DNA of 64,000 nucleotides from Pandoraea communis. Lineage in GTDB: Bacteria; Pseudomonadota; Gammaproteobacteria; Burkholderiales; Burkholderiaceae. Below are positions 1 to 64,000 of this stretch, one piece after another. The notes beneath the pieces are model-generated. The model was not told the origin of the DNA, made no database searches, and worked only from the letters and a program-made list of their open reading frames with translations. A program made the translations under genes and the position numbers. Numbering within the stretch: the first letter of the stretch is position 1; every line of letters starts with the position of its first letter. Location of the stretch: contig NZ_CABPSJ010000005.1 of assembly GCF_902459745.1 (NCBI RefSeq), forward strand, positions 186,001 through 250,000. Reading direction: 5' to 3'.

Positions 1-1139
1 GCACTGGAGTCTGCGTCGATGCAGCGGCCCGCGGCCACCACGTTATCGGCGTCGGCAGCGAGCAGGCTGCCCAGCGGCACGGTGTGCAGGTGGTCGTCGC
101 CGAACGGCTGCCACACGTACCCTTCCGGACGATCGTGCAGCTCGATGGGCCAGGCGGTGCGCGCCACCGCGTCGGGGAACGATTTCGCGGCAATCACTTC
201 TTCGGAAGTGAGCGTGTGGGTACCGACGATCCAGCGCGTTTGCCGGATACCCGGCAGCCCGTAGCTGCGAATGCGTGCGTTGCGATACACCTCGGGGTAT
301 TCCGCCTTGAGGAATTCGAAGGCGCGGTCTGCCTGGTCGCGCCCCACCAGCGCCGTGTGCGATGCGGCCACCGGCTCCAGCGGCGTTTCGATGTGCGTCA
401 TGTTCGCGATACCGATGTTGCGGCCGCGGAAATAGAAGACGAGACCGTCCTTGCGCTCCAGTCCGTAAGTGTTCGCGCGGCTCGCCACGCGTTCCTTGAA
501 CTCGGCCTGGGTTGGCGCGTGCGTCTCGTCGAGCCCCTCGATCACGACCATTTGCGTGCCGTGCACGGGCGTGATCGGTTCGCGGCACGACAGTCCGGCG
601 TTCCAGGCAAGCGCTGCGTCGCCGCTGGCGTCCACAAAGCCCTTGGCATCGACGTGCACGTCGCCGTACCGCGTGGCGAGCGTCACGCGCTGCACACGGC
701 GGCCTTCGGTGGCCACATGCCCGATGACGGCGCCGAGAATCACGGTGATCCCCGCGTCGAGAATCTTCTGCTCGATCCAGCGCGAGAGCGCGACTTCGTC
801 GTACAGCACCACCGTCGTGAGCGGGCCTTCCTTGTAGTGCAATGCGCCTTGGACGCCCAGGTCGCGCAGAATGCCGTCGGCGATGCCGTGCGTGACCTGA
901 AAGCGCTTCGGGCCGTTGGAGAACAGCCCGCAGAAGGTGCCGATGATGGAATTGACGGCCTGACCGCCAAGCGAGGGAAGGCTGTCGACGAGAACGACCT
1001 TGCGGCCGAGCGCAGCAGCTTCCAGCGCGGCGGAGGTGCCCGAAATACCGGCGCCCACGATGCAGATATCGGCATCGACGTGCCACGCGGGGGTGTGGGT
1101 CGCGCGGCGTACCACGCGAGTATTGGTGTCCAATTGCAT
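1..1139 (-). CDS. FAD-dependent oxidoreductase (FAD_oxidored type), C-terminus off the window
   Basis: The frame is open from the ATG at 1139 to the left edge, giving 379 residues and no stop, so the gene is cut by the window. Near the N-terminus a Rossmann motif GAGISGTSAA follows a DADICIV strand, as expected for FAD binding. The last visible residues include VVAAGRCIDAD, a signature I associate with the FAD_oxidored family. That places it among FAD-dependent dehydrogenases acting on small organic acids; the substrate cannot be read from sequence. It is the last visible gene of the operon that starts at 7032, 88 bases after the aconitase X small subunit, with a strong hairpin between them. 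A GGAG lies directly against the ATG, which is unusually close. Confidence 0.85.
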   Translation of the reverse strand, partial: MQLDTNTRVVRRATHTPAWHVDADICIVGAGISGTSAALEAAALGRKVVLVDSLPSLGGQAVNSIIGTFCGLFSNGPKRFQVTHGIADGILRDLGVQGALHYKEGPLTTVVLYDEVALSRWIEQKILDAGITVILGAVIGHVATEGRRVQRVTLATRYGDVHVDAKGFVDASGDAALAWNAGLSCREPITPVHGTQMVVIEGLDETHAPTQAEFKERVASRANTYGLERKDGLVFYFRGRNIGIANMTHIETPLEPVAASHTALVGRDQADRAFEFLKAEYPEVYRNARIRSYGLPGIRQTRWIVGTHTLTSEEVIAAKSFPDAVARTAWPIELHDRPEGYVWQPFGDDHLHTVPLGSLLAADADNVVAAGRCIDADSS

Positions 1140-1182
1140 CTCCAGTAAAGCTAGGTCAGGGAAATAAGACGGGCAACGATTC

Positions 1183-1217
1183 GCGCATGGCGGGGGCGGA
1201 AGCCCCTCGCCATGCGC
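1183..1217. other. Intergenic hairpin inside the operon
   Basis: Arms 1183-1192 and 1208-1217 are perfect complements (GCGCATGGCG with CGCCATGCGC), and an inner GGGG/CCCC extends the stem to about 14 bp with one bulged base. No T-run follows on the minus strand, so it is not a standard terminator. It may stabilise or process the transcript between the aconitase X small subunit and the FAD oxidoreductase gene. Confidence 0.6.
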
Positions 1218-1227
1218 ATGGAAACGC

Positions 1228-1701
1228 TTAAGCGCCGGCGACGCGCCGGGTCACTTCGACCACGCCGCGATCGGCATCGACCACCACCCAGTCGCCCGTC
1301 TGGATGAGCGAAAGCGGGTCGCGATCGAAGTCCGTCAACGCGGGGGCGTGTGTGACCACGGCACCGAGCGCCATCTTGGTCGTCATCTCGTTGAACAACA
1401 TGGCGATCGGCGCGGTGCCCGCCAGTCGTGCGATGTGAAACTGGCTCGACCATCCCGACGAACCCTTCGCGCCGGGGAACACCAGCACCTTGCCCGCGAA
1501 GCTCACGCCGCGAAGTTCGTGACGCGTTTCGATGACCGTGCCGGTGCGCGGGTCGATGCCGCCCCAGCCGGAGATGCGGTCATGGGTGACGAGCGCCTCG
1601 CCCTCGGTGCGCCCGCCGACAACGCGCCGGCCGTGCAGCACGAAGGTCTGCGTGGCGCTTTGCGGGGTGTCCTGCCGTTCGATGTGTGTCGTGGCGTTCA
1701 T
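1228..1701 (-). CDS. Aconitase X swivel (small) subunit, DUF126
   Basis: A 157-residue protein containing GKVLVFPGAKGSSGWS, the conserved Gly/Ser-rich loop of the DUF126 swivel domain that forms half of aconitase X (AcnX). It pairs with the large subunit encoded just upstream: its ATG overlaps that stop codon (ATGA at 1698-1701), so the two are translationally coupled. In other organisms AcnX enzymes dehydrate cis-3-hydroxy-L-proline (bacteria) or phosphomevalonate (archaea). The identity of the subunit is clear, but the substrate here is unknown. A longer reading frame upstream lies inside the large-subunit gene and was rejected as the start. Confidence 0.9.
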   Translation of the reverse strand: MNATTHIERQDTPQSATQTFVLHGRRVVGGRTEGEALVTHDRISGWGGIDPRTGTVIETRHELRGVSFAGKVLVFPGAKGSSGWSSQFHIARLAGTAPIAMLFNEMTTKMALGAVVTHAPALTDFDRDPLSLIQTGDWVVVDADRGVVEVTRRVAGA

Positions 1702-2987
1702 GCCAGTGCTCCTGTCCAGCGACCGCTGACGGCGGCCGAAATGCACTCGGCCGTGGTGCCGCACCAGGCCTGAATGTTCATGATGGCCGGCAGGTAATGC
1801 GCCTGCTTGGCCGAGTCGACAGCGGCCACTCGCGTCCCCTTGGGCATGACTCGCCCGAGCGCGGAACATGTGTCGCTCATGAGATGCGCGCCGGCGGCTT
1901 CGATGATGCGTGTGTAGCCCGCCTGATCGGCCAGGTGACGTGTGGCGCGCGGGGTGAAGATCCAGAGTTCGGTGTTCTCATGCACCTTTTGGCCTTCGAG
2001 CAGTTGGCAGACTTCCCAGATCTGTTCGATGGAGTAATGCGGGCAGCCGAGCATCACGAAGTCGACGTCGCTGTCGCGCGCCGTCGTGTTCACGCGTTCG
2101 TAAGCGAGACGCCGTTCGGCCGCGCCGTAACGCAGCGTCTGGCGGGCCTTGCGCGGGCCGAACGCTTCGTCGAGCGTTCGCGCTTCCGGCGTCGTGCCAA
2201 CGATGTGATACATCTCCACGCCGCCCGACGATGCCGCCGCTGCGCCGAAGTGCTTGAGGCGCGGCAGGTTGGCCGGCCCTTGAATGCCCTGCAAAACGGG
2301 AATGCCTTCAGAGACGACTTCGCCGACGGAATAGCCGAGCAGTCCCCATTCGAAGACGTTGTCGATCGGCACGTCGACCTGCACGAGGTCGGTGCCGTAG
2401 CGGTTCTCCGTCAGATGCAGGCCCCAGTAGGGAATCTTGCCGGTGACCATGGCGGCGCCTGCGCTCTCGCGCCCTTCGGCGTTGCTGCGTGCGCCGAGCA
2501 CGGCGTTGATATACACCACTGCCGACGACTCCATCCACGCGCAATGCTCGCCGCGCACTGGCACGTTGCCGACCTGATATGGCGCACAGGTGTGCAGGGG
2601 CTGAACGCCAAGCCGGCCCGCATACGCTTCGCCTGCGCGATACAGCTTGACGACTTCCGGGGCAATGCCCTGGCGCTCGGCATGCTCGGGATCGAAGCCT
2701 TGCTGGAGATGGCTGCTGTAGGCCTTCATCCGTGGCACGGGCACGACTTCGGCGCTGTCGAGGTTGAACTCGGAAAAGACGGCGTCGAGATCGAGCGCGC
2801 CGCCGCGCGTGCCGAAGTCGCGCAGAAACGGCGTGGTGGCGCCGAGCGTGCCGCACACGTTGTTGGTATCGACGAAGCGTTCGGCACCGAGCGCTTCGCC
2901 GTAACGCACCAGCAGATCCATCGCCTTCTGCACGGCGGGGCCCTGTGTGCCGTCGAGCATGGCTTGCTCGTCGGGGGTCAGTCGCAT
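1698..2987 (-). CDS. Aconitase X catalytic (large) subunit, DUF521
   Basis: This 429-residue protein matches the large subunit of aconitase X, an iron-sulfur hydro-lyase. Three cysteines sit in conserved-looking contexts, C134 (LHTCAPYQ), C315 (MLGCPHYS) and C374 (SDTCSALG), and could ligate the cluster. The GTRVAAVDSAKQAHYLP stretch near residues 384-400 is typical of the family C-terminus. The start at 2987 follows AGGAGA by a normal distance. The subunits are separate rather than fused. Neighbours are a 2-oxoglutarate dioxygenase and an IlvD-type dehydratase, so the operon holds two unrelated dehydratases. cis-3-Hydroxyproline is one possible substrate by family precedent, but nothing nearby confirms proline catabolism. 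Confidence 0.9.
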   Translation of the reverse strand: MRLTPDEQAMLDGTQGPAVQKAMDLLVRYGEALGAERFVDTNNVCGTLGATTPFLRDFGTRGGALDLDAVFSEFNLDSAEVVPVPRMKAYSSHLQQGFDPEHAERQGIAPEVVKLYRAGEAYAGRLGVQPLHTCAPYQVGNVPVRGEHCAWMESSAVVYINAVLGARSNAEGRESAGAAMVTGKIPYWGLHLTENRYGTDLVQVDVPIDNVFEWGLLGYSVGEVVSEGIPVLQGIQGPANLPRLKHFGAAAASSGGVEMYHIVGTTPEARTLDEAFGPRKARQTLRYGAAERRLAYERVNTTARDSDVDFVMLGCPHYSIEQIWEVCQLLEGQKVHENTELWIFTPRATRHLADQAGYTRIIEAAGAHLMSDTCSALGRVMPKGTRVAAVDSAKQAHYLPAIMNIQAWCGTTAECISAAVSGRWTGALA

Positions 2988-3019
2988 GGGGGTGTCTCCT
3001 TGAATATGATGAGGGCCGT

Positions 3020-3931
3020 TCAGGCGTCGAGTGTGGTGGCCCGTCGTAATTCGCGCCGCTGCGTCAGGTCGAAACGCCGGCCGCGATGCAACGTGCATCG
3101 GTTGTCCCAGATCACCAGATCGCCCGGTTGCCAGGTATGGCGATAGACGAAGGCGGGTTGCGTGGCGTGTTCGAGCAGATCGAGCAGCAGCATGCGGCCC
3201 TCGGCGAGGGTCATGTCGAGAATGCGGCTGGCATGCGCCCCGATGAACAACGACGATCGGCCACCGGGGTGCCGGCGCACCAACGGCCAGACCGTTGGGG
3301 GAATGGCGGCGCGTTGGGCGGCGTCGTACTCGGTATCGCCGAGAAAAATGCGCGAGTGCAAGGCGTCGTGTTCGGCCTGCAACTCGCGCAGCGACGCTTG
3401 CTGAGACGCAGGCAATGCCTCGAGCGCAGCGCGCATGTCGGCGAACTCCGTTTCCCCGCCCTCCGGTGGCACTACCACGGCATAGAGCATCGAGTAGCGG
3501 GCAGACGGGCGCTGGAACGAACTATCGCTGTGCCACAACTGGTTGGCGATGTTGCCCACGATGCGGCGATGCTCGCGACTGGCGACGGCACCGCTTTCGT
3601 CGAGATTGGAGATGTCGGCGAGCGTGTCGTACCCGAGGCGGTTGTGCGGTTTGGCGACGCGTTTGAAGCCGATATCGAGCGGACCCAGCGCGCTGGCGAA
3701 ATCCAGTTGCTGCTGCGGTGTGAGCGACTGGCCGCGAAAGACGAGGACACCGTAGCGGGTCATCGCGTCGTCGATGGCGTGCGCGGTGTCCGCGTCGACC
3801 GGCGCGGCGGTGTCGAAGCCATGCACCTGACCGACGAAATCGAAAGCGAAGGCGGTCTCGCTCGTCCCATTCGCTTCACCTGTTCGGCTCGCGTTCGCCG
3901 TCGGCGCGCGCAGCGGTGTGATGTCAAGCAT
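3020..3931 (-). CDS. TauD/TfdA-family 2-oxoglutarate-dependent dioxygenase
   Basis: A 303-residue Fe(II)/2-oxoglutarate dioxygenase. The iron ligands are visible as H134 and D136 (LWHSDSSF) and the distal H282 (CTLHRGRRFD), with an arginine around R294-R297 to bind 2-oxoglutarate. Members oxidise taurine, 2,4-D, alkyl sulfates and related carboxylates. Here the gene lies 32 bases upstream of the aconitase X genes and 36 bases after the MFS carrier, so it probably hydroxylates the imported compound or an intermediate. The specific substrate is unknown. The reading frame is complete and of normal family length. Confidence 0.93.
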   Translation of the reverse strand: MLDITPLRAPTANASRTGEANGTSETAFAFDFVGQVHGFDTAAPVDADTAHAIDDAMTRYGVLVFRGQSLTPQQQLDFASALGPLDIGFKRVAKPHNRLGYDTLADISNLDESGAVASREHRRIVGNIANQLWHSDSSFQRPSARYSMLYAVVVPPEGGETEFADMRAALEALPASQQASLRELQAEHDALHSRIFLGDTEYDAAQRAAIPPTVWPLVRRHPGGRSSLFIGAHASRILDMTLAEGRMLLLDLLEHATQPAFVYRHTWQPGDLVIWDNRCTLHRGRRFDLTQRRELRRATTLDA

Positions 3932-3967
3932 GTTGGTTCCTCTTGCGCATTTCGTTGAGGGGCGATG

Positions 3968-5335
3968 TCACGCGGAACCTGCGGCGTGCGGTGCGTGCTC
4001 CGCGCGTTCGGGATCGTCTTGCCGTTGGAGCATGCCAAGCGCGAAGGCGAAGATCGCCACGAGGCCCACTGGCACCGCGCCGAAGTAGAACAAGGCGCTG
4101 ACAGGCCAGTGAAGCGAGAGCAGGGCGCCGCCGATGACCGGGCCTGCAATCGCGCCGATTTTCTGGATGCCCACCGCCACGCCCACGCCCTTGGCGCGCA
4201 AGGCGGTGGGATAGACCATCGCTGCCACCGCGTTGAGGCCGAATTGCGTGCCGATGACGCAAAACCCGATCATGAAGACCGCCGCGATCAGCATGCCCTC
4301 GGGAATACTGGCGCCGAGCGCGGCGACAAGCGGGCAGCCGATGACGGGCAACACCGCGACGATCAGTGCGCCGCGTGTGTCGACGAATCGCATCAGGGCG
4401 AGTCCTCCGATGGTGCCGCCCACCGAGAATGCGCTGGACACGAGGGCCGCACGCGCCGGAAGCACACCGATGGCTTCGATGAGCATCGGCAGCCAGCTCA
4501 CGAGGAAGAACAGCGCCATGGAGTTTGCGACATACACGGCCCACAGCACGGGGGTGATGCGTCGCAGACGCCCGGCGAAGAGTTGTCGCAGCCGGGCATG
4601 TTGCGCCCCCGAGGCTTCGCTGCCGACGACGAAACGCATCTGCGCGTTGAAGACCTTTCCAGGATGAAGCCGTGAAATCACGCGTGCGATCTCGTCGGCA
4701 CGGCGGCCCTTCAGCGCGAGAAAGCGGATCGACTCCGGCACCCATAGGGCGAGCATGACAGCGGCCAGCAACGGCCCGACACCGCCGATGACGAAAATGG
4801 CCTGCCAGCCGAAGTGCGGAATCATCCACGCCGCGACCACACCGCCCAGCCCGGTACCGATGCTGTATCCCGTGTACATCAACGTGACCCAGGTGGCCCG
4901 CAACCGGCGAGGGGCGAATTCCGTCATGTACGCGATGGCATTGGGCACGACACCGCCGATGCCGATGCCCGCGATAAAGCGCAACACGAGCAGGGTGCGC
5001 AGGTCGCTGGCGAAGACGACGGCGAGCGTGAGCACGGCGAGGATGACGGAGCCGATGAGAATCGTGCGCTTGCGTCCGATGACGTCGCCCAGATAACCGA
5101 GGACAAATGCACCGAGCATCGTGCCGAAGACGAACGCGCCGAATGCCGGACCCAGTGCGCCGCGACCAATGCCCCAGGCACGGCCGATGGCGGGCGCGGC
5201 AAACGAGAGCGCGCCGAGATCGTAGCCCTCGGTGAGCATCATCAGGCCCATCAGGACGATGATGCGAATCGAGAACTTCCCAACCTTCTGCGTTTCGATC
5301 GCCTGATCGACGTCGACAGTGGCCGCGGCGCTCAT
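3968..5335 (-). CDS. MFS transporter, aromatic acid:H+ symporter-like
   Basis: A 455-residue 12-helix major facilitator. The first helix contains MMLTEGYDLGALSFAAP, whose acidic residue in helix 1 is typical of the aromatic acid/H+ symporter group (PcaK, BenK-like). Motif A appears after helix 2 as GYLGDVIGRKR. It sits in the inner membrane and probably imports the operon substrate. Its ATG overlaps the stop of the upstream dehydratase gene (ATGA at 5332-5335). The family is clear; the transported acid need not be aromatic, because the neighbouring enzymes look like hydroxy-acid chemistry. Confidence 0.9.
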   Translation of the reverse strand: MSAAATVDVDQAIETQKVGKFSIRIIVLMGLMMLTEGYDLGALSFAAPAIGRAWGIGRGALGPAFGAFVFGTMLGAFVLGYLGDVIGRKRTILIGSVILAVLTLAVVFASDLRTLLVLRFIAGIGIGGVVPNAIAYMTEFAPRRLRATWVTLMYTGYSIGTGLGGVVAAWMIPHFGWQAIFVIGGVGPLLAAVMLALWVPESIRFLALKGRRADEIARVISRLHPGKVFNAQMRFVVGSEASGAQHARLRQLFAGRLRRITPVLWAVYVANSMALFFLVSWLPMLIEAIGVLPARAALVSSAFSVGGTIGGLALMRFVDTRGALIVAVLPVIGCPLVAALGASIPEGMLIAAVFMIGFCVIGTQFGLNAVAAMVYPTALRAKGVGVAVGIQKIGAIAGPVIGGALLSLHWPVSALFYFGAVPVGLVAIFAFALGMLQRQDDPERAEHAPHAAGSA

Positions 5336-7032
5336 GAGCGATCTCCGTCGTCACGCCGACCGCTCAGCACGGCGCCTTGCGGCATCGATGACACGTTCTC
5401 GCGATACAGCTTGAGCCACCCGCGTGCCGATGAGGCAGACGGTGCGCGCGGCTGTTCGCTGCGCTCGGCCCATTGCGCGTCGTTCAGTTGCACGTCGCAA
5501 CGGCGGGTGTCGAGATCGATGACGATGGTGTCTGCGTCGCGCACGAGGGAGAGCGGTCCGCCGGTCGCGGCTTCGGGCGAGATCTCCGCAACGACCAGGC
5601 CCTTGCACACGAGTCCCGAGAGGTGCCCGTCGGTGAGCAGCGCGACCGACTCGCTGAGCCCCGCGCCGTCGATAGCGAACACCACGCGCGACGCGCCGCC
5701 GCCCATCGCAGGACCGCCACAGACGCCCGCGCCGCGCATGACCACCACGTGACCGGGACGGATGTCGCCACGGCGCAGGGCCTCGACCGCGGCGTCGGAG
5801 GTATCGAAGCACACCGCCGAGCCTTCAAAGCGGCGGGCCTTGCCGGGGGAGATGCCGAACTTCACAATGCCGGCCTCCGGCGCCAGATTGCCGCGCACGA
5901 GCACGATGGCCGGGCGCGACGCGAAGGGGCGCTCGATCGGACGTATGACGTTGTCGTCGTGAATGGGCGCGTCTTGCACGTTCTGCGCCATGGTCGTTCC
6001 GGTGACCGTGATCGCGTCGCCATGCAGCCACGGCAATAGACGGCGCAGCACGCCGCGTGACCCGCCCGCCGCATCGAACGCTTCGATGGTGTCGTCTCCG
6101 ACCGGGCGAATACCCGTGAGTACCGGAATCTGGTCGGCCAGCGATTCGAACAAGTGATAGACGTCGACATCGCATTGCGCTTCGCTGGCAATCGCTTGCA
6201 GATGCTTGACGCTGTTGATCGAGCCGCCGACGGCGAGCACCGCCATCGCGGCGTTGGCGAATGCACCGGGACTGAGAATCTTGCGGGGGGTGAGGTCGGC
6301 CTCCACCATTTCGACGATGCGTTTGCCTGCCTGACGCACCGTCTCGAACATTTGCGCACTGTTGGCGGCCACCGGTGTGCTGCCCGGCAGCGCCATGCCG
6401 AGGGCTTCGCACACCAGGTGCATCGAGTTCGCCGTACCCAGACCCGAGCACACGCCGGGCCCGCGAATCGCATTGCGCGCCATGCCGACGAGTTCGTCCA
6501 CCGGCAGGCCGCCGGTGACCACATGCATCGCGCCGACGAAAACGTCTTCGATATCGACGTGTTTGCCACGATATTCGCCACTGGCCTGATAGCCGCAAGC
6601 CACGATAAGGCTCGGAATGTCCAGCCGGGCTGCCGCCATCAACTGACCGGGTACGGTCTTGTCGCACGAGGCCAGACATACCATGCCGTCGAGCAGTGCG
6701 CCTTCGACGGCGACTTCGATGTCATTGGTGACGAGGTCGCGTGCCGACAGGATGTACGCGCCGCGTGCTCCGGCACCGGTGATGAAGTCGCTCGGCGCGG
6801 CCGTACGGATTTCGAAGGGCAGAGCGCCGGCGGCGCGAATGGCTTCCTTGAGCGCGGCCGCGACACCGTCGAGGTGACTGAAGCAACTGGCAAGCTCGGA
6901 AGATGAGTTGACAATGGCGATCTTCGGTTTTTCGAGATCTTCTTCGGCGATGCCCAAGGCACGCCATTGGGCGGCACGCACCGCCCACAGATAGGAACCA
7001 CGGGGGAAATTGCTTCGCAAACGACGAGGCAT
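5332..7032 (-). CDS. IlvD/Edd-family dehydratase
   Basis: A 566-residue member of the dihydroxy-acid / sugar-acid dehydratase family. Cysteines able to hold an iron-sulfur cluster are present at C50 (SSELASCFSHLDG), C123 (ASCDKTVPG) and C195 (GPGVCSGLGTANSM), matching the family pattern. It removes water from a 2,3-dihydroxy acid to give a 2-keto acid. This is probably a catabolic paralogue rather than the biosynthetic IlvD, because it is the first gene of a LysR-controlled operon with a carrier and aconitase X. The promoter must lie in the 141-base gap shared with the divergent LysR gene. Confidence 0.92.
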   Translation of the reverse strand: MPRRLRSNFPRGSYLWAVRAAQWRALGIAEEDLEKPKIAIVNSSSELASCFSHLDGVAAALKEAIRAAGALPFEIRTAAPSDFITGAGARGAYILSARDLVTNDIEVAVEGALLDGMVCLASCDKTVPGQLMAAARLDIPSLIVACGYQASGEYRGKHVDIEDVFVGAMHVVTGGLPVDELVGMARNAIRGPGVCSGLGTANSMHLVCEALGMALPGSTPVAANSAQMFETVRQAGKRIVEMVEADLTPRKILSPGAFANAAMAVLAVGGSINSVKHLQAIASEAQCDVDVYHLFESLADQIPVLTGIRPVGDDTIEAFDAAGGSRGVLRRLLPWLHGDAITVTGTTMAQNVQDAPIHDDNVIRPIERPFASRPAIVLVRGNLAPEAGIVKFGISPGKARRFEGSAVCFDTSDAAVEALRRGDIRPGHVVVMRGAGVCGGPAMGGGASRVVFAIDGAGLSESVALLTDGHLSGLVCKGLVVAEISPEAATGGPLSLVRDADTIVIDLDTRRCDVQLNDAQWAERSEQPRAPSASSARGWLKLYRENVSSMPQGAVLSGRRDDGDRS

Positions 7033-7156
7033 GGTGTCTCACTCCAACGTTTTTTCTAGGTGAAAAACGCCGTCTCGGACGCACTCTCCGGAGCCTCTCG
7101 AAGACGGTGACTCATGCTAGGTAGCCGAATATAATCCGTCAATTCGATTCAATTTA

Positions 7157-7171
7157 TTTGGCAAATCCAAA
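7157..7171. promoter_or_regulatory. Candidate LysR operator in the divergent promoter region
   Basis: TTTGG-CAAAT-CCAAA is a perfect 5-bp inverted repeat with a 5-base spacer, and T7157 and A7169 fit the T-N11-A pattern of LysR-type sites. It ends three bases before the ATG of the LysR gene, where it would also support autorepression. The assignment is by position and symmetry only. Confidence 0.5.
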
Positions 7172-7173
7172 AT

Positions 7174-8103
7174 ATGGATATTCATCAGGTCGACCTGAAT
7201 CTCCTGAAGGCCTTTGACGCGATGATGCGCACGCGCAGCGTGACGCAGGCGGGCATCGTGCTCGGGTTGAGTCAGCCGGCCATGAGTTTTGCGCTGTCGA
7301 AATTGCGTCAGATGTTCGACGATCCGCTGTTTGTACGCTCCGCACGTGGCATGGAACCCACGGCGCGTGCGCAGGAACTGGCGGAGCCGGTGACGCGCAT
7401 GCTGTATCTGATTCAGGATGAAATCCTGCCGCGTCCGACGTTCCACCCGGCGTCTTCGCGTGAGACGTTCGTGATGTGCATGTCGGACATCGGAGAAATG
7501 GTGTTCTTGCCGCGCTTGCTCAGACATCTCGACGGCGTGGCGCCGCATGTGAAGATCAAGACGGTTGCTCCCACACCGCAGGAGTTGGAGGTGGGACTGA
7601 CCGAAGGCGATATCGCGCTGGCGGTGGGCGTGTTCCCCGATCTGGAGAGCGCATCGATCCGTCAGAAGCTGTTGTATCAGCACTCGTTTGTCTGCGTGAT
7701 GCGGATCGATCATCCGGACATTGGGCAAACGATGACGAAGGAAGAATACGAGGCGGCCGACCATGTAGCGGTGCGTCCGGAGGGGCGTCGCGCCGACCAG
7801 TTCGAGAAGACTCTGGAGCGGCTCGGTGTGCATCGCAATGTGCGATTGTCCCTGCCTCGTTACATGGGGGTGCCGTTCATCGTCGCCGACTCGAACATGA
7901 TTGCCACGGTGCCGCTCATGGTCGGACGCCGCTTTGCCGACTTCGCGCGGGTAAGGCTCATGCCGTTGCCGTTCAATGTCCCCGCCTACGACCTCCATCT
8001 GCATTGGCATTCGCGATTTCACAACGATCCGGCCAACGTCTGGATGCGTGACGTGATGTCGGCGTTGGTGAGTACACCGAAGCAACCTTCGACGGTGGAG
8101 TGA
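7174..8103 (+). CDS. LysR-family regulator of the divergent catabolic operon
   Basis: A 309-residue LysR-type regulator of the NodD/NahR-like branch. It begins DLNLLKAFDAMMRTRSVTQA and has the winged helix-turn-helix in residues 1-65, followed by a substrate-binding effector domain. It is transcribed away from the IlvD-aconitase X operon, the classic arrangement for a regulator that senses the pathway substrate and activates the opposite promoter. No clear ribosome-binding site precedes the ATG at 7174. That start was kept because the protein begins exactly where LysR proteins usually do. Confidence 0.92.
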   Translation: MDIHQVDLNLLKAFDAMMRTRSVTQAGIVLGLSQPAMSFALSKLRQMFDDPLFVRSARGMEPTARAQELAEPVTRMLYLIQDEILPRPTFHPASSRETFVMCMSDIGEMVFLPRLLRHLDGVAPHVKIKTVAPTPQELEVGLTEGDIALAVGVFPDLESASIRQKLLYQHSFVCVMRIDHPDIGQTMTKEEYEAADHVAVRPEGRRADQFEKTLERLGVHRNVRLSLPRYMGVPFIVADSNMIATVPLMVGRRFADFARVRLMPLPFNVPAYDLHLHWHSRFHNDPANVWMRDVMSALVSTPKQPSTVE

Positions 8104-8183
8104 CGACCGGTAATGCCGCGAGCGCGGTCTCGTGAGCTATCGCCGCCATCGACAAAATCAATCGACCGGATTCACGAAAGGGC

Positions 8184-8212
8184 TTGACTGTCTACCTACT
8201 AGTAGATAAAGT
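8184..8212 (+). promoter_or_regulatory. tetR promoter with embedded operator
   Basis: TTGACT (8184-8189) and TAAAGT (8207-8212) are 17 bases apart and could be the -35 and -10 boxes. Between them lies the perfect palindrome CTACTAGTAG (8196-8205), extendable to 8193-8208 with one mismatched pair. An operator between promoter boxes just before a TetR gene suggests autorepression. Confidence 0.6.
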
Positions 8213-8219
8213 TCGTTTC

Positions 8220-8804
8220 ATGAACCGCACAACCACATCGCCGGCTGCACCGACCGTCAGGGAGCAACTGCTAGAACATGCGCAGATGTTGCTGATGACG
8301 CGAGGCTACAACGGCTTCAGCTATCGGGATTTGGCCGAGCGGGTGGGCGTGAAGACGTCGAGCATCCACTATTACTTTCCGGCCAAGGAAGATCTGGTGC
8401 TTGAGGCGATCAAGGTATATGACGCGTTCGTCGACGAAGGGCTGGCCGGTATCGACGATGCGTTGCCGCCGACACAGAAGCTGGCGCTATATGCGCAAGG
8501 GTTCGGGCGCATCGTGGCCGACGGTCATCGGATCTGTCTGTGCGGCATGTTGGCCGCTGACATCGAGACGTTGCCCGAGACGGTTCGTGACGCTGTACAG
8601 CGCTTCTTTGCGCACCACGAAGCCTGGTTGGCGCGCGTGTTGGCGCAGGGGGTGACAGACGGATCGCTCACACTGAGTTCGTCGCCCGACGCCACGGCAC
8701 GTGCGCTGTTCGCAGGGTTTCAGGGCAGTGTGATGGCCTCGCGATTGTTTCGGGCGCCCTCGCGGGTGGAGGATGTGGTGGCTTCCGTTTGCGGCGTGGC
8801 CTGA
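8220..8804 (+). CDS. TetR-family repressor, possibly thiol-sensing
   Basis: A 194-residue TetR regulator with its helix-turn-helix at about residues 25-60 (FSYRDLAERVGVKTSSIHYY). Two cysteines, C106 and C108 (HRICLCGMLAAD), lie in the ligand domain; C106 matches by number the reactive cysteine of E. coli NemR, although I cannot align them here. The ATG at 8220 was chosen over a TTG at 8184 because the TTG lies within the likely -35 box. The next gene encodes the peroxide reductase Ohr. Control of Ohr by this repressor is an inference from position and from the palindrome at 8871-8892; Ohr is normally governed by the MarR-type OhrR. Confidence 0.9.
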   Translation: MNRTTTSPAAPTVREQLLEHAQMLLMTRGYNGFSYRDLAERVGVKTSSIHYYFPAKEDLVLEAIKVYDAFVDEGLAGIDDALPPTQKLALYAQGFGRIVADGHRICLCGMLAADIETLPETVRDAVQRFFAHHEAWLARVLAQGVTDGSLTLSSSPDATARALFAGFQGSVMASRLFRAPSRVEDVVASVCGVA

Positions 8805-8834
8805 GAAAGGCCGGCCAGGTGGGGGAAGCAGAAC

Positions 8835-8860
8835 AACGGGAGTTGGCCTCCCGTTTATTT
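8835..8860 (+). terminator. Terminator after tetR
   Basis: AACGGGAG (8835-8842) pairs perfectly with CTCCCGTT (8848-8855) across a 5-base loop, followed by TTTATTT. It ends the tetR transcript 31 bases after the stop codon and implies that ohr has its own promoter. Confidence 0.75.
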
Positions 8861-8870
8861 GGGTCAAGTT

Positions 8871-8892
8871 ATCTATCTGTCAATAGATAGAT
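8871..8892. promoter_or_regulatory. Palindromic operator candidate between tetR and ohr
   Basis: ATCTATCT (8871-8878) and AGATAGAT (8885-8892) are perfect inverted repeats with a 6-base spacer. The AGATA core also occurs in the tetR operator region (8193-8208). The gap 8805-9215 holds only this site and the tetR terminator; I see no gene in it. It probably controls the promoter feeding ohr, which starts about 320 bases downstream. Confidence 0.55.
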
Positions 8893-9215
8893 TGCGTGGA
8901 TAGTCGAGAAACGGGACGGCGGGTGCCGGGGTTCAGACCGGCGTTCACGAACGGTGTCCCGCAGGTGGATTAAGATCGTTGACGGCGTTGAGCGCCGTGC
9001 ATGCGAGCCGCTGAACGAAGCGCGGCACGCGAAGCACGGACCTCGCATCGGCACCGTTGACACAGGAACACACGCGCACGGGCAGGCGTCAAGACAGTTA
9101 TCCGACGCGCGTATGTCAGGTTGATCGTCCGGCCAGAAGGCAACGCCACGATGGCGTGCCGGTCCGGGGCGGTCGAAGTTTGGAAGTGAAATTTTCTACT
9201 TACCAGGAGTTCGTC

Positions 9216-9641
9216 ATGTCGATCGAAAAAGTGCTGTATACCGCCCACGCCACCGCAACTGGAGGCCGCGACGGCCGTGCCGTTTCCTCCGACGGCGTGC
9301 TCGACGTCAAGCTGGTCGTTCCCAAGGAAATGGGCGGCCCCGGCGTTGGCGGCACCAATCCGGAGCAACTCTTCGCCGCCGGTTACTCGGCTTGTTTCCT
9401 GGGTGCACTGAAGTTCGTCGCCGGCAAAGAGAAGGTCGCGTTGCCCGCCGACACGAAGATCGATGGCAGCGTCGGTATTGGCCAGATCCCGACCGGCTTC
9501 GGCATTCAGGCTGAACTGAAGATCAGCGTGCCGGGCGTGGATCGCGCCACGGTCGAAGCCTTGGTGCAGAAGGCTCACATCGTGTGCCCGTACTCCAACG
9601 CCACGCGTGGCAACATCGATGTGACGCTGACGGTGGTCTGA
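9216..9641 (+). CDS. ohr: Organic hydroperoxide resistance protein (Ohr, OsmC superfamily)
   Basis: At 141 residues this is a standard Ohr peroxidase. The two catalytic cysteines are C60 ([12 protein letters not shown]) and C124 ([13 protein letters not shown]), with R18 and E50 in the expected active-site positions. It reduces fatty-acid and other organic hydroperoxides in the cytoplasm using lipoylated proteins. AGGAG at 9205-9209 sets the ATG at 9216; a longer upstream extension has no family support. It stands alone between two terminators. The only nearby regulator is the TetR gene, not an OhrR. Confidence 0.96.
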
Positions 9642-9690
9642 GTTCGTCGAGGGCCTGGTCGTACACCGGTGAACGTAGCCGGATGAAAGA

Positions 9691-9716
9691 AGGGCAGCTC
9701 CAGGGCTGCCCTTTTT
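9691..9716 (+). terminator. Terminator after ohr
   Basis: AGGGCAGC (9691-9698) pairs with GCTGCCCT (9705-9712) across a 6-base loop, followed by a run of five T residues. This is a strong intrinsic terminator and separates ohr from the converging DUF1439 gene. Confidence 0.9.
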
Positions 9717-9745
9717 GTATTATGCGACGCGCGTCGTGGCGCCGA

Positions 9746-10390
9746 TCACTTCGTTTTCACTTCGACCTTGATGCCGTCGGGCAGCACGGTGATGGCTCCC
9801 GGCTCGACGTCACGTCCGCCGTAACGCAATTGCTCGGGTTTGAACGTGTAGATCGGATATTGGTTGAGTACCTGCTGAGCGACGGTGCCGCCAACGGACG
9901 TCAACTGCTGGCTGTACGCAGCGGGCATGCCGTTCAGGTCCACGCGCTCGACGTTCGGGTTGTCGAGCAGCACGGCGCGTTTGACCGGGTCGTATTTCAG
10001 CGCGCTGGAGATGGCGAGCACTCCGGCCAGTGGCTGGCCTTGCAGCAACACGTTCTGCACCTGCGCATCGACCTGTGTGGTGATGCGATTGGTCTGCGGA
10101 TTGAAGCCAATCTGCGGATGGGCCAGTGCGACGGAGAGCAATTGACCGTAATTGAGCGTCGTCGGAAACCGCTTGTCGATAGCCGTCTCGATTTCCTTGC
10201 GCGTCATCGTGTACTCGCCGGTCCAGATGTTGTACGCGGCATCGGCGGAACGCATGAGCGGGGCGAGCGTCAGGCCGACCAGCCCGGCGGCGGCGAGGCG
10301 CAGCGCGTCGCGGCGTGAGGCCACGGCAGACTCGAGGGCGTCGACGGTATCGACGAGGCTAGTCGTGAGAGGCTTGCGGCGAGAGATCAT
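9746..10390 (-). CDS. Tat-exported DUF1439 protein (YceB-like)
   Basis: A 214-residue protein with a twin-arginine signal (SRRDALRLAAAGLVGL, about residues 26-41) and a likely cleavage after ADA near residue 52. The mature part matches DUF1439 proteins related to E. coli YceB, which bind hydrophobic ligands in the periplasm or at the outer membrane. Unlike YceB there is no lipobox. The start at 10390 gives a long n-region before the twin arginines, so a later start is possible, but no other ATG precedes the signal. It follows slyX by 181 bases on the same strand. Function is unknown. Confidence 0.82.
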   Translation of the reverse strand: MISRRKPLTTSLVDTVDALESAVASRRDALRLAAAGLVGLTLAPLMRSADAAYNIWTGEYTMTRKEIETAIDKRFPTTLNYGQLLSVALAHPQIGFNPQTNRITTQVDAQVQNVLLQGQPLAGVLAISSALKYDPVKRAVLLDNPNVERVDLNGMPAAYSQQLTSVGGTVAQQVLNQYPIYTFKPEQLRYGGRDVEPGAITVLPDGIKVEVKTK

Positions 10391-10571
10391 AGGGCGAAGG
10401 TCCGAAGGACGGGCAGGGCGCGGTCGAGCCTGAGTCGTCAATGAAGATTGTGACCCGGACGGCGCGGATTCGTTCTGAACACCGCGTCGACCCGCGCTGG
10501 CAACGAAAGGGACCGCGCAAGCGTGCCGGCCGTGGTGCTGCGGCCACGCGGGCTCAATTTTTCTCCGCGTT

Positions 10572-10784
10572 TCAATAATGCGGCGGGATTTCGTGACGCG
10601 GGTTGCTGTCGGGGCCACTCTGTCCCTGCGACTGCATTTGCTGGTACAACGCCTTGAGCTGCTTTTGCAGCAGATCGATTTGCTGCTCCTGACGCGTGAC
10701 GATCTCGTTGAGCGTCTCGAGCAGGTCTTCCTGAAACGCGGCCTTGACTTCGAGTTCGACGACGCGTGTTTCCAACGATTCCAT
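10572..10784 (-). CDS. slyX: SlyX-family coiled-coil protein
   Basis: A 70-residue heptad-rich protein (ESLETRVVELEVKAAFQEDL, then LNEIVTRQEQQIDLLQKQLK) ending in PPHY, as SlyX proteins do. The second ATG, at 10784, was chosen because GGAGAA lies six bases upstream; an ATG eight codons earlier has no ribosome-binding site. SlyX is small, cytoplasmic and of unknown function. It is divergent from the YnfA gene. Confidence 0.9.
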   Translation of the reverse strand: MESLETRVVELEVKAAFQEDLLETLNEIVTRQEQQIDLLQKQLKALYQQMQSQGQSGPDSNPRHEIPPHY

Positions 10785-10886
10785 GGGCTTCTCCGGTGAA
10801 CGCGGCATTGTAGGTCATTGCGTGCTTCGCGAGCCCGCACCGGGTGCGACATGACGCGTGGCATTGGCGCCGGGCATAATTGCGCG

Positions 10887-11204
10887 ATGAAAACCTTTCT
10901 GCTTTATATCCTGACCGCCGTGGCGGAAATCGTCGGATGCTATCTGCCTTGGCTGTGGCTAAAGCAGGATCGCAGTGCATGGCTGCTCGTACCCGGTGCC
11001 ATTTCACTGGCGCTGTTCGCGTGGCTGCTCACGCTGCATCCGGCAGCGGCCGGACGTGTTTATGCCGCATACGGCGGCGTGTACATTGGCGCGGCCATCG
11101 TATGGTTGTGGCTGGTGGACGGCATGCGTCCGACACCGTGGGACGTTGCCGGTGTGGCCGTCGCCCTTGCGGGCATGAGCCTGATTGCGTTTCAGCCGCG
11201 CTAG
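10887..11204 (+). CDS. YnfA family (UPF0060) inner-membrane protein
   Basis: A 105-residue protein with four hydrophobic helices: [20 protein letters not shown], then a Leu/Ala-rich helix near residues 32-50, then [15 protein letters not shown], and a C-terminal helix. The [15 protein letters not shown] motif is diagnostic for UPF0060. The fold resembles small multidrug-resistance pumps, and some YnfA homologues export toxic cations, but most are uncharacterised. There is no clear ribosome-binding site, and the chosen ATG is the only one matching the family N-terminus. Confidence 0.92.
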
Positions 11205-11215
11205 GCGGCGGTGAG

Positions 11216-11881
11216 TCACGGCGTGCGCACGCGGTATGTGCAACGCTGCCCGCCCGCGAGGATATGCGTCTCGCGTGTCACGGTGCCGCGCTCGCCGACG
11301 AGTTCCTGAAACAGCTCAAGCTCCGTGCGGCAAAAGCCCTGACACGTCTTGGCGGCTGCGCAGATCGGGCAGTGATCTTCGATGAGCAGCCAGTCGTCGC
11401 CGTCGCGCTCCACGCGCGCCATATAGCCCTCCGACGAGCGAATCTCCGCGAGCTTTTCCAGCCGTGCCGACAGGCCCGGCAGCGGGTCGACGGCCTGCCG
11501 GTATTGCGCACGTGTTTCCTCGGCACGCTGCGTAATCAGACGGTCCAGCCCGTCTTCGCCGAAGAGCTGACGAATCGAGCCAATCAACTGAATAGTGAGA
11601 TGGGAATGGGCGTCGGGAAAGCGGCTGTGCCCCGCCTCCGTGAGTGCCCACGCCTGACGCGGACGGCCCGCGCCGCGTGACGGCATCGCCTCGCCGGCGA
11701 GCAGCCCATCCGCCACCAGCTTCTGTACCTGCTGACGTGCCGCCTCCGCTGTGATCCCCAACGCAGAAGCGACCTCCGCCGTCGAGGCCGGGCCCTGCGT
11801 CTTCAACCAATGCAGCACGCGCTCGTAGCCGGGGCCGGGTGTCGCCGCCCTATTATCCAAGTGGTTATTTGGGTAATTCAT
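11216..11881 (-). CDS. COG2345-type winged-helix regulator with a four-cysteine motif
   Basis: A 221-residue regulator with an N-terminal ArsR-like winged helix (STAEVASALGITAEAARQQV) and a C-terminal cluster CPICAAAKTCQGFC. Its cysteine spacing, C-x2-C-x5-C-x3-C, suggests metal or iron-sulfur binding, as proposed for related COG2345/SufR-like proteins. It is divergent from an MFS exporter, and two matching inverted repeats lie in and just upstream of its start, so it probably represses both genes. The ATG at 11881 was preferred to an upstream TTG at 11902 because the TTG lies inside the main palindrome. Confidence 0.87.
   Translation of the reverse strand: MNYPNNHLDNRAATPGPGYERVLHWLKTQGPASTAEVASALGITAEAARQQVQKLVADGLLAGEAMPSRGAGRPRQAWALTEAGHSRFPDAHSHLTIQLIGSIRQLFGEDGLDRLITQRAEETRAQYRQAVDPLPGLSARLEKLAEIRSSEGYMARVERDGDDWLLIEDHCPICAAAKTCQGFCRTELELFQELVGERGTVTRETHILAGGQRCTYRVRTP
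11852..11877. promoter_or_regulatory. Operator candidate 1 (TATCCAA-N8-TTGG type)
   Basis: ATTATCCAA (11852-11860) and TTGGGTAAT (11869-11877) form an inverted repeat (8 of 9 paired) with an 8-base spacer. It lies within the first codons of the regulator gene. It has the same half-site and spacing as the site at 11893-11920, with centres 42 bases apart (four helical turns). Confidence 0.7.
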
Positions 11882-11892
11882 GGTGAGGCATG

Positions 11893-11920
11893 TAATATCC
11901 AAGAACTTTCTTGCATATTA
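11893..11920. promoter_or_regulatory. Operator candidate 2 in the regulator/MFS divergent promoter
   Basis: The arms 11893-11905 and 11908-11920 are complementary at 12 of 13 positions (left arm contains AATATCCAAGAA, right arm TTCTTGCATATT). The core repeats the TATCCAA-N8-TTG layout of operator 1. It sits 27 bases before the MFS start and 12 bases before the regulator start, placed to control both. Confidence 0.75.
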
Positions 11921-11946
11921 GTCGCCCGACACGCGGCTGTCCATCT

Positions 11947-13422
11947 ATGACAACGAACACGACGAATTTCACAGCGCCGGGCTGGCGCGATCTGTTGAGC
12001 GGCAGTAACGGTTGGCGTTCGCTGGCATTGGCGGGCGGGGTGGCGTTGCATGCTACCAACGTCTATGTGGCGACGACCGTGCTGCCGTCCATCGTCAAGG
12101 AGATCGGCGGGCTGGATCTGTATTCGTGGAACACCACGCTGTTTGTGGTGGCATCGATTCTCGGCTCGGTGCTGGCATCCAAGATGCTCACGGCGCTGGG
12201 TCCTCGCCCCGCCTACGTCGCGGCATTGCTGGGCTTCAGCGCGGGCACGATCCTGTGTGCGGCCGCACCGAGCATGCCGTGGATGCTCGCGGGGCGCACC
12301 TTGCAGGGCTTCGGCGGCGGCATTTTGCTGGCCCTCAGCTATGCGTTGATCCGCATCGTCTTCGCACCGGCCCTGTGGTCGCGGGCGATGGGGCTCGTCT
12401 CCGGCATGTGGGGTGTCGCGACGCTTTGCGGGCCTGCCGTGGGCGGCGTCTTTGCGCAGTTCGGTCACTGGCGCTGGGCATTCTGGTCGCTGCTGCCGGT
12501 GGTGGTCGGACTCGGCCTCATCATTCGCGCGCAGGTGCCTGCCGGACGCACCGTGGCGAGCGAGAGTGAGTCGTCGCCGTCTCACGGCGACGCGCATGTC
12601 ATCCCGTGGTTCAAAGTGGTCTTGCTGTGTGCGTCGGCCGTGGCGATATCGCTGGGCGCCGTGGTTGGCTCGTACTTGCTGGCGGCGATATGGATGCTCG
12701 TGGGACTCGTGTTCGCCTGGTGGCTCGCGCAACGCGAGCGTAGCGCGCGGCACGCGCTGCCGCGACTCATGCCGACGGGGGCGTATTCGCTGCGCACGCG
12801 GCTGGGCGGACTGTACGCGGTCATGAGTCTGCTCGGTCTGGCAATGACGAGCGAAATCTATATCCCGTATTTCCTGCAGACGATTCACGCTCAGACACCG
12901 TTCACCGCCGGATATCTCGCCGCGCTCATGGCGGCGGGCTGGTCGGTGGGGGCGATGACGAGTGCGGGGCGACATGGCGATGCCGCCGAGCGGCGCGTGC
13001 GTCTCGGCCCGGTGATTGTCGCGCTCGGCATGCTGGCCCTCGCGTGGCTGCTGCCGCAACCGTCGCTCTTCGCGAGTGCCGCAGGTGTGGCGAGCATTTG
13101 CGTGGCGCTGTTCGGCGTGGGCGTGGGAGTGGGTATCGGCTGGCCCCATTTGCTCACACGCGTGATGACGGCGGCGCGTCCCGGCGAGGCGGCACTTGCG
13201 TCGGCGTCGATCACGACAGTGCAGTTGTATTCGATGGCGCTGGGGTCGGCCCTCGCGGGGCTTGTGGCGAACTCTGCGGGGCTGGCGCAAGGCGCATTGG
13301 ACGAAGCGCAGCGTGCGTCGGTCTGGCTGTTCGCGCTGTTCGCCCTCGCACCGGCGGGCGCGGCAGTCATTACCTTGCGCGGCAGGGTAGCCGTTCCCGT
13401 CACGAAGCAGGAGGCAGCATGA
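11947..13422 (+). CDS. MFS drug-efflux-type transporter
   Basis: A 491-residue hydrophobic protein whose early part contains NVYVATTVLPSIVKEIGGLD and GRTLQGFGGGILLALSYALI, typical of DHA-type multidrug exporters of the major facilitator family. It would expel toxic compounds across the inner membrane by proton exchange. The ATG at 11947 follows the operator region. Its TGA overlaps the ATG of a LysR gene, so the two are co-translated. The divergent COG2345 regulator is the likely repressor. The compound exported cannot be inferred. Confidence 0.88.
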   Translation: MTTNTTNFTAPGWRDLLSGSNGWRSLALAGGVALHATNVYVATTVLPSIVKEIGGLDLYSWNTTLFVVASILGSVLASKMLTALGPRPAYVAALLGFSAGTILCAAAPSMPWMLAGRTLQGFGGGILLALSYALIRIVFAPALWSRAMGLVSGMWGVATLCGPAVGGVFAQFGHWRWAFWSLLPVVVGLGLIIRAQVPAGRTVASESESSPSHGDAHVIPWFKVVLLCASAVAISLGAVVGSYLLAAIWMLVGLVFAWWLAQRERSARHALPRLMPTGAYSLRTRLGGLYAVMSLLGLAMTSEIYIPYFLQTIHAQTPFTAGYLAALMAAGWSVGAMTSAGRHGDAAERRVRLGPVIVALGMLALAWLLPQPSLFASAAGVASICVALFGVGVGVGIGWPHLLTRVMTAARPGEAALASASITTVQLYSMALGSALAGLVANSAGLAQGALDEAQRASVWLFALFALAPAGAAVITLRGRVAVPVTKQEAA

Positions 13423-14435
13423 TCGATCGCATCACCGCGATGCGCACCTTTGTGCGTGTAGCCGAAGTCGGCAGCTTCACCAAGGCGGCGGCGTCGCTCG
13501 ACATACCGCGTACGACCGCAACCACCCAGGTGCAGCATCTGGAGCGATGGTTCGGCGTGGCGCTCTTCACGCGTTCGACGCGGCGTGTCGCCCTCACGAT
13601 GGAGGGGGCCGCGTACTTCGAGCGGTGTGCGGCGATTCTGGCGGATGTCGAGGAGGTGGAGTCCGGCCTTTTCGGCGCGCAGGCGCAACTGCGTGGACGC
13701 CTCGCCGTCGTGCTGCCGCCGGTCATCGCGCGCGAGGTCGTCATGCCGTCGCTCGTCGAATTCCAGGCGCGCTATCCGGGCCTCGAGATCGCGCTGGATG
13801 CTACACCGGCGCACGGCGACTGGCGCGGTGACGGCGTGGATTGCGGTGTGGTGTTGGGGGAGTTGCCCGACTCGCGGCTGGTGGCGCGCCATCTGGGCGA
13901 TCTGCCGCGCGTGACATGTGCGAGCCGTCGCTATCTCGACATGCAAGGCACACCCGCCGATCTCGATGCCCTCGCGATGCATACGTCGGTGAAATGGCTG
14001 ACGGCGCCGGCGGAGTCTCTGGCGTCGCCGTCAGCGCTCGCCCCGGCGACCTCGCTCACAACGCGCTGCGGCGATCTGAGGTTGATGGTCGGTGGACGCG
14101 CGACGTGCGTGCGCACGCGCGGTCAGTTGCATGTGGGGGATGAAGTGGCGTATCTGGCGGCCGGACTCGAAGGCCTCGGGCTGATTCAACCGACGCTGCT
14201 GGCCGCCGCGCCCTATCTCACGTCGGGGCGTCTGGTGCCGGTGCTGCCGGAGTGTCCGCCGCCACCGCTGCGCCTCTCGGCGGCGTATCCGGCGCAAAAG
14301 CGGGTGTCGCCACGGGTGCGCGCATTCGTCGACTGGCTCGCGCAAATCTGCGAGCCGTTAGGCAACGCACGAGATTACGCGCCGCTGCCGCCTGTGCCGC
14401 CGGTCGCACGCCGCTCGTTCACGCTACCGGCATAG
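13419..14435 (+). CDS. LysR-family transcriptional regulator
   Basis: A 338-residue LysR regulator with its helix-turn-helix near residues 18-50 (SFTKAAASLDIPRTTATTQV) and a normal effector domain, followed by a Pro-rich tail (PLPPVPPVARRS). AGGAGG precedes the ATG, which overlaps the MFS stop codon (13419-13422), so it belongs to the exporter operon. It may tune the exporter or act elsewhere. Its last 61 bases overlap the end of the converging diguanylate cyclase gene. Confidence 0.9.
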   Translation: MIDRITAMRTFVRVAEVGSFTKAAASLDIPRTTATTQVQHLERWFGVALFTRSTRRVALTMEGAAYFERCAAILADVEEVESGLFGAQAQLRGRLAVVLPPVIAREVVMPSLVEFQARYPGLEIALDATPAHGDWRGDGVDCGVVLGELPDSRLVARHLGDLPRVTCASRRYLDMQGTPADLDALAMHTSVKWLTAPAESLASPSALAPATSLTTRCGDLRLMVGGRATCVRTRGQLHVGDEVAYLAAGLEGLGLIQPTLLAAAPYLTSGRLVPVLPECPPPPLRLSAAYPAQKRVSPRVRAFVDWLAQICEPLGNARDYAPLPPVPPVARRSFTLPA

Positions 14436-15904
14436 TGACTGCGTTTTTCTTCGTACATCAGCAGATCGGCACGTTGAATCGTGGCTTCGAGCCGCTCGCC
14501 GGCTTCGCAGGTCGCCATGCCCATCGAGAATGAGAGCGGCGTGCCCGGATAGAACGAATTGTTCAACTCCACGAGTTGGCGAATGCCCTCGATCATCGCC
14601 GCGCCGCCGCTGGTGTCGGTGGAGGGCAGCAGCAAGGCGAACTCGTCGCCGCCGATGCGCGCAGCAATCTGCGGTGCGGCAATGGCTTTGCTCAGCACTT
14701 CACCGGCGCGTCGCAGCAGCCCGTCGCCGGCGGCATGCCCTAACTGATCGTTCACGAGTTTCAGCCCATTCAGATCGGCCACGATCACCGTCACCGGGTA
14801 CGGCCCCTTGCGTTCGAGCCGGTTGAGTTCGTCTACATAGAACGAGCGGTTGCGCAGCTTGGTAAGCACGTCGTGCTTGCCGAGGAATTCGAGATACGAC
14901 TCGGCCTTCTTGCGCGCGGTGATGTCGGTGAGGGCAACGAGCACCAGATCCCAGCGCGACTCGTGACCCGGCAGCACCGCGAATTGAAGATGCACGTTGA
15001 TCTCGTTGCCGTCGAGCGCGTAGTTGATGACTTCGCGTTGCTGGAAGAGCTTGTTGTCCCACAGGTCGATCAACTGCTCGCGGAAGTTGTGCCGCATGTC
15101 GTCGCGGAACACGTCGGGCAGGCGGGCGAGCAGGGTGGCCTTGTCGGGCGCGACGAACATCGCCAGCGTGTGGCGGTTCACGTCGAGCACGTGAATCTCG
15201 TTCATGCAGCGCTCGACGAATTCGGGGTGAACGTCGGTGAAAGTGCGGAAGTCGGTGATGCCGCGCGAGCGGGCATCGTCAAGCAGCAGTTTGATCGCGC
15301 TGAAATCCTCGACCCATAACGAGACCGGTGAGTACTCGAAGAGGCCTCGCGCGTATTCCTCGCCCATTGTCACGCGCTGGCGTGCGTGTTCGAGTTCGGT
15401 CACGTCTTCGAGCGAGATCAGCACGCGCTCGAAGGTGCCTTCGTGGCCGGGCAGCACCGAGCCGTTGAGCAGCACATCCAGACGGCGGCCGTCGAGCGTG
15501 TAGTTGACGGTCTTGCTCGTGAAGTGCGTGCGGCCGTCCCACAGTTGGCAAAGCTCTTCGACGTGGGTCTTGAGCATGTCGTCGCGGAACACGCGCGGCA
15601 GGTTGGCCACGAGCGTATCGAGCGACGATGCGTTGAACATCGTCAATGTCCGGCGATTGACCTTGATGACGCGAATGCGCCGCGAGCATGCCGAGACGTG
15701 CGCCGGGTCGGTCTTGAAGTGGGCGCGCAGGTTGGTGACACCCTGCGCACGCCATTCGTCGAACAACTGCTTTACGCCGCTGAAGTCTTCGAGCCAGAGG
15801 GAGACCGGCGCGAGGTCGAACATCAGCGCGTCGTCACTCGCGCCACTGGCAGCGTAAGGCGAGGCGGTCGGCTGGGAAGGTACGGCAGGCATGGCGTCCG
15901 GCAT
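14375..15904 (-). CDS. Diguanylate cyclase with a duplicated PAS-like sensor
   Basis: A 509-residue GGDEF protein. The catalytic motif IGGDEF is intact (GGDEF at 418-422), so it should make cyclic di-GMP from GTP. Two N-terminal PAS-like sensor units, about 32-172 and 192-333, are tandem copies. SPVSLWxEDFS, VNRxTLxMF, VFRDDM and LPGHE all recur exactly 160 residues apart, with no gap. There are no membrane helices, so the protein is cytoplasmic. The residues five before GGDEF are not RxxD, so the usual feedback-inhibition site is missing. The gene converges on the LysR gene with a 61-base overlap. Confidence 0.93.
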   Translation of the reverse strand: MPDAMPAVPSQPTASPYAASGASDDALMFDLAPVSLWLEDFSGVKQLFDEWRAQGVTNLRAHFKTDPAHVSACSRRIRVIKVNRRTLTMFNASSLDTLVANLPRVFRDDMLKTHVEELCQLWDGRTHFTSKTVNYTLDGRRLDVLLNGSVLPGHEGTFERVLISLEDVTELEHARQRVTMGEEYARGLFEYSPVSLWVEDFSAIKLLLDDARSRGITDFRTFTDVHPEFVERCMNEIHVLDVNRHTLAMFVAPDKATLLARLPDVFRDDMRHNFREQLIDLWDNKLFQQREVINYALDGNEINVHLQFAVLPGHESRWDLVLVALTDITARKKAESYLEFLGKHDVLTKLRNRSFYVDELNRLERKGPYPVTVIVADLNGLKLVNDQLGHAAGDGLLRRAGEVLSKAIAAPQIAARIGGDEFALLLPSTDTSGGAAMIEGIRQLVELNNSFYPGTPLSFSMGMATCEAGERLEATIQRADLLMYEEKRSHYAGSVNERRATGGTGGSGA

Positions 15905-15972
15905 GAGGCACCTAAGGTCGGGTCAGCCCGACATTTTACGGGCAAACTCGCGCCACGCCACTGTGAGTCGGA

Positions 15973-16437
15973 TTACAGCAACGGCGCGCCGGTATCGCGT
16001 TTGACCTCGCGCAGCGACAGCATCGATTCGATCGACGACACGCCGGGCAGGGCGCGCAGTACGTCGCGCGTGAACATGCCGTAGTCGTCGAGATCGGTGG
16101 CGACTACCCCGAGCAGATAGTCGGCGCTGCCGGAGATGTTGTGGCACGACACGATACGGTCGATGGCTTGCACTTCGCGCTCGAATTGCTCGGACAGCGC
16201 GCGGTCGTGCACGGCAAAGCGCACATGGACGAAGGCCGTCACGCCCAGACCCAGCGCGCGATGCGACAGTTCGGCCCGATAGCCCGTGATGTAGCCCTCG
16301 GCTTCGAGCCGTTTCAAACGCCGTGCGCAGGGCGTTTCGGAGAGCGCCACACGCTCGGCTAGCCGGGCGTTGGAGATGCGGCCATCGCGTTGGACGATGG
16401 CGAGAATCGCCTGATCGATGGCGTCGAGTTCGTTCAT
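15973..16437 (-). CDS. Lrp/AsnC-family regulator
   Basis: A 154-residue Lrp-like protein with an N-terminal helix-turn-helix (SNARLAERVALSETPCARRL) and a C-terminal ligand domain. It is divergent from a LysE-type exporter, the common arrangement in which an Lrp paralogue senses an amino acid and controls its export. The ATG at 16437 matches the usual MNELDAIDQAIL start; a much longer open frame upstream is not family-like. Confidence 0.93.
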   Translation of the reverse strand: MNELDAIDQAILAIVQRDGRISNARLAERVALSETPCARRLKRLEAEGYITGYRAELSHRALGLGVTAFVHVRFAVHDRALSEQFEREVQAIDRIVSCHNISGSADYLLGVVATDLDDYGMFTRDVLRALPGVSSIESMLSLREVKRDTGAPLL

Positions 16438-16583
16438 TGTCGGTATCCCGCTACAAAAGCTGCTGCAAAGATGGCATTCCACCACGATCTGCGATGGCGG
16501 GAAAGTGTTGCCCTCATCCGTCCGGATTAAGCCTGGCGGTAATGCGGTACATGGGGATGTCGGGGGATTTTTCGGTGTGACGC

Positions 16584-16611
16584 TATATGTTGGTGGAATA
16601 CACCATATATG
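16584..16611. promoter_or_regulatory. Candidate Lrp-type operator before the LysE exporter
   Basis: TGGTG-GAATA-CACCA (16591-16605) is an inverted repeat flanked by TATATG on both sides, inside the 268-base divergent gap. Position and symmetry suggest a binding site for the adjacent AsnC-type regulator. Confidence 0.45.
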
Positions 16612-16705
16612 TAAATCATAGTGGGTGGAAAACGCCATTTATCTCCTGTGATTTGGCGAGATCATTGAGCTCGTTTTAGCCACTCTTGCCGTCAGGGGGA
16701 AAATC

Positions 16706-17335
16706 ATGGTTTCGCTGCAGTTGCTCACCGTTTTCATCGGCGCTCTGATCGTCGTCTACGCATTGCCTGGTCCGGACATGGCGCTGGTCATGCAGACGAG
16801 CATGACGCGCGGTGTGCGACACGGCCTGGCCACTGCCGGCGGACTGGCGCTGGCGCGCGCCGGACATGTGACCCTCTCGGCGTGCGGTGTGGCGGCGCTC
16901 TTGCGCGCGGCGCCGTGGCTATTCGAGACGGTGCGTATCGCCGGCGCGCTCTATCTTGCCTGGGTGGCCATCCAGATCTGGCGCTCGCCGGCCTTCGGCA
17001 TGGAGATGGCCGAGGCGCCGCCGCAGGCGGCCGTGCCGCTTTCGCACGCCGTGCGACGCGGTGTGCTCTCGAGCGTGCTCAATCCGAAGGCGCTGCTGTT
17101 CTGTTCGGTGCTGCTGCCCCAGTTCATCCGCCCCGAAGCCGGCCCGGTCTGGACCCAGGTGCTTGAACTCGGCGCGCTGTTGCTGGTCGTGGGGGCGATT
17201 TTCGATGCCACGCTCGCGTTCGGTGCGGCGCGCATCGCGCACTGGCTGCGCACCCGTCCGCTTGCACAAAAAGTACAACGCTGGTCGTTCGGCGCCGCGC
17301 TCATGGCATTTGCCGTGCGCTTGTCGCTCGACTGA
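16706..17335 (+). CDS. LysE/RhtB-family amino-acid exporter
   Basis: A 209-residue, six-helix exporter with the family signature near the N-terminus (VVYALPGPDMALVMQTSMTRG) and VLSSVLNPKALLFCSVLLPQF in the middle. AGGGGGA lies a short distance before the ATG. It exports amino acids or related small metabolites across the inner membrane. The Lrp/AsnC gene opposite is its likely regulator. The specific substrate is not predictable. Confidence 0.92.
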   Translation: MVSLQLLTVFIGALIVVYALPGPDMALVMQTSMTRGVRHGLATAGGLALARAGHVTLSACGVAALLRAAPWLFETVRIAGALYLAWVAIQIWRSPAFGMEMAEAPPQAAVPLSHAVRRGVLSSVLNPKALLFCSVLLPQFIRPEAGPVWTQVLELGALLLVVGAIFDATLAFGAARIAHWLRTRPLAQKVQRWSFGAALMAFAVRLSLD

Positions 17336-17417
17336 AAAGCCGGGCACAATACATCACACCTACATTCCAGCGATCTTTCGCACTAAATTGGTGCATTTCG
17401 CTGCGACACCGCAAAAC

Positions 17418-17442
17418 GAGGTGCGACACAACGTCGCACCTC
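17418..17442. promoter_or_regulatory. RegA/RoxR-like palindrome 1 in the cyo leader
   Basis: GAGGTGCGAC (17418-17427) and GTCGCACCTC (17433-17442) are perfect 10-bp inverted repeats with a 5-base spacer. The core GCGACACAACGTCGC resembles the GCGNC-N5-GNCGC type site I recall for RegA/PrrA/RoxR redox response regulators, which control terminal oxidases. The match is from memory. Confidence 0.55.
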
Positions 17443-17544
17443 TTGAAATCCAAGAACCTTCCCGAATTGCTGCATTGCACAGCGTTTACCGCCAAACAGG
17501 TGCCGATCTGCTTGGAAATCGTCGCGCGCGTACGCGTGAGCCCT

Positions 17545-17563
17545 GCGCGACACATTGTCGCGC
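17545..17563. promoter_or_regulatory. RegA/RoxR-like palindrome 2 in the cyo leader
   Basis: GCGCGACA (17545-17552) and TGTCGCGC (17556-17563) are perfect inverted repeats across 3 bases. It shares the GCGACAC(A)...GTCGC core with palindrome 1, 124 bases upstream. The wider gap 17336-17845 has no gene; it also contains a CATAAT at 17601-17606 inside a small palindrome (17598-17610) that could be a -10 box. Confidence 0.55.
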
Positions 17564-17700
17564 CGGCGGGTGCGCGATGTCCGGTCTAATTAAACTTCGG
17601 CATAATGCCGCACCGTGATGGAAGTAAAAGACAAGAAGTCGGACAGTGACTTGAGGTCTGCGGTCGGCAATCTGCCCCGGTTCCCGTCTTTTCGATGACA

Positions 17701-17743
17701 CAGTCGTCGTAGTTCGACCGGTGCAATACCGGCGCGACGACTG
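17701..17743 (+). other. Nested hairpin in the cyo leader
   Basis: CAGTCGTCG (17701-17709) pairs perfectly with CGACGACTG (17735-17743), and inside it CCGGT (17718-17722) pairs with ACCGG (17728-17732). The structure ends 102 bases before cyoA. It has no T-run, so it is more likely an RNA structure in the leader than a terminator. Confidence 0.5.
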
Positions 17744-17845
17744 CTCCCGTCCCACCTTAACCCTTGCCAACCTTCTGCGACCCTGCATCAGGCCGGTAAG
17801 CCCGTGTTGCGCCGTTCGCTGGCCAACTCAACCCTGTCGTGTGAC

Positions 17846-18907
17846 ATGAAGAAACACAGAAACCCGCGATTGTTTAGGCTCCTCGCCTTGTGCTCGCCGC
17901 TGCTTTTGGCTGGCTGCGGCATGACGCTGCTCGACCCTAAGGGGCAGATCGGAGTAGAGAACAAGAACCTGATCCTCACGGCCACCTGGCTGATGTTGAT
18001 TGTGGTGATTCCGGTCATCCTGATGACGCTGTGGTTCGCGTGGAAGTATCGCGCGAGCAACAAGTCGGCGCGCTATGAGCCGAACTGGTCGCACTCGACG
18101 GCCATTGAGGTCGTGGTCTGGCTCGTGCCGATCATCATCATTGCGATTCTCGCGCGCATCACCTGGGTCTCCACCCACGAACTCGATCCGTACAAGCCGC
18201 TGGAAAGCGAAGTAAAGCCGATTACGGTCGAAGTCGTGTCGATGAACTACAAGTGGTTGTTCATCTACCCGGAACAGGGCATTGCGTCGATCAACGAGTT
18301 GGCCGTTCCGGTCGATACCCCGGTGAATTTCAAGATCACCTCGGAATCGATCATGAACTCGTTCTTCATTCCGCAATTGGGTAGCCAGATCTACTCGATG
18401 GCCGGTATGGAAACGAAGCTGCACCTGATCGCCAATCATGTCGGCTCGTACGACGGCATTTCGGCGAACTACAGCGGCGGCGGCTTCTCGGGCATGCGTT
18501 TCAAGACGCTGGCGATGACCGACAGCGACTTCCAGCAATGGGTCGCCAAGGTGCGTGAGTCGAAGAGGGTCCTGGACAAGGATACCTACGCTTCGCTCGT
18601 GCCGATGAGCGAGAACACGCCGGTCACGTACTACAGCTCGGTCGACGCGAAGATGTTCGAATCGATCCTGCACGCCCCGATGGCAACTGGCATGGCCGAG
18701 CAGCACGAAGGCCATGAAAACCACGGCGCCATGGAAATGAAGGGCATGGACATGAAGATGGAAATGAAGGGCGCGGGCGCTGACGCCGCGATGGCTCCGG
18801 CCGCCGCTGCGAATGGGCAGAACGGCCAGTCGATGACCATGGCCATGGACAACGCCGGCGCGCACGCGATGCACGCCGGTACGGCCGCGCACGCGCACAA
18901 GGAGTAA
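17846..18907 (+). CDS. cyoA: Cytochrome bo3 quinol oxidase subunit II with Met/His-rich tail
   Basis: A 353-residue lipoprotein with a lipobox LLLAGC (Cys24), two membrane helices, and the periplasmic cupredoxin-like domain ([39 protein letters not shown]). The Cys/His ligands of a CuA centre are absent, so this is a quinol oxidase and not a cytochrome c oxidase. It is the first gene of cyoABCD. The odd part is residues 283-353, a tail with 12 Met and 7 His (for example [14 protein letters not shown]), not present in E. coli CyoA as I know it and suggestive of copper binding. No strong ribosome-binding site precedes the ATG. Confidence 0.96.
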
Positions 18908-18913
18908 ACAACA

Positions 18914-20902
18914 ATGTCAACGCTGTTTGGCAAACTGACTCTCGAAGCCATTCCGTACCACGAGCCGATCATCGTCGGCGCGGTCGGCATGATGGTGCTC
19001 GGGGTACTGGGCATCGTCGCGTTGCTCACCTACTTCGGCAAATGGAAGTACCTGTGGAACGAGTGGGTCACGTCGGTCGATCACAAGAAGATCGGCGTGA
19101 TGTACGTGCTCGTCTCGCTCGTCATGCTGTTGCGCGGCTTTGCCGACGCCATGATGATGCGTACGCAACTGGCGCTCGCCCACAACTCGGGCGGCATTCT
19201 CCCGCCGGATCACTACGACCAGATCTTCACCGCCCACGGCGTGATCATGATCTTCTTCGTGGCGATGCCGTTCATGACGGGGCTGGTGAACCTCGTGGTG
19301 CCGCTGCAGATTGGCGCACGCGACGTGGCGTTCCCGTTCCTGAACACGCTGTCGTTCTGGCTGTTCGTGGCCGGCGCTGCGCTGGTGAACCTGTCGCTGG
19401 GCGTGGGTGAATTCGCCCGCACGGGCTGGCTGGCATACCCGCCGCTCTCGGGCATTCAATACAGTCCGGGCGTGGGGGTGGATTACTACATCTGGGCCTT
19501 GCAGATATCGGGTCTGGGGACGTTGCTCACCGGTGTGAACTTCGTCGTCACGATTCTGAAGATGCGCGCGCCGGGCATGAACCTGATGAAGATGCCGATC
19601 TTCACCTGGACCTCGCTGTGCACGATGGTGTTGGTGTGCGCTGCGTTCCCGGTGCTGACGGTGACGCTGGCGCTGCTCTCGCTGGACCGCTACCTCGACT
19701 TCCATTTCTTCACGAATGAGTTGGGCGGTAACCCGATGATGTACCTCAACCTGATCTGGATCTGGGGTCACCCGGAGGTGTACATCCTGATCTTGCCGGC
19801 GTTCGGTATCTTCTCGGAAATCATCTCGACGTTCTCGGGCAAGAAGCTGTTCGGCTACAAGTCGATGGTGTACGCCACGTCCGCGATCATGGTGCTGTCG
19901 TTCCTCGTGTGGGCGCACCACTTCTTCACGATGGGCTCCGGTGCCAACGTGAACGCCTTCTTCGGTATCGCGACGATGATCATCTCGATCCCGACCGGCG
20001 TGAAGATCTTCAACTGGCTGTTCACGATGTACCGCGGTCGCGTGCAAATGACCGTGCCGGTGCTGTGGACGCTGGGCTTCATCGTCACGTTCGTGATCGG
20101 TGGTATGACCGGCGTGCTGCTGGCCGTGCCGGGCGCCGACTTCGTGCTGCACAACTCGCTGTTCCTGATTGCTCACTTCCACAACGTGATCATCGGCGGC
20201 GTGCTGTTCGGTTACATCGCCGGTATGAACTACTGGTTCCCGAAGGCCTTCGGCTTCAAGCTCGACGAACGTCTGGGCAAGGCAAGCTTCTGGTGCTGGC
20301 TGATCGGCTTCTACCTCGCGTTCATGCCGCTGTACGTGCTGGGCCTGATGGGCATGACCCGTCGCCTGAACCACTACAGCAACCCGGATTGGCAGCCGTG
20401 GCTGATCGCCGCGCTGATCGGTGCATTGTTCATCGCCGCCGGTATCGGTTTCCAGGTGCTGCAACTGGTTGTCTCGATCAAGAACCGCAAGGCGCTGGCC
20501 GACACCACGGGCGACCCCTGGAACGGCCGTACGCTGGAGTGGATGACGTCGTCGCCGCCGCAGTTCTACAACTTTGCCGAAGAGCCGCGCGTGCATGACG
20601 TCGACGAGCTGGCCTATCGCAAGGCGCACGGCATCAAGAGCGATCTGAAGACGAGCTACGCCCCGATTCACATGCCGAAGAACACCGGTGCCGGTTTCAT
20701 CATCAGTGCGTTCTCGCTGGTGTTCGGTTTCGCGGCCATCTGGCACATCTGGTGGCTGGCTATCGTTGGCTTCGCCGGCATGATCTTGACGTTCATCTGC
20801 CGCAGCAACGACGATTCGATCGACTACTACGTGCAGTCGCCGGAAGTGGTGGCCATTGAATCGGCTCACCATCAGGCACTGGCCGCAGCAGCAAAGGCTT
20901 AA
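18914..20902 (+). CDS. cyoB: Cytochrome bo3 quinol oxidase subunit I
   Basis: At 662 residues it is the usual size for CyoB. It carries the haem-copper ligands and channels of the family: the [12 protein letters not shown] helix with a haem ligand histidine, [17 protein letters not shown] with the Cu-ligand His and cross-linked Tyr, WAHHFFTMG with the two CuB histidines, and [12 protein letters not shown] with both haem histidines. It reduces oxygen to water and pumps protons, oxidising ubiquinol. The gene starts 6 bases after cyoA. Confidence 0.98.
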
Positions 20903-20904
20903 TC

Positions 20905-21531
20905 ATGACGAGCGAAGTTCTCAAACACTCTGGCGCGCATGCCGATGCGCATGCGCACGACCACGCGCACCACGACACCGGGGGCAACACGATCTTCGGT
21001 TTCTGGGTGTACCTGATGACCGACCTGGTGCTGTTCGCCAGCCTGTTCGCGACGTTCGCCGTATTGCGCGACGCGACGGCCGGCGGCCCGACCGGCAAGG
21101 AACTCTTCGACCTGAAGTTCGTGCTGGTCGAAACGTTCATCCTGCTGTTCTCGTCGATCACCTATGGCTTTGCCATGATCGGTCTGCACAACGGCAAGAA
21201 GGGCGCTGTGCAGGGTTGGCTGGCGATCACGTGGTTGCTGGGCGCTGCGTTTATCGCGATGGAACTGTATGAGTTCCACCACCTGATTCTCGAAGGTGCC
21301 GGCCCGAACCGCAGCGGTTTCCTGTCGTCGTTCTTCGCGCTCGTGGCGACCCACGGTCTGCACGTGGCCTCGGGCCTGCTGTGGATGGCCGTTCTGATGT
21401 TCCAGATCGGCAAGAAGGGCCTGAGCGCCACCAACACCACGCGTCTGCAATGCCTGTCGCTGTTCTGGCACTTCTTGGACGTGGTCTGGATCGGCGTGTT
21501 CACGGTCGTGTACCTGATGGGAGCGATGTAA
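20905..21531 (+). CDS. cyoC: Cytochrome bo3 quinol oxidase subunit III
   Basis: A 208-residue, five-helix subunit III ([20 protein letters not shown], then [11 protein letters not shown] and [19 protein letters not shown]). The N-terminus is His-rich ([17 protein letters not shown]), which is common in CyoC and could bind metal. It starts two bases after cyoB and supports assembly and stability of the oxidase. Confidence 0.97.
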
Positions 21532-21897
21532 ATGAGCAATAGCAAATCGGTGCAATCGCACGGCCACGACGCTGGCCACAATGCGGCCGGTGGCAGCCAC
21601 GGCAGCGTGAAGTCGTACCTGATCGGCTTCGTGCTCGCGGTGATCCTGACGGTCGTGCCGTTCAAGCTGGTGATGGATGGCACGATGCCGCCGTCGACGG
21701 TGCTGCCGCTGATTCTCGGCGCTGCCCTCGTGCAGATCATCGTCCACCTGATCTACTTCCTGCACATGGACCGCTCGTCGGAACAGCGCTGGAATGTGAT
21801 GGCGTTTCTGTTCACCGTGCTGATCGTGGCCATCGTGCTGGTCGGCTCGCTGTGGATCATGCACAACGCCAACTCTTTGATGATGCCGGGGATGTAA
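21532..21897 (+). CDS. cyoD: Cytochrome bo3 quinol oxidase subunit IV
   Basis: A 121-residue, three-helix subunit IV (SYLIGFVLAVILTVVPFKLV, LILGAALVQIIVHLIYFLHM, FTVLIVAIVLVGSLWIMHN). Its ATG follows the cyoC stop directly, so the two are coupled. A terminator follows at 21937, so the operon ends here. cyoE (haem O synthase) must be elsewhere. Confidence 0.97.
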   Translation: MSNSKSVQSHGHDAGHNAAGGSHGSVKSYLIGFVLAVILTVVPFKLVMDGTMPPSTVLPLILGAALVQIIVHLIYFLHMDRSSEQRWNVMAFLFTVLIVAIVLVGSLWIMHNANSLMMPGM

Positions 21898-21932
21898 GTT
21901 CCCGGACTTGCCCGTCAGTTCGGGGCAAGTGA

Positions 21933-21968
21933 AAAAGGCGGCTTCGGAATTCCGAGCCGCCTTTTTTC
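21933..21968. terminator. Terminator after cyoD
   Basis: GGCGGC (21937-21942) pairs with GCCGCC (21956-21961) around a nearly self-complementary middle, with A-runs before and six T residues after. It can stop both cyoABCD and the converging penicillin-binding protein gene. Confidence 0.9.
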
Positions 21969-22043
21969 ATGGGTATTCGTGATGGGTATTCGGGGAGGAC
22001 GGAGGGCGTTGAGCGCCGATGCCTCACCGAACCGGCGAGAGGT

Positions 22044-23828
22044 TTATCCGTGAGGCGCTTTGTCGTCCGGCGGCGTATCCGAGGTCGGTGCCGCCAGAAT
22101 CACCCCCGGACGCACCGGCAGATCCGGTCGAATGCCCAGCAACGGCAACGCCTGCGACGCGATCTCCGCAAATGCAGGCCCGGCGGCCTGCCCGCCGAAG
22201 TGCTGCGACGCCTTGGGCTCGTCCACCGACACGGCAATCACCAGACGCGGCGCCGACAACGGCGCAATCCCCACGAACGACGCCCGATACTTCGAATGGT
22301 CGTAACCGTGTGCGCCCGCCTTATAGGCCGTGCCGGTCTTCCCGCCGATGCTGTAACCGGCTACCTGTGCCGTGGTGGCAGTGCCACCCGTATCGACCAC
22401 GGCGGCCAGCATCTTGCGCATCTCGACAGCCGTGCGCGCATCGATCACGCGCACGCCCTCGGGCTGCGCCGGTGTATCCGGCTTGATGATGGAGATGGGC
22501 ACGAGCACGCCGTCGTTGGCGAAGATCGTGTAAGCGCGTGCCAACTGGAACAGCGACGCGGAAATCCCGTAGCCGTAGGCCATCGTCGCCTGCTCGATGC
22601 GCCGCCACGACTTATACGGACGCAAACGGCCCGATACCGCTCCCGGGAAGCCCAGCTTCGGCTGCTGACCCAGACCGATCTCCGTGAACATGTCCCACAT
22701 TTCCTCGGCGCGCAGCATGGTTGACACCTTGGTCATGCCGATGTTGCTCGACTTCTGGATCACGCCCGCCGCCGTGAGCACGCCGTTCGCGCTGTCGTCG
22801 CTGATGGTCGCGCCTTCGAAGACATATCGCCCCGGACCAGTGTCGATGAGCGTAGCCGGCGTCAGACGATGCAGGTCCAGCGCCAGCGCCATGGTGAAGG
22901 GCTTGAGAATCGAGCCCGGCTCGAAGACGTCGGTGAACACACGGTTGCGCAGTTGTTCGCCCGTCAGATGCTCGCGGTCGTTCGGGTTGTATGTCGGAAA
23001 GTTGGCCAACGCGAGCACCTGACCCGTCTTGGCATCGATCACGACCGCCATGGCAGCTTTCGCGCCTGTGCGATCCAGCGCGTTTTTCAGCGCCGCGTAG
23101 GCGATGTATTGCACGCGGGTGTCGAGCGTGAGGTGAATGTCCTTGCCGTCGCGCGGCGGGCTGGAGTCGTCGAGGTCCTGAATGGTACGGCCGATGCGGT
23201 CCTTGATGACGCGCCGCACGCCCGCCGTCCCCTCGAGCAGCGGCTCTTCGCCCAGTTCCATGCCTTCCTGCCCCTTGTCTTCAACGTTGGTGAAGCCCAC
23301 GACGTGCGCCGCAACGTCGCCTTCGGGGTAGAACCGCTTGTATTCGCTGCTTTCGTAGACGCCCGGAATGCCGAGCGCTTCGACCTGCTTGCCGATTTCC
23401 GGCGACACTTGCCGCTTCACATAGACGAACTTCTTCTCGCCGATGAGCTTGGTGCGCAGTTCCTTCGCGGGGATGTCGAGCAGCTTGCTGGCCTTCTGAA
23501 TGTCGCTGTCGGACAGGTCGTCGGGCACTTCGGCGGGCACCGCCCAGACGGTGCGCATCGGCAGACTGGTCGCGAGCACGCGCCCATCCCGATCTTCGAT
23601 CTTGCCGCGCACCGCAGGCATGACGATAGTGTGCTCGTAACGTTTTTCGCCCTGCGCTATATAGAAACCGTTGCCGGGGCCGGCAATCCAGAACGCTCGC
23701 ACGACCAACCCGATGAACGCGAGGGTGATCATGATGACGACGAGTTTGGAGCGCCACAACGACATGCGCGACTGCAATACCGGACTGGAGGCGAACGTGA
23801 CGTCCTTGGGCTGGCGATTCTTTTGCAT
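22044..23828 (-). CDS. Penicillin-binding protein 2 / FtsI-type transpeptidase, stand-alone
   Basis: A 594-residue class B penicillin-binding protein. After an N-terminal membrane helix (about 27-47) and dimerisation domain come the three transpeptidase motifs: SxxK at S306-K309 (EPGSILKPF), SxN at 360-362 (SSN) and KTG at 497-499 (GGKTGTAYK). It cross-links septal peptidoglycan in the periplasm. Genuine ftsI normally sits in the mra/dcw cluster, which is not here, so this is probably a second copy. The ATG at 23828 was chosen over a TTG at 23879; neither has a good ribosome-binding site. Confidence 0.93.
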   Translation of the reverse strand: MQKNRQPKDVTFASSPVLQSRMSLWRSKLVVIMITLAFIGLVVRAFWIAGPGNGFYIAQGEKRYEHTIVMPAVRGKIEDRDGRVLATSLPMRTVWAVPAEVPDDLSDSDIQKASKLLDIPAKELRTKLIGEKKFVYVKRQVSPEIGKQVEALGIPGVYESSEYKRFYPEGDVAAHVVGFTNVEDKGQEGMELGEEPLLEGTAGVRRVIKDRIGRTIQDLDDSSPPRDGKDIHLTLDTRVQYIAYAALKNALDRTGAKAAMAVVIDAKTGQVLALANFPTYNPNDREHLTGEQLRNRVFTDVFEPGSILKPFTMALALDLHRLTPATLIDTGPGRYVFEGATISDDSANGVLTAAGVIQKSSNIGMTKVSTMLRAEEMWDMFTEIGLGQQPKLGFPGAVSGRLRPYKSWRRIEQATMAYGYGISASLFQLARAYTIFANDGVLVPISIIKPDTPAQPEGVRVIDARTAVEMRKMLAAVVDTGGTATTAQVAGYSIGGKTGTAYKAGAHGYDHSKYRASFVGIAPLSAPRLVIAVSVDEPKASQHFGGQAAGPAFAEIASQALPLLGIRPDLPVRPGVILAAPTSDTPPDDKAPHG

Positions 23829-23936
23829 GGCGCTCGCGAAGGCGGTGAGAGGCGTGAACAGCAATGAGCCGATCGACAAACTCTGGCTCAGATTCTAGGC
23901 GAGATAGCGTAGCATGCAAGCGACTGTTGCAATAGC

Positions 23937-23961
23937 GCAAAAGCCCCGTCGGACGGGGCTT
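23937..23961 (-). terminator. Terminator after the DUF3047 gene
   Basis: AAGCCCCGT (23941-23949) pairs with ACGGGGCTT (23953-23961) across a 3-base loop; on the minus strand it is followed by TTTT. It would end the DUF3047 transcript before the penicillin-binding protein gene. Confidence 0.8.
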
Positions 23962-24074
23962 TCAGCGTTATTTTCGATGCTTTCGCGCACACTTCTCGCA
24001 TGGGTGTCGGCTAGTGAAACCAGAAGCGGATTTTCCCGGCGAGAGGGTTCGTCTGCCGGGGAGGACATCGCGCG

Positions 24075-24908
24075 CTACTTTGCCGGGCCGAACCGGATGT
24101 CTCCGTACCATGCATGCGCACTTGCATGGGTGTTGTCACTGTCGGTGAAGATGCCGTAGCCGAGCAGCTTGCCCGGCTTCTCCTGATAGATGCGTTCGTA
24201 GTCCGCCGCGAGGTTACGCGAGAAGGTCTGCCATTTGCCGAGCGACCCATCGCCGCCCGCTACCACAAGCATCTGCACCCGGTCGGTATGCGGGTTCTGG
24301 ATGACGCTGCCCGGTGCCGCGTCGTTAGACCAGATGTACATCAGCGTGGCGTAGGGCAGATCTTCGCCGCCGACCTTGGCCAGCGTTATCGCCGCACGGT
24401 CGCCGAATGGCAGCGTGGATTTATCGCCATCGAAGAAAAACACCAGCCGCGCGGGCGAATCCTCTTTGTCGCTGACGCGGTTATCGGCGCCTGGGATGGC
24501 CTTGTCGACCTTCCAGCGCCACGCCACGCCCGGCGTCGCAGCGATGTCGACACTGTCTCCCTTGGCCATCAGTGCCGAAGCCGAATCGACTGAGTTGGCT
24601 TCGATGACATTGCGTCCGCCATCGGCGACGACCGTGTAGGTGGTGAGCTTCTTGCCGCTCACGACCGGCAAATTCTGCCAGCCGGGCGGCAGCGCGTTAC
24701 CCGAATTCGCTTTGGAGAAGGAGATGGCTACCGGGGCGGCGGCTGCGGCAGGATCGGCCGCGTTGACCGCCTTGGCCACGAGCCCGCAGACGATCAGGCT
24801 GAGCGCGAGCGCCAGGGGCCTCATGAGCGAGGAAGCCCGGTGTGATGGTCCGCGCACAGGGCAGCTTACGTGGCTCGGCAAGCGAAGCGGCGAGACGATG
24901 CGAGGCAT
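24075..24908 (-). CDS. DUF3047 exported protein
   Basis: A 278-residue protein with a hydrophobic signal segment (LALALSLIVCGLVAKAVNA, about residues 31-49) and a likely cut near AADP. The rest (VAWRWKVDKAIPGADN, LVFFFDGDK, YATLMYIWSND, WYGDIRFGP) matches DUF3047, a periplasmic family of unknown function with a jelly-roll-like fold. The start at 24908 has GGAG nine bases upstream but leaves a long n-region; a start at 24824 would give a standard signal peptide without a ribosome-binding site. A terminator follows. Confidence 0.83.
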   Translation of the reverse strand: MPRIVSPLRLPSHVSCPVRGPSHRASSLMRPLALALSLIVCGLVAKAVNAADPAAAAAPVAISFSKANSGNALPPGWQNLPVVSGKKLTTYTVVADGGRNVIEANSVDSASALMAKGDSVDIAATPGVAWRWKVDKAIPGADNRVSDKEDSPARLVFFFDGDKSTLPFGDRAAITLAKVGGEDLPYATLMYIWSNDAAPGSVIQNPHTDRVQMLVVAGGDGSLGKWQTFSRNLAADYERIYQEKPGKLLGYGIFTDSDNTHASAHAWYGDIRFGPAK

Positions 24909-25022
24909 GGTGAGCGACTCCGGTGTAGGCAGGGACACCGCTGGCACCGGCCGGTTGACCCGTGCCTCCGGGGGGACTCGCCCCCCAAACCAACGGCAAT
25001 CGACGACTGAACGGCAGGGGGA

Positions 25023-25649
25023 TCAGCGCTGCTGCATGGCAACCCGCAGACCGAGGCCGATGAAGATCGTGCCGATGATCTTGCCCTGCCAGCGCAGCAA
25101 TCCTCTGAAGCGGCGAACGACCTTGCCGAGCGGGCGCACCGACAGCGCGATCGCTGCGGTATACAGCGCGCTCATCGCGACGAACACCAGCCCCAGCCCC
25201 AAGAACTGCGCGAAGACATCGCCTTCGCTCGCATGCACGAACTGCGGCATGAAGGCGAGGAAGAAGAGGGCGGTTTTCGGATTGAGCACTTCGGTGGCCA
25301 CGGCCTGCACGAAGGCGCGTCCGGGCGAGACTTCCGGGGCCACGGGCAGTTGCGGATCGGACGGGCGCTCGCGCAATGCCTTGATACCCAGATAGATCAG
25401 ATACGCCGCCCCCACATACTTCACTACATCGAACGCCAGTGCCGAGGTCATCAGCACTGCCGAGAGCCCCACGGCTGCACACAGCGTGTGCACGAGGTCA
25501 CCCAGCGCAATCCCCATCCCCGTCATGATGCCTGCACGCCGCCCGCCTTGCACGGTACGGGTGATGGTCAGCAATACCGCCGGGCCGGGAATCAGAAACA
25601 GCCCGAGCACGACAACAACGAACGTGGTGAGGGTGGCGAAGGTCGGCAT
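25023..25649 (-). CDS. LysE/RhtB-family exporter
   Basis: A 208-residue six-helix LysE-type exporter (FLIPGPAVLLTITRTVQGGR near the N-terminus, VATEVLNPKTALFFLAFMPQ in the middle). GGAGAGAG lies a good distance before the ATG at 25649. It is divergent from an orphan gene and shares only low similarity with the LysE gene at 16706. The substrate is unknown. Confidence 0.92.
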   Translation of the reverse strand: MPTFATLTTFVVVVLGLFLIPGPAVLLTITRTVQGGRRAGIMTGMGIALGDLVHTLCAAVGLSAVLMTSALAFDVVKYVGAAYLIYLGIKALRERPSDPQLPVAPEVSPGRAFVQAVATEVLNPKTALFFLAFMPQFVHASEGDVFAQFLGLGLVFVAMSALYTAAIALSVRPLGKVVRRFRGLLRWQGKIIGTIFIGLGLRVAMQQR

Positions 25650-25804
25650 GGGCTCTCTCCAGGGCAATCGGCGGCGACGCAATGGCGACATCATCCCAGA
25701 TTCCGCGGCAACGTGCCCGAAAGGGGGCTGGGCGAATGCCGAAGCCTCTCGCGCGGCTTCAGCGGAGGATGTTTGCTTTTCCGACGTCAAAACAAGGAAG
25801 CGAT

Positions 25805-27160
25805 ATGCCATTTGCGCCTCATGCGGCCTCCTCATCCGCCAGTACGTTCCTGCACCTGGCTTACGAGGTGGCAAACTGTGTCTACGACGGGTTCCGGGGC
25901 GACTTCAAAGGCGCCGCTGCATGTCTGAGAGACAGCGGCCTGCATCATTTTCTGAGCGACGCATGGCAAAGCACGGGCCGCCATTATCAGGAACGCGCAC
26001 TCAGCGTGCCGGGCGCGGCAGGCGTGGCAGGCGCGGCGGACGTGGCGTTTGCCTGTGCGCTGAGTGCGCTGACCATTGGCGCGGCGGTTCGCTATCTATG
26101 GCCGGAGTGGCGTGCGCTGGAGAACGCCTTGGGGGAGGGCGCCCAAGCGCAGCGTCAGTGGGCGCTTCAGACGCAGACGCAACTTCGTCGCCGTACCCCG
26201 GCGGATCTCACTTCGATGCGGCAATGCCTCGCGGCATTCGATGCGACGCAGATGTTCGCTAATGCGTCACTCCCGGAGGGGGCCACGCAAGGCGCCGCAT
26301 CGTCGGGGCGCAAGCTGGCCGAGCGGAAGATCGCGGAGGCCCTCATTCTTCACATCGCCGATGCGCCGCAAACCTGCGTTGCGCAAAGCGACAGAGTGGC
26401 CTCGCTGTGTCAGCTTCTGGCGCACGGTCTGGGTTTCAGGCTGCCTCAGACGATGCGTGAGGCATTGCGTGTGAACGACGCTCACCCCTCGCTGGTCAGA
26501 TTCGACGGCGCCTTTGCGCTCCTGCGCGACTGTCTCGAACCCGACTGGCGCCACGACGTCGCGGGCTCGCCGACGTTTACCGTTCATCCGGTCGACATTC
26601 AGCTTTTCGATCCGGCCGAGACAACGAACGATCTTTCGAAAGAAACGCGCAGGGAGCGGCGGCTACTGACCCATCCCGACGCGCTGCGGCGTGTCCGGTC
26701 TCGTGTCGTCGCGTTGATGGCGGCGAGCGTGCGGGAGGATTGCGGGAGTGCCGCCGACTGGCGCGATATCGGCGAATTCGCCTTGAGGGCTGGTGCCCAG
26801 CGAGGGCTGACCTGCGACCGCGTGCTCGACGCCCTGGGTATCGCAATACGCGCGAGCGTCAGTGCGCGCTTCGCATGGCGCTGGTCCGACGAGCCGCAGG
26901 CGCAGGCCGGGCAGGCCGTCACGTCGACGATCCCGGTCGATGTCTCGCAATGGCTTGCCCGCGTGATGCTGGTGGCCGGCAAGCCCGAGATACGGGAACG
27001 TTGCCCACCCCGTCTCGCCGCATTGGCGCGCGGCGATACCCCGCCGTCGCTGGTGATCGGGTCCAACGACTGGATTCATCTGGTCGATGGTATTCGCGCG
27101 GTAGGCCGTGACCACTGGCGTGCGGATTTTGCGCAGGTGTGCGAGGAAGGCAGGGCGTAA
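25805..27160 (+). CDS. Hypothetical protein with one hydrophobic segment
   Basis: I do not recognise this 451-residue protein. AAGGAAG precedes the ATG at 25805. Residues 1-60 are Ser/Ala/His-rich, 69-97 is a glycine/alanine-rich hydrophobic stretch (GAAGVAGAADVAFACALSAL) that could be one membrane helix, and the rest looks helical and soluble. It has no catalytic motif I can identify. It lies between a LysE exporter and a chromate transporter with no operon link. The length and open frame support a real gene; an effector-like role is possible but not shown. Confidence 0.75.
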   Translation: MPFAPHAASSSASTFLHLAYEVANCVYDGFRGDFKGAAACLRDSGLHHFLSDAWQSTGRHYQERALSVPGAAGVAGAADVAFACALSALTIGAAVRYLWPEWRALENALGEGAQAQRQWALQTQTQLRRRTPADLTSMRQCLAAFDATQMFANASLPEGATQGAASSGRKLAERKIAEALILHIADAPQTCVAQSDRVASLCQLLAHGLGFRLPQTMREALRVNDAHPSLVRFDGAFALLRDCLEPDWRHDVAGSPTFTVHPVDIQLFDPAETTNDLSKETRRERRLLTHPDALRRVRSRVVALMAASVREDCGSAADWRDIGEFALRAGAQRGLTCDRVLDALGIAIRASVSARFAWRWSDEPQAQAGQAVTSTIPVDVSQWLARVMLVAGKPEIRERCPPRLAALARGDTPPSLVIGSNDWIHLVDGIRAVGRDHWRADFAQVCEEGRA

Positions 27161-27180
27161 CCGGCATCGCCCACGCGGGG

Positions 27181-27711
27181 TTATAGATATGCCCCGCCCA
27201 GCAGCCCCGCGACGCTGCCTGCCGCGAGCCACCACAACGGATGCACGCGGGTGCGGATCGCGAATACTGCCACGCTGGCAGTGATGCCCGCGAGCAGCCA
27301 TGACGTTGCCGACGCTTCGACAATGAGTGCGGCACTCGCGGCGACCAGACCGGCCGTCATCGGCACGAGGCCGGCCTGGACAATGCGACGCCACGGCCGG
27401 TCTTTGAAGCGCTCCCACAAGTGCAGCACGCCGACGGTGATGAGCGAGGACGGCCCGAACTTTGCGAGCGACGTGACGAGCATGCCTTGCCAGCCGGCCA
27501 CGTGCCAGCCAACGAGCGTGACGATCATGAGGTTCGGGCCGGGGGCTGCCTGCCCTAGCGCAAACAGCGCACTGAATTCCTCCGACGTCATCCAGTGGTG
27601 CAGATCGACGACCTGACGCTCCATCTCCGGCAGGATCGTGTTGCCGCCGCCGAACGCCAGCACCGACAACTGCGCGAAGATGAGCGCGAGCGAGACGAGC
27701 GTGCCGGTCAT
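27181..27711 (-). CDS. Chromate transporter (ChrA half, C-terminal-type domain)
   Basis: A 176-residue single CHR domain: FAQLSVLAFGGGNTILPEME, then FALGQAAPGPNLMIVTLVGW, the conserved Gly/Pro segments of ChrA. In long ChrA proteins two such domains are fused; here they are separate genes overlapping by ATGA (27708-27711), as in the short-chain CHR pairs. Together they would export chromate or act on a related anion. The divergent LysR gene may regulate the pair. Confidence 0.9.
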   Translation of the reverse strand: MTGTLVSLALIFAQLSVLAFGGGNTILPEMERQVVDLHHWMTSEEFSALFALGQAAPGPNLMIVTLVGWHVAGWQGMLVTSLAKFGPSSLITVGVLHLWERFKDRPWRRIVQAGLVPMTAGLVAASAALIVEASATSWLLAGITASVAVFAIRTRVHPLWWLAAGSVAGLLGGAYL

Positions 27712-28301
27712 TGCGAAACCCGCCACGTGGCGTAAATCGAGATCGGCGTCATCACAAGCATGGTGAGCACCAGTGGCACGCGCAGTACGGCAATCGCGAT
27801 GAAGCAGGCGACCGCCACGCCGGCGAGTGCGAGGGACTTGCGCAGTGGCCACGCGACTTTCCACGCCATCTGAATCAACAGGCCGGCTGCGGCCGCTGCG
27901 AGTCCTGCGAAGAGATGCTTCACATGCGGATCGTTTTGAAAGTGCCGATAGATCGTGCCCAGCACGATCACCACGGCAGACGGCGCCGCTATCAGGCCGA
28001 GAATCGACGCGAGCGCGCCGCGCCAGCCACGAAAGCGCATGCCGAGCGCGACCGACAGATTGATGATGTTGCCGCCGGGCAAAAACTGACACAGGCCCAG
28101 CAGATCGGTGAATTCGGCCGGCGTGAGCCATCGATGTTTCTCGACGATCATGCGCCGCGCCAGCGGCAACGCGCCGCCGAACGCCGTCATGCCGAGACCG
28201 AGGAAACCGAAGAAGAGGGCGCGAATGCCGGGGACGTCGGCGACAGGCGAGACTTGTACCGTGCCGGATGTGGAGGAGGCGGTTGGGGCCGGAGTGCTCA
28301 T
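27708..28301 (-). CDS. Chromate transporter (ChrA half, N-terminal-type domain)
   Basis: A 197-residue CHR domain: FGFLGLGMTAFGGALPLARR, FTDLLGLCQFLPGGNIINLS, followed by further membrane helices. A hydrophilic N-terminal extension of about 30 residues (TPAPTASSTSG) precedes the first helix. It overlaps its partner by four bases. The ATG at 28301 has only a weak ribosome-binding site; an upstream in-frame start would add a non-conserved segment. Chromate is the textbook substrate, but CHR proteins in soil bacteria are not always chromate exporters. Confidence 0.9.
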   Translation of the reverse strand: MSTPAPTASSTSGTVQVSPVADVPGIRALFFGFLGLGMTAFGGALPLARRMIVEKHRWLTPAEFTDLLGLCQFLPGGNIINLSVALGMRFRGWRGALASILGLIAAPSAVVIVLGTIYRHFQNDPHVKHLFAGLAAAAAGLLIQMAWKVAWPLRKSLALAGVAVACFIAIAVLRVPLVLTMLVMTPISIYATWRVSQ

Positions 28302-28414
28302 GGCGGGGTCGATATAAAAACTGAACTGCGGTGGGGCCGCCGGGCAGGGCGTGTCATCGGGGCAGTGATGCACGAGTCGCCGCGCGGAACCCCTTGAGCG
28401 TAGGACGATTGCGC

Positions 28415-28430
28415 TATATTGTCCAATATA
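28415..28430. promoter_or_regulatory. Palindrome in the chrA/LysR divergent region
   Basis: TATATTG (28415-28421) and CAATATA (28424-28430) are perfect inverted repeats around TC. It lies 31 bases before the LysR start and 114 bases before the ChrA start. CCAATATATGG (28423-28433) is echoed by CCAATATGG (28456-28464) at the LysR start codon. Likely operator of the LysR protein. Confidence 0.5.
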
Positions 28431-28460
28431 TGGAAGTGACTTGATTCATATCGAACCAAT

Positions 28461-29384
28461 ATGGCAAATATCGACATACGTCTGCTGCGCTATTTCATTG
28501 CCGTGGCCGAAACAGGGCACATGACGCGTGCGGCGGAGCGTCTGGGCATTGGACAACCGCCGCTCTCGCAGCAGATCCGGGTGCTCGAAACGCAGTTGGG
28601 CGTGACGCTCTTCGAGCGTTTGCCGCGCGGCATGGCGCTCACGGACGCCGGTCAGGCGTTTCTCGGCGACGCGTATGACGTCGTGCGCAAGCTCGACCAG
28701 GCGGTGGACGACGTGCGCCGTGTCGCGGCGGGTGTCAAAGGGCGGTTGTCTGTGGGTTTCACCAGTTCGGCGGCGCTGCATCCGTTCGTGCCGACGGTGA
28801 TTCGCGCGTTCCGGCGCGATGCCCCGTCGGTGTCGTTGATGCTCGACGAGAGCAGCACGAGCGAATTGCTCGACGGTCTGCGAGACGGTCATCTGGACGT
28901 CGCGTTCATTCGGCAGCCGCAGGGCGATATCGGGCAGATCGTCTTCGTGCCGGTGCTCGAAGAGTCGATGGTGCTTGCGGTGCCCTCGGCGCACCCGCTG
29001 GCGCTTACGGGGCGCGCCGGCAAGGCGGCCGTGCCGATGACATCCATCGCGGCGGAGAAGTTGATTCTCTATCGCCGTCGCACCGGGCAAGGGTTATACG
29101 ACGCCATCATCGCGGCGTGCCACGGCGCGGGCTTCAGCCCGAACATCGAACAGGAAGCACCGCGCCTGCTCACGACGCTCTCGCTCGTGGCGGCCGGGCT
29201 GGGGGTGTCGGTGGTGCCCGCCTCGCTCATGCGCGTGCAGGTCGAGGGCATCGTCTATCGGCCGCTCGCCCCGGCGCCGCGCGCACCGCTGTATTGCGCG
29301 CATCGCGAAGGCGTGCTCGCCGGACCGGCGGCGCGACTGCTGGATCACGTCAATGAAACGGCACAGACGCTCGCCGCCGAGTGA
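28461..29384 (+). CDS. LysR-family regulator, CatR/BenM-like
   Basis: A 307-residue LysR regulator starting MANIDIRLLRYFIAVAETGH with the helix-turn-helix in HMTRAAERLGIGQPPLSQQI. The branch resembles CatR/BenM/CbnR regulators by its N-terminus. It is divergent from the chromate-transporter pair, which is its probable target. There is no clear ribosome-binding site; the start was set by family alignment. Confidence 0.92.
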   Translation: MANIDIRLLRYFIAVAETGHMTRAAERLGIGQPPLSQQIRVLETQLGVTLFERLPRGMALTDAGQAFLGDAYDVVRKLDQAVDDVRRVAAGVKGRLSVGFTSSAALHPFVPTVIRAFRRDAPSVSLMLDESSTSELLDGLRDGHLDVAFIRQPQGDIGQIVFVPVLEESMVLAVPSAHPLALTGRAGKAAVPMTSIAAEKLILYRRRTGQGLYDAIIAACHGAGFSPNIEQEAPRLLTTLSLVAAGLGVSVVPASLMRVQVEGIVYRPLAPAPRAPLYCAHREGVLAGPAARLLDHVNETAQTLAAE

Positions 29385-29420
29385 CGAACGATGCGGGCTG
29401 CGCCGCAGCGTGGGGGAGCG

Positions 29421-30020
29421 TCAGGCCGTCGCGCCACCCTTTTGCGTGAGCAGCGCCTCGATGTGGCCGTGCAGGCCCACGTCGCTCCATTCCAGTTCGC
29501 CCATGCGCCAGAAGCGCGCGTTGCCCGCCCGATCGATGAGATACGTGGCGGGCAAGCCGAGCGATCCGAAGCGCTTGTAGACCGCGCCGTCGGCATCGAG
29601 CAGAACGGTGCCGTCGATAGGCAGTTTGTCGATGAACGGCTTGACTGTGGCGAGCGGCTCTTTGTAATTGACCGCGACCAGCGCGAGGCCTCGCTGACGG
29701 TATTGACGCGCCACCGCGCCCATCGCCGGAATTTCTTCGCGACAGGGGCCGCACCACGTTGCCCAGAAGTTGAGGATGACCACGCGCCCGCGCCATTCCG
29801 ACAACGCGTACGGCTTGCCATCGAGTCCGTCGAGCGAGAACGCCGGTGTGGTGCCGCGCCATGCCGACAGCGTGCCGCCGGAGGTGCCGGCGAGCGTGCT
29901 GTCATCGACTTCCGCCGCCCCCTTGGCCGGACCGGCCGCCAACGCCTGTGCCCCGGTGCCGCCTAGCGCGCCGGCTGTCCCGAGAGCCCCGAGGGTGTGA
30001 AGAAAATGGCGGCGCTGCAT
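29421..30020 (-). CDS. TlpA/ResA-like thiol-disulfide oxidoreductase
   Basis: A 199-residue exported thioredoxin-fold protein. The signal begins MQRRHFLHTLG, with a twin-arginine pattern, and runs to about residue 29. The active site WCGPC lies in FWATWCGPCREEIPAMG, and the cis-proline loop is LGLPATYLIDR. Members reduce or exchange disulfides in the periplasm, often for cytochrome maturation. GGAG precedes the ATG. It lies 47 bases downstream of a transglutaminase gene with the same kind of signal, so the two probably form an operon. Confidence 0.9.
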   Translation of the reverse strand: MQRRHFLHTLGALGTAGALGGTGAQALAAGPAKGAAEVDDSTLAGTSGGTLSAWRGTTPAFSLDGLDGKPYALSEWRGRVVILNFWATWCGPCREEIPAMGAVARQYRQRGLALVAVNYKEPLATVKPFIDKLPIDGTVLLDADGAVYKRFGSLGLPATYLIDRAGNARFWRMGELEWSDVGLHGHIEALLTQKGGATA

Positions 30021-30067
30021 GGCGATGCGCTCCTTCGTGTGATGTTTCGGAGGTCGTAGGGTTCGTA

Positions 30068-31234
30068 TCAGGCCGTGATCTCGCGGGCGTTCATGCGATA
30101 GCGGAAGGTGTCAGGATTGAGACTGTCGAGCTGGGCACGCGCCACTTCGCCGTTCGGATACATCAGGAACGGGACGGTGTTGTCTTGCGCGGCTCGCGCG
30201 CCCGGCAGCGGCACGTCAGCGCCGTGATTGAACGCGACCCAGTTCATCTCCCACTGCCCGAAGAGCATCGCACGCGCCGCCCGCACGCGCAGGTCGTCGA
30301 CCGGCAGGCCGCCCGGCACTTCCTCGAGTACGACCTTGCGCACGTCTGCCGGGTCGACGGGCACCCAGCCGTAGCCGGCGGCGTAGAACTCGGCGCGGCA
30401 ATGCTGCGCACGCGTGACGTCGCCTGCCTTGCCCAGGCTGTTGAAGCCATGATTCGACGCCGCAACGCGCACCCCGTAGGCGTCGCGTGCGGGAATGCCG
30501 ACCGAGCGTGCGAGCGCAGTGAAGAGCGCATTGATATCGGCACACTTGCCCGCGAGGTTGCCGGTGGTGAGCATGTAGCGCACGTCGCCGGTGCCGCAGC
30601 CGCGCACCGAACCTTCGCGGCGGCAGTTCTCGACGATCCACTGATAGATGGCGCGCGCTTTCTCCACGTCACCCTTTTCGCCGCGTGTGATCTTCTCGGC
30701 CGTCTCGCGCACGAGACCGTCGGTCGGCTGAAGCGCCGTCGGGCGGAGATATTGACGCAGCACTTCGGGCGCTTCGCGTGGCGCATTGGCCGAGGGCGGC
30801 TGCGCCAGATCCACATGCCGGTCGCGCGTGGCGAAGGTGTTCACCAGCGTGACCGTGCGCGGGGCTTGTGTTGCGCCATCGGGCCAGACTACAGCCAGCA
30901 TCGGCACATCGATGCCTGACGCGCCGCGCACCGTGCGCAGCTCGGCGTTGGCCCCCGGCGCCTCCCAGCGTGCGCCGAGCGCGCGCTGGTAGCCTCCGGA
31001 CGGCGAGGCCGCCACCGGCAGCCAGACGTTTGCCGGGCCGTTACCGTTACCGGCCGGCAGGTCGACCTGCGTCGTCAGTTCGAAGGTACGCCAGCCTTCG
31101 CCGGGGCCGGCCGACGGCGTGCCTGCCGGTGTGCGTGAGGGTGCTGCCTGCGCATGGGCGGACAGCAGCGAAGTCGACAGGACAGAGGCGGGCAGGGCGC
31201 AGGCACCCAGCGAGAGGAAACGGCGGCGTTGCAT
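30068..31234 (-). CDS. Exported transglutaminase-like protein
   Basis: A 388-residue protein with a Tat-type signal (MQRRRFLSLGACALPASVLS) and a C-terminal transglutaminase-like domain. The catalytic triad is visible: Cys in NLAGKCADINALF, His in QHCRAEFYAAGYGW, Asp in VPVDPADVR. Bacterial members are usually cysteine proteases or amidases rather than cross-linking enzymes. AAGGGGA lies upstream of the ATG. It is the first gene of a two-gene unit with the thioredoxin-like protein. Export through Tat implies folding in the cytoplasm. Confidence 0.9.
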   Translation of the reverse strand: MQRRRFLSLGACALPASVLSTSLLSAHAQAAPSRTPAGTPSAGPGEGWRTFELTTQVDLPAGNGNGPANVWLPVAASPSGGYQRALGARWEAPGANAELRTVRGASGIDVPMLAVVWPDGATQAPRTVTLVNTFATRDRHVDLAQPPSANAPREAPEVLRQYLRPTALQPTDGLVRETAEKITRGEKGDVEKARAIYQWIVENCRREGSVRGCGTGDVRYMLTTGNLAGKCADINALFTALARSVGIPARDAYGVRVAASNHGFNSLGKAGDVTRAQHCRAEFYAAGYGWVPVDPADVRKVVLEEVPGGLPVDDLRVRAARAMLFGQWEMNWVAFNHGADVPLPGARAAQDNTVPFLMYPNGEVARAQLDSLNPDTFRYRMNAREITA

Positions 31235-31541
31235 GATGAGATCCCCTTTTGGCGTCAGCGCTCACGGCGCATGGTGGTTAGGGCGTTGCGATAGCGTGCC
31301 GCAATACGGCAGCAATGGCGTCCCGCGATGCAGGGACGATGTGAATCGGTAGTATGGCGGCATCGACAGACGTCTATCGACCAGACCGAAACCTATCGAT
31401 GCGCCAAAGCTGCTTCATAATACGTCGACTTTTGGCAAACTGTTGTCATTCCGGGAGCGGAGCGTATCAACGACGCCTTGAGCGGTACTGCGGTACGCCT
31501 TGCGACAGGTTCCCGGCCATTCCCAACGAACACCAACGACC
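31235..31541. other. Gap between the transglutaminase gene and selD
   Basis: This 307-base divergent gap must hold the promoters of both genes. I see two partly similar stretches near 31370 and 31390 (GTCTATCGACCAG and ACCTATCGATG) but no convincing promoter boxes, terminator or RNA gene. Confidence 0.5.
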
Positions 31542-32621
31542 ATGACCGCAATCGATGCAACTCAAGCAGGCGCCGCACCGGCCGCGCCGCGTCTGACTTC
31601 GCTCTCGCACGGTGGCGGCTGCGGCTGCAAGATCGCGCCGGGCGTGCTTTCCGAACTGCTCGCCCGTAACGAAGCGCCGCTGCCGGCGCCGGCAGCGCTA
31701 CTCGTCGGCACGGAGACGTCTGACGATGCCGCGGTCTACCAGCTCAACGACGAGCAAGCCATCATCGCGACGACGGACTTCTTCATGCCGATCGTCGACG
31801 ACCCATTCGATTTCGGCCGTATCGCCGCGACCAACGCGCTGTCCGATATTTACGCGATGGGCGGCAAGCCGATCTTTGCGCTGGCCATCGTCGGCATGCC
31901 GATCAACGTGCTGCCGCGCGAGACGATTCGCGAGATTCTGCGCGGTGGCGAGTCGATCTGCGCCGAGGCGGGCATTCCGATTGCGGGCGGGCACAGCATC
32001 GATTCGGTCGAGCCGATCTATGGCCTCGCGGCCCTTGGCGTGGTGCATCCGAAGCGTCTGAAGCGCAACTCGGACGCACAGGCGGGGGATGTGCTGGTCC
32101 TCGGCAAGCCACTCGGCGTCGGCGTCATGTCGGCGGCGCTCAAGAAGAATCAACTGGACGAGGCGGGCTATCGCCGCATGATCGACGCCACGACGCGCCT
32201 GAATCGCGTCGGCCCGGCGCTCGCCGCGTTGCCGGGCGTGCATGCGCTCACGGATGTGACCGGCTTCGGTCTGCTCGGGCACACGCTGGAGATGTGCCGC
32301 GGCGCGAATCTGGCGGCGTATCTGCGCATGTCCGATGTGCCGCTGTTCGACGGTGTGCGGGAATTGGCCGACAACGGGTGCATCACGGGGGCGTCCGGGC
32401 GTAACTGGGCGTCCTATGGGGCGTCCGTGGAAATGGGCGAGCGTCTGACGGCGCGTGACCGCGATCTGCTGTGCGATCCGCAGACGGCAGGCGGCTTGCT
32501 GGTGTCCTGCGCGCCCGGTGCGGTCGATGATGTGCTGGCGGTGTTCCGTGCCGACGGCTTCGACGAAGCGGGCATCGTCGGTGCGATGCGTCCGGGCACC
32601 CCCGGTGTGCGCGTGATCTGA
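31542..32621 (+). CDS. selD: Selenide, water dikinase (selenophosphate synthetase)
   Basis: A 359-residue SelD. The glycine-rich N-terminal loop SHGGGCGCKIAP has the catalytic Cys27 and Lys30 (E. coli Cys17/Lys20), followed by the ATP-binding TSDDAAVYQL and TTDFFMPIVDDPFDFGRIAA motifs. It makes selenophosphate from selenide and ATP for selenocysteine or 2-selenouridine synthesis. The catalytic residue is a cysteine, not selenocysteine. The ATG at 31542 has no strong ribosome-binding site. No selA, selB or mnmH gene is adjacent, so the selenium user must be elsewhere. Confidence 0.96.
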   Translation: MTAIDATQAGAAPAAPRLTSLSHGGGCGCKIAPGVLSELLARNEAPLPAPAALLVGTETSDDAAVYQLNDEQAIIATTDFFMPIVDDPFDFGRIAATNALSDIYAMGGKPIFALAIVGMPINVLPRETIREILRGGESICAEAGIPIAGGHSIDSVEPIYGLAALGVVHPKRLKRNSDAQAGDVLVLGKPLGVGVMSAALKKNQLDEAGYRRMIDATTRLNRVGPALAALPGVHALTDVTGFGLLGHTLEMCRGANLAAYLRMSDVPLFDGVRELADNGCITGASGRNWASYGASVEMGERLTARDRDLLCDPQTAGGLLVSCAPGAVDDVLAVFRADGFDEAGIVGAMRPGTPGVRVI

Positions 32622-32633
32622 GCCGCGTTGTCA

Positions 32634-32672
32634 GCGGGCGCTTCTCGCGAACTTGCGAAGCGGGGCGCCCGC
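32634..32672. terminator. Hairpin between converging selD and box genes
   Basis: GCGGGCGC (32634-32641) pairs with GCGCCCGC (32665-32672), with a further TTC/GAA-type inner stem. It lies just after the selD stop and just before the stop of the converging hydrolase gene. There is no T-run, so it is a weak or factor-dependent terminator at best. Confidence 0.4.
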
Positions 32673-32677
32673 ACGCG

Positions 32678-33499
32678 TCATGCTGCCTGACGGTCTGCGT
32701 GAGCGCCAATGAAGGCGATGATGGCCTCACCCAGCGGCGCCGGCGCATCGCGATGCGGCGAATGTCCGCACGCCGGCAGCTTCACCACCTTCGCATGCGG
32801 CACATGTGCAGCAATGCTGTCCATCTGCGCCATCGTGCCGTACTCGTCGTCTTCGCCCTGAATGGCGAGCAACGGCTTCGAGATGCTTGCCACTGCGCCT
32901 ACCAGATTCCATTCGCGAAACGCCGGGTTCAGCCAGATATCGTTCCAGCCCCAGAACGCCGACTCGACGTCGTCGTGATAGCGGCCGAGCTTCGCGGGCA
33001 GATCGGTCGTCTCGTACACGGTCTTCGTTTTCGCAATACTCTCGACCGACAGATCCTCGACGAAGAGGTGCGGCGCGAGCACCACGGCACCGGCGAGCCG
33101 GTCCGGGAACGCGGCCGAGAACAGCAGCGAGATCGAACCGCCGTCGCTATGCCCGACGAGCCACACGCGATCGGCCTGCTCGGGGCCGACACCGACCGCA
33201 TCGAGAAACGCGGGCAGCACCTCGCGCGCCTGACGGTGCATGAAATCCACCGGCCACTTCTCGTCATGCGCGCGCGGCGTGGAGCGGCCATAGCCGTTGC
33301 GCGAATACACGAGGCCGCGATATCCGCCCGCGTCGCACAACTGCTGCGGCCAGTCCTTCCACATCGCAACGGAACCGAGCCCCTCGTGCAGAAACACCAG
33401 CAGCGGGGCGTGCGTGCGCTCGCGGTTGATCCATCGATACTCCAGCGAGAGCGGGCCGTGCGAGGCCGTCTCGATCCGGGCGAACTGTACGTCCGACAT
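32678..33499 (-). CDS. Alpha/beta-hydrolase of the box cluster
   Basis: A 273-residue alpha/beta hydrolase. The nucleophile elbow is GHSDGG, the oxyanion-region motif is HEGLGSVAMWKDWP, and the catalytic His lies in ACGHSPHRD. It is the last gene of the minus-strand box operon, 14 bases after bclA. In related clusters such a hydrolase accompanies the benzoyl-CoA genes and may act on a ring-opening product or a dead-end CoA ester; its reaction has not been firmly assigned. AGGAG lies 12 bases before the ATG. Confidence 0.88.
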   Translation of the reverse strand: MSDVQFARIETASHGPLSLEYRWINRERTHAPLLVFLHEGLGSVAMWKDWPQQLCDAGGYRGLVYSRNGYGRSTPRAHDEKWPVDFMHRQAREVLPAFLDAVGVGPEQADRVWLVGHSDGGSISLLFSAAFPDRLAGAVVLAPHLFVEDLSVESIAKTKTVYETTDLPAKLGRYHDDVESAFWGWNDIWLNPAFREWNLVGAVASISKPLLAIQGEDDEYGTMAQMDSIAAHVPHAKVVKLPACGHSPHRDAPAPLGEAIIAFIGAHADRQAA

Positions 33500-33513
33500 C
33501 GTCTTGTCATCTC

Positions 33514-35076
33514 CTAAAGCAATTCGCGCAGCTTGAAGCGCTGCACCTTGCCGGTGGCCGTCTTCGGAAGATCGTCGACGAACACCAGCTCGCGAGGATA
33601 TTTGTGCGGTGCCAGCCGGGCCTTGACGAAGGCTTTCAACTCGGTCGCCATCGCCTCGGTCGCCGTGACGCCCGGCTTGAGGACGACGAATGCCTGCGTC
33701 TTGGTCAGGCCATTGTCGTCGCGTCCCACGACCCCGGCTTCGAGCACGGCGTCGTGCTGCATCAACACCATCTCCACTTCGATGGGCGAGACGTACTGGC
33801 CGCTTACCTTGAGCATATCGTCGCTGCGCCCGGCATAGACGTAATACCCATTGGGCAGACGCTGGTATTTGTCGCCGCTCTTGAGCCAGTCGCCGAGGAA
33901 CGTCGAGCGCGACTTCTCGCGATTGCACCAGTACATGAGCGCCGCGCTCGGCCCTTTGATGTACAGGTCGCCGATCTCGCCATCGGGCACAGGCTGGCCG
34001 TTCTCGTCGCGCAACGCCACGGCGTAGCCCGGCACCGGCTCGCCGGTCGTGCCGTAGGCGACTTGTCCCGCGCGGTTCGACAGGAAGATGTGCAGCATTT
34101 CGGTCGAGCCGATGCCGTCGAGAATCTCCGCACCGAAATGCGCCGTGAACCGCTCGCCGATTTCGCGCGGCAGCGCTTCGCCCGCCGAGGTGCACAAACG
34201 CAACGCGACGTCTTCGCGCGCGGGCAGGTGCGGCGATGCGAGCAGGTTGGCGTAGAGCGTCGGCACGCCGTAGAAGATCGTTGGGCGATGTTGGCAAAGC
34301 CGTTGCGCTACGGCTTGCGCGGTCGGGCGTTCTGCCATCAGCACGACCGTGGCGCCGACCGACAGCGGAAACGTCAGCCCGTTGCCCAGCCCGTACGCGA
34401 AGAAGAGTTTCGCCGCGGAAAAGGCGATATCGTCCTCTCGGATGCCGAGTACGTGGCGGCCATAGGTCTCGGCCGTCCAGTAAAGGTTGGCATGCGTATG
34501 CACCGTGCCTTTGGGTTTGCCGGTCGAGCCCGACGAGTACAGCCAGAACGCAATGTCGTCGCCCGCGGTCTCGGCCGGCAGTGCGCTTGGCGGGCCGTCG
34601 ACAAGCGCGTCGAACGTCGGCAAGACGGTCGCGGCGTCTGCCTCGGCGGCAATCGGTTGCGAGACGACACACGGCGGGGGCGAAGGCACTTTCCCGAGCG
34701 CTGCCTGCACCGTCGGCATGAGCGCGCCGGACGCGATCACGAGTTGCGCCTTGCTATGCGCGATCATGAATGCGTAATCGTCGTCCGTGAGCAACGTGTT
34801 GACGACCACGGGCACGACACCGGCGTACAGCGCGCCGAGGAACGCAACCGGCAAGTCGACGGTGTCGAGCATGACGAGCAGGATGCGCTCCTCGCGATGG
34901 ATGCCCGCGCGGACGAGTCCGGTCGCGAACCGCCGGCTTTGCTCCGCCAGTTCGCCGTAGGTGAGCGTACGCGTGTCGTCGAGATAAGCAGTCTTGGCAG
35001 CGCGCCCGCGATTGAGCGCCTCCAGATGCGCAGCGAAGTTGAAGTTCGCCGGCGGTGGGGTGAGTACGGCTTGCAT
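33514..35076 (-). CDS. bclA: Benzoate-CoA ligase
   Basis: A 520-residue adenylate-forming ligase. The AMP-binding P-loop is WLYSSGSTGKPKGTVHTHAN, the hinge region is GDKYQRLPNGYYVYAGRSDD, and the catalytic lysine is K510 (KTATGKVQRFKL). It converts benzoate, ATP and CoA into benzoyl-CoA, the entry step of the box pathway. GGAGG precedes the ATG. It lies downstream of boxD and upstream of the hydrolase. Position beside boxABC makes benzoate the expected substrate. Confidence 0.96.
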   Translation of the reverse strand: MQAVLTPPPANFNFAAHLEALNRGRAAKTAYLDDTRTLTYGELAEQSRRFATGLVRAGIHREERILLVMLDTVDLPVAFLGALYAGVVPVVVNTLLTDDDYAFMIAHSKAQLVIASGALMPTVQAALGKVPSPPPCVVSQPIAAEADAATVLPTFDALVDGPPSALPAETAGDDIAFWLYSSGSTGKPKGTVHTHANLYWTAETYGRHVLGIREDDIAFSAAKLFFAYGLGNGLTFPLSVGATVVLMAERPTAQAVAQRLCQHRPTIFYGVPTLYANLLASPHLPAREDVALRLCTSAGEALPREIGERFTAHFGAEILDGIGSTEMLHIFLSNRAGQVAYGTTGEPVPGYAVALRDENGQPVPDGEIGDLYIKGPSAALMYWCNREKSRSTFLGDWLKSGDKYQRLPNGYYVYAGRSDDMLKVSGQYVSPIEVEMVLMQHDAVLEAGVVGRDDNGLTKTQAFVVLKPGVTATEAMATELKAFVKARLAPHKYPRELVFVDDLPKTATGKVQRFKLRELL

Positions 35077-35218
35077 GTTGCCTCCGGTGGATCACCGCGC
35101 GACGCACCGCTCACAAATGAACGGCGCACGCGTGGCGTGAGTGCTTTATGGCGCTCTGACGGCGCCTGTTTGAATCACCTTGACTGCGACGGCTTGCGAT
35201 GGCTACTGACGTGATAGG

Positions 35219-36817
35219 TTAAGACTTCGGAAATTCGACAGCGTCCTGCGTCAGCGCTTCGACCAGTGCCGCAGGGCCTTGCACGGCCGTGCGCACGTGA
35301 TAGAAGCGCAACGCGCGCAGGCCGCCCAGTTCTTCGCCGCCTCCCGCACGGCCGGGGCCGCCATGCAGCGACTGCGGCATGACGTTGCCGTGTCCGGTCT
35401 GCGTTTTCCCGACCGACGGATCGACTGCGTGCACGCGGCCATGGGCGTCGGCCAGTGCAAGGGCAGGCGCGCGCATGGCGATGGCGTCGTTGCTATAGAG
35501 CGAGACGACGAGCGAGCCTTGCCCGCGCTTGGCGAGGACTACGGCCTCATCGAGATCGCGATAACCGACGAGCGTCGCCACGGGACCGAAGACTTCCGTG
35601 TCGTGTACGCGCTTGCCCGCCGCGCCATCGCGCAAGCCGAGCAGCACCGGGGCGACGCAGGCGCTGTCCGGGCCGGCGTCGACGAAGACGGCATCGCGAT
35701 TGCCGTCGTAAAGCGTTTCCGCTTCTGCCTGCAAATGGGCGATGCCGTCGAGCACGGCGCGCTTCTGCGCGGCGCTCACGAGCGACCCCATCTTCACGGT
35801 CTCGTTGCGCGGGTTGCCCACGACCGTTTTGGCGAGACGCTCGGCAATGGCGGCGGCGGCCGCATCGAAGTGTTCGACGCTCACCATCGCGCGGCGAATG
35901 GCCGTGCATTTCTGGCCCGACTTGACGGTCATCTCGCGCGCGACTTCGCGCACGAACTGGTCGAAGGCGGTGGTGCCCGGTGCGGCGTCGGGCAACAGGA
36001 TGGCGCTGTTCAGACTGTCGGCTTCCACGTTGATGCGCGCCGAGCGTTGCGTGAACGCCGGATGCGCGCGCAGCGTGGCTGCGGTGTCGGCGGAGCCGGT
36101 GAAGGAGACCACGTCGAACGGCCCGATCCGGTCGAGCAGCCCGGCGGCGCTCCCGCAGATCACCGACAGGCTGCCCGGGGGAAGAATGCCTGCGGCGACG
36201 ACGTCGGCAACCATGAGCTGCGTCAGCCAGGCCGTCGACGTCGCAGGCTTGACGATGACAGGCACGCCCGCGAGCAGGGCGCCGGCCGCCTTCTCCCAAA
36301 GTCCCCATGCGGGGAAGTTGAACGCGTTGATGAACAGCGCCACGCCGGGCGTTGGGCGGAACACGTGACGCACCGCGAACGATGCGTCTTTGGCCAGCGG
36401 CACGGCGGCGCCGTCGAGCAGCGTATGCGCGTCGCCGAGTGCGGCGCCGAGCTTTGCGTAGGTCGACAGCGTGTAGATGGCCCCGTCGATATCGACGGCG
36501 GAGTCGGTGGCGACCGTTCCCGAATTGGCAGTGGCGATGGCGTAGTAGTCGTCGCGCTTTGTCTGCAAGGTGGCGGCGATTTGCGAGAGCCGTTGCGCGC
36601 GTTCGCCATACGACAAGGCGCGGAGTGCGGGGCCGGCTGTCTCGCGTGCGAAGGTGAATGCCGCGTCGAGATCGAGGCCCGCGCTCGACACGTAGGCGAG
36701 TGTCTCGCCGGTGACGGGATCGATGAGTGCGGTGCGCTCACTCGTGTTCGACGTGCGCGAGGCGCCGGCCACCCATTGGCCGGCGACGTAGTTTTCCAGC
36801 AAGGCAGGGGTACTCAT
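35219..36817 (-). CDS. boxD: 3,4-dehydroadipyl-CoA semialdehyde dehydrogenase
   Basis: A 532-residue aldehyde dehydrogenase of the PaaZ/BoxD branch. Catalytic residues are N167 (INAFNFPAWG), E265 (INVEADSLNS) and C304 (SGQKCTAIRR). It oxidises the semialdehyde formed after BoxC ring cleavage to 3,4-dehydroadipyl-CoA with NADP+. It lacks a fused MaoC hydratase domain, as expected for BoxD. The start could be either the ATG at 36817 or one two codons earlier at 36823; neither has a strong ribosome-binding site. Confidence 0.94.
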   Translation of the reverse strand: MSTPALLENYVAGQWVAGASRTSNTSERTALIDPVTGETLAYVSSAGLDLDAAFTFARETAGPALRALSYGERAQRLSQIAATLQTKRDDYYAIATANSGTVATDSAVDIDGAIYTLSTYAKLGAALGDAHTLLDGAAVPLAKDASFAVRHVFRPTPGVALFINAFNFPAWGLWEKAAGALLAGVPVIVKPATSTAWLTQLMVADVVAAGILPPGSLSVICGSAAGLLDRIGPFDVVSFTGSADTAATLRAHPAFTQRSARINVEADSLNSAILLPDAAPGTTAFDQFVREVAREMTVKSGQKCTAIRRAMVSVEHFDAAAAAIAERLAKTVVGNPRNETVKMGSLVSAAQKRAVLDGIAHLQAEAETLYDGNRDAVFVDAGPDSACVAPVLLGLRDGAAGKRVHDTEVFGPVATLVGYRDLDEAVVLAKRGQGSLVVSLYSNDAIAMRAPALALADAHGRVHAVDPSVGKTQTGHGNVMPQSLHGGPGRAGGGEELGGLRALRFYHVRTAVQGPAALVEALTQDAVEFPKS

Positions 36818-36864
36818 GACCATGAACCGATGTGAATCCAGCAGGGGAACGTGCGCACGCCGTA

Positions 36865-37335
36865 TCAGGCGCTGCGCGTGAACTCGATAGCGCCTTCGGG
36901 CAGCAGATACAGAACGAGCGCGCGTCCGTTGGCGACCGTCGGCCGATGCGCCGAGCCGGGACCGTAGACACACCAGCCCGCCGGATGCCCGTCGAAGGTC
37001 GCGCCCGGCGTGAGCGGCACGATCAGATCGATTTCGCCATGGGGATGCCCATGGTGCGGGCCGGCCAGATCGGCCATGTCCACCACGTCGACGGAAAAGC
37101 CGTGCGTGTCGGGCGTGGGTTTGATGACGCGCCCGTAGCGAATGCCACCGCCTTCGCGATTGCACAGCCAGCCCTCGGCAACACCGGTGCGGCAGGCGTC
37201 GGCCAGCGCTTCATAACCCGGAGAACCGGCACCGTAGTGCGCGTTGAGCCAATCGGCGAGGGGGGCGTCGACGGCGCGGCCGTCGAGTTGCCGGGTGAGT
37301 TCGGCGATCAGCGCCTGAAATTGGGGCACATCCAT
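36865..37335 (-). CDS. DUF4863 cupin-like protein of the box cluster
   Basis: A 156-residue protein with a His-rich cupin-type motif HHGHPHGEIDLIVPL and WCVYGPGSAHRP, together plausible metal ligands of a beta-barrel. DUF4863 genes recur in box clusters of Burkholderiales, but I know of no established reaction. It is the first gene of the minus operon, 47 bases before boxD. AGGAG lies 8 bases before the ATG at 37335. Confidence 0.85.
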   Translation of the reverse strand: MDVPQFQALIAELTRQLDGRAVDAPLADWLNAHYGAGSPGYEALADACRTGVAEGWLCNREGGGIRYGRVIKPTPDTHGFSVDVVDMADLAGPHHGHPHGEIDLIVPLTPGATFDGHPAGWCVYGPGSAHRPTVANGRALVLYLLPEGAIEFTRSA

Positions 37336-37547
37336 CCATGTCTCCTGGGGACGTCGCAGTCGCTGTACCGGTCGCGGCGGCAGTGGCGGGCCTGAATCGT
37401 TCGGGGCCGGCATTGCCTGTGCAATGCGCTGTCGCTCGCGCAGCGCGGTCTGCGCACTGTCTGTTGATATGACGCCGATCAATGGCGGTGCGCAGAATGT
37501 CTGGCCCGCGTTTGCTTTTTTATCGACGCATGGTGAAAATTAGAGCA

Positions 37548-37578
37548 TGCAAATTTCTCTGTCAAGCAATATATTACA
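37548..37578. promoter_or_regulatory. Possible BoxR site in the boxR/DUF4863 divergent region
   Basis: This AT-rich part of the 270-base gap contains one TGCA (37548-37551) and a degenerate AGCA-ATATAT-TACA (37565-37578) that resembles the TGCA-N6-TGCA site upstream of boxC. It is weaker than the boxC site. Confidence 0.35.
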
Positions 37579-37605
37579 TGTTACCTGCTTCGAGGATCTC
37601 GCCTG

Positions 37606-38520
37606 ATGAATAAGAGTGCGCAAGCCGATGGGGTGCCGACGGGGCGGGGCGCCGGGGAGAAAGACCCGTTCCTGGTCGCGCTGGGCGAGCGAGTGCGCAC
37701 GCTGCGCGCTCGGCGGGGCCTGACGCGCAAGGCGCTGGCGCTGGATGCGGCTGTCTCCGAGCGTCATGTGGCCAATCTGGAGTCGGGGGTGGGCAATGCG
37801 TCCGTGCTGTTTCTACGTCAGCTCGCGCAGGCACTAAATTGCACATTGGCGGAAATCGTGGGCGACGAGACCACGTCGTCGGCGGAGTGGCTGCTCATCC
37901 GCGAGATCCTCCACGGGCGCGACGGCGAGGCGCTCACGCGCGCGCGTCAGGCATTGAGTGAGTTATTTGCCGGCAGCGAGCGCGACCCGGACCGGCGCGG
38001 GCGCATTGCGCTCATCGGCCTGCGTGGCGCGGGCAAGTCGACGCTGGGCCGCATGCTCGCCGACGACATGCATGTGCCGTTCGTCGAACTCAATCGCGTG
38101 ATCGAGCAACTGGCGGGCTGCCCGCCGACGGAAATCTATTCGTTGTATGGTGCCTCTGCGTACCGGCGCTACGAATTGCGCGCGCTGGAAGCCGTGGTGG
38201 CGGAGCATCCGCGTGCCGTGATCGCGTCGCCCGGCGGTATCGTGAGCGATGCCGCCACCTTCAATTTCCTGCTGACGCACTGCTATACGGTGTGGTTGCA
38301 GGCGTCGCCCGAAGAACACATGAAACGAGTGGTGGCGCAGGGCGATCTGCGTCCGATGTCGGGCAATGCGGAAGCTATGGACGACCTCAAGCGCATTCTG
38401 GCGGGCCGGCAGGACTTCTACGCCAAGGCCGACATGAGCTTCGACACCGGCGGCCGTGCACTGGCCGACGCCTATCTGCAACTGCGCGGACGCCTTGCAG
38501 TGCAGCTGTCGTCAGACTGA
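37606..38520 (+). CDS. boxR: BoxR, benzoyl-CoA-responsive repressor
   Basis: A 304-residue BzdR/BoxR-type regulator. An XRE-type helix-turn-helix occupies about residues 24-85 (LTRKALALDAAVSERHVANL), followed by a linker and a shikimate-kinase-like domain with a Walker A loop GLRGAGKST (138-146). The kinase-like domain is thought to bind benzoyl-CoA and release repression. The gene sits between the two box operons, divergent from one and upstream of boxCBA, so it can control both. This fusion is a hallmark of the family. Confidence 0.95.
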   Translation: MNKSAQADGVPTGRGAGEKDPFLVALGERVRTLRARRGLTRKALALDAAVSERHVANLESGVGNASVLFLRQLAQALNCTLAEIVGDETTSSAEWLLIREILHGRDGEALTRARQALSELFAGSERDPDRRGRIALIGLRGAGKSTLGRMLADDMHVPFVELNRVIEQLAGCPPTEIYSLYGASAYRRYELRALEAVVAEHPRAVIASPGGIVSDAATFNFLLTHCYTVWLQASPEEHMKRVVAQGDLRPMSGNAEAMDDLKRILAGRQDFYAKADMSFDTGGRALADAYLQLRGRLAVQLSSD

Positions 38521-38583
38521 GATCCTTGAATCTGCAAAATAATTCATTTTTTATCAAATAAACGATTGACGGTTGGGGTGTGC

Positions 38584-38597
38584 TGCACTATATTGCA
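38584..38597. promoter_or_regulatory. BoxR operator candidate upstream of boxC
   Basis: TGCA-CTATAT-TGCA lies 36 bases before boxC, overlapping where a -10 box would be. Published BoxR/BzdR operators, as I recall, contain spaced TGCA repeats, which this matches exactly. TGCA also occurs at 38535 in the same gap. Confidence 0.65.
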
Positions 38598-38632
38598 ATT
38601 CAACAAGATCATTATTCGTGTTGGAGGCAATC

Positions 38633-40288
38633 ATGTTCGGCAAACCCCGCGTCGACTACCGTACGGACCCCACGCAGTACAAGCACTGGAAACTGAGCTT
38701 CGAAGGCCCGGTTGCCACCCTCGCGATCGACATCGCGGAAGACGGCGGCATTCGCGAGGGCTACAAGCTCAAGCTCAATTCGTACGATCTCGGCGTGGAT
38801 ATCGAACTGCACGATGCTGTTCAACGCATCCGCTTCGAGCATCCGGAAGTGAAGACGGTGGTGGTGACGAGCGCCAAGGACCGCGTGTTCTGCTCGGGCG
38901 CCAACATCTTCATGCTGGGTCTGTCCTCGCATGCGTGGAAGGTCAACTTCTGCAAATTTACGAACGAAACGCGCAACGGCCTCGAGGATTCCAGCCGCCA
39001 CTCCGGCCTGAAGTTCCTCGCCGCCGTGAACGGCGCATGCGCAGGCGGCGGCTACGAGCTGGCGCTTGCTTGCGACGAGATCTATCTGGTCGATGATCGC
39101 TCGTCGTCCGTCGCGCTGCCGGAGGTGCCGCTGTTGGGCGTGCTGCCGGGCACCGGCGGCCTCACGCGTCTGACCGACAAGCGTCATGTGCGCAACGACC
39201 GCGCCGACATCTTCTGCACCATCGTCGAGGGCATTCGCGGCGAGCGCGCCAAACAATGGCGTCTGGTCGATGAAGTGGTCAAGCCCGCGCAATTCGCGCA
39301 GACGATCTCGGCCCGCGCCTTGGAACTGGCCCAGGACAGCCATCGTCCGGGGGGCAAGGGCGTGACGCTTACGCGCATCGAGCGCACCGATGCGCCGGAT
39401 GCCATCCGCTACGAATTCGTCGAAGTGGAAATCGATCGCACCAACCGCACCGCCAGCCTGACCGTCAAGGCACCGACGTCTGTGCCGCCATCGGACATCG
39501 CCGGCATTGAAGCCGCAGGCGTGAACTGGTGGCCGCTGAAGATGGCGCGCGAACTCGACGACGCCATCCTTAATCTGCGCACGAACGAACTCGACATCGG
39601 CACCTGGCTGTTGCGCACCGAAGGCGAAGCCAAGCACGTGCTGGCCGCCGACGCCTCGCTGCTGGCTCATCAGGATCACTGGTTCGTGCGCGAGACCATC
39701 GGCATGCTGCGCCGCACGTTCGCGCGCATCGACGTGTCGTCGCGCTCGCTCTTCGCACTGATCGAGCCGGACTCGTGCTTCACCGGCACGCTCGCCGAAT
39801 TCGCTTTCGCGGCCGACCGCACGTATATGGCTGCGCTGCCTGCGAGCGAGGAAGACGAGCCGGCGATCACGCTGACCGAGGTCAACTTCGGCCTGCTGCC
39901 GATGGTCACCGATCAGTCGCGTCTGGCGCGCCGCTTCTATGAAGACTCGGCCGAGCTGGACGCCGTGCGCGCCACCATTGGCCGCGCGGTGCGTCCGGAT
40001 GAAGCCGAGCGTCTGGGGCTGGTAACGGCCGCCGTCGACGACCTGGACTGGCCGGATGAAATTCGTATCGCAATCGAAGAGCGTGCGGCCATGTCGCCCG
40101 ACGCGCTCACCGGCATGGAAGCGAACCTGCGCTTCAACGGCAAAGAGACGATGAACACGCGTATCTTCGGCCGTCTGTCGGCGTGGCAGAACTGGATCTT
40201 CATCCGTCCGAACGCCGTGGGCGAGAAGGGCGCACTGAAGGTCTACGGCAAGGGCAACAAGGCGCAGTTCGATCTGAACCGCGTCTGA
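38633..40288 (+). CDS. boxC: Benzoyl-CoA-dihydrodiol lyase (2,3-epoxybenzoyl-CoA hydrolase)
   Basis: A 551-residue enzyme of the enoyl-CoA hydratase (crotonase) superfamily. The oxyanion and CoA-binding motifs include VFCSGANIFMLG and AAVNGACAGGGYELALACDE, and a second crotonase-like half lies in the C-terminal part. It hydrolytically opens 2,3-epoxybenzoyl-CoA, releasing formate and giving the 3,4-dehydroadipyl-CoA semialdehyde. GGAGG lies five bases before the ATG at 38633. It is the first gene of boxCBA. Confidence 0.96.
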   Translation: MFGKPRVDYRTDPTQYKHWKLSFEGPVATLAIDIAEDGGIREGYKLKLNSYDLGVDIELHDAVQRIRFEHPEVKTVVVTSAKDRVFCSGANIFMLGLSSHAWKVNFCKFTNETRNGLEDSSRHSGLKFLAAVNGACAGGGYELALACDEIYLVDDRSSSVALPEVPLLGVLPGTGGLTRLTDKRHVRNDRADIFCTIVEGIRGERAKQWRLVDEVVKPAQFAQTISARALELAQDSHRPGGKGVTLTRIERTDAPDAIRYEFVEVEIDRTNRTASLTVKAPTSVPPSDIAGIEAAGVNWWPLKMARELDDAILNLRTNELDIGTWLLRTEGEAKHVLAADASLLAHQDHWFVRETIGMLRRTFARIDVSSRSLFALIEPDSCFTGTLAEFAFAADRTYMAALPASEEDEPAITLTEVNFGLLPMVTDQSRLARRFYEDSAELDAVRATIGRAVRPDEAERLGLVTAAVDDLDWPDEIRIAIEERAAMSPDALTGMEANLRFNGKETMNTRIFGRLSAWQNWIFIRPNAVGEKGALKVYGKGNKAQFDLNRV

Positions 40289-40387
40289 CGAATGCGCTGT
40301 GCCGCCGCGGGGGAATCGCACCGGGCGGCGGCAACATCAGACGAGACGTTTTTCACAAAATACGCAAGAGACACGAGGATTCCCACG

Positions 40388-41815
40388 ATGGCTTCGATCA
40401 ACTACAGCGAGAAGATCCCCAATAACGTCAATCTGTCGGACGACCGCACCTTGCAACGCGCGCTCGAACAGTGGCAGCCGAACTTCCTGTCCTGGTGGGG
40501 CGACATGGGGCCGGAAGGCTCGCACGGTTTCGACGTCTACCTGCGCACGGCCGTGAGTGTGGACCCGAGCGGCTGGGCGCACTTCGATCACGTGAAGATG
40601 CCGGACTATCGCTGGGGCATCTTCCTCACGCCGGGCGAAGCCGACCGCAAGATCCACTTCGGCGAGCACAAGGGCGAAGCGGCGTGGCAGGACGTGCCGG
40701 GCGAGCACCGTGCGAACCTGCGCCGCATCATCGTCACGCAGGGCGACACGGAGCCGGCCTCGGTGGAGCAACAGCGTCACCTCGGGCTGACCGCGCCGTC
40801 GATGTACGACCTGCGCAACCTGTTCCAGGTCAACGTGGAAGAGGGCCGCCACCTGTGGGCGATGGTCTACCTGTTGCATCGCTACTTCGGCCGCGATGGC
40901 CGCGAAGAAGCCGAAGCGCTGCTCGGCCGCCGCTCGGGCGACGACGACAATCCGCGCATTCTCGGTGCGTTCAACGAAAAGACGCCGGACTGGCTGGCGT
41001 TTTACATGTTCACGTACTTCACCGATCGCGACGGCAAGTTCCAGCTCTCGGCACTGGCCGAGTCCGGTTTCGATCCGCTTGCGCGCACCACGAAGTTCAT
41101 GCTGACCGAAGAGGCGCACCACATGTTCGTGGGCGAGTCGGGTGTTTCGCGCGTGATCGCGCGCACCGCTCAGGTGATGAACGAACTCAAGACGGACGAC
41201 GTCTCGCAACTGCGTGCGGCGGGAGTGATCGATCTGCCGACGATCCAGCGTTACGTCAACTTCCACTATTCGGTGACGATCGATCTGTTCGGCGCCGACC
41301 AGTCGTCGAACGCCGCGATCTTCTACAGTTCGGGCCTGAAGGGGCGCTATGAAGAAAGCAAGCGCGACGACGACCATCGACTGAACGGCCAGATGTACCG
41401 CCTGCTCGACGTGGACAACGGCAAGCTCGTGGAGCGCGAAGTGCCGATGCTCAACGCCATGAACGAAGTGCTGCGCGACGACTACATCAAGGATTCGGTC
41501 GCGGGCGTGAATCGCTGGAACAAAGTGCTGGAGAAGGCCGGTATCGACTTCCGCCTGACGGTGCCGCACAAGGCGTTCAACCGCCAGATCGGCACGTTCG
41601 CGGGGGTACGTGTGTCGCCGGACGGCCGCGTGGTGAACGAGACCGAATGGGCCGCCCACGAGCGCGAGTGGCTGCCGTCGTCGGAAGATCGTGCGTATGT
41701 GGCGTCTCTCATGGGCCGGGTGGTCGAGCCGGGCAAGTTCGCCAACTGGATTGCGCCGCCCCCGCTGGGCATCAACCGTCAGCCCATCGACTTCGAGTAC
41801 GTGCGCTTCAACTAA
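40388..41815 (+). CDS. boxB: Benzoyl-CoA 2,3-epoxidase, diiron subunit
   Basis: A 475-residue diiron protein. Iron-ligand motifs are EEGRH (151-155) and EEAHH (241-245). With BoxA supplying electrons it inserts one oxygen atom into benzoyl-CoA, forming 2,3-epoxybenzoyl-CoA. The N-terminus [20 protein letters not shown] is typical. It starts about 100 bases after boxC in the same operon. Confidence 0.97.
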
Positions 41816-41852
41816 AAGAGCAGCAGCGCATTCCCCACAAGGAGACAGCATC

Positions 41853-43109
41853 ATGAACGGCCCCGTTCCGGTCGAAGTTCTGAAGCAGCATCTGATCGAT
41901 CCGGAGATCTGCATTCGCTGCAATACCTGCGAGGAAACGTGTCCGATCGATGCGATCACGCACGACGAGAACAACTACGTTGTGCGCGCAGACACGTGCA
42001 ATGGGTGCATGGCGTGTATCTCGCCCTGCCCGACGGGGGCCATCGACAACTGGCGCGACGTGCTCACGGCCGAGGCCTACTCCGTTGACGAGCAACTCAC
42101 GTGGGATGAGCTGCCCGTTCAGGACGACGCCATCGCCGGTCAGGGGACGATCGGCGACGCGGCAGAGGGCGTCGCCGGCAATGCCTTGGCCGACGCGCCC
42201 GAGCCGGTCATCGGCGGCTCGGATCTCGTGCGCGGCTCGGTCGTGCCGCCGTGGTCTGCCGCAAAGCCCTACGTCAATCTGTACAACCACAAGACGCCTG
42301 TTCAGGCCACCGTGGTGGGCAACTATCGCTTGACCGACACGAGTACCGAGAGCGATATCCATCACATCGTGCTCGATTTCGGCAAGCAGCCGTTCCCGGT
42401 GCTCGAAGGGCAGTCGATCGGCATCATCCCGCCGGGTACAACGGCCGACGGGCGGGCGCATCACGCACGTCAGTACTCGATTGCCTCGCCGCGCGATGGC
42501 GAGCGTCCCGGTTACAACAACCTCGCGCTCACGGTCAAACGCGTGACCAAGGACCATCAGGAACAAGCGGTCGGCGGGGTGTGCTCGAACTACCTGTGCG
42601 ATCTGAAGAAGGGCGACGTGGTGAACGTGATGGGCCCGTTCGGCAGCACGTTCCTGATGCCGAACCACGCCGATTCGCATCTGCTGATGATCTGCACCGG
42701 CACGGGCGCGGCGCCCATGCGAGCCATGACGGAGTATCGCCGCCGTCGCCGTCTGAAGGGCGCGACCGGCAAGTTGATGTTGTTCTTCGGTGCACGCACG
42801 CAGGGCGAACTCCCGTACTTCGGCCCGTTGCTCAATTTGCCGAAGGATTTCATCGACACGAATCTCGCGTTCTCGCGCACGCCGGGGCAAGCCAAGCGCT
42901 ACGTTCAGGACGCGATGCGCGAGCGCGCGGCCGATGTGGCGGCGCTGCTGCGTCACGAGCACACCTACATCTACGTGTGCGGATTGAAAGGCATGGAGGA
43001 CGGCGTGCTGCAAGTGCTGCAAACCATCGCGGGCGAAGCCGGACTCGACTGGCAGTCTCTCTGGCAGCGGATGAAGACGGAAGGGCGTCTGCATCTTGAG
43101 ACCTACTGA
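41853..43109 (+). CDS. boxA: Benzoyl-CoA epoxidase reductase subunit
   Basis: A 418-residue iron-sulfur flavoprotein. Two [4Fe-4S] ferredoxin motifs are complete (C20, C23, C26, C30 and C49, C52, C55, C59), followed by a ferredoxin-NADP reductase-like FAD/NADPH module ([38 protein letters not shown]). It passes electrons from NADPH to BoxB. AAGGAGA precedes the ATG. Last gene of boxCBA, followed by a strong terminator. Confidence 0.97.
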
Positions 43110-43200
43110 CGACTTCTGACGATATCGGCTCGCGCCTGCCGGACACGACCGGGTGGCGCGGGCTTCAGGTTGACCGACGGCGTTCTGCGCCGGCTTGACA

Positions 43201-43228
43201 CCGCGTGCTTCGGCACGCGGTTTTTTTT
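43201..43228 (+). terminator. Terminator after boxA
   Basis: CCGCGTGC-TTCG-GCACGCGG (43201-43220) is a perfect 8-bp stem with a TTCG tetraloop, followed by eight T residues. A textbook intrinsic terminator. Confidence 0.95.
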
Positions 43229-43335
43229 CGTCCGGCGCGGGAAACCGAGAGGTTCGACGCCGTCCCGGCGGTGTCACCGGAATTGAGTAACATGGAAGGG
43301 CTGTTTCCCTTCCATTTCTCTGAACGGAGAGTCAC

Positions 43336-43917
43336 ATGGGCAAGAAGCGGATTCTGGTACTAGCGGGCGACTACGTCGAAGACTACGAGTTGATGGTGCC
43401 CGTGCAGGCACTCACTGCCGTGGGGCATCGGGTGGAAGTCGTCTGCCCGGGCAAGAAGGCGGGCGACAAGGTGCGCACCGCGATTCACGATTTCGAGGGC
43501 GATCAGACGTACAGCGAGAAGCGTGGCCACGACTTCACGCTGAATGCCACGTTCGACGGACTTTCGCCGGCGGACTTCGACGCGCTGGTAATCCCCGGCG
43601 GCCGCGCGCCTGAGTATCTGCGTCTGAACGACGAGGTGATCGCGACAGTGAAACACTTCGCCGGGAGCGACAAGCCGATTGCCGCGATCTGTCATGGCGC
43701 GCAGTTGCTGGCGGCCGCCGGTGTCATCGAAGGGCGCGAGTGTTCGGCGTATCCGGCGTGCGCGCCGGAGGTGCGTCTGGCGGGCGGGAAGTATATGGAG
43801 ATCGCGATCGACGAGGCGCATACCGACGGCAATCTCGTGACTGCCCCCGCGTGGCCGGCGCATCCCGCATGGATCGCGCAGTTCCTTGCCGTGCTGGGAA
43901 CGAAGATCGAGCTTTGA
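43336..43917 (+). CDS. DJ-1/PfpI-family protein
   Basis: A 193-residue class I glutamine-amidotransferase-like protein. The nucleophile elbow [10 protein letters not shown] contains Cys119-His120, and E15 (DYVEDYE) is the conserved acid partner. Members include glyoxalase III/deglycase-type and protease-like enzymes; the exact activity here is unclear. It stands alone between terminators and the DUF523 gene. Confidence 0.92.
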
Positions 43918-43958
43918 TGCCTGGCAGACGACTGCCTCGCGTGTGACGGGAGGGCGCG

Positions 43959-44477
43959 CTATCGGTTGTCGCCGATGGCGCGCAGTTTCTCGTCGGCCTC
44001 TGCCAGCGTGTGCTCGCTGAACACTTCAATGCCGTGCTGTCGCAACCATGCGGCCGTCACGCCATCGCCCGCGATCTTCCTGCCGCTGAACGAACCGTCG
44101 TAGATCGATGTGCTGCCGCACGATGGGCTTCCTTCCTTCAGTACCGCAATGCGGATGCCGTAACGCTGCGCCAACGCGAGCGCGCGTTGCGCGCCGTCGA
44201 GAAAGGCATCGGTGACGTCGGCCCCGGTGTCGTCCACCACGCGCGCGCGCTTGCGCCACACCGCGTGGCCGTCTGCTGCGCCGGCAATCTCTGCGGGCGC
44301 GCGCGGCGTGGGTAATCCGCCTGCCACTTCGGGGCAGATCGGCATGACGAGACCGTCGGCGCACCAGCGCTCGAGAATAGCGGCGGCATCGGATTCGCAG
44401 GGTGCGGGGCGCCCGTGATAGCGGACCGGATGGCCCAGAAGACAACTGCTGACAAGAATGCGGGGCGACGTAGGCAT
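43959..44477 (-). CDS. DUF523 family protein (YbbK-like)
   Basis: A 172-residue DUF523 protein beginning ILVSSCLLGHPVRYHG and carrying MPICPEVAGGLPTPR and LKEGSPSCGSTSIYDG, the conserved cysteine motifs of the family. The cysteines may bind an iron-sulfur cluster. The function is not established. It converges on the DJ-1/PfpI gene. Confidence 0.9.
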   Translation of the reverse strand: MPTSPRILVSSCLLGHPVRYHGRPAPCESDAAAILERWCADGLVMPICPEVAGGLPTPRAPAEIAGAADGHAVWRKRARVVDDTGADVTDAFLDGAQRALALAQRYGIRIAVLKEGSPSCGSTSIYDGSFSGRKIAGDGVTAAWLRQHGIEVFSEHTLAEADEKLRAIGDNR

Positions 44478-44633
44478 GGCGCGAGCCTATCATGCGCGGC
44501 GGAATTATCCGAACTTGCCACATTTTCCAAAGCTCGCCGCCCGCTAGCGCAGCAAGATCTGCCGATCTCAACCGGGGCGGCCGACATGCGGTTATCGCGT
44601 GAACGCCCTGCCATACGACCAAGGAGTGTCGTG

Positions 44634-46052
44634 ATGGACATCAACGCTTGTTCGCCGACGGGCATCGCTTCCGGCCGCTTCTCCGCAGTCGGGGCACAAC
44701 GGGAGGGGGCACCGCCGGGCACCGCGCCGCTTGCGGCATTTGGGCCCGTCACCGGACACGATGGTAGTGGTTCGCCATTGCCCCCTGTCGGCCCGCATGA
44801 CTTCTCGGAGGCGCAGCCCGTGCACGATGCCGTGCCGTCGGGGGTGAGCCGGGAGACGGCGCGCCTGTGGCTGGCGCCGCACGCGGAGGCAGCGCAGTTC
44901 GTTGTCCGCGCTTGTCCGAGCGCATGGCGTGCTGCGCAGTCGTGGTTTGCCTCGCGGTTATGCGGCGCGCTGGGACTGGCGACGCCAGCGGCGTTTCTGG
45001 TGCGCGGCTGCTCGTCCGCGTTCGATGGGACGCATGCGCCCGAGCGCCTTTATCTGGCGACGACGTATCTGCCGGCCTACCGGGCGCTGGGTCAGTGGCT
45101 CGAAACCGATACGGCATGGCGCGTGATCGACGGTGTGCGCGGCGGTGCCGACGAGGCTTGCAAGCAAGCCCGGGCCGAAGTGCACGAGATCGGTCGGCGG
45201 ATGGAGCAACGCGGCGCGAATGCCGCGCAAGCCCGGACCGACGCTCAGGCGTACGCCGCCATCGTCAAAGCGCGCAACGACAGACGCGCGATGCTTTGCC
45301 GCGCACTTCCCGACGTCTACCAATGTGCGCTGGAGCGGCATTACATCGCCGCACTATGGCTCGGCAACTGGAATCTCTGTGACGCCGCCATGGGGAACAT
45401 CGGCGTCTGGCGCGATAAGAACGATTTGCCTTACATCATGACCGTCGACTTCAGTGCGTGTCTCGGCTCGGAGGTTCAGGGCGAGCGTGATGGCGATGGC
45501 GTGACGTTGCCGCGTGGGCGGGCGTTCGCATCGTCTGAGTCGTCACGTTGGCCCGGACTCTCCGGGCGTCCGGATATGTCGTACAGGTCGCCTGCGTCAC
45601 ATTACGGTGCGGTGATTCCGGAAGGTGCGCTGACGGATCTGACGCAGTTTCGGCACGGCGGGCATTGCGCACCGTTTGCGCGGCGGCTTGACGCTTTGAC
45701 GCCCGCCGCCGATGGCAAGACCGTGTTGGATGAGTTGAAGGACCCGACCGGCGTGCGCGCACTGGCGGCCGAGATGGCTTACCGGTTAGGCCGGATTGGC
45801 GCATCGGACATCTTGCCGTGGGCGGCGAATGCTCATGACATTGCGCGGGCATTCCCGGCTGGCACCGCCAACGATGGAAGTGCCGACGACCCGGATTCGC
45901 AGGCGCATCGCATTCTGTCGCGCCGCGACTGCCTTGTGACGTTGTTGGGCGGTACGTGGGCAGCGCAAGCTTGGGAGCGGCTATATCCGACGCGCGCCGC
46001 AGCCATCCAGGCACAACAGTCGCCATTTCTGACATCTGAGCGAGGCATGTAG
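44634..46052 (+). CDS. Orphan protein with kinase-like catalytic motifs, possible effector
   Basis: A 472-residue protein I cannot place in a family. AAGGAG at 44621-44626 sets the ATG at 44634. Residues 1-75 are rich in Gly, Pro and Ser, like an unstructured secretion leader. Then NWNLCDAAMGNIGVW puts D250 and N255 six apart like a catalytic loop, and VDFSACLG (D272) resembles a DFG motif; YLATTYLP near 140-147 could be the hinge. This looks like an atypical protein- or lipid-kinase fold. A type III effector is one possibility, but no secretion genes are nearby. Confidence 0.7.
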   Translation: MDINACSPTGIASGRFSAVGAQREGAPPGTAPLAAFGPVTGHDGSGSPLPPVGPHDFSEAQPVHDAVPSGVSRETARLWLAPHAEAAQFVVRACPSAWRAAQSWFASRLCGALGLATPAAFLVRGCSSAFDGTHAPERLYLATTYLPAYRALGQWLETDTAWRVIDGVRGGADEACKQARAEVHEIGRRMEQRGANAAQARTDAQAYAAIVKARNDRRAMLCRALPDVYQCALERHYIAALWLGNWNLCDAAMGNIGVWRDKNDLPYIMTVDFSACLGSEVQGERDGDGVTLPRGRAFASSESSRWPGLSGRPDMSYRSPASHYGAVIPEGALTDLTQFRHGGHCAPFARRLDALTPAADGKTVLDELKDPTGVRALAAEMAYRLGRIGASDILPWAANAHDIARAFPAGTANDGSADDPDSQAHRILSRRDCLVTLLGGTWAAQAWERLYPTRAAAIQAQQSPFLTSERGM

Positions 46053-46167
46053 GGGCGCTGGCGTCATGACCCGCGCGGGCTGGCACGCCGCCCGCGTTTG
46101 GCGTCGCCCATGCTGGAAAGCCGGTTGGGGATGTGTGTCACTCAGATTCCCATAGGTTGCCGATTGA

Positions 46168-46199
46168 TGAAATTATTTCAATAATATATGCGATATATT
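46168..46199. promoter_or_regulatory. Two adjacent AT-rich palindromes upstream of glyA
   Basis: TGAAAT-T-ATTTCA (46168-46180) and AATATAT-GCG-ATATATT (46183-46199) are perfect palindromes side by side, in the 521-base gap between the orphan gene and glyA. The rest of the gap holds the ZTP riboswitch. They look like operator sites for a transcription factor; the factor is unknown. Confidence 0.45.
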
Positions 46200-46370
46200 C
46201 ACCGGTGAGTTAAGCGTGTCCACCCGGCATATCGTGCATTTCATATCGGGAGAAGGCGTTGGCAATGCTCGGGCGCCACGGCCGCCGAGGGGGCGTTCGG
46301 CGAGGTGGTCGTGCGGTTGGCCGGGCCGGTTGCCTAACGCCGCAAGCTCGCATAAACTATCGACGCCACA

Positions 46371-46447
46371 AACCCCGCGTGACTGGCGATTAGGGCCACA
46401 GCCTTGTGTGCCCGAGGTGGAGCAACCCACCGGGAAGCGCCGGGGTC
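46371..46447 (+). promoter_or_regulatory. ZTP (pfl) riboswitch upstream of glyA
   Basis: The 5' conserved core CGTGACTGGCG (46378-46388) and the 3' core CCACCGGGAAGCGC (46427-46440) match the pfl/ZTP aptamer. P1 is CCCCG (46373-46377) with CGGGG (46441-46445), and GGTGG (46416-46420) pairs with CCACC (46427-46431). A variable hairpin with GGGC/GCCC lies between. ZTP riboswitches sense ZMP/ZTP, a sign of folate shortage, and turn on one-carbon genes such as glyA, 127 bases downstream here. A later hairpin (46465-46491, GGGCAGC/GCTGCCC) may be the expression platform. Confidence 0.92.
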
Positions 46448-46573
46448 TTATTTGCCGTTCGCCTGGGCAGCCGTGATGGTTGGTGCTGCCCTGTCTCTCG
46501 TCTTCCGAAGCACAAAGGAAGGCGCGCTGCACCATCCCCTCCCGGAAAACCTGTTCAATTCAACGGAAACGCC

Positions 46574-47821
46574 ATGTTCGACAAATCGAAATCTACCGTT
46601 GCCTCCGTCGATCCCGACGTCTGGGCCGCGATTCAGAAAGAAAATCAGCGTCAGGAAGACCACATCGAGCTGATTGCTTCGGAAAACTACACCAGCCCGG
46701 CCGTGATGGAAGCGCAGGGCTCGCAACTGACCAACAAGTATGCGGAAGGTTATCCGGGCAAGCGCTATTACGGTGGTTGCGAATACGTCGACATCGTCGA
46801 GCAACTGGCCATCGACCGCGTGAAGGCGCTGTTCGGTGCAGACGCCGCGAACGTGCAGCCGAACTCGGGCTCGCAGGCGAATCAGGGCGTGTACTTCGCC
46901 ATGCTCAAGCCGGGCGACACGATCATGGGCATGAGCCTCGCGCACGGTGGTCACCTCACGCACGGCTCGCCGGTCAACATGTCGGGCAAGTGGTTCAACG
47001 TGGTGAGCTACGGTCTGAATGAACAGGAAGACATCGATTACGACGCTGCCGAGAAGCTCGCGCAGCAACACAAGCCGAAGATGATCGTGGCGGGCGCATC
47101 GGCCTTCGCCCTGAAGATCGACTTCGAGCGTATGTCGCAGATCGCCAAGTCGGTCGGCGCGTACTTCATGGTCGACATGGCGCACTACGCCGGTCTGATC
47201 GCTGCCGGTGTGTATCCGAACCCGGTGCCGCACGCCGATTTCGTGACTACGACCACGCACAAGAGCCTGCGCGGCCCGCGCGGTGGCGTGATCCTGATGA
47301 AGGCGGAATTCGAGAAGGCCATCAACTCGGCGATCTTCCCGGGTATTCAGGGCGGCCCGCTCATGCACGTGATCGCCGGTAAGGCCGTCGCGTTCAAGGA
47401 AGCCGCCTCGCCGGAATTCAAGGCCTACCAGGAACAAGTCGCGAAGAACGCCCGCGTGATGGCCGAGACGCTGGTCAAGCGCGGCCTGCGTATCGTGTCG
47501 GGCCGTACCGAATCGCATGTGATGCTGGTCGACCTGCGCGCCAAGAACATTACCGGCAAGGCGGCAGAAGCCGCGCTGGGCGAAGCGCATATCACCGTCA
47601 ACAAGAACGCGATTCCGAACGACCCGGAAAAGCCGTTCGTGACGAGCGGCGTGCGTCTGGGCTCGCCGGCCATGACCACGCGCGGTTTCAAGGAAGCAGA
47701 AGCGGAACTGGTCGGCAACCTGATCGCCGACGTGCTCGACAACCCGGAAGACGCCAAGAACCTGGAACGCGTGCGCGAGCAAGTGGCCGAGTTGACCAAG
47801 CGTTTCCCGGTCTACGGCTAA
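46574..47821 (+). CDS. glyA: Serine hydroxymethyltransferase
   Basis: A 415-residue PLP enzyme. The Schiff-base lysine is K230 in [14 protein letters not shown]; the N-terminal [20 protein letters not shown] and [15 protein letters not shown] are diagnostic. It interconverts serine and glycine, charging tetrahydrofolate. It is under a ZTP riboswitch and is followed 15 bases later by nrdR, a conserved neighbour in Burkholderiales. Deoxynucleotide and one-carbon supply are thereby linked in one transcript. Confidence 0.98.
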
Positions 47822-47836
47822 GCCGAGCGCCGACGC

Positions 47837-48319
47837 ATGCGTTGCCCGTTCTGCCGGCACGACGACACGCAGGTCATCGACTCGCGTGAAGCGGAAGACG
47901 GCGCCGCCATCCGGCGGCGCCGGAAATGCCCGTCGTGCGACAAGCGTTTCACCACGTACGAGCGTGTCGAACTGGCGATGCCGGCTGTCGTCAAGAAGGA
48001 CGGCAGCCGCGCCGAATACGACCGCGCGAAAGTGCGCGCCAGCATGCAACTGGCGATTCGCAAGCGTCCTGTGAGCGCCGAGGCCATGGATGCCGCGATT
48101 GCGCGCATCGAGTACAAGTTGCTGGCCGGCGCGGAGCGCGAAGTGATGAGCCAGCGCATCGGCGAACTGGTCATGCGCGAGTTGAAGCGGTTGGACAAGA
48201 TCGCTTATATCCGCTTCGCATCGGTGTACCGGAGCTTCGAGGACATTGCCGAGTTTCGCGATGTGCTCGAGGAAATCGACAGTACCGATATCAAGCCCAA
48301 GCGTAAGCCGGTGGGTTGA
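47837..48319 (+). CDS. nrdR: Ribonucleotide reductase repressor NrdR
   Basis: A 160-residue NrdR with its N-terminal zinc ribbon (C3, C6, C31, C34: [10 protein letters not shown] and [11 protein letters not shown]) and an ATP-cone domain from about 49 to 139 ([20 protein letters not shown]). It senses ATP/dATP and represses nrd genes by binding NrdR boxes elsewhere. It shares a transcript with glyA and ends at the terminator at 48401. Confidence 0.97.
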
Positions 48320-48398
48320 GCGCGAGGACGATGCGACGACAGTGCGTGTGAGCGTCGGAAGGCGGCCATGAGGCTGATCTGACGAAATGAATGACGGA

Positions 48399-48439
48399 AA
48401 ACCCGTCGTGCCTGAAAGGGCGCGACGGGTTTTTTTATG
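48399..48439 (+). terminator. Terminator after nrdR; copy 1 of a 41-base repeat
   Basis: ACCCGTCG (48401-48408) pairs with CGACGGGT (48423-48430), the inner bases also pair, and a T-run follows. The same 41 bases, with one difference, recur at 52556-52596 after the first autotransporter, and a decayed copy follows the second. AT1 is thus bracketed by direct repeats. Confidence 0.9.
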
Positions 48440-48812
48440 CCCGTGGGGGCTGAGTTGCCATGACCGGGCGGCAGTGCGAATACGGCGACGCGAGCCCATT
48501 ACATGGACGATGGGGAATCACTGAATCTTGGTCAAATAACGTTGTATGCGTACCTATTGTTCTGACTGCTTTGGGATGTTGACGTCGATTGGGGGAGTAA
48601 CTTAGGAAATTTCCGAGGAAAATCAAACAAAAATAATGGGATTAATCGCAATTTAAAATAGGCGAGGTGTTTGGGTTAATTACCAAAAATATCAGCAATT
48701 GCATTGCTTTCGATAACTTGTATCTAGAATCCGCCACTTCGCGGTGGGGTGCCGCCGTTGTGGTGACGATGAGTTGATTCGTCGTCGTAGAGAATTCTTT
48801 GGGGATTATCGA
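48440..48812 (+). promoter_or_regulatory. AT1 promoter region
   Basis: This AT-rich stretch has no gene. TTGCAT (48699-48704) and TATCTA (48721-48726), 16 bases apart, could be the -35 and -10. TTGGGTTAA (48671-48679) and TGGGATTAATC (48637-48647) also occur before AT3 (56637-56645 and 56569-56579), and TTGGGTTAA stands exactly 28 bases ahead of TTGCAT in both. Confidence 0.6.
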
Positions 48813-51800
48813 ATGCAAAGCAAATTTCAGACGTCGAAAACACTTCGTCAATCCAAAATCTGTCTGGCGGTCGCGACGATGCTTGCGGCGATGAGTATGC
48901 CCACGCAGGCGGAAGACGTCATCGAAAGTGAAACGGCAACGTGGAGCGAAGAAAAGAAAAACGTCGCCAAGAGAATGAACGAACGGCTCGTAGAAGTTCA
49001 GGGCGAACGTGAAGAAAAGGACAATATCTTCGATCGTCTGGACGCGTTGAAAACGGTGCGATCAAGCATTCACTCGAGTACCAAGGATATCGCCGATGTA
49101 GTTGCTTACGGTAATAAGCTTGCGGAAATCACCGGCCAAATCGACGGTTTGATTGTCGAGTTGGAAAAGGATGGAGGAAAGGCACTGAGCTTTGATTGGG
49201 AGCGAAAATTGCAGGTGACGGATCTGGCCGATGTCAAACAGCAGATCCAGAAAGTTATTGGCGCCGATCCGGACGAATTTGCTAGTGCACGCAAGCAACT
49301 TGATATCTTCCTTAATAACAATGCAGAACACTCGAAGAGCAGTGATGCGGCAATGGGCGTTTACGCAAAAGTCGCTGCTCTGAAAGCGCGTATCGACGCG
49401 CTTGGCAAGGCCGACGACGTGACATTCAAGGTCATGGCCAATACCAGGGAGTTGGTGGCGCCGTCGCAAAACGGCGCCGACGCCGCGCTGACATGGCGCG
49501 ACGACAACCTGTTCAACTCGCATTTCGATGAGAGCTATGCCGAAGGGAACGTCCAGATCGGTGCTCAAACGTTACTCGAAATCACGCAGCGTTCTGGAAC
49601 CGGATCGAACCCGATCACTGGATTGACGGACTCGACACGTAATGTCGGTACGTTACGTGTTTCGGCGGGCGCGGATCACTCCCTCGATGTCCGTCAGGGC
49701 CAACTGAACATCCACCAGGGAATCGAGGGCAAAGGAACGCTGGGGATTGCCGTAGGCTCAAATGGAACCTTGACGTTTAAGGAAGGCGGTCAGGGGATTG
49801 ATCGCGACGCCGACGGTGTGACGTTGTTGGTCGGTCGTGATGGTAATGCGAATGCCAGCATGCTGGATGCAGGCGGGATCGTTAAGTTCGAATCGGGTAC
49901 CAGCGCAGGAGGGGCATGGATCTGGGCGCTCGACGAGGGGGAGGTATCGTTCGCGGAAGGCGCCGATGCCGGTGTCAGCGAAATCTCCATCTTGAAAGGC
50001 GGGACTGTCAGATTCGAAGGGGCAAACGTCAAGCAATCGTCGATCGTTAGCTCGGGGATCCTGGACATAGCGCGATCATCGGGCGGGGATGCCGAAGTTT
50101 TCAATGAGGTCGATGGTGATCTGAGAGTCGATGCTTCGGCACTCGAGCGAATGCGCTTATCCAACGGTGGGTTTGCGGAGTTGCGGGCATCCTCCGGCGG
50201 TGCGGCGAAGATCGAGAACACGACGTCGGGATTGATCGTTTTCGACGACGGCGCTCTCGAAAATCTCACACTCCGAAACGAAGGGGCGGCGATTGTTACC
50301 GGTGCCTCCGGTGGGAACGCGATCATCGACAATCGTGCATCGGGCAAGGTCGTGTTTCACGATATGGCACTTGAGAACGTCCAACTGTCCAATCAAGGCC
50401 TGATTGGCCTGGTTGGCCAGACCACTGCGGATAAAGCAGTCGTCAGAATGAACGGTGGCACGCTGGACGTTTCGTTCGTTGGAGATACCGTCGAGGTGAC
50501 CTCACCGAATGAGGAAACGACGATGGCGCGCACGGTGATTTTCGTCCCCGGCGTCAAGAAGTCCATCGAGATCGGTTCGCTGTCGGGGACTGGCAATGTC
50601 ATCACAGGGGAAACGGCACTGACGGTGGGGGCTGCGAATCTGGATGGCGAATTTGGCGGCAGTTTTGTGAAAACCGGGGCGGGTATCGGATCGCTCGTCG
50701 ATGAGTGGTTGACAGCGGTGAATCAGGAATCCGAGTCGCTCGCCTTACGCGCACCGGCAGCACCGGCAGCACCGCAGGTGGCCGCAGTGCCGATGCTTCT
50801 GACTAAGGTCGGCACGGGCAACCTGACCCTCTCGGGCGACCAGAGCCAAGTCGACGTCATCAGTGTTCAAGGCGGCACGCTGACGGCGGCACATGAAAAG
50901 GCCCTCGGTTCGGGCGCGTTGAGCGTCGCGCAATCGGCTGCGGTGGTGCTGAATAAGGACGTGAGCGGTGTGAAGGAGATGAGCAACGCTGGCACGATCA
51001 ATCTGGGCACGAACAAGCTCAGCGTCGGGAGCTACAAGTCTGAAGCGGGCGCGAAGATCAACTCGCGCTTTGCCAAGGTCGACGGTCAGGCCACCGGAGG
51101 CACGATTCAGGTCGAGCAGGAGAGCGACTTCAGCAATACGGAAATTAAGGTCGCCGTTGCCGATGACATCGAACTTTCCGATGTTGTGGGCAAGTTCCAG
51201 GTGGTGGAAGCTGCCGATGGAGTCGAAGTGACCGGCGGGAAGTTGAAAGTCGGTAGCATCACCGGCGGCAAGCAAGCGGACCCGAATGTTGGGCAGGAAC
51301 CGATTGGCGAGCCGGGCACGAAGATCACGGACAAGAACATCGTGAAGTTCCTGGCAGCCGACGGTGGTTATACCGCCAACGAGCAAGCGGCGCTGGCGTC
51401 GGTTGACGGCGTGACGGTGGGCGATCTGGCCTCTGGCAAGATCGGCGGCAAGGTGCTGTCGGCCATGGCCCTGCAAACGGCAGGCACGGAAGAGCAACGC
51501 CGTTCGGCCCGTCTGCTCTCGGGCGAGTCGCTGGTGAATAACGCGGTGGCAGCGCAAGCGGCAGCGACGTCGTTCCAGCGCGGCATGCAAACGCGAATGA
51601 TCGCCGGCGGGGCGATGTTCGACGACAAGACCGCGAACGGTGCGATGGTGGCCGATAACGGCGTCGCGGGTTGGGCGTCGTTCAACGGAGGCAAGACGAG
51701 CCAGCGCGGCGACGGCATGTCGTTCGAGGTGAAGGGTCTGGACGGTGCGATCGGTGTAGACAAGCGCCTGAATCAGAACACGTTGGTGGGTGGCTCGATT

Positions 51801-52496
51801 GGCTTTGGCAATCAGGAGTCGAAGGCGAAGGGCCTGCCGGGCGAGTCGAAGGTCAACAGCGTGAGCGTGGGTCTGTACGGCTCGCACCTGACGGGTTCGA
51901 ACTGGTTCGTCAACGGCGGTGCGTCGTACACGAATCACAGCGTGAAGACGGATCGCACGGTGGCCGCCCGTAACGCGTCGGCCCGCGTGGCGGGCAAGAC
52001 GAGCGGACAGACGTTCGGCATGTTCGGTGAAGTGGGTAAGCGCTTTGAGGTGTCGGGTGTGAACATCGACCCGTCGGTGGGTGTGCGTGTGGCGTCGACG
52101 CGTTTGAAAGCGTTCGATGAGACGAACCGTGACGGATCGGGCAACGACGGTCTGAAGGTTGGCTCGCAGTCGCAGACGTCGACGCGCGGTGTGTTGGGTG
52201 TGCGCCTGTGGAGCGAAGTGGCAAGCATTGCAGGGGGCAAGGTAGCGCCGTCGCTGCGCCTGTCGTACGAGCACGAGTTCGGCAAGACGCAGAGCAGCCT
52301 GACGAATGCGATCTACGGTGCGCCGGGCAGCTTCACGGTGAAGGGTCCGAAGCTGGGCAAGGACATTTTCACGGCGGACCTGGGCCTGGACATGCAGCTC
52401 AAGAAGCAACTGGAAGTGCGCGTGGGCGGTAACGTCAGCGTGCGCAAGGGCGAGAGCGCGCTGGGTGGCGGTATCTCGGCGAAGTATCGCTTCTGA
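48813..52496 (+). CDS. Autotransporter AT1 (type Va), beta-helical passenger
   Basis: A 1227-residue autotransporter. A signal of about 33 residues (LRQSKICLAVATMLAAMSMP) is followed by a charged coiled-coil stretch to about residue 200, then a beta-helix passenger with three 38-residue repeats (SxGGxAxIxN pattern starting at bases 50079, 50193 and 50307). PATR-type repeats (TKVGTGNLTLSGDQSQVD) precede a helical linker. The barrel covers about 948-1227 and ends in Phe (SAKYRF). It would be exposed on or cut from the cell surface; adhesion is the usual role, inferred only. Its 3' 1.2 kb is almost identical to AT3. Confidence 0.93.
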   Translation: MQSKFQTSKTLRQSKICLAVATMLAAMSMPTQAEDVIESETATWSEEKKNVAKRMNERLVEVQGEREEKDNIFDRLDALKTVRSSIHSSTKDIADVVAYGNKLAEITGQIDGLIVELEKDGGKALSFDWERKLQVTDLADVKQQIQKVIGADPDEFASARKQLDIFLNNNAEHSKSSDAAMGVYAKVAALKARIDALGKADDVTFKVMANTRELVAPSQNGADAALTWRDDNLFNSHFDESYAEGNVQIGAQTLLEITQRSGTGSNPITGLTDSTRNVGTLRVSAGADHSLDVRQGQLNIHQGIEGKGTLGIAVGSNGTLTFKEGGQGIDRDADGVTLLVGRDGNANASMLDAGGIVKFESGTSAGGAWIWALDEGEVSFAEGADAGVSEISILKGGTVRFEGANVKQSSIVSSGILDIARSSGGDAEVFNEVDGDLRVDASALERMRLSNGGFAELRASSGGAAKIENTTSGLIVFDDGALENLTLRNEGAAIVTGASGGNAIIDNRASGKVVFHDMALENVQLSNQGLIGLVGQTTADKAVVRMNGGTLDVSFVGDTVEVTSPNEETTMARTVIFVPGVKKSIEIGSLSGTGNVITGETALTVGAANLDGEFGGSFVKTGAGIGSLVDEWLTAVNQESESLALRAPAAPAAPQVAAVPMLLTKVGTGNLTLSGDQSQVDVISVQGGTLTAAHEKALGSGALSVAQSAAVVLNKDVSGVKEMSNAGTINLGTNKLSVGSYKSEAGAKINSRFAKVDGQATGGTIQVEQESDFSNTEIKVAVADDIELSDVVGKFQVVEAADGVEVTGGKLKVGSITGGKQADPNVGQEPIGEPGTKITDKNIVKFLAADGGYTANEQAALASVDGVTVGDLASGKIGGKVLSAMALQTAGTEEQRRSARLLSGESLVNNAVAAQAAATSFQRGMQTRMIAGGAMFDDKTANGAMVADNGVAGWASFNGGKTSQRGDGMSFEVKGLDGAIGVDKRLNQNTLVGGSIGFGNQESKAKGLPGESKVNSVSVGLYGSHLTGSNWFVNGGASYTNHSVKTDRTVAARNASARVAGKTSGQTFGMFGEVGKRFEVSGVNIDPSVGVRVASTRLKAFDETNRDGSGNDGLKVGSQSQTSTRGVLGVRLWSEVASIAGGKVAPSLRLSYEHEFGKTQSSLTNAIYGAPGSFTVKGPKLGKDIFTADLGLDMQLKKQLEVRVGGNVSVRKGESALGGGISAKYRF
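51316..52496 (+). repeat. Near-identical barrel-coding repeat, copy in AT1
   Basis: This 1.18-kb direct repeat encodes the linker and barrel. Its partner is 59529-60712 in AT3, with only scattered differences (for example CGCGTGGCG against CGCCTGTCG in one barrel loop). A central part, roughly 51570-51896, is also nearly identical in AT2 (about 55371-55690). Confidence 0.9.
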
Positions 52497-52954
52497 GCCA
52501 GAGCGTCGACGCAGGCGGCCGGAACATCGCGTCTGCTGTCAGCGTTGAAGACAAGAAACCCGTCGTGCCTGAAAGGGCGCGCCGGGTTTTTTTATGTCTC
52601 ATCGCGAATGGTTGCCTCAAGGCAATGCTGTGGAGATGGGGTGTTGGGGGACTGCACATATGTTCTGTCGCATCCGCTATGTGCGTCTTTTGTGGTGATC
52701 CGCTCCCAGAAATTTCAACGAAGAGTTATCGCTCTTAAGTAGTGTTTATAAGGATTTAAGTTGGTTTTTGGGAATTTACCCAATTAATATTAGTGGATTT
52801 ACTTTATAGGAATGCGCCCAATACAAGGCAGAATTTGAAATTTCAGATATTTCTGATCCTAAAATCGATACTCCTTTGGTGACCAGTGTGCCGCTCTCAG
52901 AGTAACGGTGGACGTAGTCGTCGATTTTTGTGAATGAAATGTTGGGGGTATCAA
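52497..52954 (+). other. AT1-AT2 gap: repeated terminator and palindromes
   Basis: The gap has no gene. It begins with the 41-base terminator repeat (52556-52596). TGAAATTTCA (52836-52845) and TCAGA-TATT-TCTGA (52843-52856) overlap about 100-120 bases before AT2. AAATTTCAGAT within it is also found before AT3 (56587-56597). I see no clear -35/-10 pair. Confidence 0.6.
52556..52596 (+). terminator. Terminator after AT1; copy 2 of a 41-base repeat
   Basis: AAACCCG pairs with CGGGTTT at the ends of the hairpin and a T-run follows. It differs from the nrdR terminator at one of 41 bases, and that change (A to C) breaks one pair in the stem. Confidence 0.85.
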
Positions 52955-55900
52955 ATGCAGCGACAGAATTCAAAGGTTGGCGTGCTTCGTCAAACAAAGA
53001 TCTACGTGGCAGTGGCGACGATGGCGGCAGCCGCATCATTTCCGACCATAGTCGAGGCGGATGAGAGGAAAAAAGCGCGCGTTGCCACGCAGCAAGGAAG
53101 TAGCCAGAAAATCAGCGATTGGAAGTCGCAACTCAAAGATCTGGAGACGCAGCGTAACGAGAATAACGAGGCGTATCTAAATGCAACAAGCTGGATTCAT
53201 GATGCAGCATCCCTAAAAAAAATACTAAATATTGAAGTTGAGGAAGAAAGAAATACGGCGCTCAATGAGGTGGCCACTGCGATTTCTAATGCTCTAGGAA
53301 ATGCGGGGAATGGAGGAGGTGGGGATGAGCCGACGCATATCCAGCGGGCGAGTGTGACTGATTTGAGGAATGTCAAAACACACATGGATAAAGTCTTGAA
53401 CGCGGAGGCTGGTGAAAAAAACGAGAGAATCCAGGAATTTAGAGATTTTCTGTCTAACACCGAGCGCTCCGGACGGGCCACAAGTGAGGCAGACCAAGCC
53501 TCGAATGCCCATCGGGAGATTTCGCAGCAGATTGCCGAAGTCAGAAAGTCCTTGAAAGACGCCGGCGAGCCCCAGGATAAGCCCGTCAACCGATACGAGT
53601 TGAGGGCCGGCGAAGACAACACCGTCAAGTGGGAAAACGCCACCTTGAATGGTCTGCCCTACAGTGACGGTGTCAGCAGCCGCTCTGTCGACGAGAAAAC
53701 CACTCTTGAGATCACGCATCGTTCCGGGCGTTCATCGAATCCAATCACCGGAGCGAACGATGCAAAGCGAGATGTCGGTACATTGAATGTTCTGGAGACG
53801 GCAGATCACGTGATGAAGATCGAGAATGGTCAACTGAATATCCACAAGGGCATTGAAGGTGCGGGACGCCTGGGGATTCTTGTTGGAAGAGACGGAAATC
53901 TGACATTCGAGAAAAATGGCGACGGTATTAAAGCCGCCAATGTGGAAATATTTACCGATCCTAAGGCCAATGCGATCGGAGATGGGGGTTTCATTGAGTT
54001 CCAAGATGGCACCAGCGCGGGATCTGCGTTTCTTGAGATCAATTATCGTGGAGAACTAACGTTCGATATTGGTTCCAACGCCGGTGACAGTAAGATAACA
54101 ATTAAAGATGGTGGTATTGCAACCTTTGTCGGGGCCAATGCCAAGTCTTCAATTATCGGCAACTCGGGGCGGCTCGAATTCGACGGGGCACATGGCGGAA
54201 TGGCGACGGTCGACAATATGCGGAATGGAACGGTGAAATTCTTCGATACAGACCTTGAACGCATGACTTTGAAAAACACTGGCACCGCATATTTGCAGGG
54301 CACGACCACTGCGAGTGAGGCTGTCGTCAGTATGCTCGGCGGCACGCTGGATGTTACGGGCGTGGGTAAGTCTACGTCCGCAAATACTTTTTCGGCGACT
54401 GACACGGGCACTGAAAAGGCCGTCACGATTGGTTCGCTGTCCGGCGTTGGCAATGTCATCGCCGGTACTACGGCCCTCACGCTTGGCTCATTGAATCGGG
54501 ACGATGTATTCAACGGCCGGATTATGAAGACCGCCCCGGCGGGTCCGCAGGAGAGTGGCCTTGACAAAGCCCTTCGCGAAAGATTGGAATCGTTAAACAG
54601 GGGGCTTACCACGTCCGTCACGAAAGTCGGCACCGGTAACCTGACGTTCACGAATGACCAGAGTCAAGTCAATGCCATCAATGTTCAAAGTGGCAAGCTG
54701 ACGGCGCAGCATGAAAACGCCCTCGGTTCGGGGAGCGTATCGATTGCCGCCGCAGGTGCGGTTGCCATTCAGGCTCCGAGTGTCTCGGGCGTTAAGGCAA
54801 TCGAGAATGCCGGCGAAATTGATCTGGGGACGAATAGGCTCAGCGTAGAGAGCTACACGTCGAGCGCTGGCGCAAAGATCAAATCGCGTGTTGCCAAGGT
54901 CGGTGATGGCTTCGCGGGGGGCACGATTTATGTCGAGAAGGATAGCGACTTCAGCAATACGGCCTTGGCGGTTGCCGTCGACGATGGCATCAAACTTTCC
55001 GATGTCGAAAACACGTTCGAGGTGGTGACCGCTGCCGAGGGGGCGAAGGTGACCCCCGGAACGACGACGTTCGGTAGCGTTAGCGTTCCTGGCCGCGACC
55101 AGACGAATGAATCGACGAAAATCACCTCAAGGAATGCCGTCAATTTCCTTGCGGCCAACGGCCGCTACACCGCGAATAAGCGAGCGGTACTGGCGTCGGT
55201 GGATGGCGTGAGCGTTGGCGATCTGACCTCCGGCAAGATCGGCGGCAAGGTGCTCTCGGAGATGGCGCTGCAAACGGCGGATACGGCCGAACAACGTCGT
55301 TCGGCACATTTGCTCTCAGGCGAATCGCTGGTGAACAACGCTGTGGCAGCGCAAGCCGCTACCACGTCGTTCCAGCGCGGCATGCAAACGCGGATGATCG
55401 CCGGTGGGGCGATGTTCGACGACAAGACCGCGAACGGTGCGATGGTGGCCGATAACGGCGTCGCGGGTTGGGCGTCGTTCAACGGAGGCAAGACGAGCCA
55501 GCGCGGCGACGGCATGTCGTTCGACGTGAAGGGTCTGGACGGTGCGATCGGTGTTGACAAGCGCCTGAATCAGAACACGTTGGTGGGTGGCTCGATTGGC
55601 TTTGGCAATCAGGAGTCGAAGGCGAAGGGTCTGCCGGGCGAGTCGAAGGTCAACAGCGTGAGCGTGGGTCTGTACGGCTCGCACCTGACTGGCGCGAACT
55701 GGTTCGTCAACGGCGCGGTGTCGTATACGAATCACAGTGTAAAGACAGATCGCACGGTGTCGGCACGTTTTGCGGCGACACGTCTGGCGGGTAAGACGAG
55801 CGGTCGGACGTTCGGCATGTTCGGTGAAGTCGGTAAGCGCTTCGACGTGTCGGGTGTGAACATCGATCCGTCGGTGGGTGTGCGCGTGGCGTCGACGCGT

Positions 55901-56293
55901 CTGAATGCGTTCAACGAAACGAACAGTTACAGCGAAGGCAACGACGGCCTGAAGGTGGGCTCGCAATCGCAGACCTCGACGCGCGGTGTGGTGGGCGTGC
56001 GTCTGTGGAGCGAAGTGGTGAGCATCGCGGGTGGCAAGGTGGCCCCGTCGCTGCGCCTGTCTTATGAGCGCGAGTTCGGCAAGACGCAGAGTAGCCTGAC
56101 GAATGCGATCTATGGCGCGCCGCGCAGCTTCACGGTGAAGGGGCCGAAGTTGGGCAAAGATATCTTCACGGCGGATCTGGGCGTAGACATGCAGATCAAG
56201 AAGCAACTGGAGGTGCGCGCAGGCGGTAACGTCAGCGTGCGTAAGGGCGAGAGCGCGCTGGGCGGTGGTATCTCGGCGAAGTATCGCTTCTGA
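52955..56293 (+). CDS. Autotransporter AT2 (type Va), beta-helical passenger
   Basis: A 1112-residue paralogue of AT1. The signal (LRQTKIYVAVATMAAAASFP) is followed by a charged coiled-coil region to about residue 200, then a beta-helix passenger with only one recognisable copy of the 38-residue repeat (AHGGMATVDNMRNG). PATR-type TKVGTGNLTFTNDQSQVNAI and a barrel at about 833-1112 complete it. The centre of the barrel is almost identical to AT1/AT3 at the DNA level, but the barrel C-terminal half has diverged more. The N-terminal passenger coding region looks more AT-rich than the barrel. GGGGG lies upstream of the ATG. Confidence 0.92.
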   Translation: MQRQNSKVGVLRQTKIYVAVATMAAAASFPTIVEADERKKARVATQQGSSQKISDWKSQLKDLETQRNENNEAYLNATSWIHDAASLKKILNIEVEEERNTALNEVATAISNALGNAGNGGGGDEPTHIQRASVTDLRNVKTHMDKVLNAEAGEKNERIQEFRDFLSNTERSGRATSEADQASNAHREISQQIAEVRKSLKDAGEPQDKPVNRYELRAGEDNTVKWENATLNGLPYSDGVSSRSVDEKTTLEITHRSGRSSNPITGANDAKRDVGTLNVLETADHVMKIENGQLNIHKGIEGAGRLGILVGRDGNLTFEKNGDGIKAANVEIFTDPKANAIGDGGFIEFQDGTSAGSAFLEINYRGELTFDIGSNAGDSKITIKDGGIATFVGANAKSSIIGNSGRLEFDGAHGGMATVDNMRNGTVKFFDTDLERMTLKNTGTAYLQGTTTASEAVVSMLGGTLDVTGVGKSTSANTFSATDTGTEKAVTIGSLSGVGNVIAGTTALTLGSLNRDDVFNGRIMKTAPAGPQESGLDKALRERLESLNRGLTTSVTKVGTGNLTFTNDQSQVNAINVQSGKLTAQHENALGSGSVSIAAAGAVAIQAPSVSGVKAIENAGEIDLGTNRLSVESYTSSAGAKIKSRVAKVGDGFAGGTIYVEKDSDFSNTALAVAVDDGIKLSDVENTFEVVTAAEGAKVTPGTTTFGSVSVPGRDQTNESTKITSRNAVNFLAANGRYTANKRAVLASVDGVSVGDLTSGKIGGKVLSEMALQTADTAEQRRSAHLLSGESLVNNAVAAQAATTSFQRGMQTRMIAGGAMFDDKTANGAMVADNGVAGWASFNGGKTSQRGDGMSFDVKGLDGAIGVDKRLNQNTLVGGSIGFGNQESKAKGLPGESKVNSVSVGLYGSHLTGANWFVNGAVSYTNHSVKTDRTVSARFAATRLAGKTSGRTFGMFGEVGKRFDVSGVNIDPSVGVRVASTRLNAFNETNSYSEGNDGLKVGSQSQTSTRGVVGVRLWSEVVSIAGGKVAPSLRLSYEREFGKTQSSLTNAIYGAPRSFTVKGPKLGKDIFTADLGVDMQIKKQLEVRAGGNVSVRKGESALGGGISAKYRF

Positions 56294-56785
56294 GCCTGAA
56301 CGTTGACGTAGGCGGCCGGAGCATCACGCTTCCCGTCAGCGTTGAAGACAAGAAACCCGTCGTTCCCGAAAGGGCACGGCGGTTTTTTTATTTTCGGCGT
56401 TCGGTAACGGCGCCTGCCCTTCTCGCGGAAGTGAAATGTGTTGGAGACCACGTGACGCGGGGAGGGAATGTGTCGATGGGAAACGACTTGCTTCGCTCCG
56501 TCATCCGTTGTTTGCGTGCCGCATTTTTTGCGTGATTGGGAGATTTCTGACGATGAAGTACGTTTTATTGGGATTAATCAATAGTTAAATTTCAGATTTA
56601 TTGGGATTTGCCGCAAATCAACAAAAAAACGATCTCTTGGGTTAAGTATCAAATCCGAGTGTTTTTGCATCGATTTCGATAGTCCGGCTTTTAGACTTCG
56701 TGAGCCTTGACGCAGGTCGTAGTGCCGTGTCTGGAGTGCGATGAAGCAATTCATCATTTTCACGAATTAAATTGTGGATTATCGA
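56294..56785 (+). other. AT2-AT3 gap: decayed terminator copy and AT3 promoter elements
   Basis: There is no gene here. The first 100 bases match the AT1 3' flank, including a degraded terminator (56353-56391) with a run of seven T. Further on, TGGGATTAATC (56569-56579), TTGGGTTAA (56637-56645) and TTGCATCGATTTCGATA (56665-56681) repeat the AT1 promoter elements. Confidence 0.65.
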
Positions 56786-59700
56786 ATGCAAAAGAACCAT
56801 CCGAAGTCGAACGCTCTGCGTCAGACGAAAATTTGCATGGCCGTCGCGGCTGTGGTGACGGCAGCAGCGCTGCCGGGGTATGCGGTGGCAACCCCGACGT
56901 GGGAAGAAACCAGAGAAGCAAGAGTCACTGAGCTGACAAAAGCAGAAAGCGGGCTGACCGTTGTCGCAGAGAATGCGTTACTGGAAAAGCAAACGAAGCT
57001 TGATAACGTAAAAAGATACGAAGCATTCGCTCGGCAAGTTGAGAGGATTCTCTCTGATGAGAATGTTGACGATGCGACGAAATTTTCGAATCTTAAGCCG
57101 GTGGCAGAGAGAATTAAAGTCGAAGTCAGTAGACTCGTTAAGGTGAGGGGGAGTGACGCTGCGAACAAGGCGTGGCATGCGGAATACGAAGGTTTCCTCA
57201 CCGCGTTTATGCGCAAGGTGGACGACATCAGCAGTCCCGCAGAAATCAAGTCCGACCACGCCTCAAGCAAGGCGCTGAGTGCCCACGTGGAGAAAAGCGC
57301 CGTTGACGGACTTGTCGATCCTGCAAAGACAGCCGTCGTCGAAGCGCAGCAACATCTTGAACTCCTGAAGCACAAGGCTGCTTCGCTGGGCGGTGCCGCT
57401 AGCGAAGAGGAATACAAGCACCTCACCGAAAAGACGTTCCTGCTTAACGCGAACGCGGCTAATGCTGAAAAGAACAGTGGTGTCCTGACCTGGAACGATA
57501 AAAATCTGCAGACTTTCGTGAACGAAACAGCGCTGGCTGCTGGTCACGACAAGATTGTCCAGGCCGCCACCCTCGAAATCGGCAGTTTTTCGGGCGGAGC
57601 ATCCGACGCGATTCATGGTGTTGCGGCAGCGCAGGGGATCAAGACTCGTGAAATCGCCACGCTTCGCGCACTCGACGGCGCCAAGCACGATGTTCAGGTT
57701 GTGGAAGGCGCTCTGAACATTCATCAGTTCATCGAAACCGAAGGCAACGGAGCGCTTTCGGTGACGCTCGGTAAAAAGGGTGTTCTGCACTTCGAGGACC
57801 AAGCCAAAGATGCCAGAGGTGGCATCAAGGGCGATAACGTGACGCTGGTCGCTGGGAGCGCTGACGTTGCGGTTGCCATTAACAAGGCGGATGAGGGCGC
57901 CAAGATTGCATTTGGAGATGGGACGAGCGCCGGCAACGCTAAGATCGATCTCTACAGCGGTGCCAGCTTGGAATTCAACAAGGGTTCTGATGCCGGGAAC
58001 AGCAAGATCACTGTCGCTCGTGCGGTGACGAGTGAAGATGTTGCCGATCGGGTGGTCGAACGTGAGGCTGCTATGGAGGCCAACGTCCACGCCGATCTCA
58101 GCGCACTCCCGGAACTTACCGAACAGCTTGGCGCCAAGCTCGAGTTCGAAGACTCGTCTGCGGGTGAAGCCGACATTACCAATGCCGGTGCTCTCACTTT
58201 CACGGCGTCCGATCTGAGCACTGCGGAGCTGAAGAATGTGGCAGGCGGGACGGTCACCATCAAAGGCAAGGAAGTCGGTGTTTTCGACGATCAGGGCAAC
58301 GAGGTTATCGACCCTGAAAACAATTTACAAAAGCAGGAGATGAAATTGTCGGACGGTGGTGCTGCCCTTGTCTTTAACCAAGGGACACTGACTGTCGAGA
58401 ACACGAATCTCAATGAGGTGGCTTTGCAAAGCGCTGGCACGACGACCATTGCCAAGTCGAAGGGCGGCAAGGCAACGCTCGCAAATTGGCTGGGCGGCGA
58501 TCTTGCGATCAGCGAAACGCAACTTCAAGACATGAAGCTGGTCAATGCCGGCAAGGCGACTATCACAGAGTCGGACGGCGGCAAAGCACTCATCGCCAAC
58601 CTTCAAGACGGCGAACTGACTCTCACCGACACGAAGCTCCAAAGTTTGGCACTGGCCAACGAGGGCGCCGTCAAGATGACCGGCAAAACCACTGCCACCA
58701 ACGCGTCGATCACATTGCATGGCGGTTCGTTGGACGTTTCTGAAATTGCGATTACCGACATTGACGCTGGCGCCGGCAAGCCTGAAAACTCGCTCACCAT
58801 CGGTTCGCTGACCGGCAAGGGCGACGTGGTTACTGGCAATACGGTGCTGATGCTCGGAGAACTGGGCAACGACGACCACTTCGAAGGCAATATCTCTCGT
58901 GAAGCGGCAAAGCCGGGTACGCAGTCATATCCGAACGTTTTGCACGCGAACGTGCTGACTTCGCAACCGGTCGGCTCGAACGTGGTCAAGGTCGGCACGG
59001 GCAACCTGACGTTGTCCGGCGATCAGAGCGGTGTGACGAACCTGAGTGTTCAAGGCGGTAAGCTGACGGCAGCACATCCCAACGCGCTGGGTTCGGGGGC
59101 CGTGAACGTCGCCAAGGCGGGCACGATCGCACTGAGCACGGATGTGAGCGGCGTGAATAACCTGCAGAACGACGGCACGCTGGATCTCGGAATGAACAAG
59201 CTCGAGGTGGGCACCTACGCGTCCGAGGCGGGCGCGAAGATCAAGTCGCGCATCGAGAAAGTCGAAGGCAAGCTGAGCGGTGGCCAGATTCACGTCTCGG
59301 AAAGCAGCGATTTCGGCAACACGACGCTTGACGTTACCGCTGCCGCCGACATCGAAATTCAAGATCTCGTGGACACGTTTGAAGTGGTGAGCGCTGAAGG
59401 TGACGCAGAAGTGACCGGCGTCGAATTCACCGTGGGTAGCATCACCGGCGGTAAGCAACCGGATCCGACGATTAAGGACCCGGATGGTCCGAATGTTGGA
59501 CCGGAAACACCAACTATCGAGCCGGGCACGGGCACGAAGATCACGGACAAGAACATCGTGAAGTTCCTGGCGGCCGACGGTGGTTACAGCGCCAACGAGC
59601 AAGCGGCGCTGGCGTCGGTTGACGGCGTGATGGTGGGTGATCTGGCGTCGGGCAAGATCGGCGGCAAGGTGCTGTCGGCCATGGCCCTGCAAACGGCAGG

Positions 59701-60712
59701 CACGGAAGAGCAACGCCGTTCGGCTCGTATGCTCTCGGGTGAGTCGCTGGTGAATAACGCGGTGGCAGCGCAAGCGGCAGCGACGTCGTTCCAGCGCGGC
59801 ATGCAAACGCGGATGATCGCCGGCGGGGCGATGTTCGACGACAAGACCGCGAACGGTGCGATGGTGGCCGATAACGGCGTCGCGGGTTGGGCGTCGTTCA
59901 ACGGAGGCAAGACGAGCCAGCGCGGCGACGGCACGAAGTTCGAGGTGAAGGGTCTGGACGGTGCGATCGGTGTTGACAAGCGCCTGAATCAGAACACGTT
60001 GGTGGGTGGCTCGATTGGCTTTGGCAATCAGGAGTCGAAGGCGAAGGGCCTGCCGGGCGAGTCGAAGGTCAACAGCGTGAGCGTGGGTCTGTACGGCTCG
60101 CACCTGACGGGTTCGAACTGGTTCGTCAACGGCGGTGCGTCGTACACGAATCACAGCGTGAAGACGGATCGCACGGTGGCCGCGCGTAACGCGTCGGCCC
60201 GCCTGTCGGGCAAGACGAGCGGACAGACGTTCGGCATGTTCGGTGAAGTGGGTAAGCGCTTTGAGGTGTCGGGTGTGAACATCGACCCGTCGGTGGGTGT
60301 GCGTGTGGCGTCGACGCGTTTGAAAGCGTTCGATGAGACGAACCGTGACGGATCGGGCAACGACGGTCTGAAGGTTGGCTCGCAGTCGCAGACGTCGACG
60401 CGCGGTGTGTTGGGTGTGCGTCTGTGGAGCGAAGTGGCAAGCATTGCAGGGGGCAAGGTGGCGCCGTCGCTGCGCCTGTCGTACGAGCACGAGTTCGGCA
60501 AGACGCAGAGCAGCCTGACGAATGCGATCTACGGTGCGCCGAGCAGCTTCACGGTGAAGGGTCCGAAGCTGGGCAAGGATATCTTCACGGCGGACCTGGG
60601 CCTGGACATGCAGCTCAAGAAGCAACTGGAAGTGCGCGTGGGCGGTAACGTCAGCGTGCGCAAGGGCGAGAGCGCGCTGGGCGGTGGTATCTCGGCGAAG
60701 TATCGCTTCTAA
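56786..60712 (+). CDS. Autotransporter AT3 (type Va), beta-helical passenger
   Basis: The largest of the set, 1308 residues. The signal (LRQTKICMAVAAVVTAAALP) leads into a charged helical stretch and a long beta-helix. Passenger repeats start at bases 58349, 58457 and 58571 (36 and 38 residues apart), in the form SxGGxAxxxN. PATR-type KVGTGNLTLSGDQSGVTNLS, a linker and a barrel at about 1030-1308 follow. The linker and barrel are nearly identical to AT1, but the passenger differs. The start was set at the ATG at 56786, which shares ATTATCGA just before it with AT1; a GTG at 56774 is also in frame. Confidence 0.93.
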   Translation: MQKNHPKSNALRQTKICMAVAAVVTAAALPGYAVATPTWEETREARVTELTKAESGLTVVAENALLEKQTKLDNVKRYEAFARQVERILSDENVDDATKFSNLKPVAERIKVEVSRLVKVRGSDAANKAWHAEYEGFLTAFMRKVDDISSPAEIKSDHASSKALSAHVEKSAVDGLVDPAKTAVVEAQQHLELLKHKAASLGGAASEEEYKHLTEKTFLLNANAANAEKNSGVLTWNDKNLQTFVNETALAAGHDKIVQAATLEIGSFSGGASDAIHGVAAAQGIKTREIATLRALDGAKHDVQVVEGALNIHQFIETEGNGALSVTLGKKGVLHFEDQAKDARGGIKGDNVTLVAGSADVAVAINKADEGAKIAFGDGTSAGNAKIDLYSGASLEFNKGSDAGNSKITVARAVTSEDVADRVVEREAAMEANVHADLSALPELTEQLGAKLEFEDSSAGEADITNAGALTFTASDLSTAELKNVAGGTVTIKGKEVGVFDDQGNEVIDPENNLQKQEMKLSDGGAALVFNQGTLTVENTNLNEVALQSAGTTTIAKSKGGKATLANWLGGDLAISETQLQDMKLVNAGKATITESDGGKALIANLQDGELTLTDTKLQSLALANEGAVKMTGKTTATNASITLHGGSLDVSEIAITDIDAGAGKPENSLTIGSLTGKGDVVTGNTVLMLGELGNDDHFEGNISREAAKPGTQSYPNVLHANVLTSQPVGSNVVKVGTGNLTLSGDQSGVTNLSVQGGKLTAAHPNALGSGAVNVAKAGTIALSTDVSGVNNLQNDGTLDLGMNKLEVGTYASEAGAKIKSRIEKVEGKLSGGQIHVSESSDFGNTTLDVTAAADIEIQDLVDTFEVVSAEGDAEVTGVEFTVGSITGGKQPDPTIKDPDGPNVGPETPTIEPGTGTKITDKNIVKFLAADGGYSANEQAALASVDGVMVGDLASGKIGGKVLSAMALQTAGTEEQRRSARMLSGESLVNNAVAAQAAATSFQRGMQTRMIAGGAMFDDKTANGAMVADNGVAGWASFNGGKTSQRGDGTKFEVKGLDGAIGVDKRLNQNTLVGGSIGFGNQESKAKGLPGESKVNSVSVGLYGSHLTGSNWFVNGGASYTNHSVKTDRTVAARNASARLSGKTSGQTFGMFGEVGKRFEVSGVNIDPSVGVRVASTRLKAFDETNRDGSGNDGLKVGSQSQTSTRGVLGVRLWSEVASIAGGKVAPSLRLSYEHEFGKTQSSLTNAIYGAPSSFTVKGPKLGKDIFTADLGLDMQLKKQLEVRVGGNVSVRKGESALGGGISAKYRF
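59529..60712 (+). repeat. Near-identical barrel-coding repeat, copy in AT3
   Basis: Direct-repeat partner of 51316-52496, about 8.2 kb apart in the same orientation. Homologous recombination between the two would delete AT2 and join the AT1 passenger to the AT3 barrel. Confidence 0.9.
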
Positions 60713-61274
60713 GGTAGTCGGCAGGACGCTTTCCTCGTGAGGGGAAGGCGCGGATCTTTCCCAACGGGATCTGGGTGACGCATCGGGTAGTCATGATCGA
60801 TGCGTCGACCGTTTAATGCCATTGGGTCAAAACCCCCGTTACTCATCGGTAACGGGGGTTTTTTACATTTGAATGCGAGCGCCTTGGGATGAAATAGAAA
60901 AATCGAAAATGACGTTAGATCGGATAACTGATGATTCACCATCGGATGAACGGGCCACATTCGTTCAATGTGCAATCTATGGCTCAATGAGTCATTCCAT
61001 CATGGGGCGTGAATTTGATGGCGAAGCGCTAGAAAATTGGCTTGCTTTGGTGGAATTCAATAATATCCTCGTATTGAATGGTGATTTGCGCCATGAATTT
61101 CATGGGATATGTCCCAAGATCGGGTTTTTGGATGGGGGATTTCCCAATGCGGCATCCCGAAGACTGTTAATACGTTAATTGCGTCCTACGATTCATGTCA
61201 CTCATCGAATGCAACGCAACTTGCGTGTTGTTGTTCGATATCTGCCAATCACGAATTGAAGAGGGACGTAGCGC
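60713..61274 (+). other. AT3-AT4 gap
   Basis: It holds the AT3 terminator (60831-60864) and then AT-rich sequence leading to AT4. CCATGAA-T-TTCATGG (61091-61105) is a perfect 15-base palindrome about 170 bases before AT4. A 101-codon open frame at 60873-61178 lacks a ribosome-binding site and family features, and I do not call it. The AT1/AT3 promoter elements are absent. Confidence 0.55.
60831..60864 (+). terminator. Terminator after AT3
   Basis: AACCCCCGTTAC (60831-60842) pairs perfectly with GTAACGGGGGTT (60849-60860) across a 6-base loop, followed by T residues. It is unrelated to the terminator shared by nrdR, AT1 and AT2. Confidence 0.95.
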
Positions 61275-63089
61275 ATGAATGCAAACCGTATCGACGTAGC
61301 AGCACAGACGTATCAGCACGATAAGGCGGACGCAATGGCGCGCCGACTGCATCGCACCGCGATGGCGGGCGCGGCGGCTCTGGTGTTGACGGGCGGTACG
61401 CTTGCTTCCGGCGGCGTGGCTGCGGAGGTTCTCAGTGAAATGACGGTCGAAGAAAAGAAGCGGCCGCGATTTGCTGATATCGCGCGACGCTTTGTGACGC
61501 CGGACTTCCTCGAATCGCGCAGGGATCGTGCGCATGCGAACCGTTTGCTCGACGAGCAGGTTGCGCGTGTGGCGCAAGCCAATCGGGACGTCGCCACGGT
61601 GAAAATGCGTTCCGACGCCGCAAGCAAGCAGTTGGATAAGGTGCGAGAAGGGTTGAACGTGTGGGAGAGACTCGTCAGATCACCGCAAAGGCTCATTGAC
61701 GCAGAGAATGCGAAACGTGAAGCGGAAAGCGCCTTGAAATCTGCGCAGGACAATCTCGCGGCCGAGAAGGCAGGGAAGAAGGAACGTATCGAAGCGGTAG
61801 CTAAGGCAACGTTGCGCACGGTGGCGGCTGACGCGAAGCGAGAAGAGATGAGGGAATTCAGAGCCGAGACAATCAAGGCGTTGCGAGACGATGCGTCTGC
61901 ACAGAAAGAAACAGACGTGCCGAAGCTCGATGAGCAAGCGGAATCTGGCATCGTCGATAGAAACACGAGCGGGAAGAACGAGGACAGTGGGGAGCCGGAA
62001 GCCCCGACGCCCGAGAGTGGCACGGTCGAGTCTGACGATCTCGCTGCCGATTCGCTTGAAAATCCGGCTGAAGAAGATGCCCTTGGGCAACCGCAGGTCG
62101 ACCCGGTAGCACAAGCTATGGCCTCGGGCGTGGTCTTGACTCAAATGGCCAACGCCGCGCAACAGAATGCCGACCTGTTCCGCAGGGGTATGCAAGACCG
62201 TCTGTCGGGCGACGATGCGTTTATGCAGCCGACGGACATCGAATCGACGGCGAGCGGCATCTCCACCTGGGCGCAAGCCATGGGCGCTCAGACGACCGGA
62301 CGGGCGCGCGGTGATATTGCGGGCTTCTCCATGCGCGGTGCCGGTATTGTGACGGGCGTCGACGTTAAGAAGAACAACACGCGAGTCGGTGTGGCAGTGG
62401 GCTACGGCGATGCGACCGCCGACGCCAGAGGCGAGAATAGTCAGAGCGCCTCGTCGAAGGTGAGCACGTACAGCGTCGGTCTGTATGGCGCCCACGAAGT
62501 CGATGGCTGGTTCGCTAACGGTGGTGTGTCGTATAGCGCGCACAGCATCAAGAGCCAGCGTGCGCCGAAACTGGATGGCGAAGTCTATGGCCTGAGCGGC
62601 AAGACGAACGCTACGACCGTGGGCGGCTTCGCACAGTTCGGCAAGCACATCGTCACACGCGCCGTGAACATCGATCCGAGCATCACCCTCAAGGTGTCGA
62701 ACACCTCGGTGAAGGGCTTCACCGAAAACGGCGATGCCGGTCTCAAGGTCGACGGCAGCAACTTCAACTCGGCACGGGTGGGCATTGGCGCGCGTCTGTG
62801 GAAGGCGTTCGGCGACGAGTCGCACAGCGTCACGCCGTCGCTGCGTATTTCTTACGAGCGCGAACTGGCGCATGCCGCGCCGTCGATGGACGTGGCACTC
62901 GCCAACGCCGCGAATGCCGGCAAGATGACCGTCACGGGCAACAAGTTGGGCCGCGATATCGTGAGCGCGGAAACCAGCGTCGACGTGAAGCTCGGCAAGA
63001 AGCTCTCGCTTCGCGGTGGCGTGAACGGCAGCGTGCGCCAAGGTCAAACGCAAGCCGGCGTGGCCGGTTCGCTCAAGTACGTCTGGTAA
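61275..63089 (+). CDS. Autotransporter AT4, short coiled-coil passenger
   Basis: A 604-residue protein with an autotransporter barrel (about 326-604, ending in Trp: SLKYVW). A signal-like helix lies at about 25-48 (TAMAGAAALVLTGGTLASGG) after a basic n-region. The passenger has no beta-helix or PATR repeats; residues about 50-230 are Lys/Glu/Ala-rich heptads (AENAKREAESALKSAQDNLA), followed by an acidic Pro/Glu linker (EDSGEPEAPTPESGTVESDD). The barrel is homologous to AT1-AT3 (LFRRGMQDRL, SVGLYGAHEVDGWFANGGVS) but well diverged. GAGGGA precedes the ATG at 61275. Confidence 0.9.
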   Translation: MNANRIDVAAQTYQHDKADAMARRLHRTAMAGAAALVLTGGTLASGGVAAEVLSEMTVEEKKRPRFADIARRFVTPDFLESRRDRAHANRLLDEQVARVAQANRDVATVKMRSDAASKQLDKVREGLNVWERLVRSPQRLIDAENAKREAESALKSAQDNLAAEKAGKKERIEAVAKATLRTVAADAKREEMREFRAETIKALRDDASAQKETDVPKLDEQAESGIVDRNTSGKNEDSGEPEAPTPESGTVESDDLAADSLENPAEEDALGQPQVDPVAQAMASGVVLTQMANAAQQNADLFRRGMQDRLSGDDAFMQPTDIESTASGISTWAQAMGAQTTGRARGDIAGFSMRGAGIVTGVDVKKNNTRVGVAVGYGDATADARGENSQSASSKVSTYSVGLYGAHEVDGWFANGGVSYSAHSIKSQRAPKLDGEVYGLSGKTNATTVGGFAQFGKHIVTRAVNIDPSITLKVSNTSVKGFTENGDAGLKVDGSNFNSARVGIGARLWKAFGDESHSVTPSLRISYERELAHAAPSMDVALANAANAGKMTVTGNKLGRDIVSAETSVDVKLGKKLSLRGGVNGSVRQGQTQAGVAGSLKYVW

Positions 63090-63165
63090 TCCTGGTGTGA
63101 GAGGTGCCGGCTTGTGCCGGTGCCCACTTCGCAAGGTAGTTGCAGTAGCAGTCGCAGTAAAGGAA

Positions 63166-63199
63166 AAGCCGTCCGGCAATACACCGGACGGCTTTTTTC
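63166..63199. terminator. Terminator between AT4 and the porin gene
   Basis: AAGCCGTCCGG (63166-63176) pairs perfectly with CCGGACGGCTT (63184-63194) across 7 bases, followed by a T-run, with A residues in front. It can terminate both converging genes. Confidence 0.92.
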
Positions 63200-63231
63200 G
63201 TCTTGCGGATTCGCGCTTACCTCACCCGCGA

Positions 63232-64000
63232 TCAGAACGAGTGCGACACCCCGATATAAGCACCGGTCTGGCTCTTGCCTGCGGGCGGGTTATCGAGCGA
63301 GTCGCTCGGAATGGCCGCGACGGAGAAGCTCTGATTTGCGCTGTTCTTGACATAAGCGACCGTGCCGTACAGGAACGTGCGTTTCGACAGGTTGTACGTC
63401 GTGCCCAGCTCGAACATCGTGGCGTGACCAAAGCCGCCCGGCACATTCACGTGATACACCGCCGCATTCGCGGCCCACACCTGGGTCGCCTGATACTTCA
63501 CGCCAGCCCAATAGTGATCGGCGCGTGTCGCGAAATCGGGGGCCGGCGCGTCCGGGGCGGACATATGGGTGTAGCCCAGCGAAATCGTGAAACGGTTCAG
63601 GAACACGTTCGCGCCTGCGAAGTACTCGCGCGACGTGGCGAAGACATCGGTGAAGCGTCCGTTGGTGTCGCGAATTTCGTCGTACAACGCCCGCAACTGG
63701 AACCGGTCATGCGTGTACGTCAACTGTGCCCCCATGCCCCGGCCGTTATTGAACTGCCCGGCGATGTTGGAGAACGCGTACTGACCCGCGACATCGAAGC
63801 CGTACCAGTTCGGGCTTTGATAGTTGACGGTATTGCTCGCCTGCGGCCAGTTACGTCCTCGCACGAGCGACGCCGAGGAAAACGCCTGCTGTTGGAACGG
63901 ATCGAAGTCCCAGACGCCGTTGCTGATGAACAGATTGCGGCCGAGCGTCAATTGCCCCCACGAGCGGGAGTTCAGACCGACCAGTGCGCGCCGGTCGAAG
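63232..64000 (-). CDS. General porin (OmpC-like), N-terminus off the window
   Basis: The frame is open to the right edge; about 255 C-terminal residues of a Gram-negative trimeric porin are visible. Features include SWGQLTLGRNLF and repeated amphipathic strands (VNYQSPNWYGFDVAGQYAFS), ending in GAYIGVSHSF with the terminal Phe used for outer-membrane insertion. It forms a diffusion channel in the outer membrane, as in many Burkholderiales porins. An in-frame Met at 63951 is internal and not the start. Confidence 0.93.
   Translation of the reverse strand, partial: FDRRALVGLNSRSWGQLTLGRNLFISNGVWDFDPFQQQAFSSASLVRGRNWPQASNTVNYQSPNWYGFDVAGQYAFSNIAGQFNNGRGMGAQLTYTHDRFQLRALYDEIRDTNGRFTDVFATSREYFAGANVFLNRFTISLGYTHMSAPDAPAPDFATRADHYWAGVKYQATQVWAANAAVYHVNVPGGFGHATMFELGTTYNLSKRTFLYGTVAYVKNSANQSFSVAAIPSDSLDNPPAGKSQTGAYIGVSHSF

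Follow-up and report, generated by a model that had tools for sequence, protein, structure and literature searches.

The four tandem autotransporter genes that follow glyA-nrdR and precede a convergent porin gene in Pandoraea communis very probably form a type Va array that arose by duplication, in which the barrels are homogenised by recombination within species and old passengers are occasionally replaced across species. We analyzed a window of 64,000 nucleotides (the whole stretch of DNA considered) against other Pandoraea genomes, one for each species, in which G000 is the genome of the window, G005 is P. horticolens and G008 is P. bronchicola. The barrel-coding DNA is a mosaic, its likeness across species follows a concerted pattern, trees of different segments conflict and the layout of the slot differs among relatives.

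The slot is anchored on its left by the serine hydroxymethyltransferase ORF glyA (46406..47821, forward strand as all features unless stated; Pfam SHMT 1.4e-171 on 46574-47818), which is the same neighbour in relatives, and immediately before the array by nrdR (47837..48319; Pfam Zn_ribbon_NrdR and ATP-cone), which is present in 18 of the 20 genomes searched. A terminator after nrdR (48399..48439; hairpin -27.6 kcal/mol, z -7.6) would mark the left edge of the duplication unit. Its 23-base core has three matches in the genome at up to 3 mismatches, and the two further copies stand after AT1 (52556..52596; 98% to copy 1, -22.5 kcal/mol) and after AT2 (56353..56393; 80% to copy 1, -17.4 kcal/mol). 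The terminator-like hairpin after AT3 (60829..60862; 15-pair stem, -23.8 kcal/mol for 60822-60872) is unlike those after AT1 and AT2. Each of these four terminators folds better than all of its 200 shuffles; terminator-like sites overall show no excess in the window (17, with 16.2 expected in shuffles), and promoter consensus matches number 2, with 4.4 expected. A preliminary description of this DNA counted three tandem autotransporters, and AT1 (48813..52496), AT2 (52955..56293) and AT3 (56786..60712) are indeed intact ORFs with a Pfam beta-domain, but it missed a shorter fourth gene, AT4 (61275..63089), the barrel of which is 41% identical to that of AT1 and lies outside the homogenised set. 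On the right, a porin gene on the reverse strand that runs off the window (63232..63999; Pfam Porin_4 1.2e-26) anchors the slot and adjoins the array in relatives.

All four proteins carry PF03797 above its cut-off at the C-terminus (4.5e-50 in AT1) and end in KYRF (AT1-3) or KYVW (AT4). The passengers of AT1, AT2 and AT3 are 42-49% identical. The AT1 passenger, the only one modelled, gave a mean pLDDT of 79.2 and aligns with solved passengers; it is predicted to be a helical head on a beta-helix, so that the model places before the barrel the beta-helical passenger expected of a classical type Va autotransporter. When the whole AT1 passenger was compared with the PDB by Foldseek, three chains reached E <= 0.001, namely two of Ag43 and 4kh3. 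The title of the 4kh3 entry refers to a bacterial self-associating protein. Compared with the solved passengers of Antigen 43, TibA, UpaB and pertactin, the AT1 model has an additional helical head (model residues 12-177) that precedes the start of the alignment, and a fold shared with these proteins does not mean a shared function. An EprS-type autotransporter serine peptidase was considered and rejected, as NCBIfam NF051851 (cut-off 1700 bits) scored 46.9, 53.1 and 75.3 bits for AT1, AT3 and AT4, respectively, and did not match AT2.

Barrel differences were counted over the 1,176 sites of the linker and barrel (51318..52493 in AT1, 59534..60709 in AT3). As the preliminary description had stated for about 1.18 kb, AT1 and AT3 agree closely, at 25 differences (97.9% identity), with 135 for AT1/AT2 (88.5%) and 132 for AT2/AT3. 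Also in line with it, AT2 shares a central block, for which the best low-divergence interval is 51568..51892 in AT1 and 55365..55689 in AT2. AT1 and AT2 are 98.5% identical in this 325-bp tract, common to all three genes, with 5 of 325 sites differing inside and 130 of 851 outside; the divergence claimed for the flanks is thus relative, as they are still about 85% identical to AT1. In 20,000 codon shuffles, a 108-codon window as clean as the AT1/AT2 tract had p = 5e-5. Four-fold sites are also depleted of AT1/AT2 differences (4/60 inside, 43/152 outside, Fisher p = 4e-4), so protein constraint alone does not suffice for the tract. Upstream of about 51316, AT1 and AT3 become less alike, with gapped windows giving 95%, then 77% and finally 66% identity; the steeper fall in another profile is partly a loss of register. 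A 3' flank is shared by AT1 and AT2, as claimed (99 bp at 85%), and the flank of AT3 matches neither. The 5' promoter elements said to be common to AT1 and AT3 turned out to be mostly the start codon and signal peptide (91 bp at 73%, of which 14 bp are upstream of the ATG), and the only match between their upstream spacers is the terminator copy of about 40 bp. When the three copies were put through a run-length (GENECONV-like) test, p was 0.10 for AT1/AT3 (silent sites 0.43), 0.56 for AT2/AT3 and 0.016 for AT1/AT2, where the run comprises 3 sites (silent 1.0); it should be noted that this test is uninformative here, as variable sites are lost once all three copies have been converted.

Comparison with relatives separates the history of the barrels from that of the genes. 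We compared the layout of the slot across 30 of 32 Pandoraea genomes, leaving out G002 (1.2 Mb, no nrdR match) and G029 (no barrel match), and the rpoB tree holds 30 of 32, G002 and G014 having yielded no locus and G029 being labelled as having no array from the barrel search alone. In this tree G000 and G005 are sisters (100/99). AT1 and AT2 passengers have clear orthologues in P. horticolens, and AT1, AT2 and AT3 form separate lineages in a passenger tree of 28 rows (without G003 ATb, the barrel-only fragments of G008 and G022, and five of the ten two-gene species). The spacers that precede AT1, AT2 and AT3 have orthologous counterparts in P. horticolens (83-91%), as do two parts of the AT3-AT4 spacer (86-87%), so the genes stayed in place while their barrels changed. 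In the segment trees, AT2 pairs with its P. horticolens orthologue both for the linker (99/98) and for the 3' barrel (100/99). In the central tract, the three window genes group instead (87/87) and the AT2 orthologue pair is rejected (AU p 0.042); the G005 AT1+AT2 pair has support of 53/21 there. Divergence is accordingly neither uniform nor free of breakpoints, as the AT2 tract lies within segments that follow orthology on both sides. AT1 and AT3 of the window are sisters in every segment; orthology of AT1 is rejected in the linker (p 0.027) and not in the central tract (p 0.061). Synonymous distances (pS) for AT1/AT3 are 0.10 in the linker, 0.03 in the tract and 0.05 in the 3' barrel, where orthologues of the window and P. 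horticolens differ by 0.20-0.43; for AT1/AT2, pS is 0.06 within the tract and 0.49 and 0.33 in the segments that flank it. The barrels of AT1 and AT3, like the tract in AT2, thus look younger than the split from P. horticolens, while the other barrel DNA of AT2 follows orthology.

Some 3' segment is homogenised in all five array species with paired sequence, G000 included. Genes b and c of G003 have pS 0.08-0.09 in tract and barrel, but not in the linker, where pS is 0.31 and they are not sisters. AT1/AT3 of G005 have pS 0.04 (29 codons), G022 has 0.06 for its linker and 0 for its tract (34 codons), with two contigs ending in an identical 127 bases of the linker-barrel segment, and G008 has 0.23 for the pre-barrel region, in which its distance to orthologues is 0.45-0.52. 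For some 3' segment, paralogues within a species are thus closer than orthologues between species, the exceptions being the linker of G003 and the greater part of the AT2 barrel. Control species with an old gene pair serve as a reference: in the five compared, of ten two-gene species, no homogenised 3' segment was found, and identity of the A and B barrels amounts to 62-64% inside a species and to 73-84% across species. Taken over several species, the segment trees and the synonymous distances support the proposal that conversion homogenises the export module.

Passenger exchange, also proposed, finds support between species. The AT3 passenger of the window is sister to that of P. bronchicola, and not P. 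horticolens, against rpoB; grouping it with the P. horticolens AT3 passenger is rejected (AU p 4e-70), as is grouping G000 with G008 in rpoB (p 0.0002). Immediately 3' of the passenger, the DNA is about as close to G005 as to G008, and over its first 105 bp the window is 90-96% identical to all four other species compared, so the sisterhood of the flanks rests on rpoB and the upstream AT3 spacer (86.7% against 80.6%). The AT3 passenger was thus probably exchanged between species. A profile search of the draft genome for silent passenger donor cassettes yielded six matches at E <= 1e-5, all within AT1, AT2 and AT3, so that no sign was found of the unexpressed passenger copies that mark an antigenic-variation system with such cassettes.

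Recombination between the AT1 and AT3 repeats had been expected to delete AT2 and swap a passenger. A barrel-to-barrel deletion would leave an AT1-type gene followed by a 3' flank of AT3 type, and this is the layout of G017 and G026, which have only that gene; AT2 would be deleted as expected, but without a swap, as the AT1 passenger stays and that of AT3 is lost. A tree that unites the eight species with an array or fragment to the exclusion of G017 and G026 is not rejected (p 0.09), and the tree gives moderate support to loss in these two.

Other explanations should be considered. AT3 could be a young copy of AT1, or the reverse, with a replaced passenger, rather than an old gene with a converted barrel. 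While the barrels are young (pS 0.03-0.10) and the passengers far apart, the upstream spacer, signal-peptide DNA and 3' spacer of AT3 have orthologues in G005, G008 and G003, as does its passenger type, so the AT3 gene was already in place; moreover, the AT2 tract, with orthologous DNA on both sides, requires conversion regardless. We consider such a young copy improbable. Selection on the barrel without recombination is extremely improbable: although pN is low (0.01-0.06 in the 3' barrel), silent sites are alike within species only (for the tract, pS is 0.03-0.06 among the window copies but 0.20-0.37 when other species are compared), and in the five two-gene species compared the barrels are less alike within species than between them.

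As the window belongs to a draft genome of 17 contigs, near-identical barrels might also have been collapsed or mis-joined. In six relatives, contigs break off within the barrel or a little ahead of it, the genome set is without any single-contig genome carrying three copies, and an AT1/AT3 phase error may exist in the window assembly. Nonetheless, the copies differ at 25 to 135 sites, and two collapsed copies would not differ at 25; two homogenised genes stand on one G003 contig, and G005 has orthologues of the passengers and spacers in the same order. An artefact is thus very improbable.

Under the preferred reading, array formation by duplication and recombination, a unit from the nrdR terminator through one autotransporter would have been duplicated in Pandoraea. 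Homologous recombination between copies would then overwrite linker and barrel DNA in each species, probably by conversion, while passengers, mostly too different for mutual recombination, would persist as old lineages. After the split from P. horticolens, conversion would have covered the whole 1.18 kb in AT1/AT3 and one tract of about 325 bp in AT2. Passengers would now and then be replaced from other species, probably through recombination in the conserved surrounding DNA, and crossing over between barrels could shorten the array.

Our literature search on Pandoraea autotransporters and on gene conversion or concerted evolution of autotransporters, with most subscription papers outside it, found no description of this array. 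UspA1, UspA2 and UspA2H of Moraxella catarrhalis are trimeric and are not known to form a tandem array. Recombination among these related genes is reported to produce hybrids, a binding segment having moved into both genes, and exchange was demonstrated by transformation (PMC3458076), whereas in Pandoraea it is inferred from trees. The Vomp family of Bartonella quintana likewise comprises tandem autotransporter genes at one locus, and some members are missing from clinical isolates and from a clone recovered from an infected animal (PMC10936683). Vomps are, however, trimeric, while the Pandoraea barrels are 255-residue PF03797 domains with a common 3' barrel beside old, divergent passengers, and the array is known from one genome per species, Vomp loss from isolates. 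Clusters in Bartonella grahamii and relatives are proposed to grow or shrink by tandem duplication or deletion, with a tree from beta-domains only (PMC2697382); the comparison of barrel and passenger ancestry made here is absent from the text considered.

The Pandoraea array does not overturn known mechanisms. Beta-domain-only trees, such as that in PMC2697382, can reflect recombination history rather than protein history, and draft assemblies break at such arrays. It is possible, although rather unlikely, that the array is an evolved exchange platform, in which barrel conversion would keep uniform homology arms beside each passenger, passengers of other Pandoraea species could be acquired through ordinary homologous recombination, and both the length of the array and the surface repertoire would turn over faster than the genome. 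Interspecies passenger exchange becomes testable, and the history of the export module can be separated from that of the exposed part inside one gene family, with the species that carry an unhomogenised pair as a natural control.

In the source genome (5.7 Mb, 17 contigs), glyA and nrdR are followed in the window by a run of autotransporter genes and then by a porin gene on the opposite strand. The preliminary description had counted three tandem autotransporter genes; the tandem arrangement in one direction stands, but the count is four, as AT1 (48813-52496), AT2 (52955-56293) and AT3 (56786-60712) are joined by AT4 (61275-63089), each with a PF03797 barrel over the cut-off. The AT4 barrel is 41% identical to that of AT1, and AT4 stands outside the barrel homogenisation. 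The AT4 product has 604 aa, compared with 740-758 aa in genomes G026 and G017, P. cepalis, P. bronchicola and Pandoraea sp. ASV26; that of P. horticolens has 567 aa. Upstream of glyA lies a 545-aa ORF (44415-46052), of which positions 44646-46049 (468 aa) matched nothing in Pfam up to E 0.1 or in NCBIfam up to E 0.01.

The passengers (the exposed 5' parts) of AT1, AT2 and AT3 show 42-49% DNA identity. Over the linker and barrel (51318-52493, AT1 coordinates), AT1 and AT3 differ at only 25 of 1,176 sites, AT1 and AT2 at 135 and AT2 and AT3 at 132, which confirms the near-identity of AT1 and AT3 barrel DNA over ~1.18 kb. The central block that AT2 was said to share with AT1 is likewise found, as 5 of 325 sites differ inside the central tract (51568-51892) versus 130 of 851 outside, and 4 of 60 versus 43 of 152 when only four-fold sites are considered. 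The low divergence of this tract gave p = 5e-5 in 20,000 codon shuffles (p = 0.005 in a 200-shuffle run), and a GENECONV-style run-length test on the three window copies was uninformative. That the tract is simply a slow-evolving region is ruled out by synonymous differences (pS) of 0.27-0.37 from the window to G017 and G026 (AT1) and to P. cepalis (AT3).

Our genus search considered 32 Pandoraea genomes, one per species and including the source, of which 24 gave a barrel match at E <= 1e-20 and 30 allowed the layout of the nrdR slot to be read. The slot holds an array with AT4 in five genomes (the source, P. cepalis, P. horticolens, P. bronchicola and Pandoraea sp. ASV26), an AT1-type gene with AT4 in two (G017, G026), two divergent genes in ten, a single long gene in two (G012, G015) and no AT1-4-like gene in five (G004, G006, G014, G023, G025), while in three it is visible as fragments only (G016, G019, G028). 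A 376-377-residue autotransporter gene occupies the remaining three slots (G027, stretch L097 2609-3742; G010, L098 8019-9149; G009, L099 7948-9081); that of G027, the only one translated, comprises a signal peptide and a barrel with nearly no passenger. In G020 (L071 5588-9105), the first gene of the pair lies in two overlapping frames of 958 and 258 residues and appears broken.

An rpoB tree of 30 of the 32 genomes places the source and P. horticolens as sisters (100/99), and the passenger tree shows their AT1 and AT2 passengers to be orthologues, 84.8% (AT1) and 78.8% (AT2) identical. If the barrels evolved like these passengers, AT1 should group with AT1 and AT2 with AT2 across the two species. 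In segment trees (13, 13 and 12 rows), the two AT2 genes are sisters in the linker and in the 3' barrel, but the central tract unites all three window copies (87/87) and rejects orthology of AT2 (AU p 0.042). For AT1, the linker rejects orthology (AU p 0.027) and the tract narrowly fails to do so (AU p 0.061), and window AT1 and AT3 are sisters in every segment tree. P. cepalis copies b and c pair as sisters over the tract and the 3' barrel; over the linker they do not.

The synonymous differences agree with these trees. Tract pS is 0.03-0.06 among the window copies versus 0.20 and 0.22 to P. horticolens. Within P. horticolens, pS is 0.04 for AT1/AT3 (29 codons) and, in the tract, 0.14 for AT1/AT2, just slightly under its orthologue distances. 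Pandoraea sp. ASV26 shows 0.06 in the linker and 0 in the tract (34 codons), P. cepalis b/c 0.08-0.09 in tract and barrel and 0.31 in the linker, and P. bronchicola 0.23 before the barrel versus 0.45-0.52 to orthologues. Taken together, trees and pS bear out homogenisation of the export module somewhere at the 3' end in all five array species with paired sequence, with limits that vary by species. No homogenisation was seen in the two-gene species (5 of 10 compared), where the identity of A and B barrels is 62-64% within species versus 73-84% between species; their divergence may be too great for recombination.

The passengers have a different history. The window AT3 passenger is sister to that of P. 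bronchicola (100/100) and its grouping with P. horticolens AT3 is rejected (AU p 4e-70), in conflict with rpoB, where grouping the source with P. bronchicola is rejected (p 0.0002); the proposed passenger exchange is therefore upheld between species. Identity to P. horticolens AT3 is 94.3% over the first 105 bp, 38-69% in each interval of 56891-59017 and 73-85% beyond. As the first 105 bp are 90-96% identical to all four other species compared, and as the window is roughly equally close to P. bronchicola and P. horticolens after 59018, the sister-species flank is the upstream spacer (86.7% to P. horticolens, 80.6% to P. bronchicola). The rest of the source genome yielded no donor passenger, so foreign passengers would have come from other cells. 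The AT3 passenger of Pandoraea sp. ASV26 is itself a mosaic: compared with the window, identity is 78-87% over 58592-59017 and 32-68% 5' of it, leaving aside the first 105 bp. A further sign that passenger type may not be tied to array position is that AT2-type passengers of the source and P. horticolens lie closest to those of the first gene in P. cepalis, G019 and G028.

Modelled from a 9-row alignment (mean pLDDT 79.2, pTM 0.65), the AT1 passenger is helical at model residues 12-177 and continues as a long beta-helix. This second part can be aligned to a metagenomic beta-helix domain, TibA, UpaB, Ag43 and pertactin, and from the fold we would guess at an adhesin or aggregation factor. In the predicted helical head (48909-49457, against L059), pS to P. 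horticolens is 0.49 versus 0.21 in the beta-helix, which hints that the head may have recombined.

A 41-bp terminator 3' of nrdR (hairpin -27.6 kcal/mol) recurs after AT1 (98% identity) and AT2 (80%), and its core has no match in the source genome beyond these three. The b-c spacer of P. cepalis begins with ~50 bp like the start of the AT3-AT4 spacer, followed by an nrdR-type terminator and the AT3 upstream spacer. The array would thus have grown by duplication of a unit running from the nrdR terminator to the end of one autotransporter gene. Shrinkage may be seen in G026 (one contig) and G017 (5.49-Mb contig), in which the AT1 upstream spacer and an AT1-type passenger (AT3 type rejected, p 9e-36) are followed by an AT3-type 3' spacer and AT4. 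A crossover joining the first and last barrels would produce this layout, keeping the AT1 passenger and removing AT2 and the AT3 passenger; the predicted loss of AT2 therefore holds, but not the predicted passenger swap. As any single gene necessarily has both outer flanks, the weight for loss rests on trees. Both genomes fall in an rpoB clade (97/98) with the source, P. horticolens, P. bronchicola, G016 and Pandoraea sp. ASV26; uniting these five to the exclusion of G017 and G026 is rejected (p 0.023), uniting all eight species with arrays or fragments to their exclusion is not (p 0.09), and AT3-type passengers occur beyond the clade in P. cepalis, G012 and G015. Loss from an array thus fits better than an ancestral single gene, with moderate support; the evidence is less than decisive both for this loss and for the DNA flanking the AT3 passenger.

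Assembly should also be considered. In six of the seven fragmented slots (P. horticolens, P. bronchicola, G016, G019, Pandoraea sp. ASV26, G028), a contig ends in or just before a barrel, which limits the readable barrel length; that of P. cepalis breaks elsewhere. The terminal 127 bases are common to two contigs of Pandoraea sp. ASV26 and the terminal 77 to two of P. bronchicola, as near-identical repeats would cause, and the two P. horticolens contigs share no such end. That the near-identical barrels are themselves an assembly artefact is very improbable. Because several Pandoraea drafts break at the array (contig ends of stretches L057-L066, L091, L093 and L095), array copy numbers in public drafts are unreliable. 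As a whole, the locus is very probably best explained by barrel conversion within species, acting beside old passengers, with occasional passenger exchange and array shortening.
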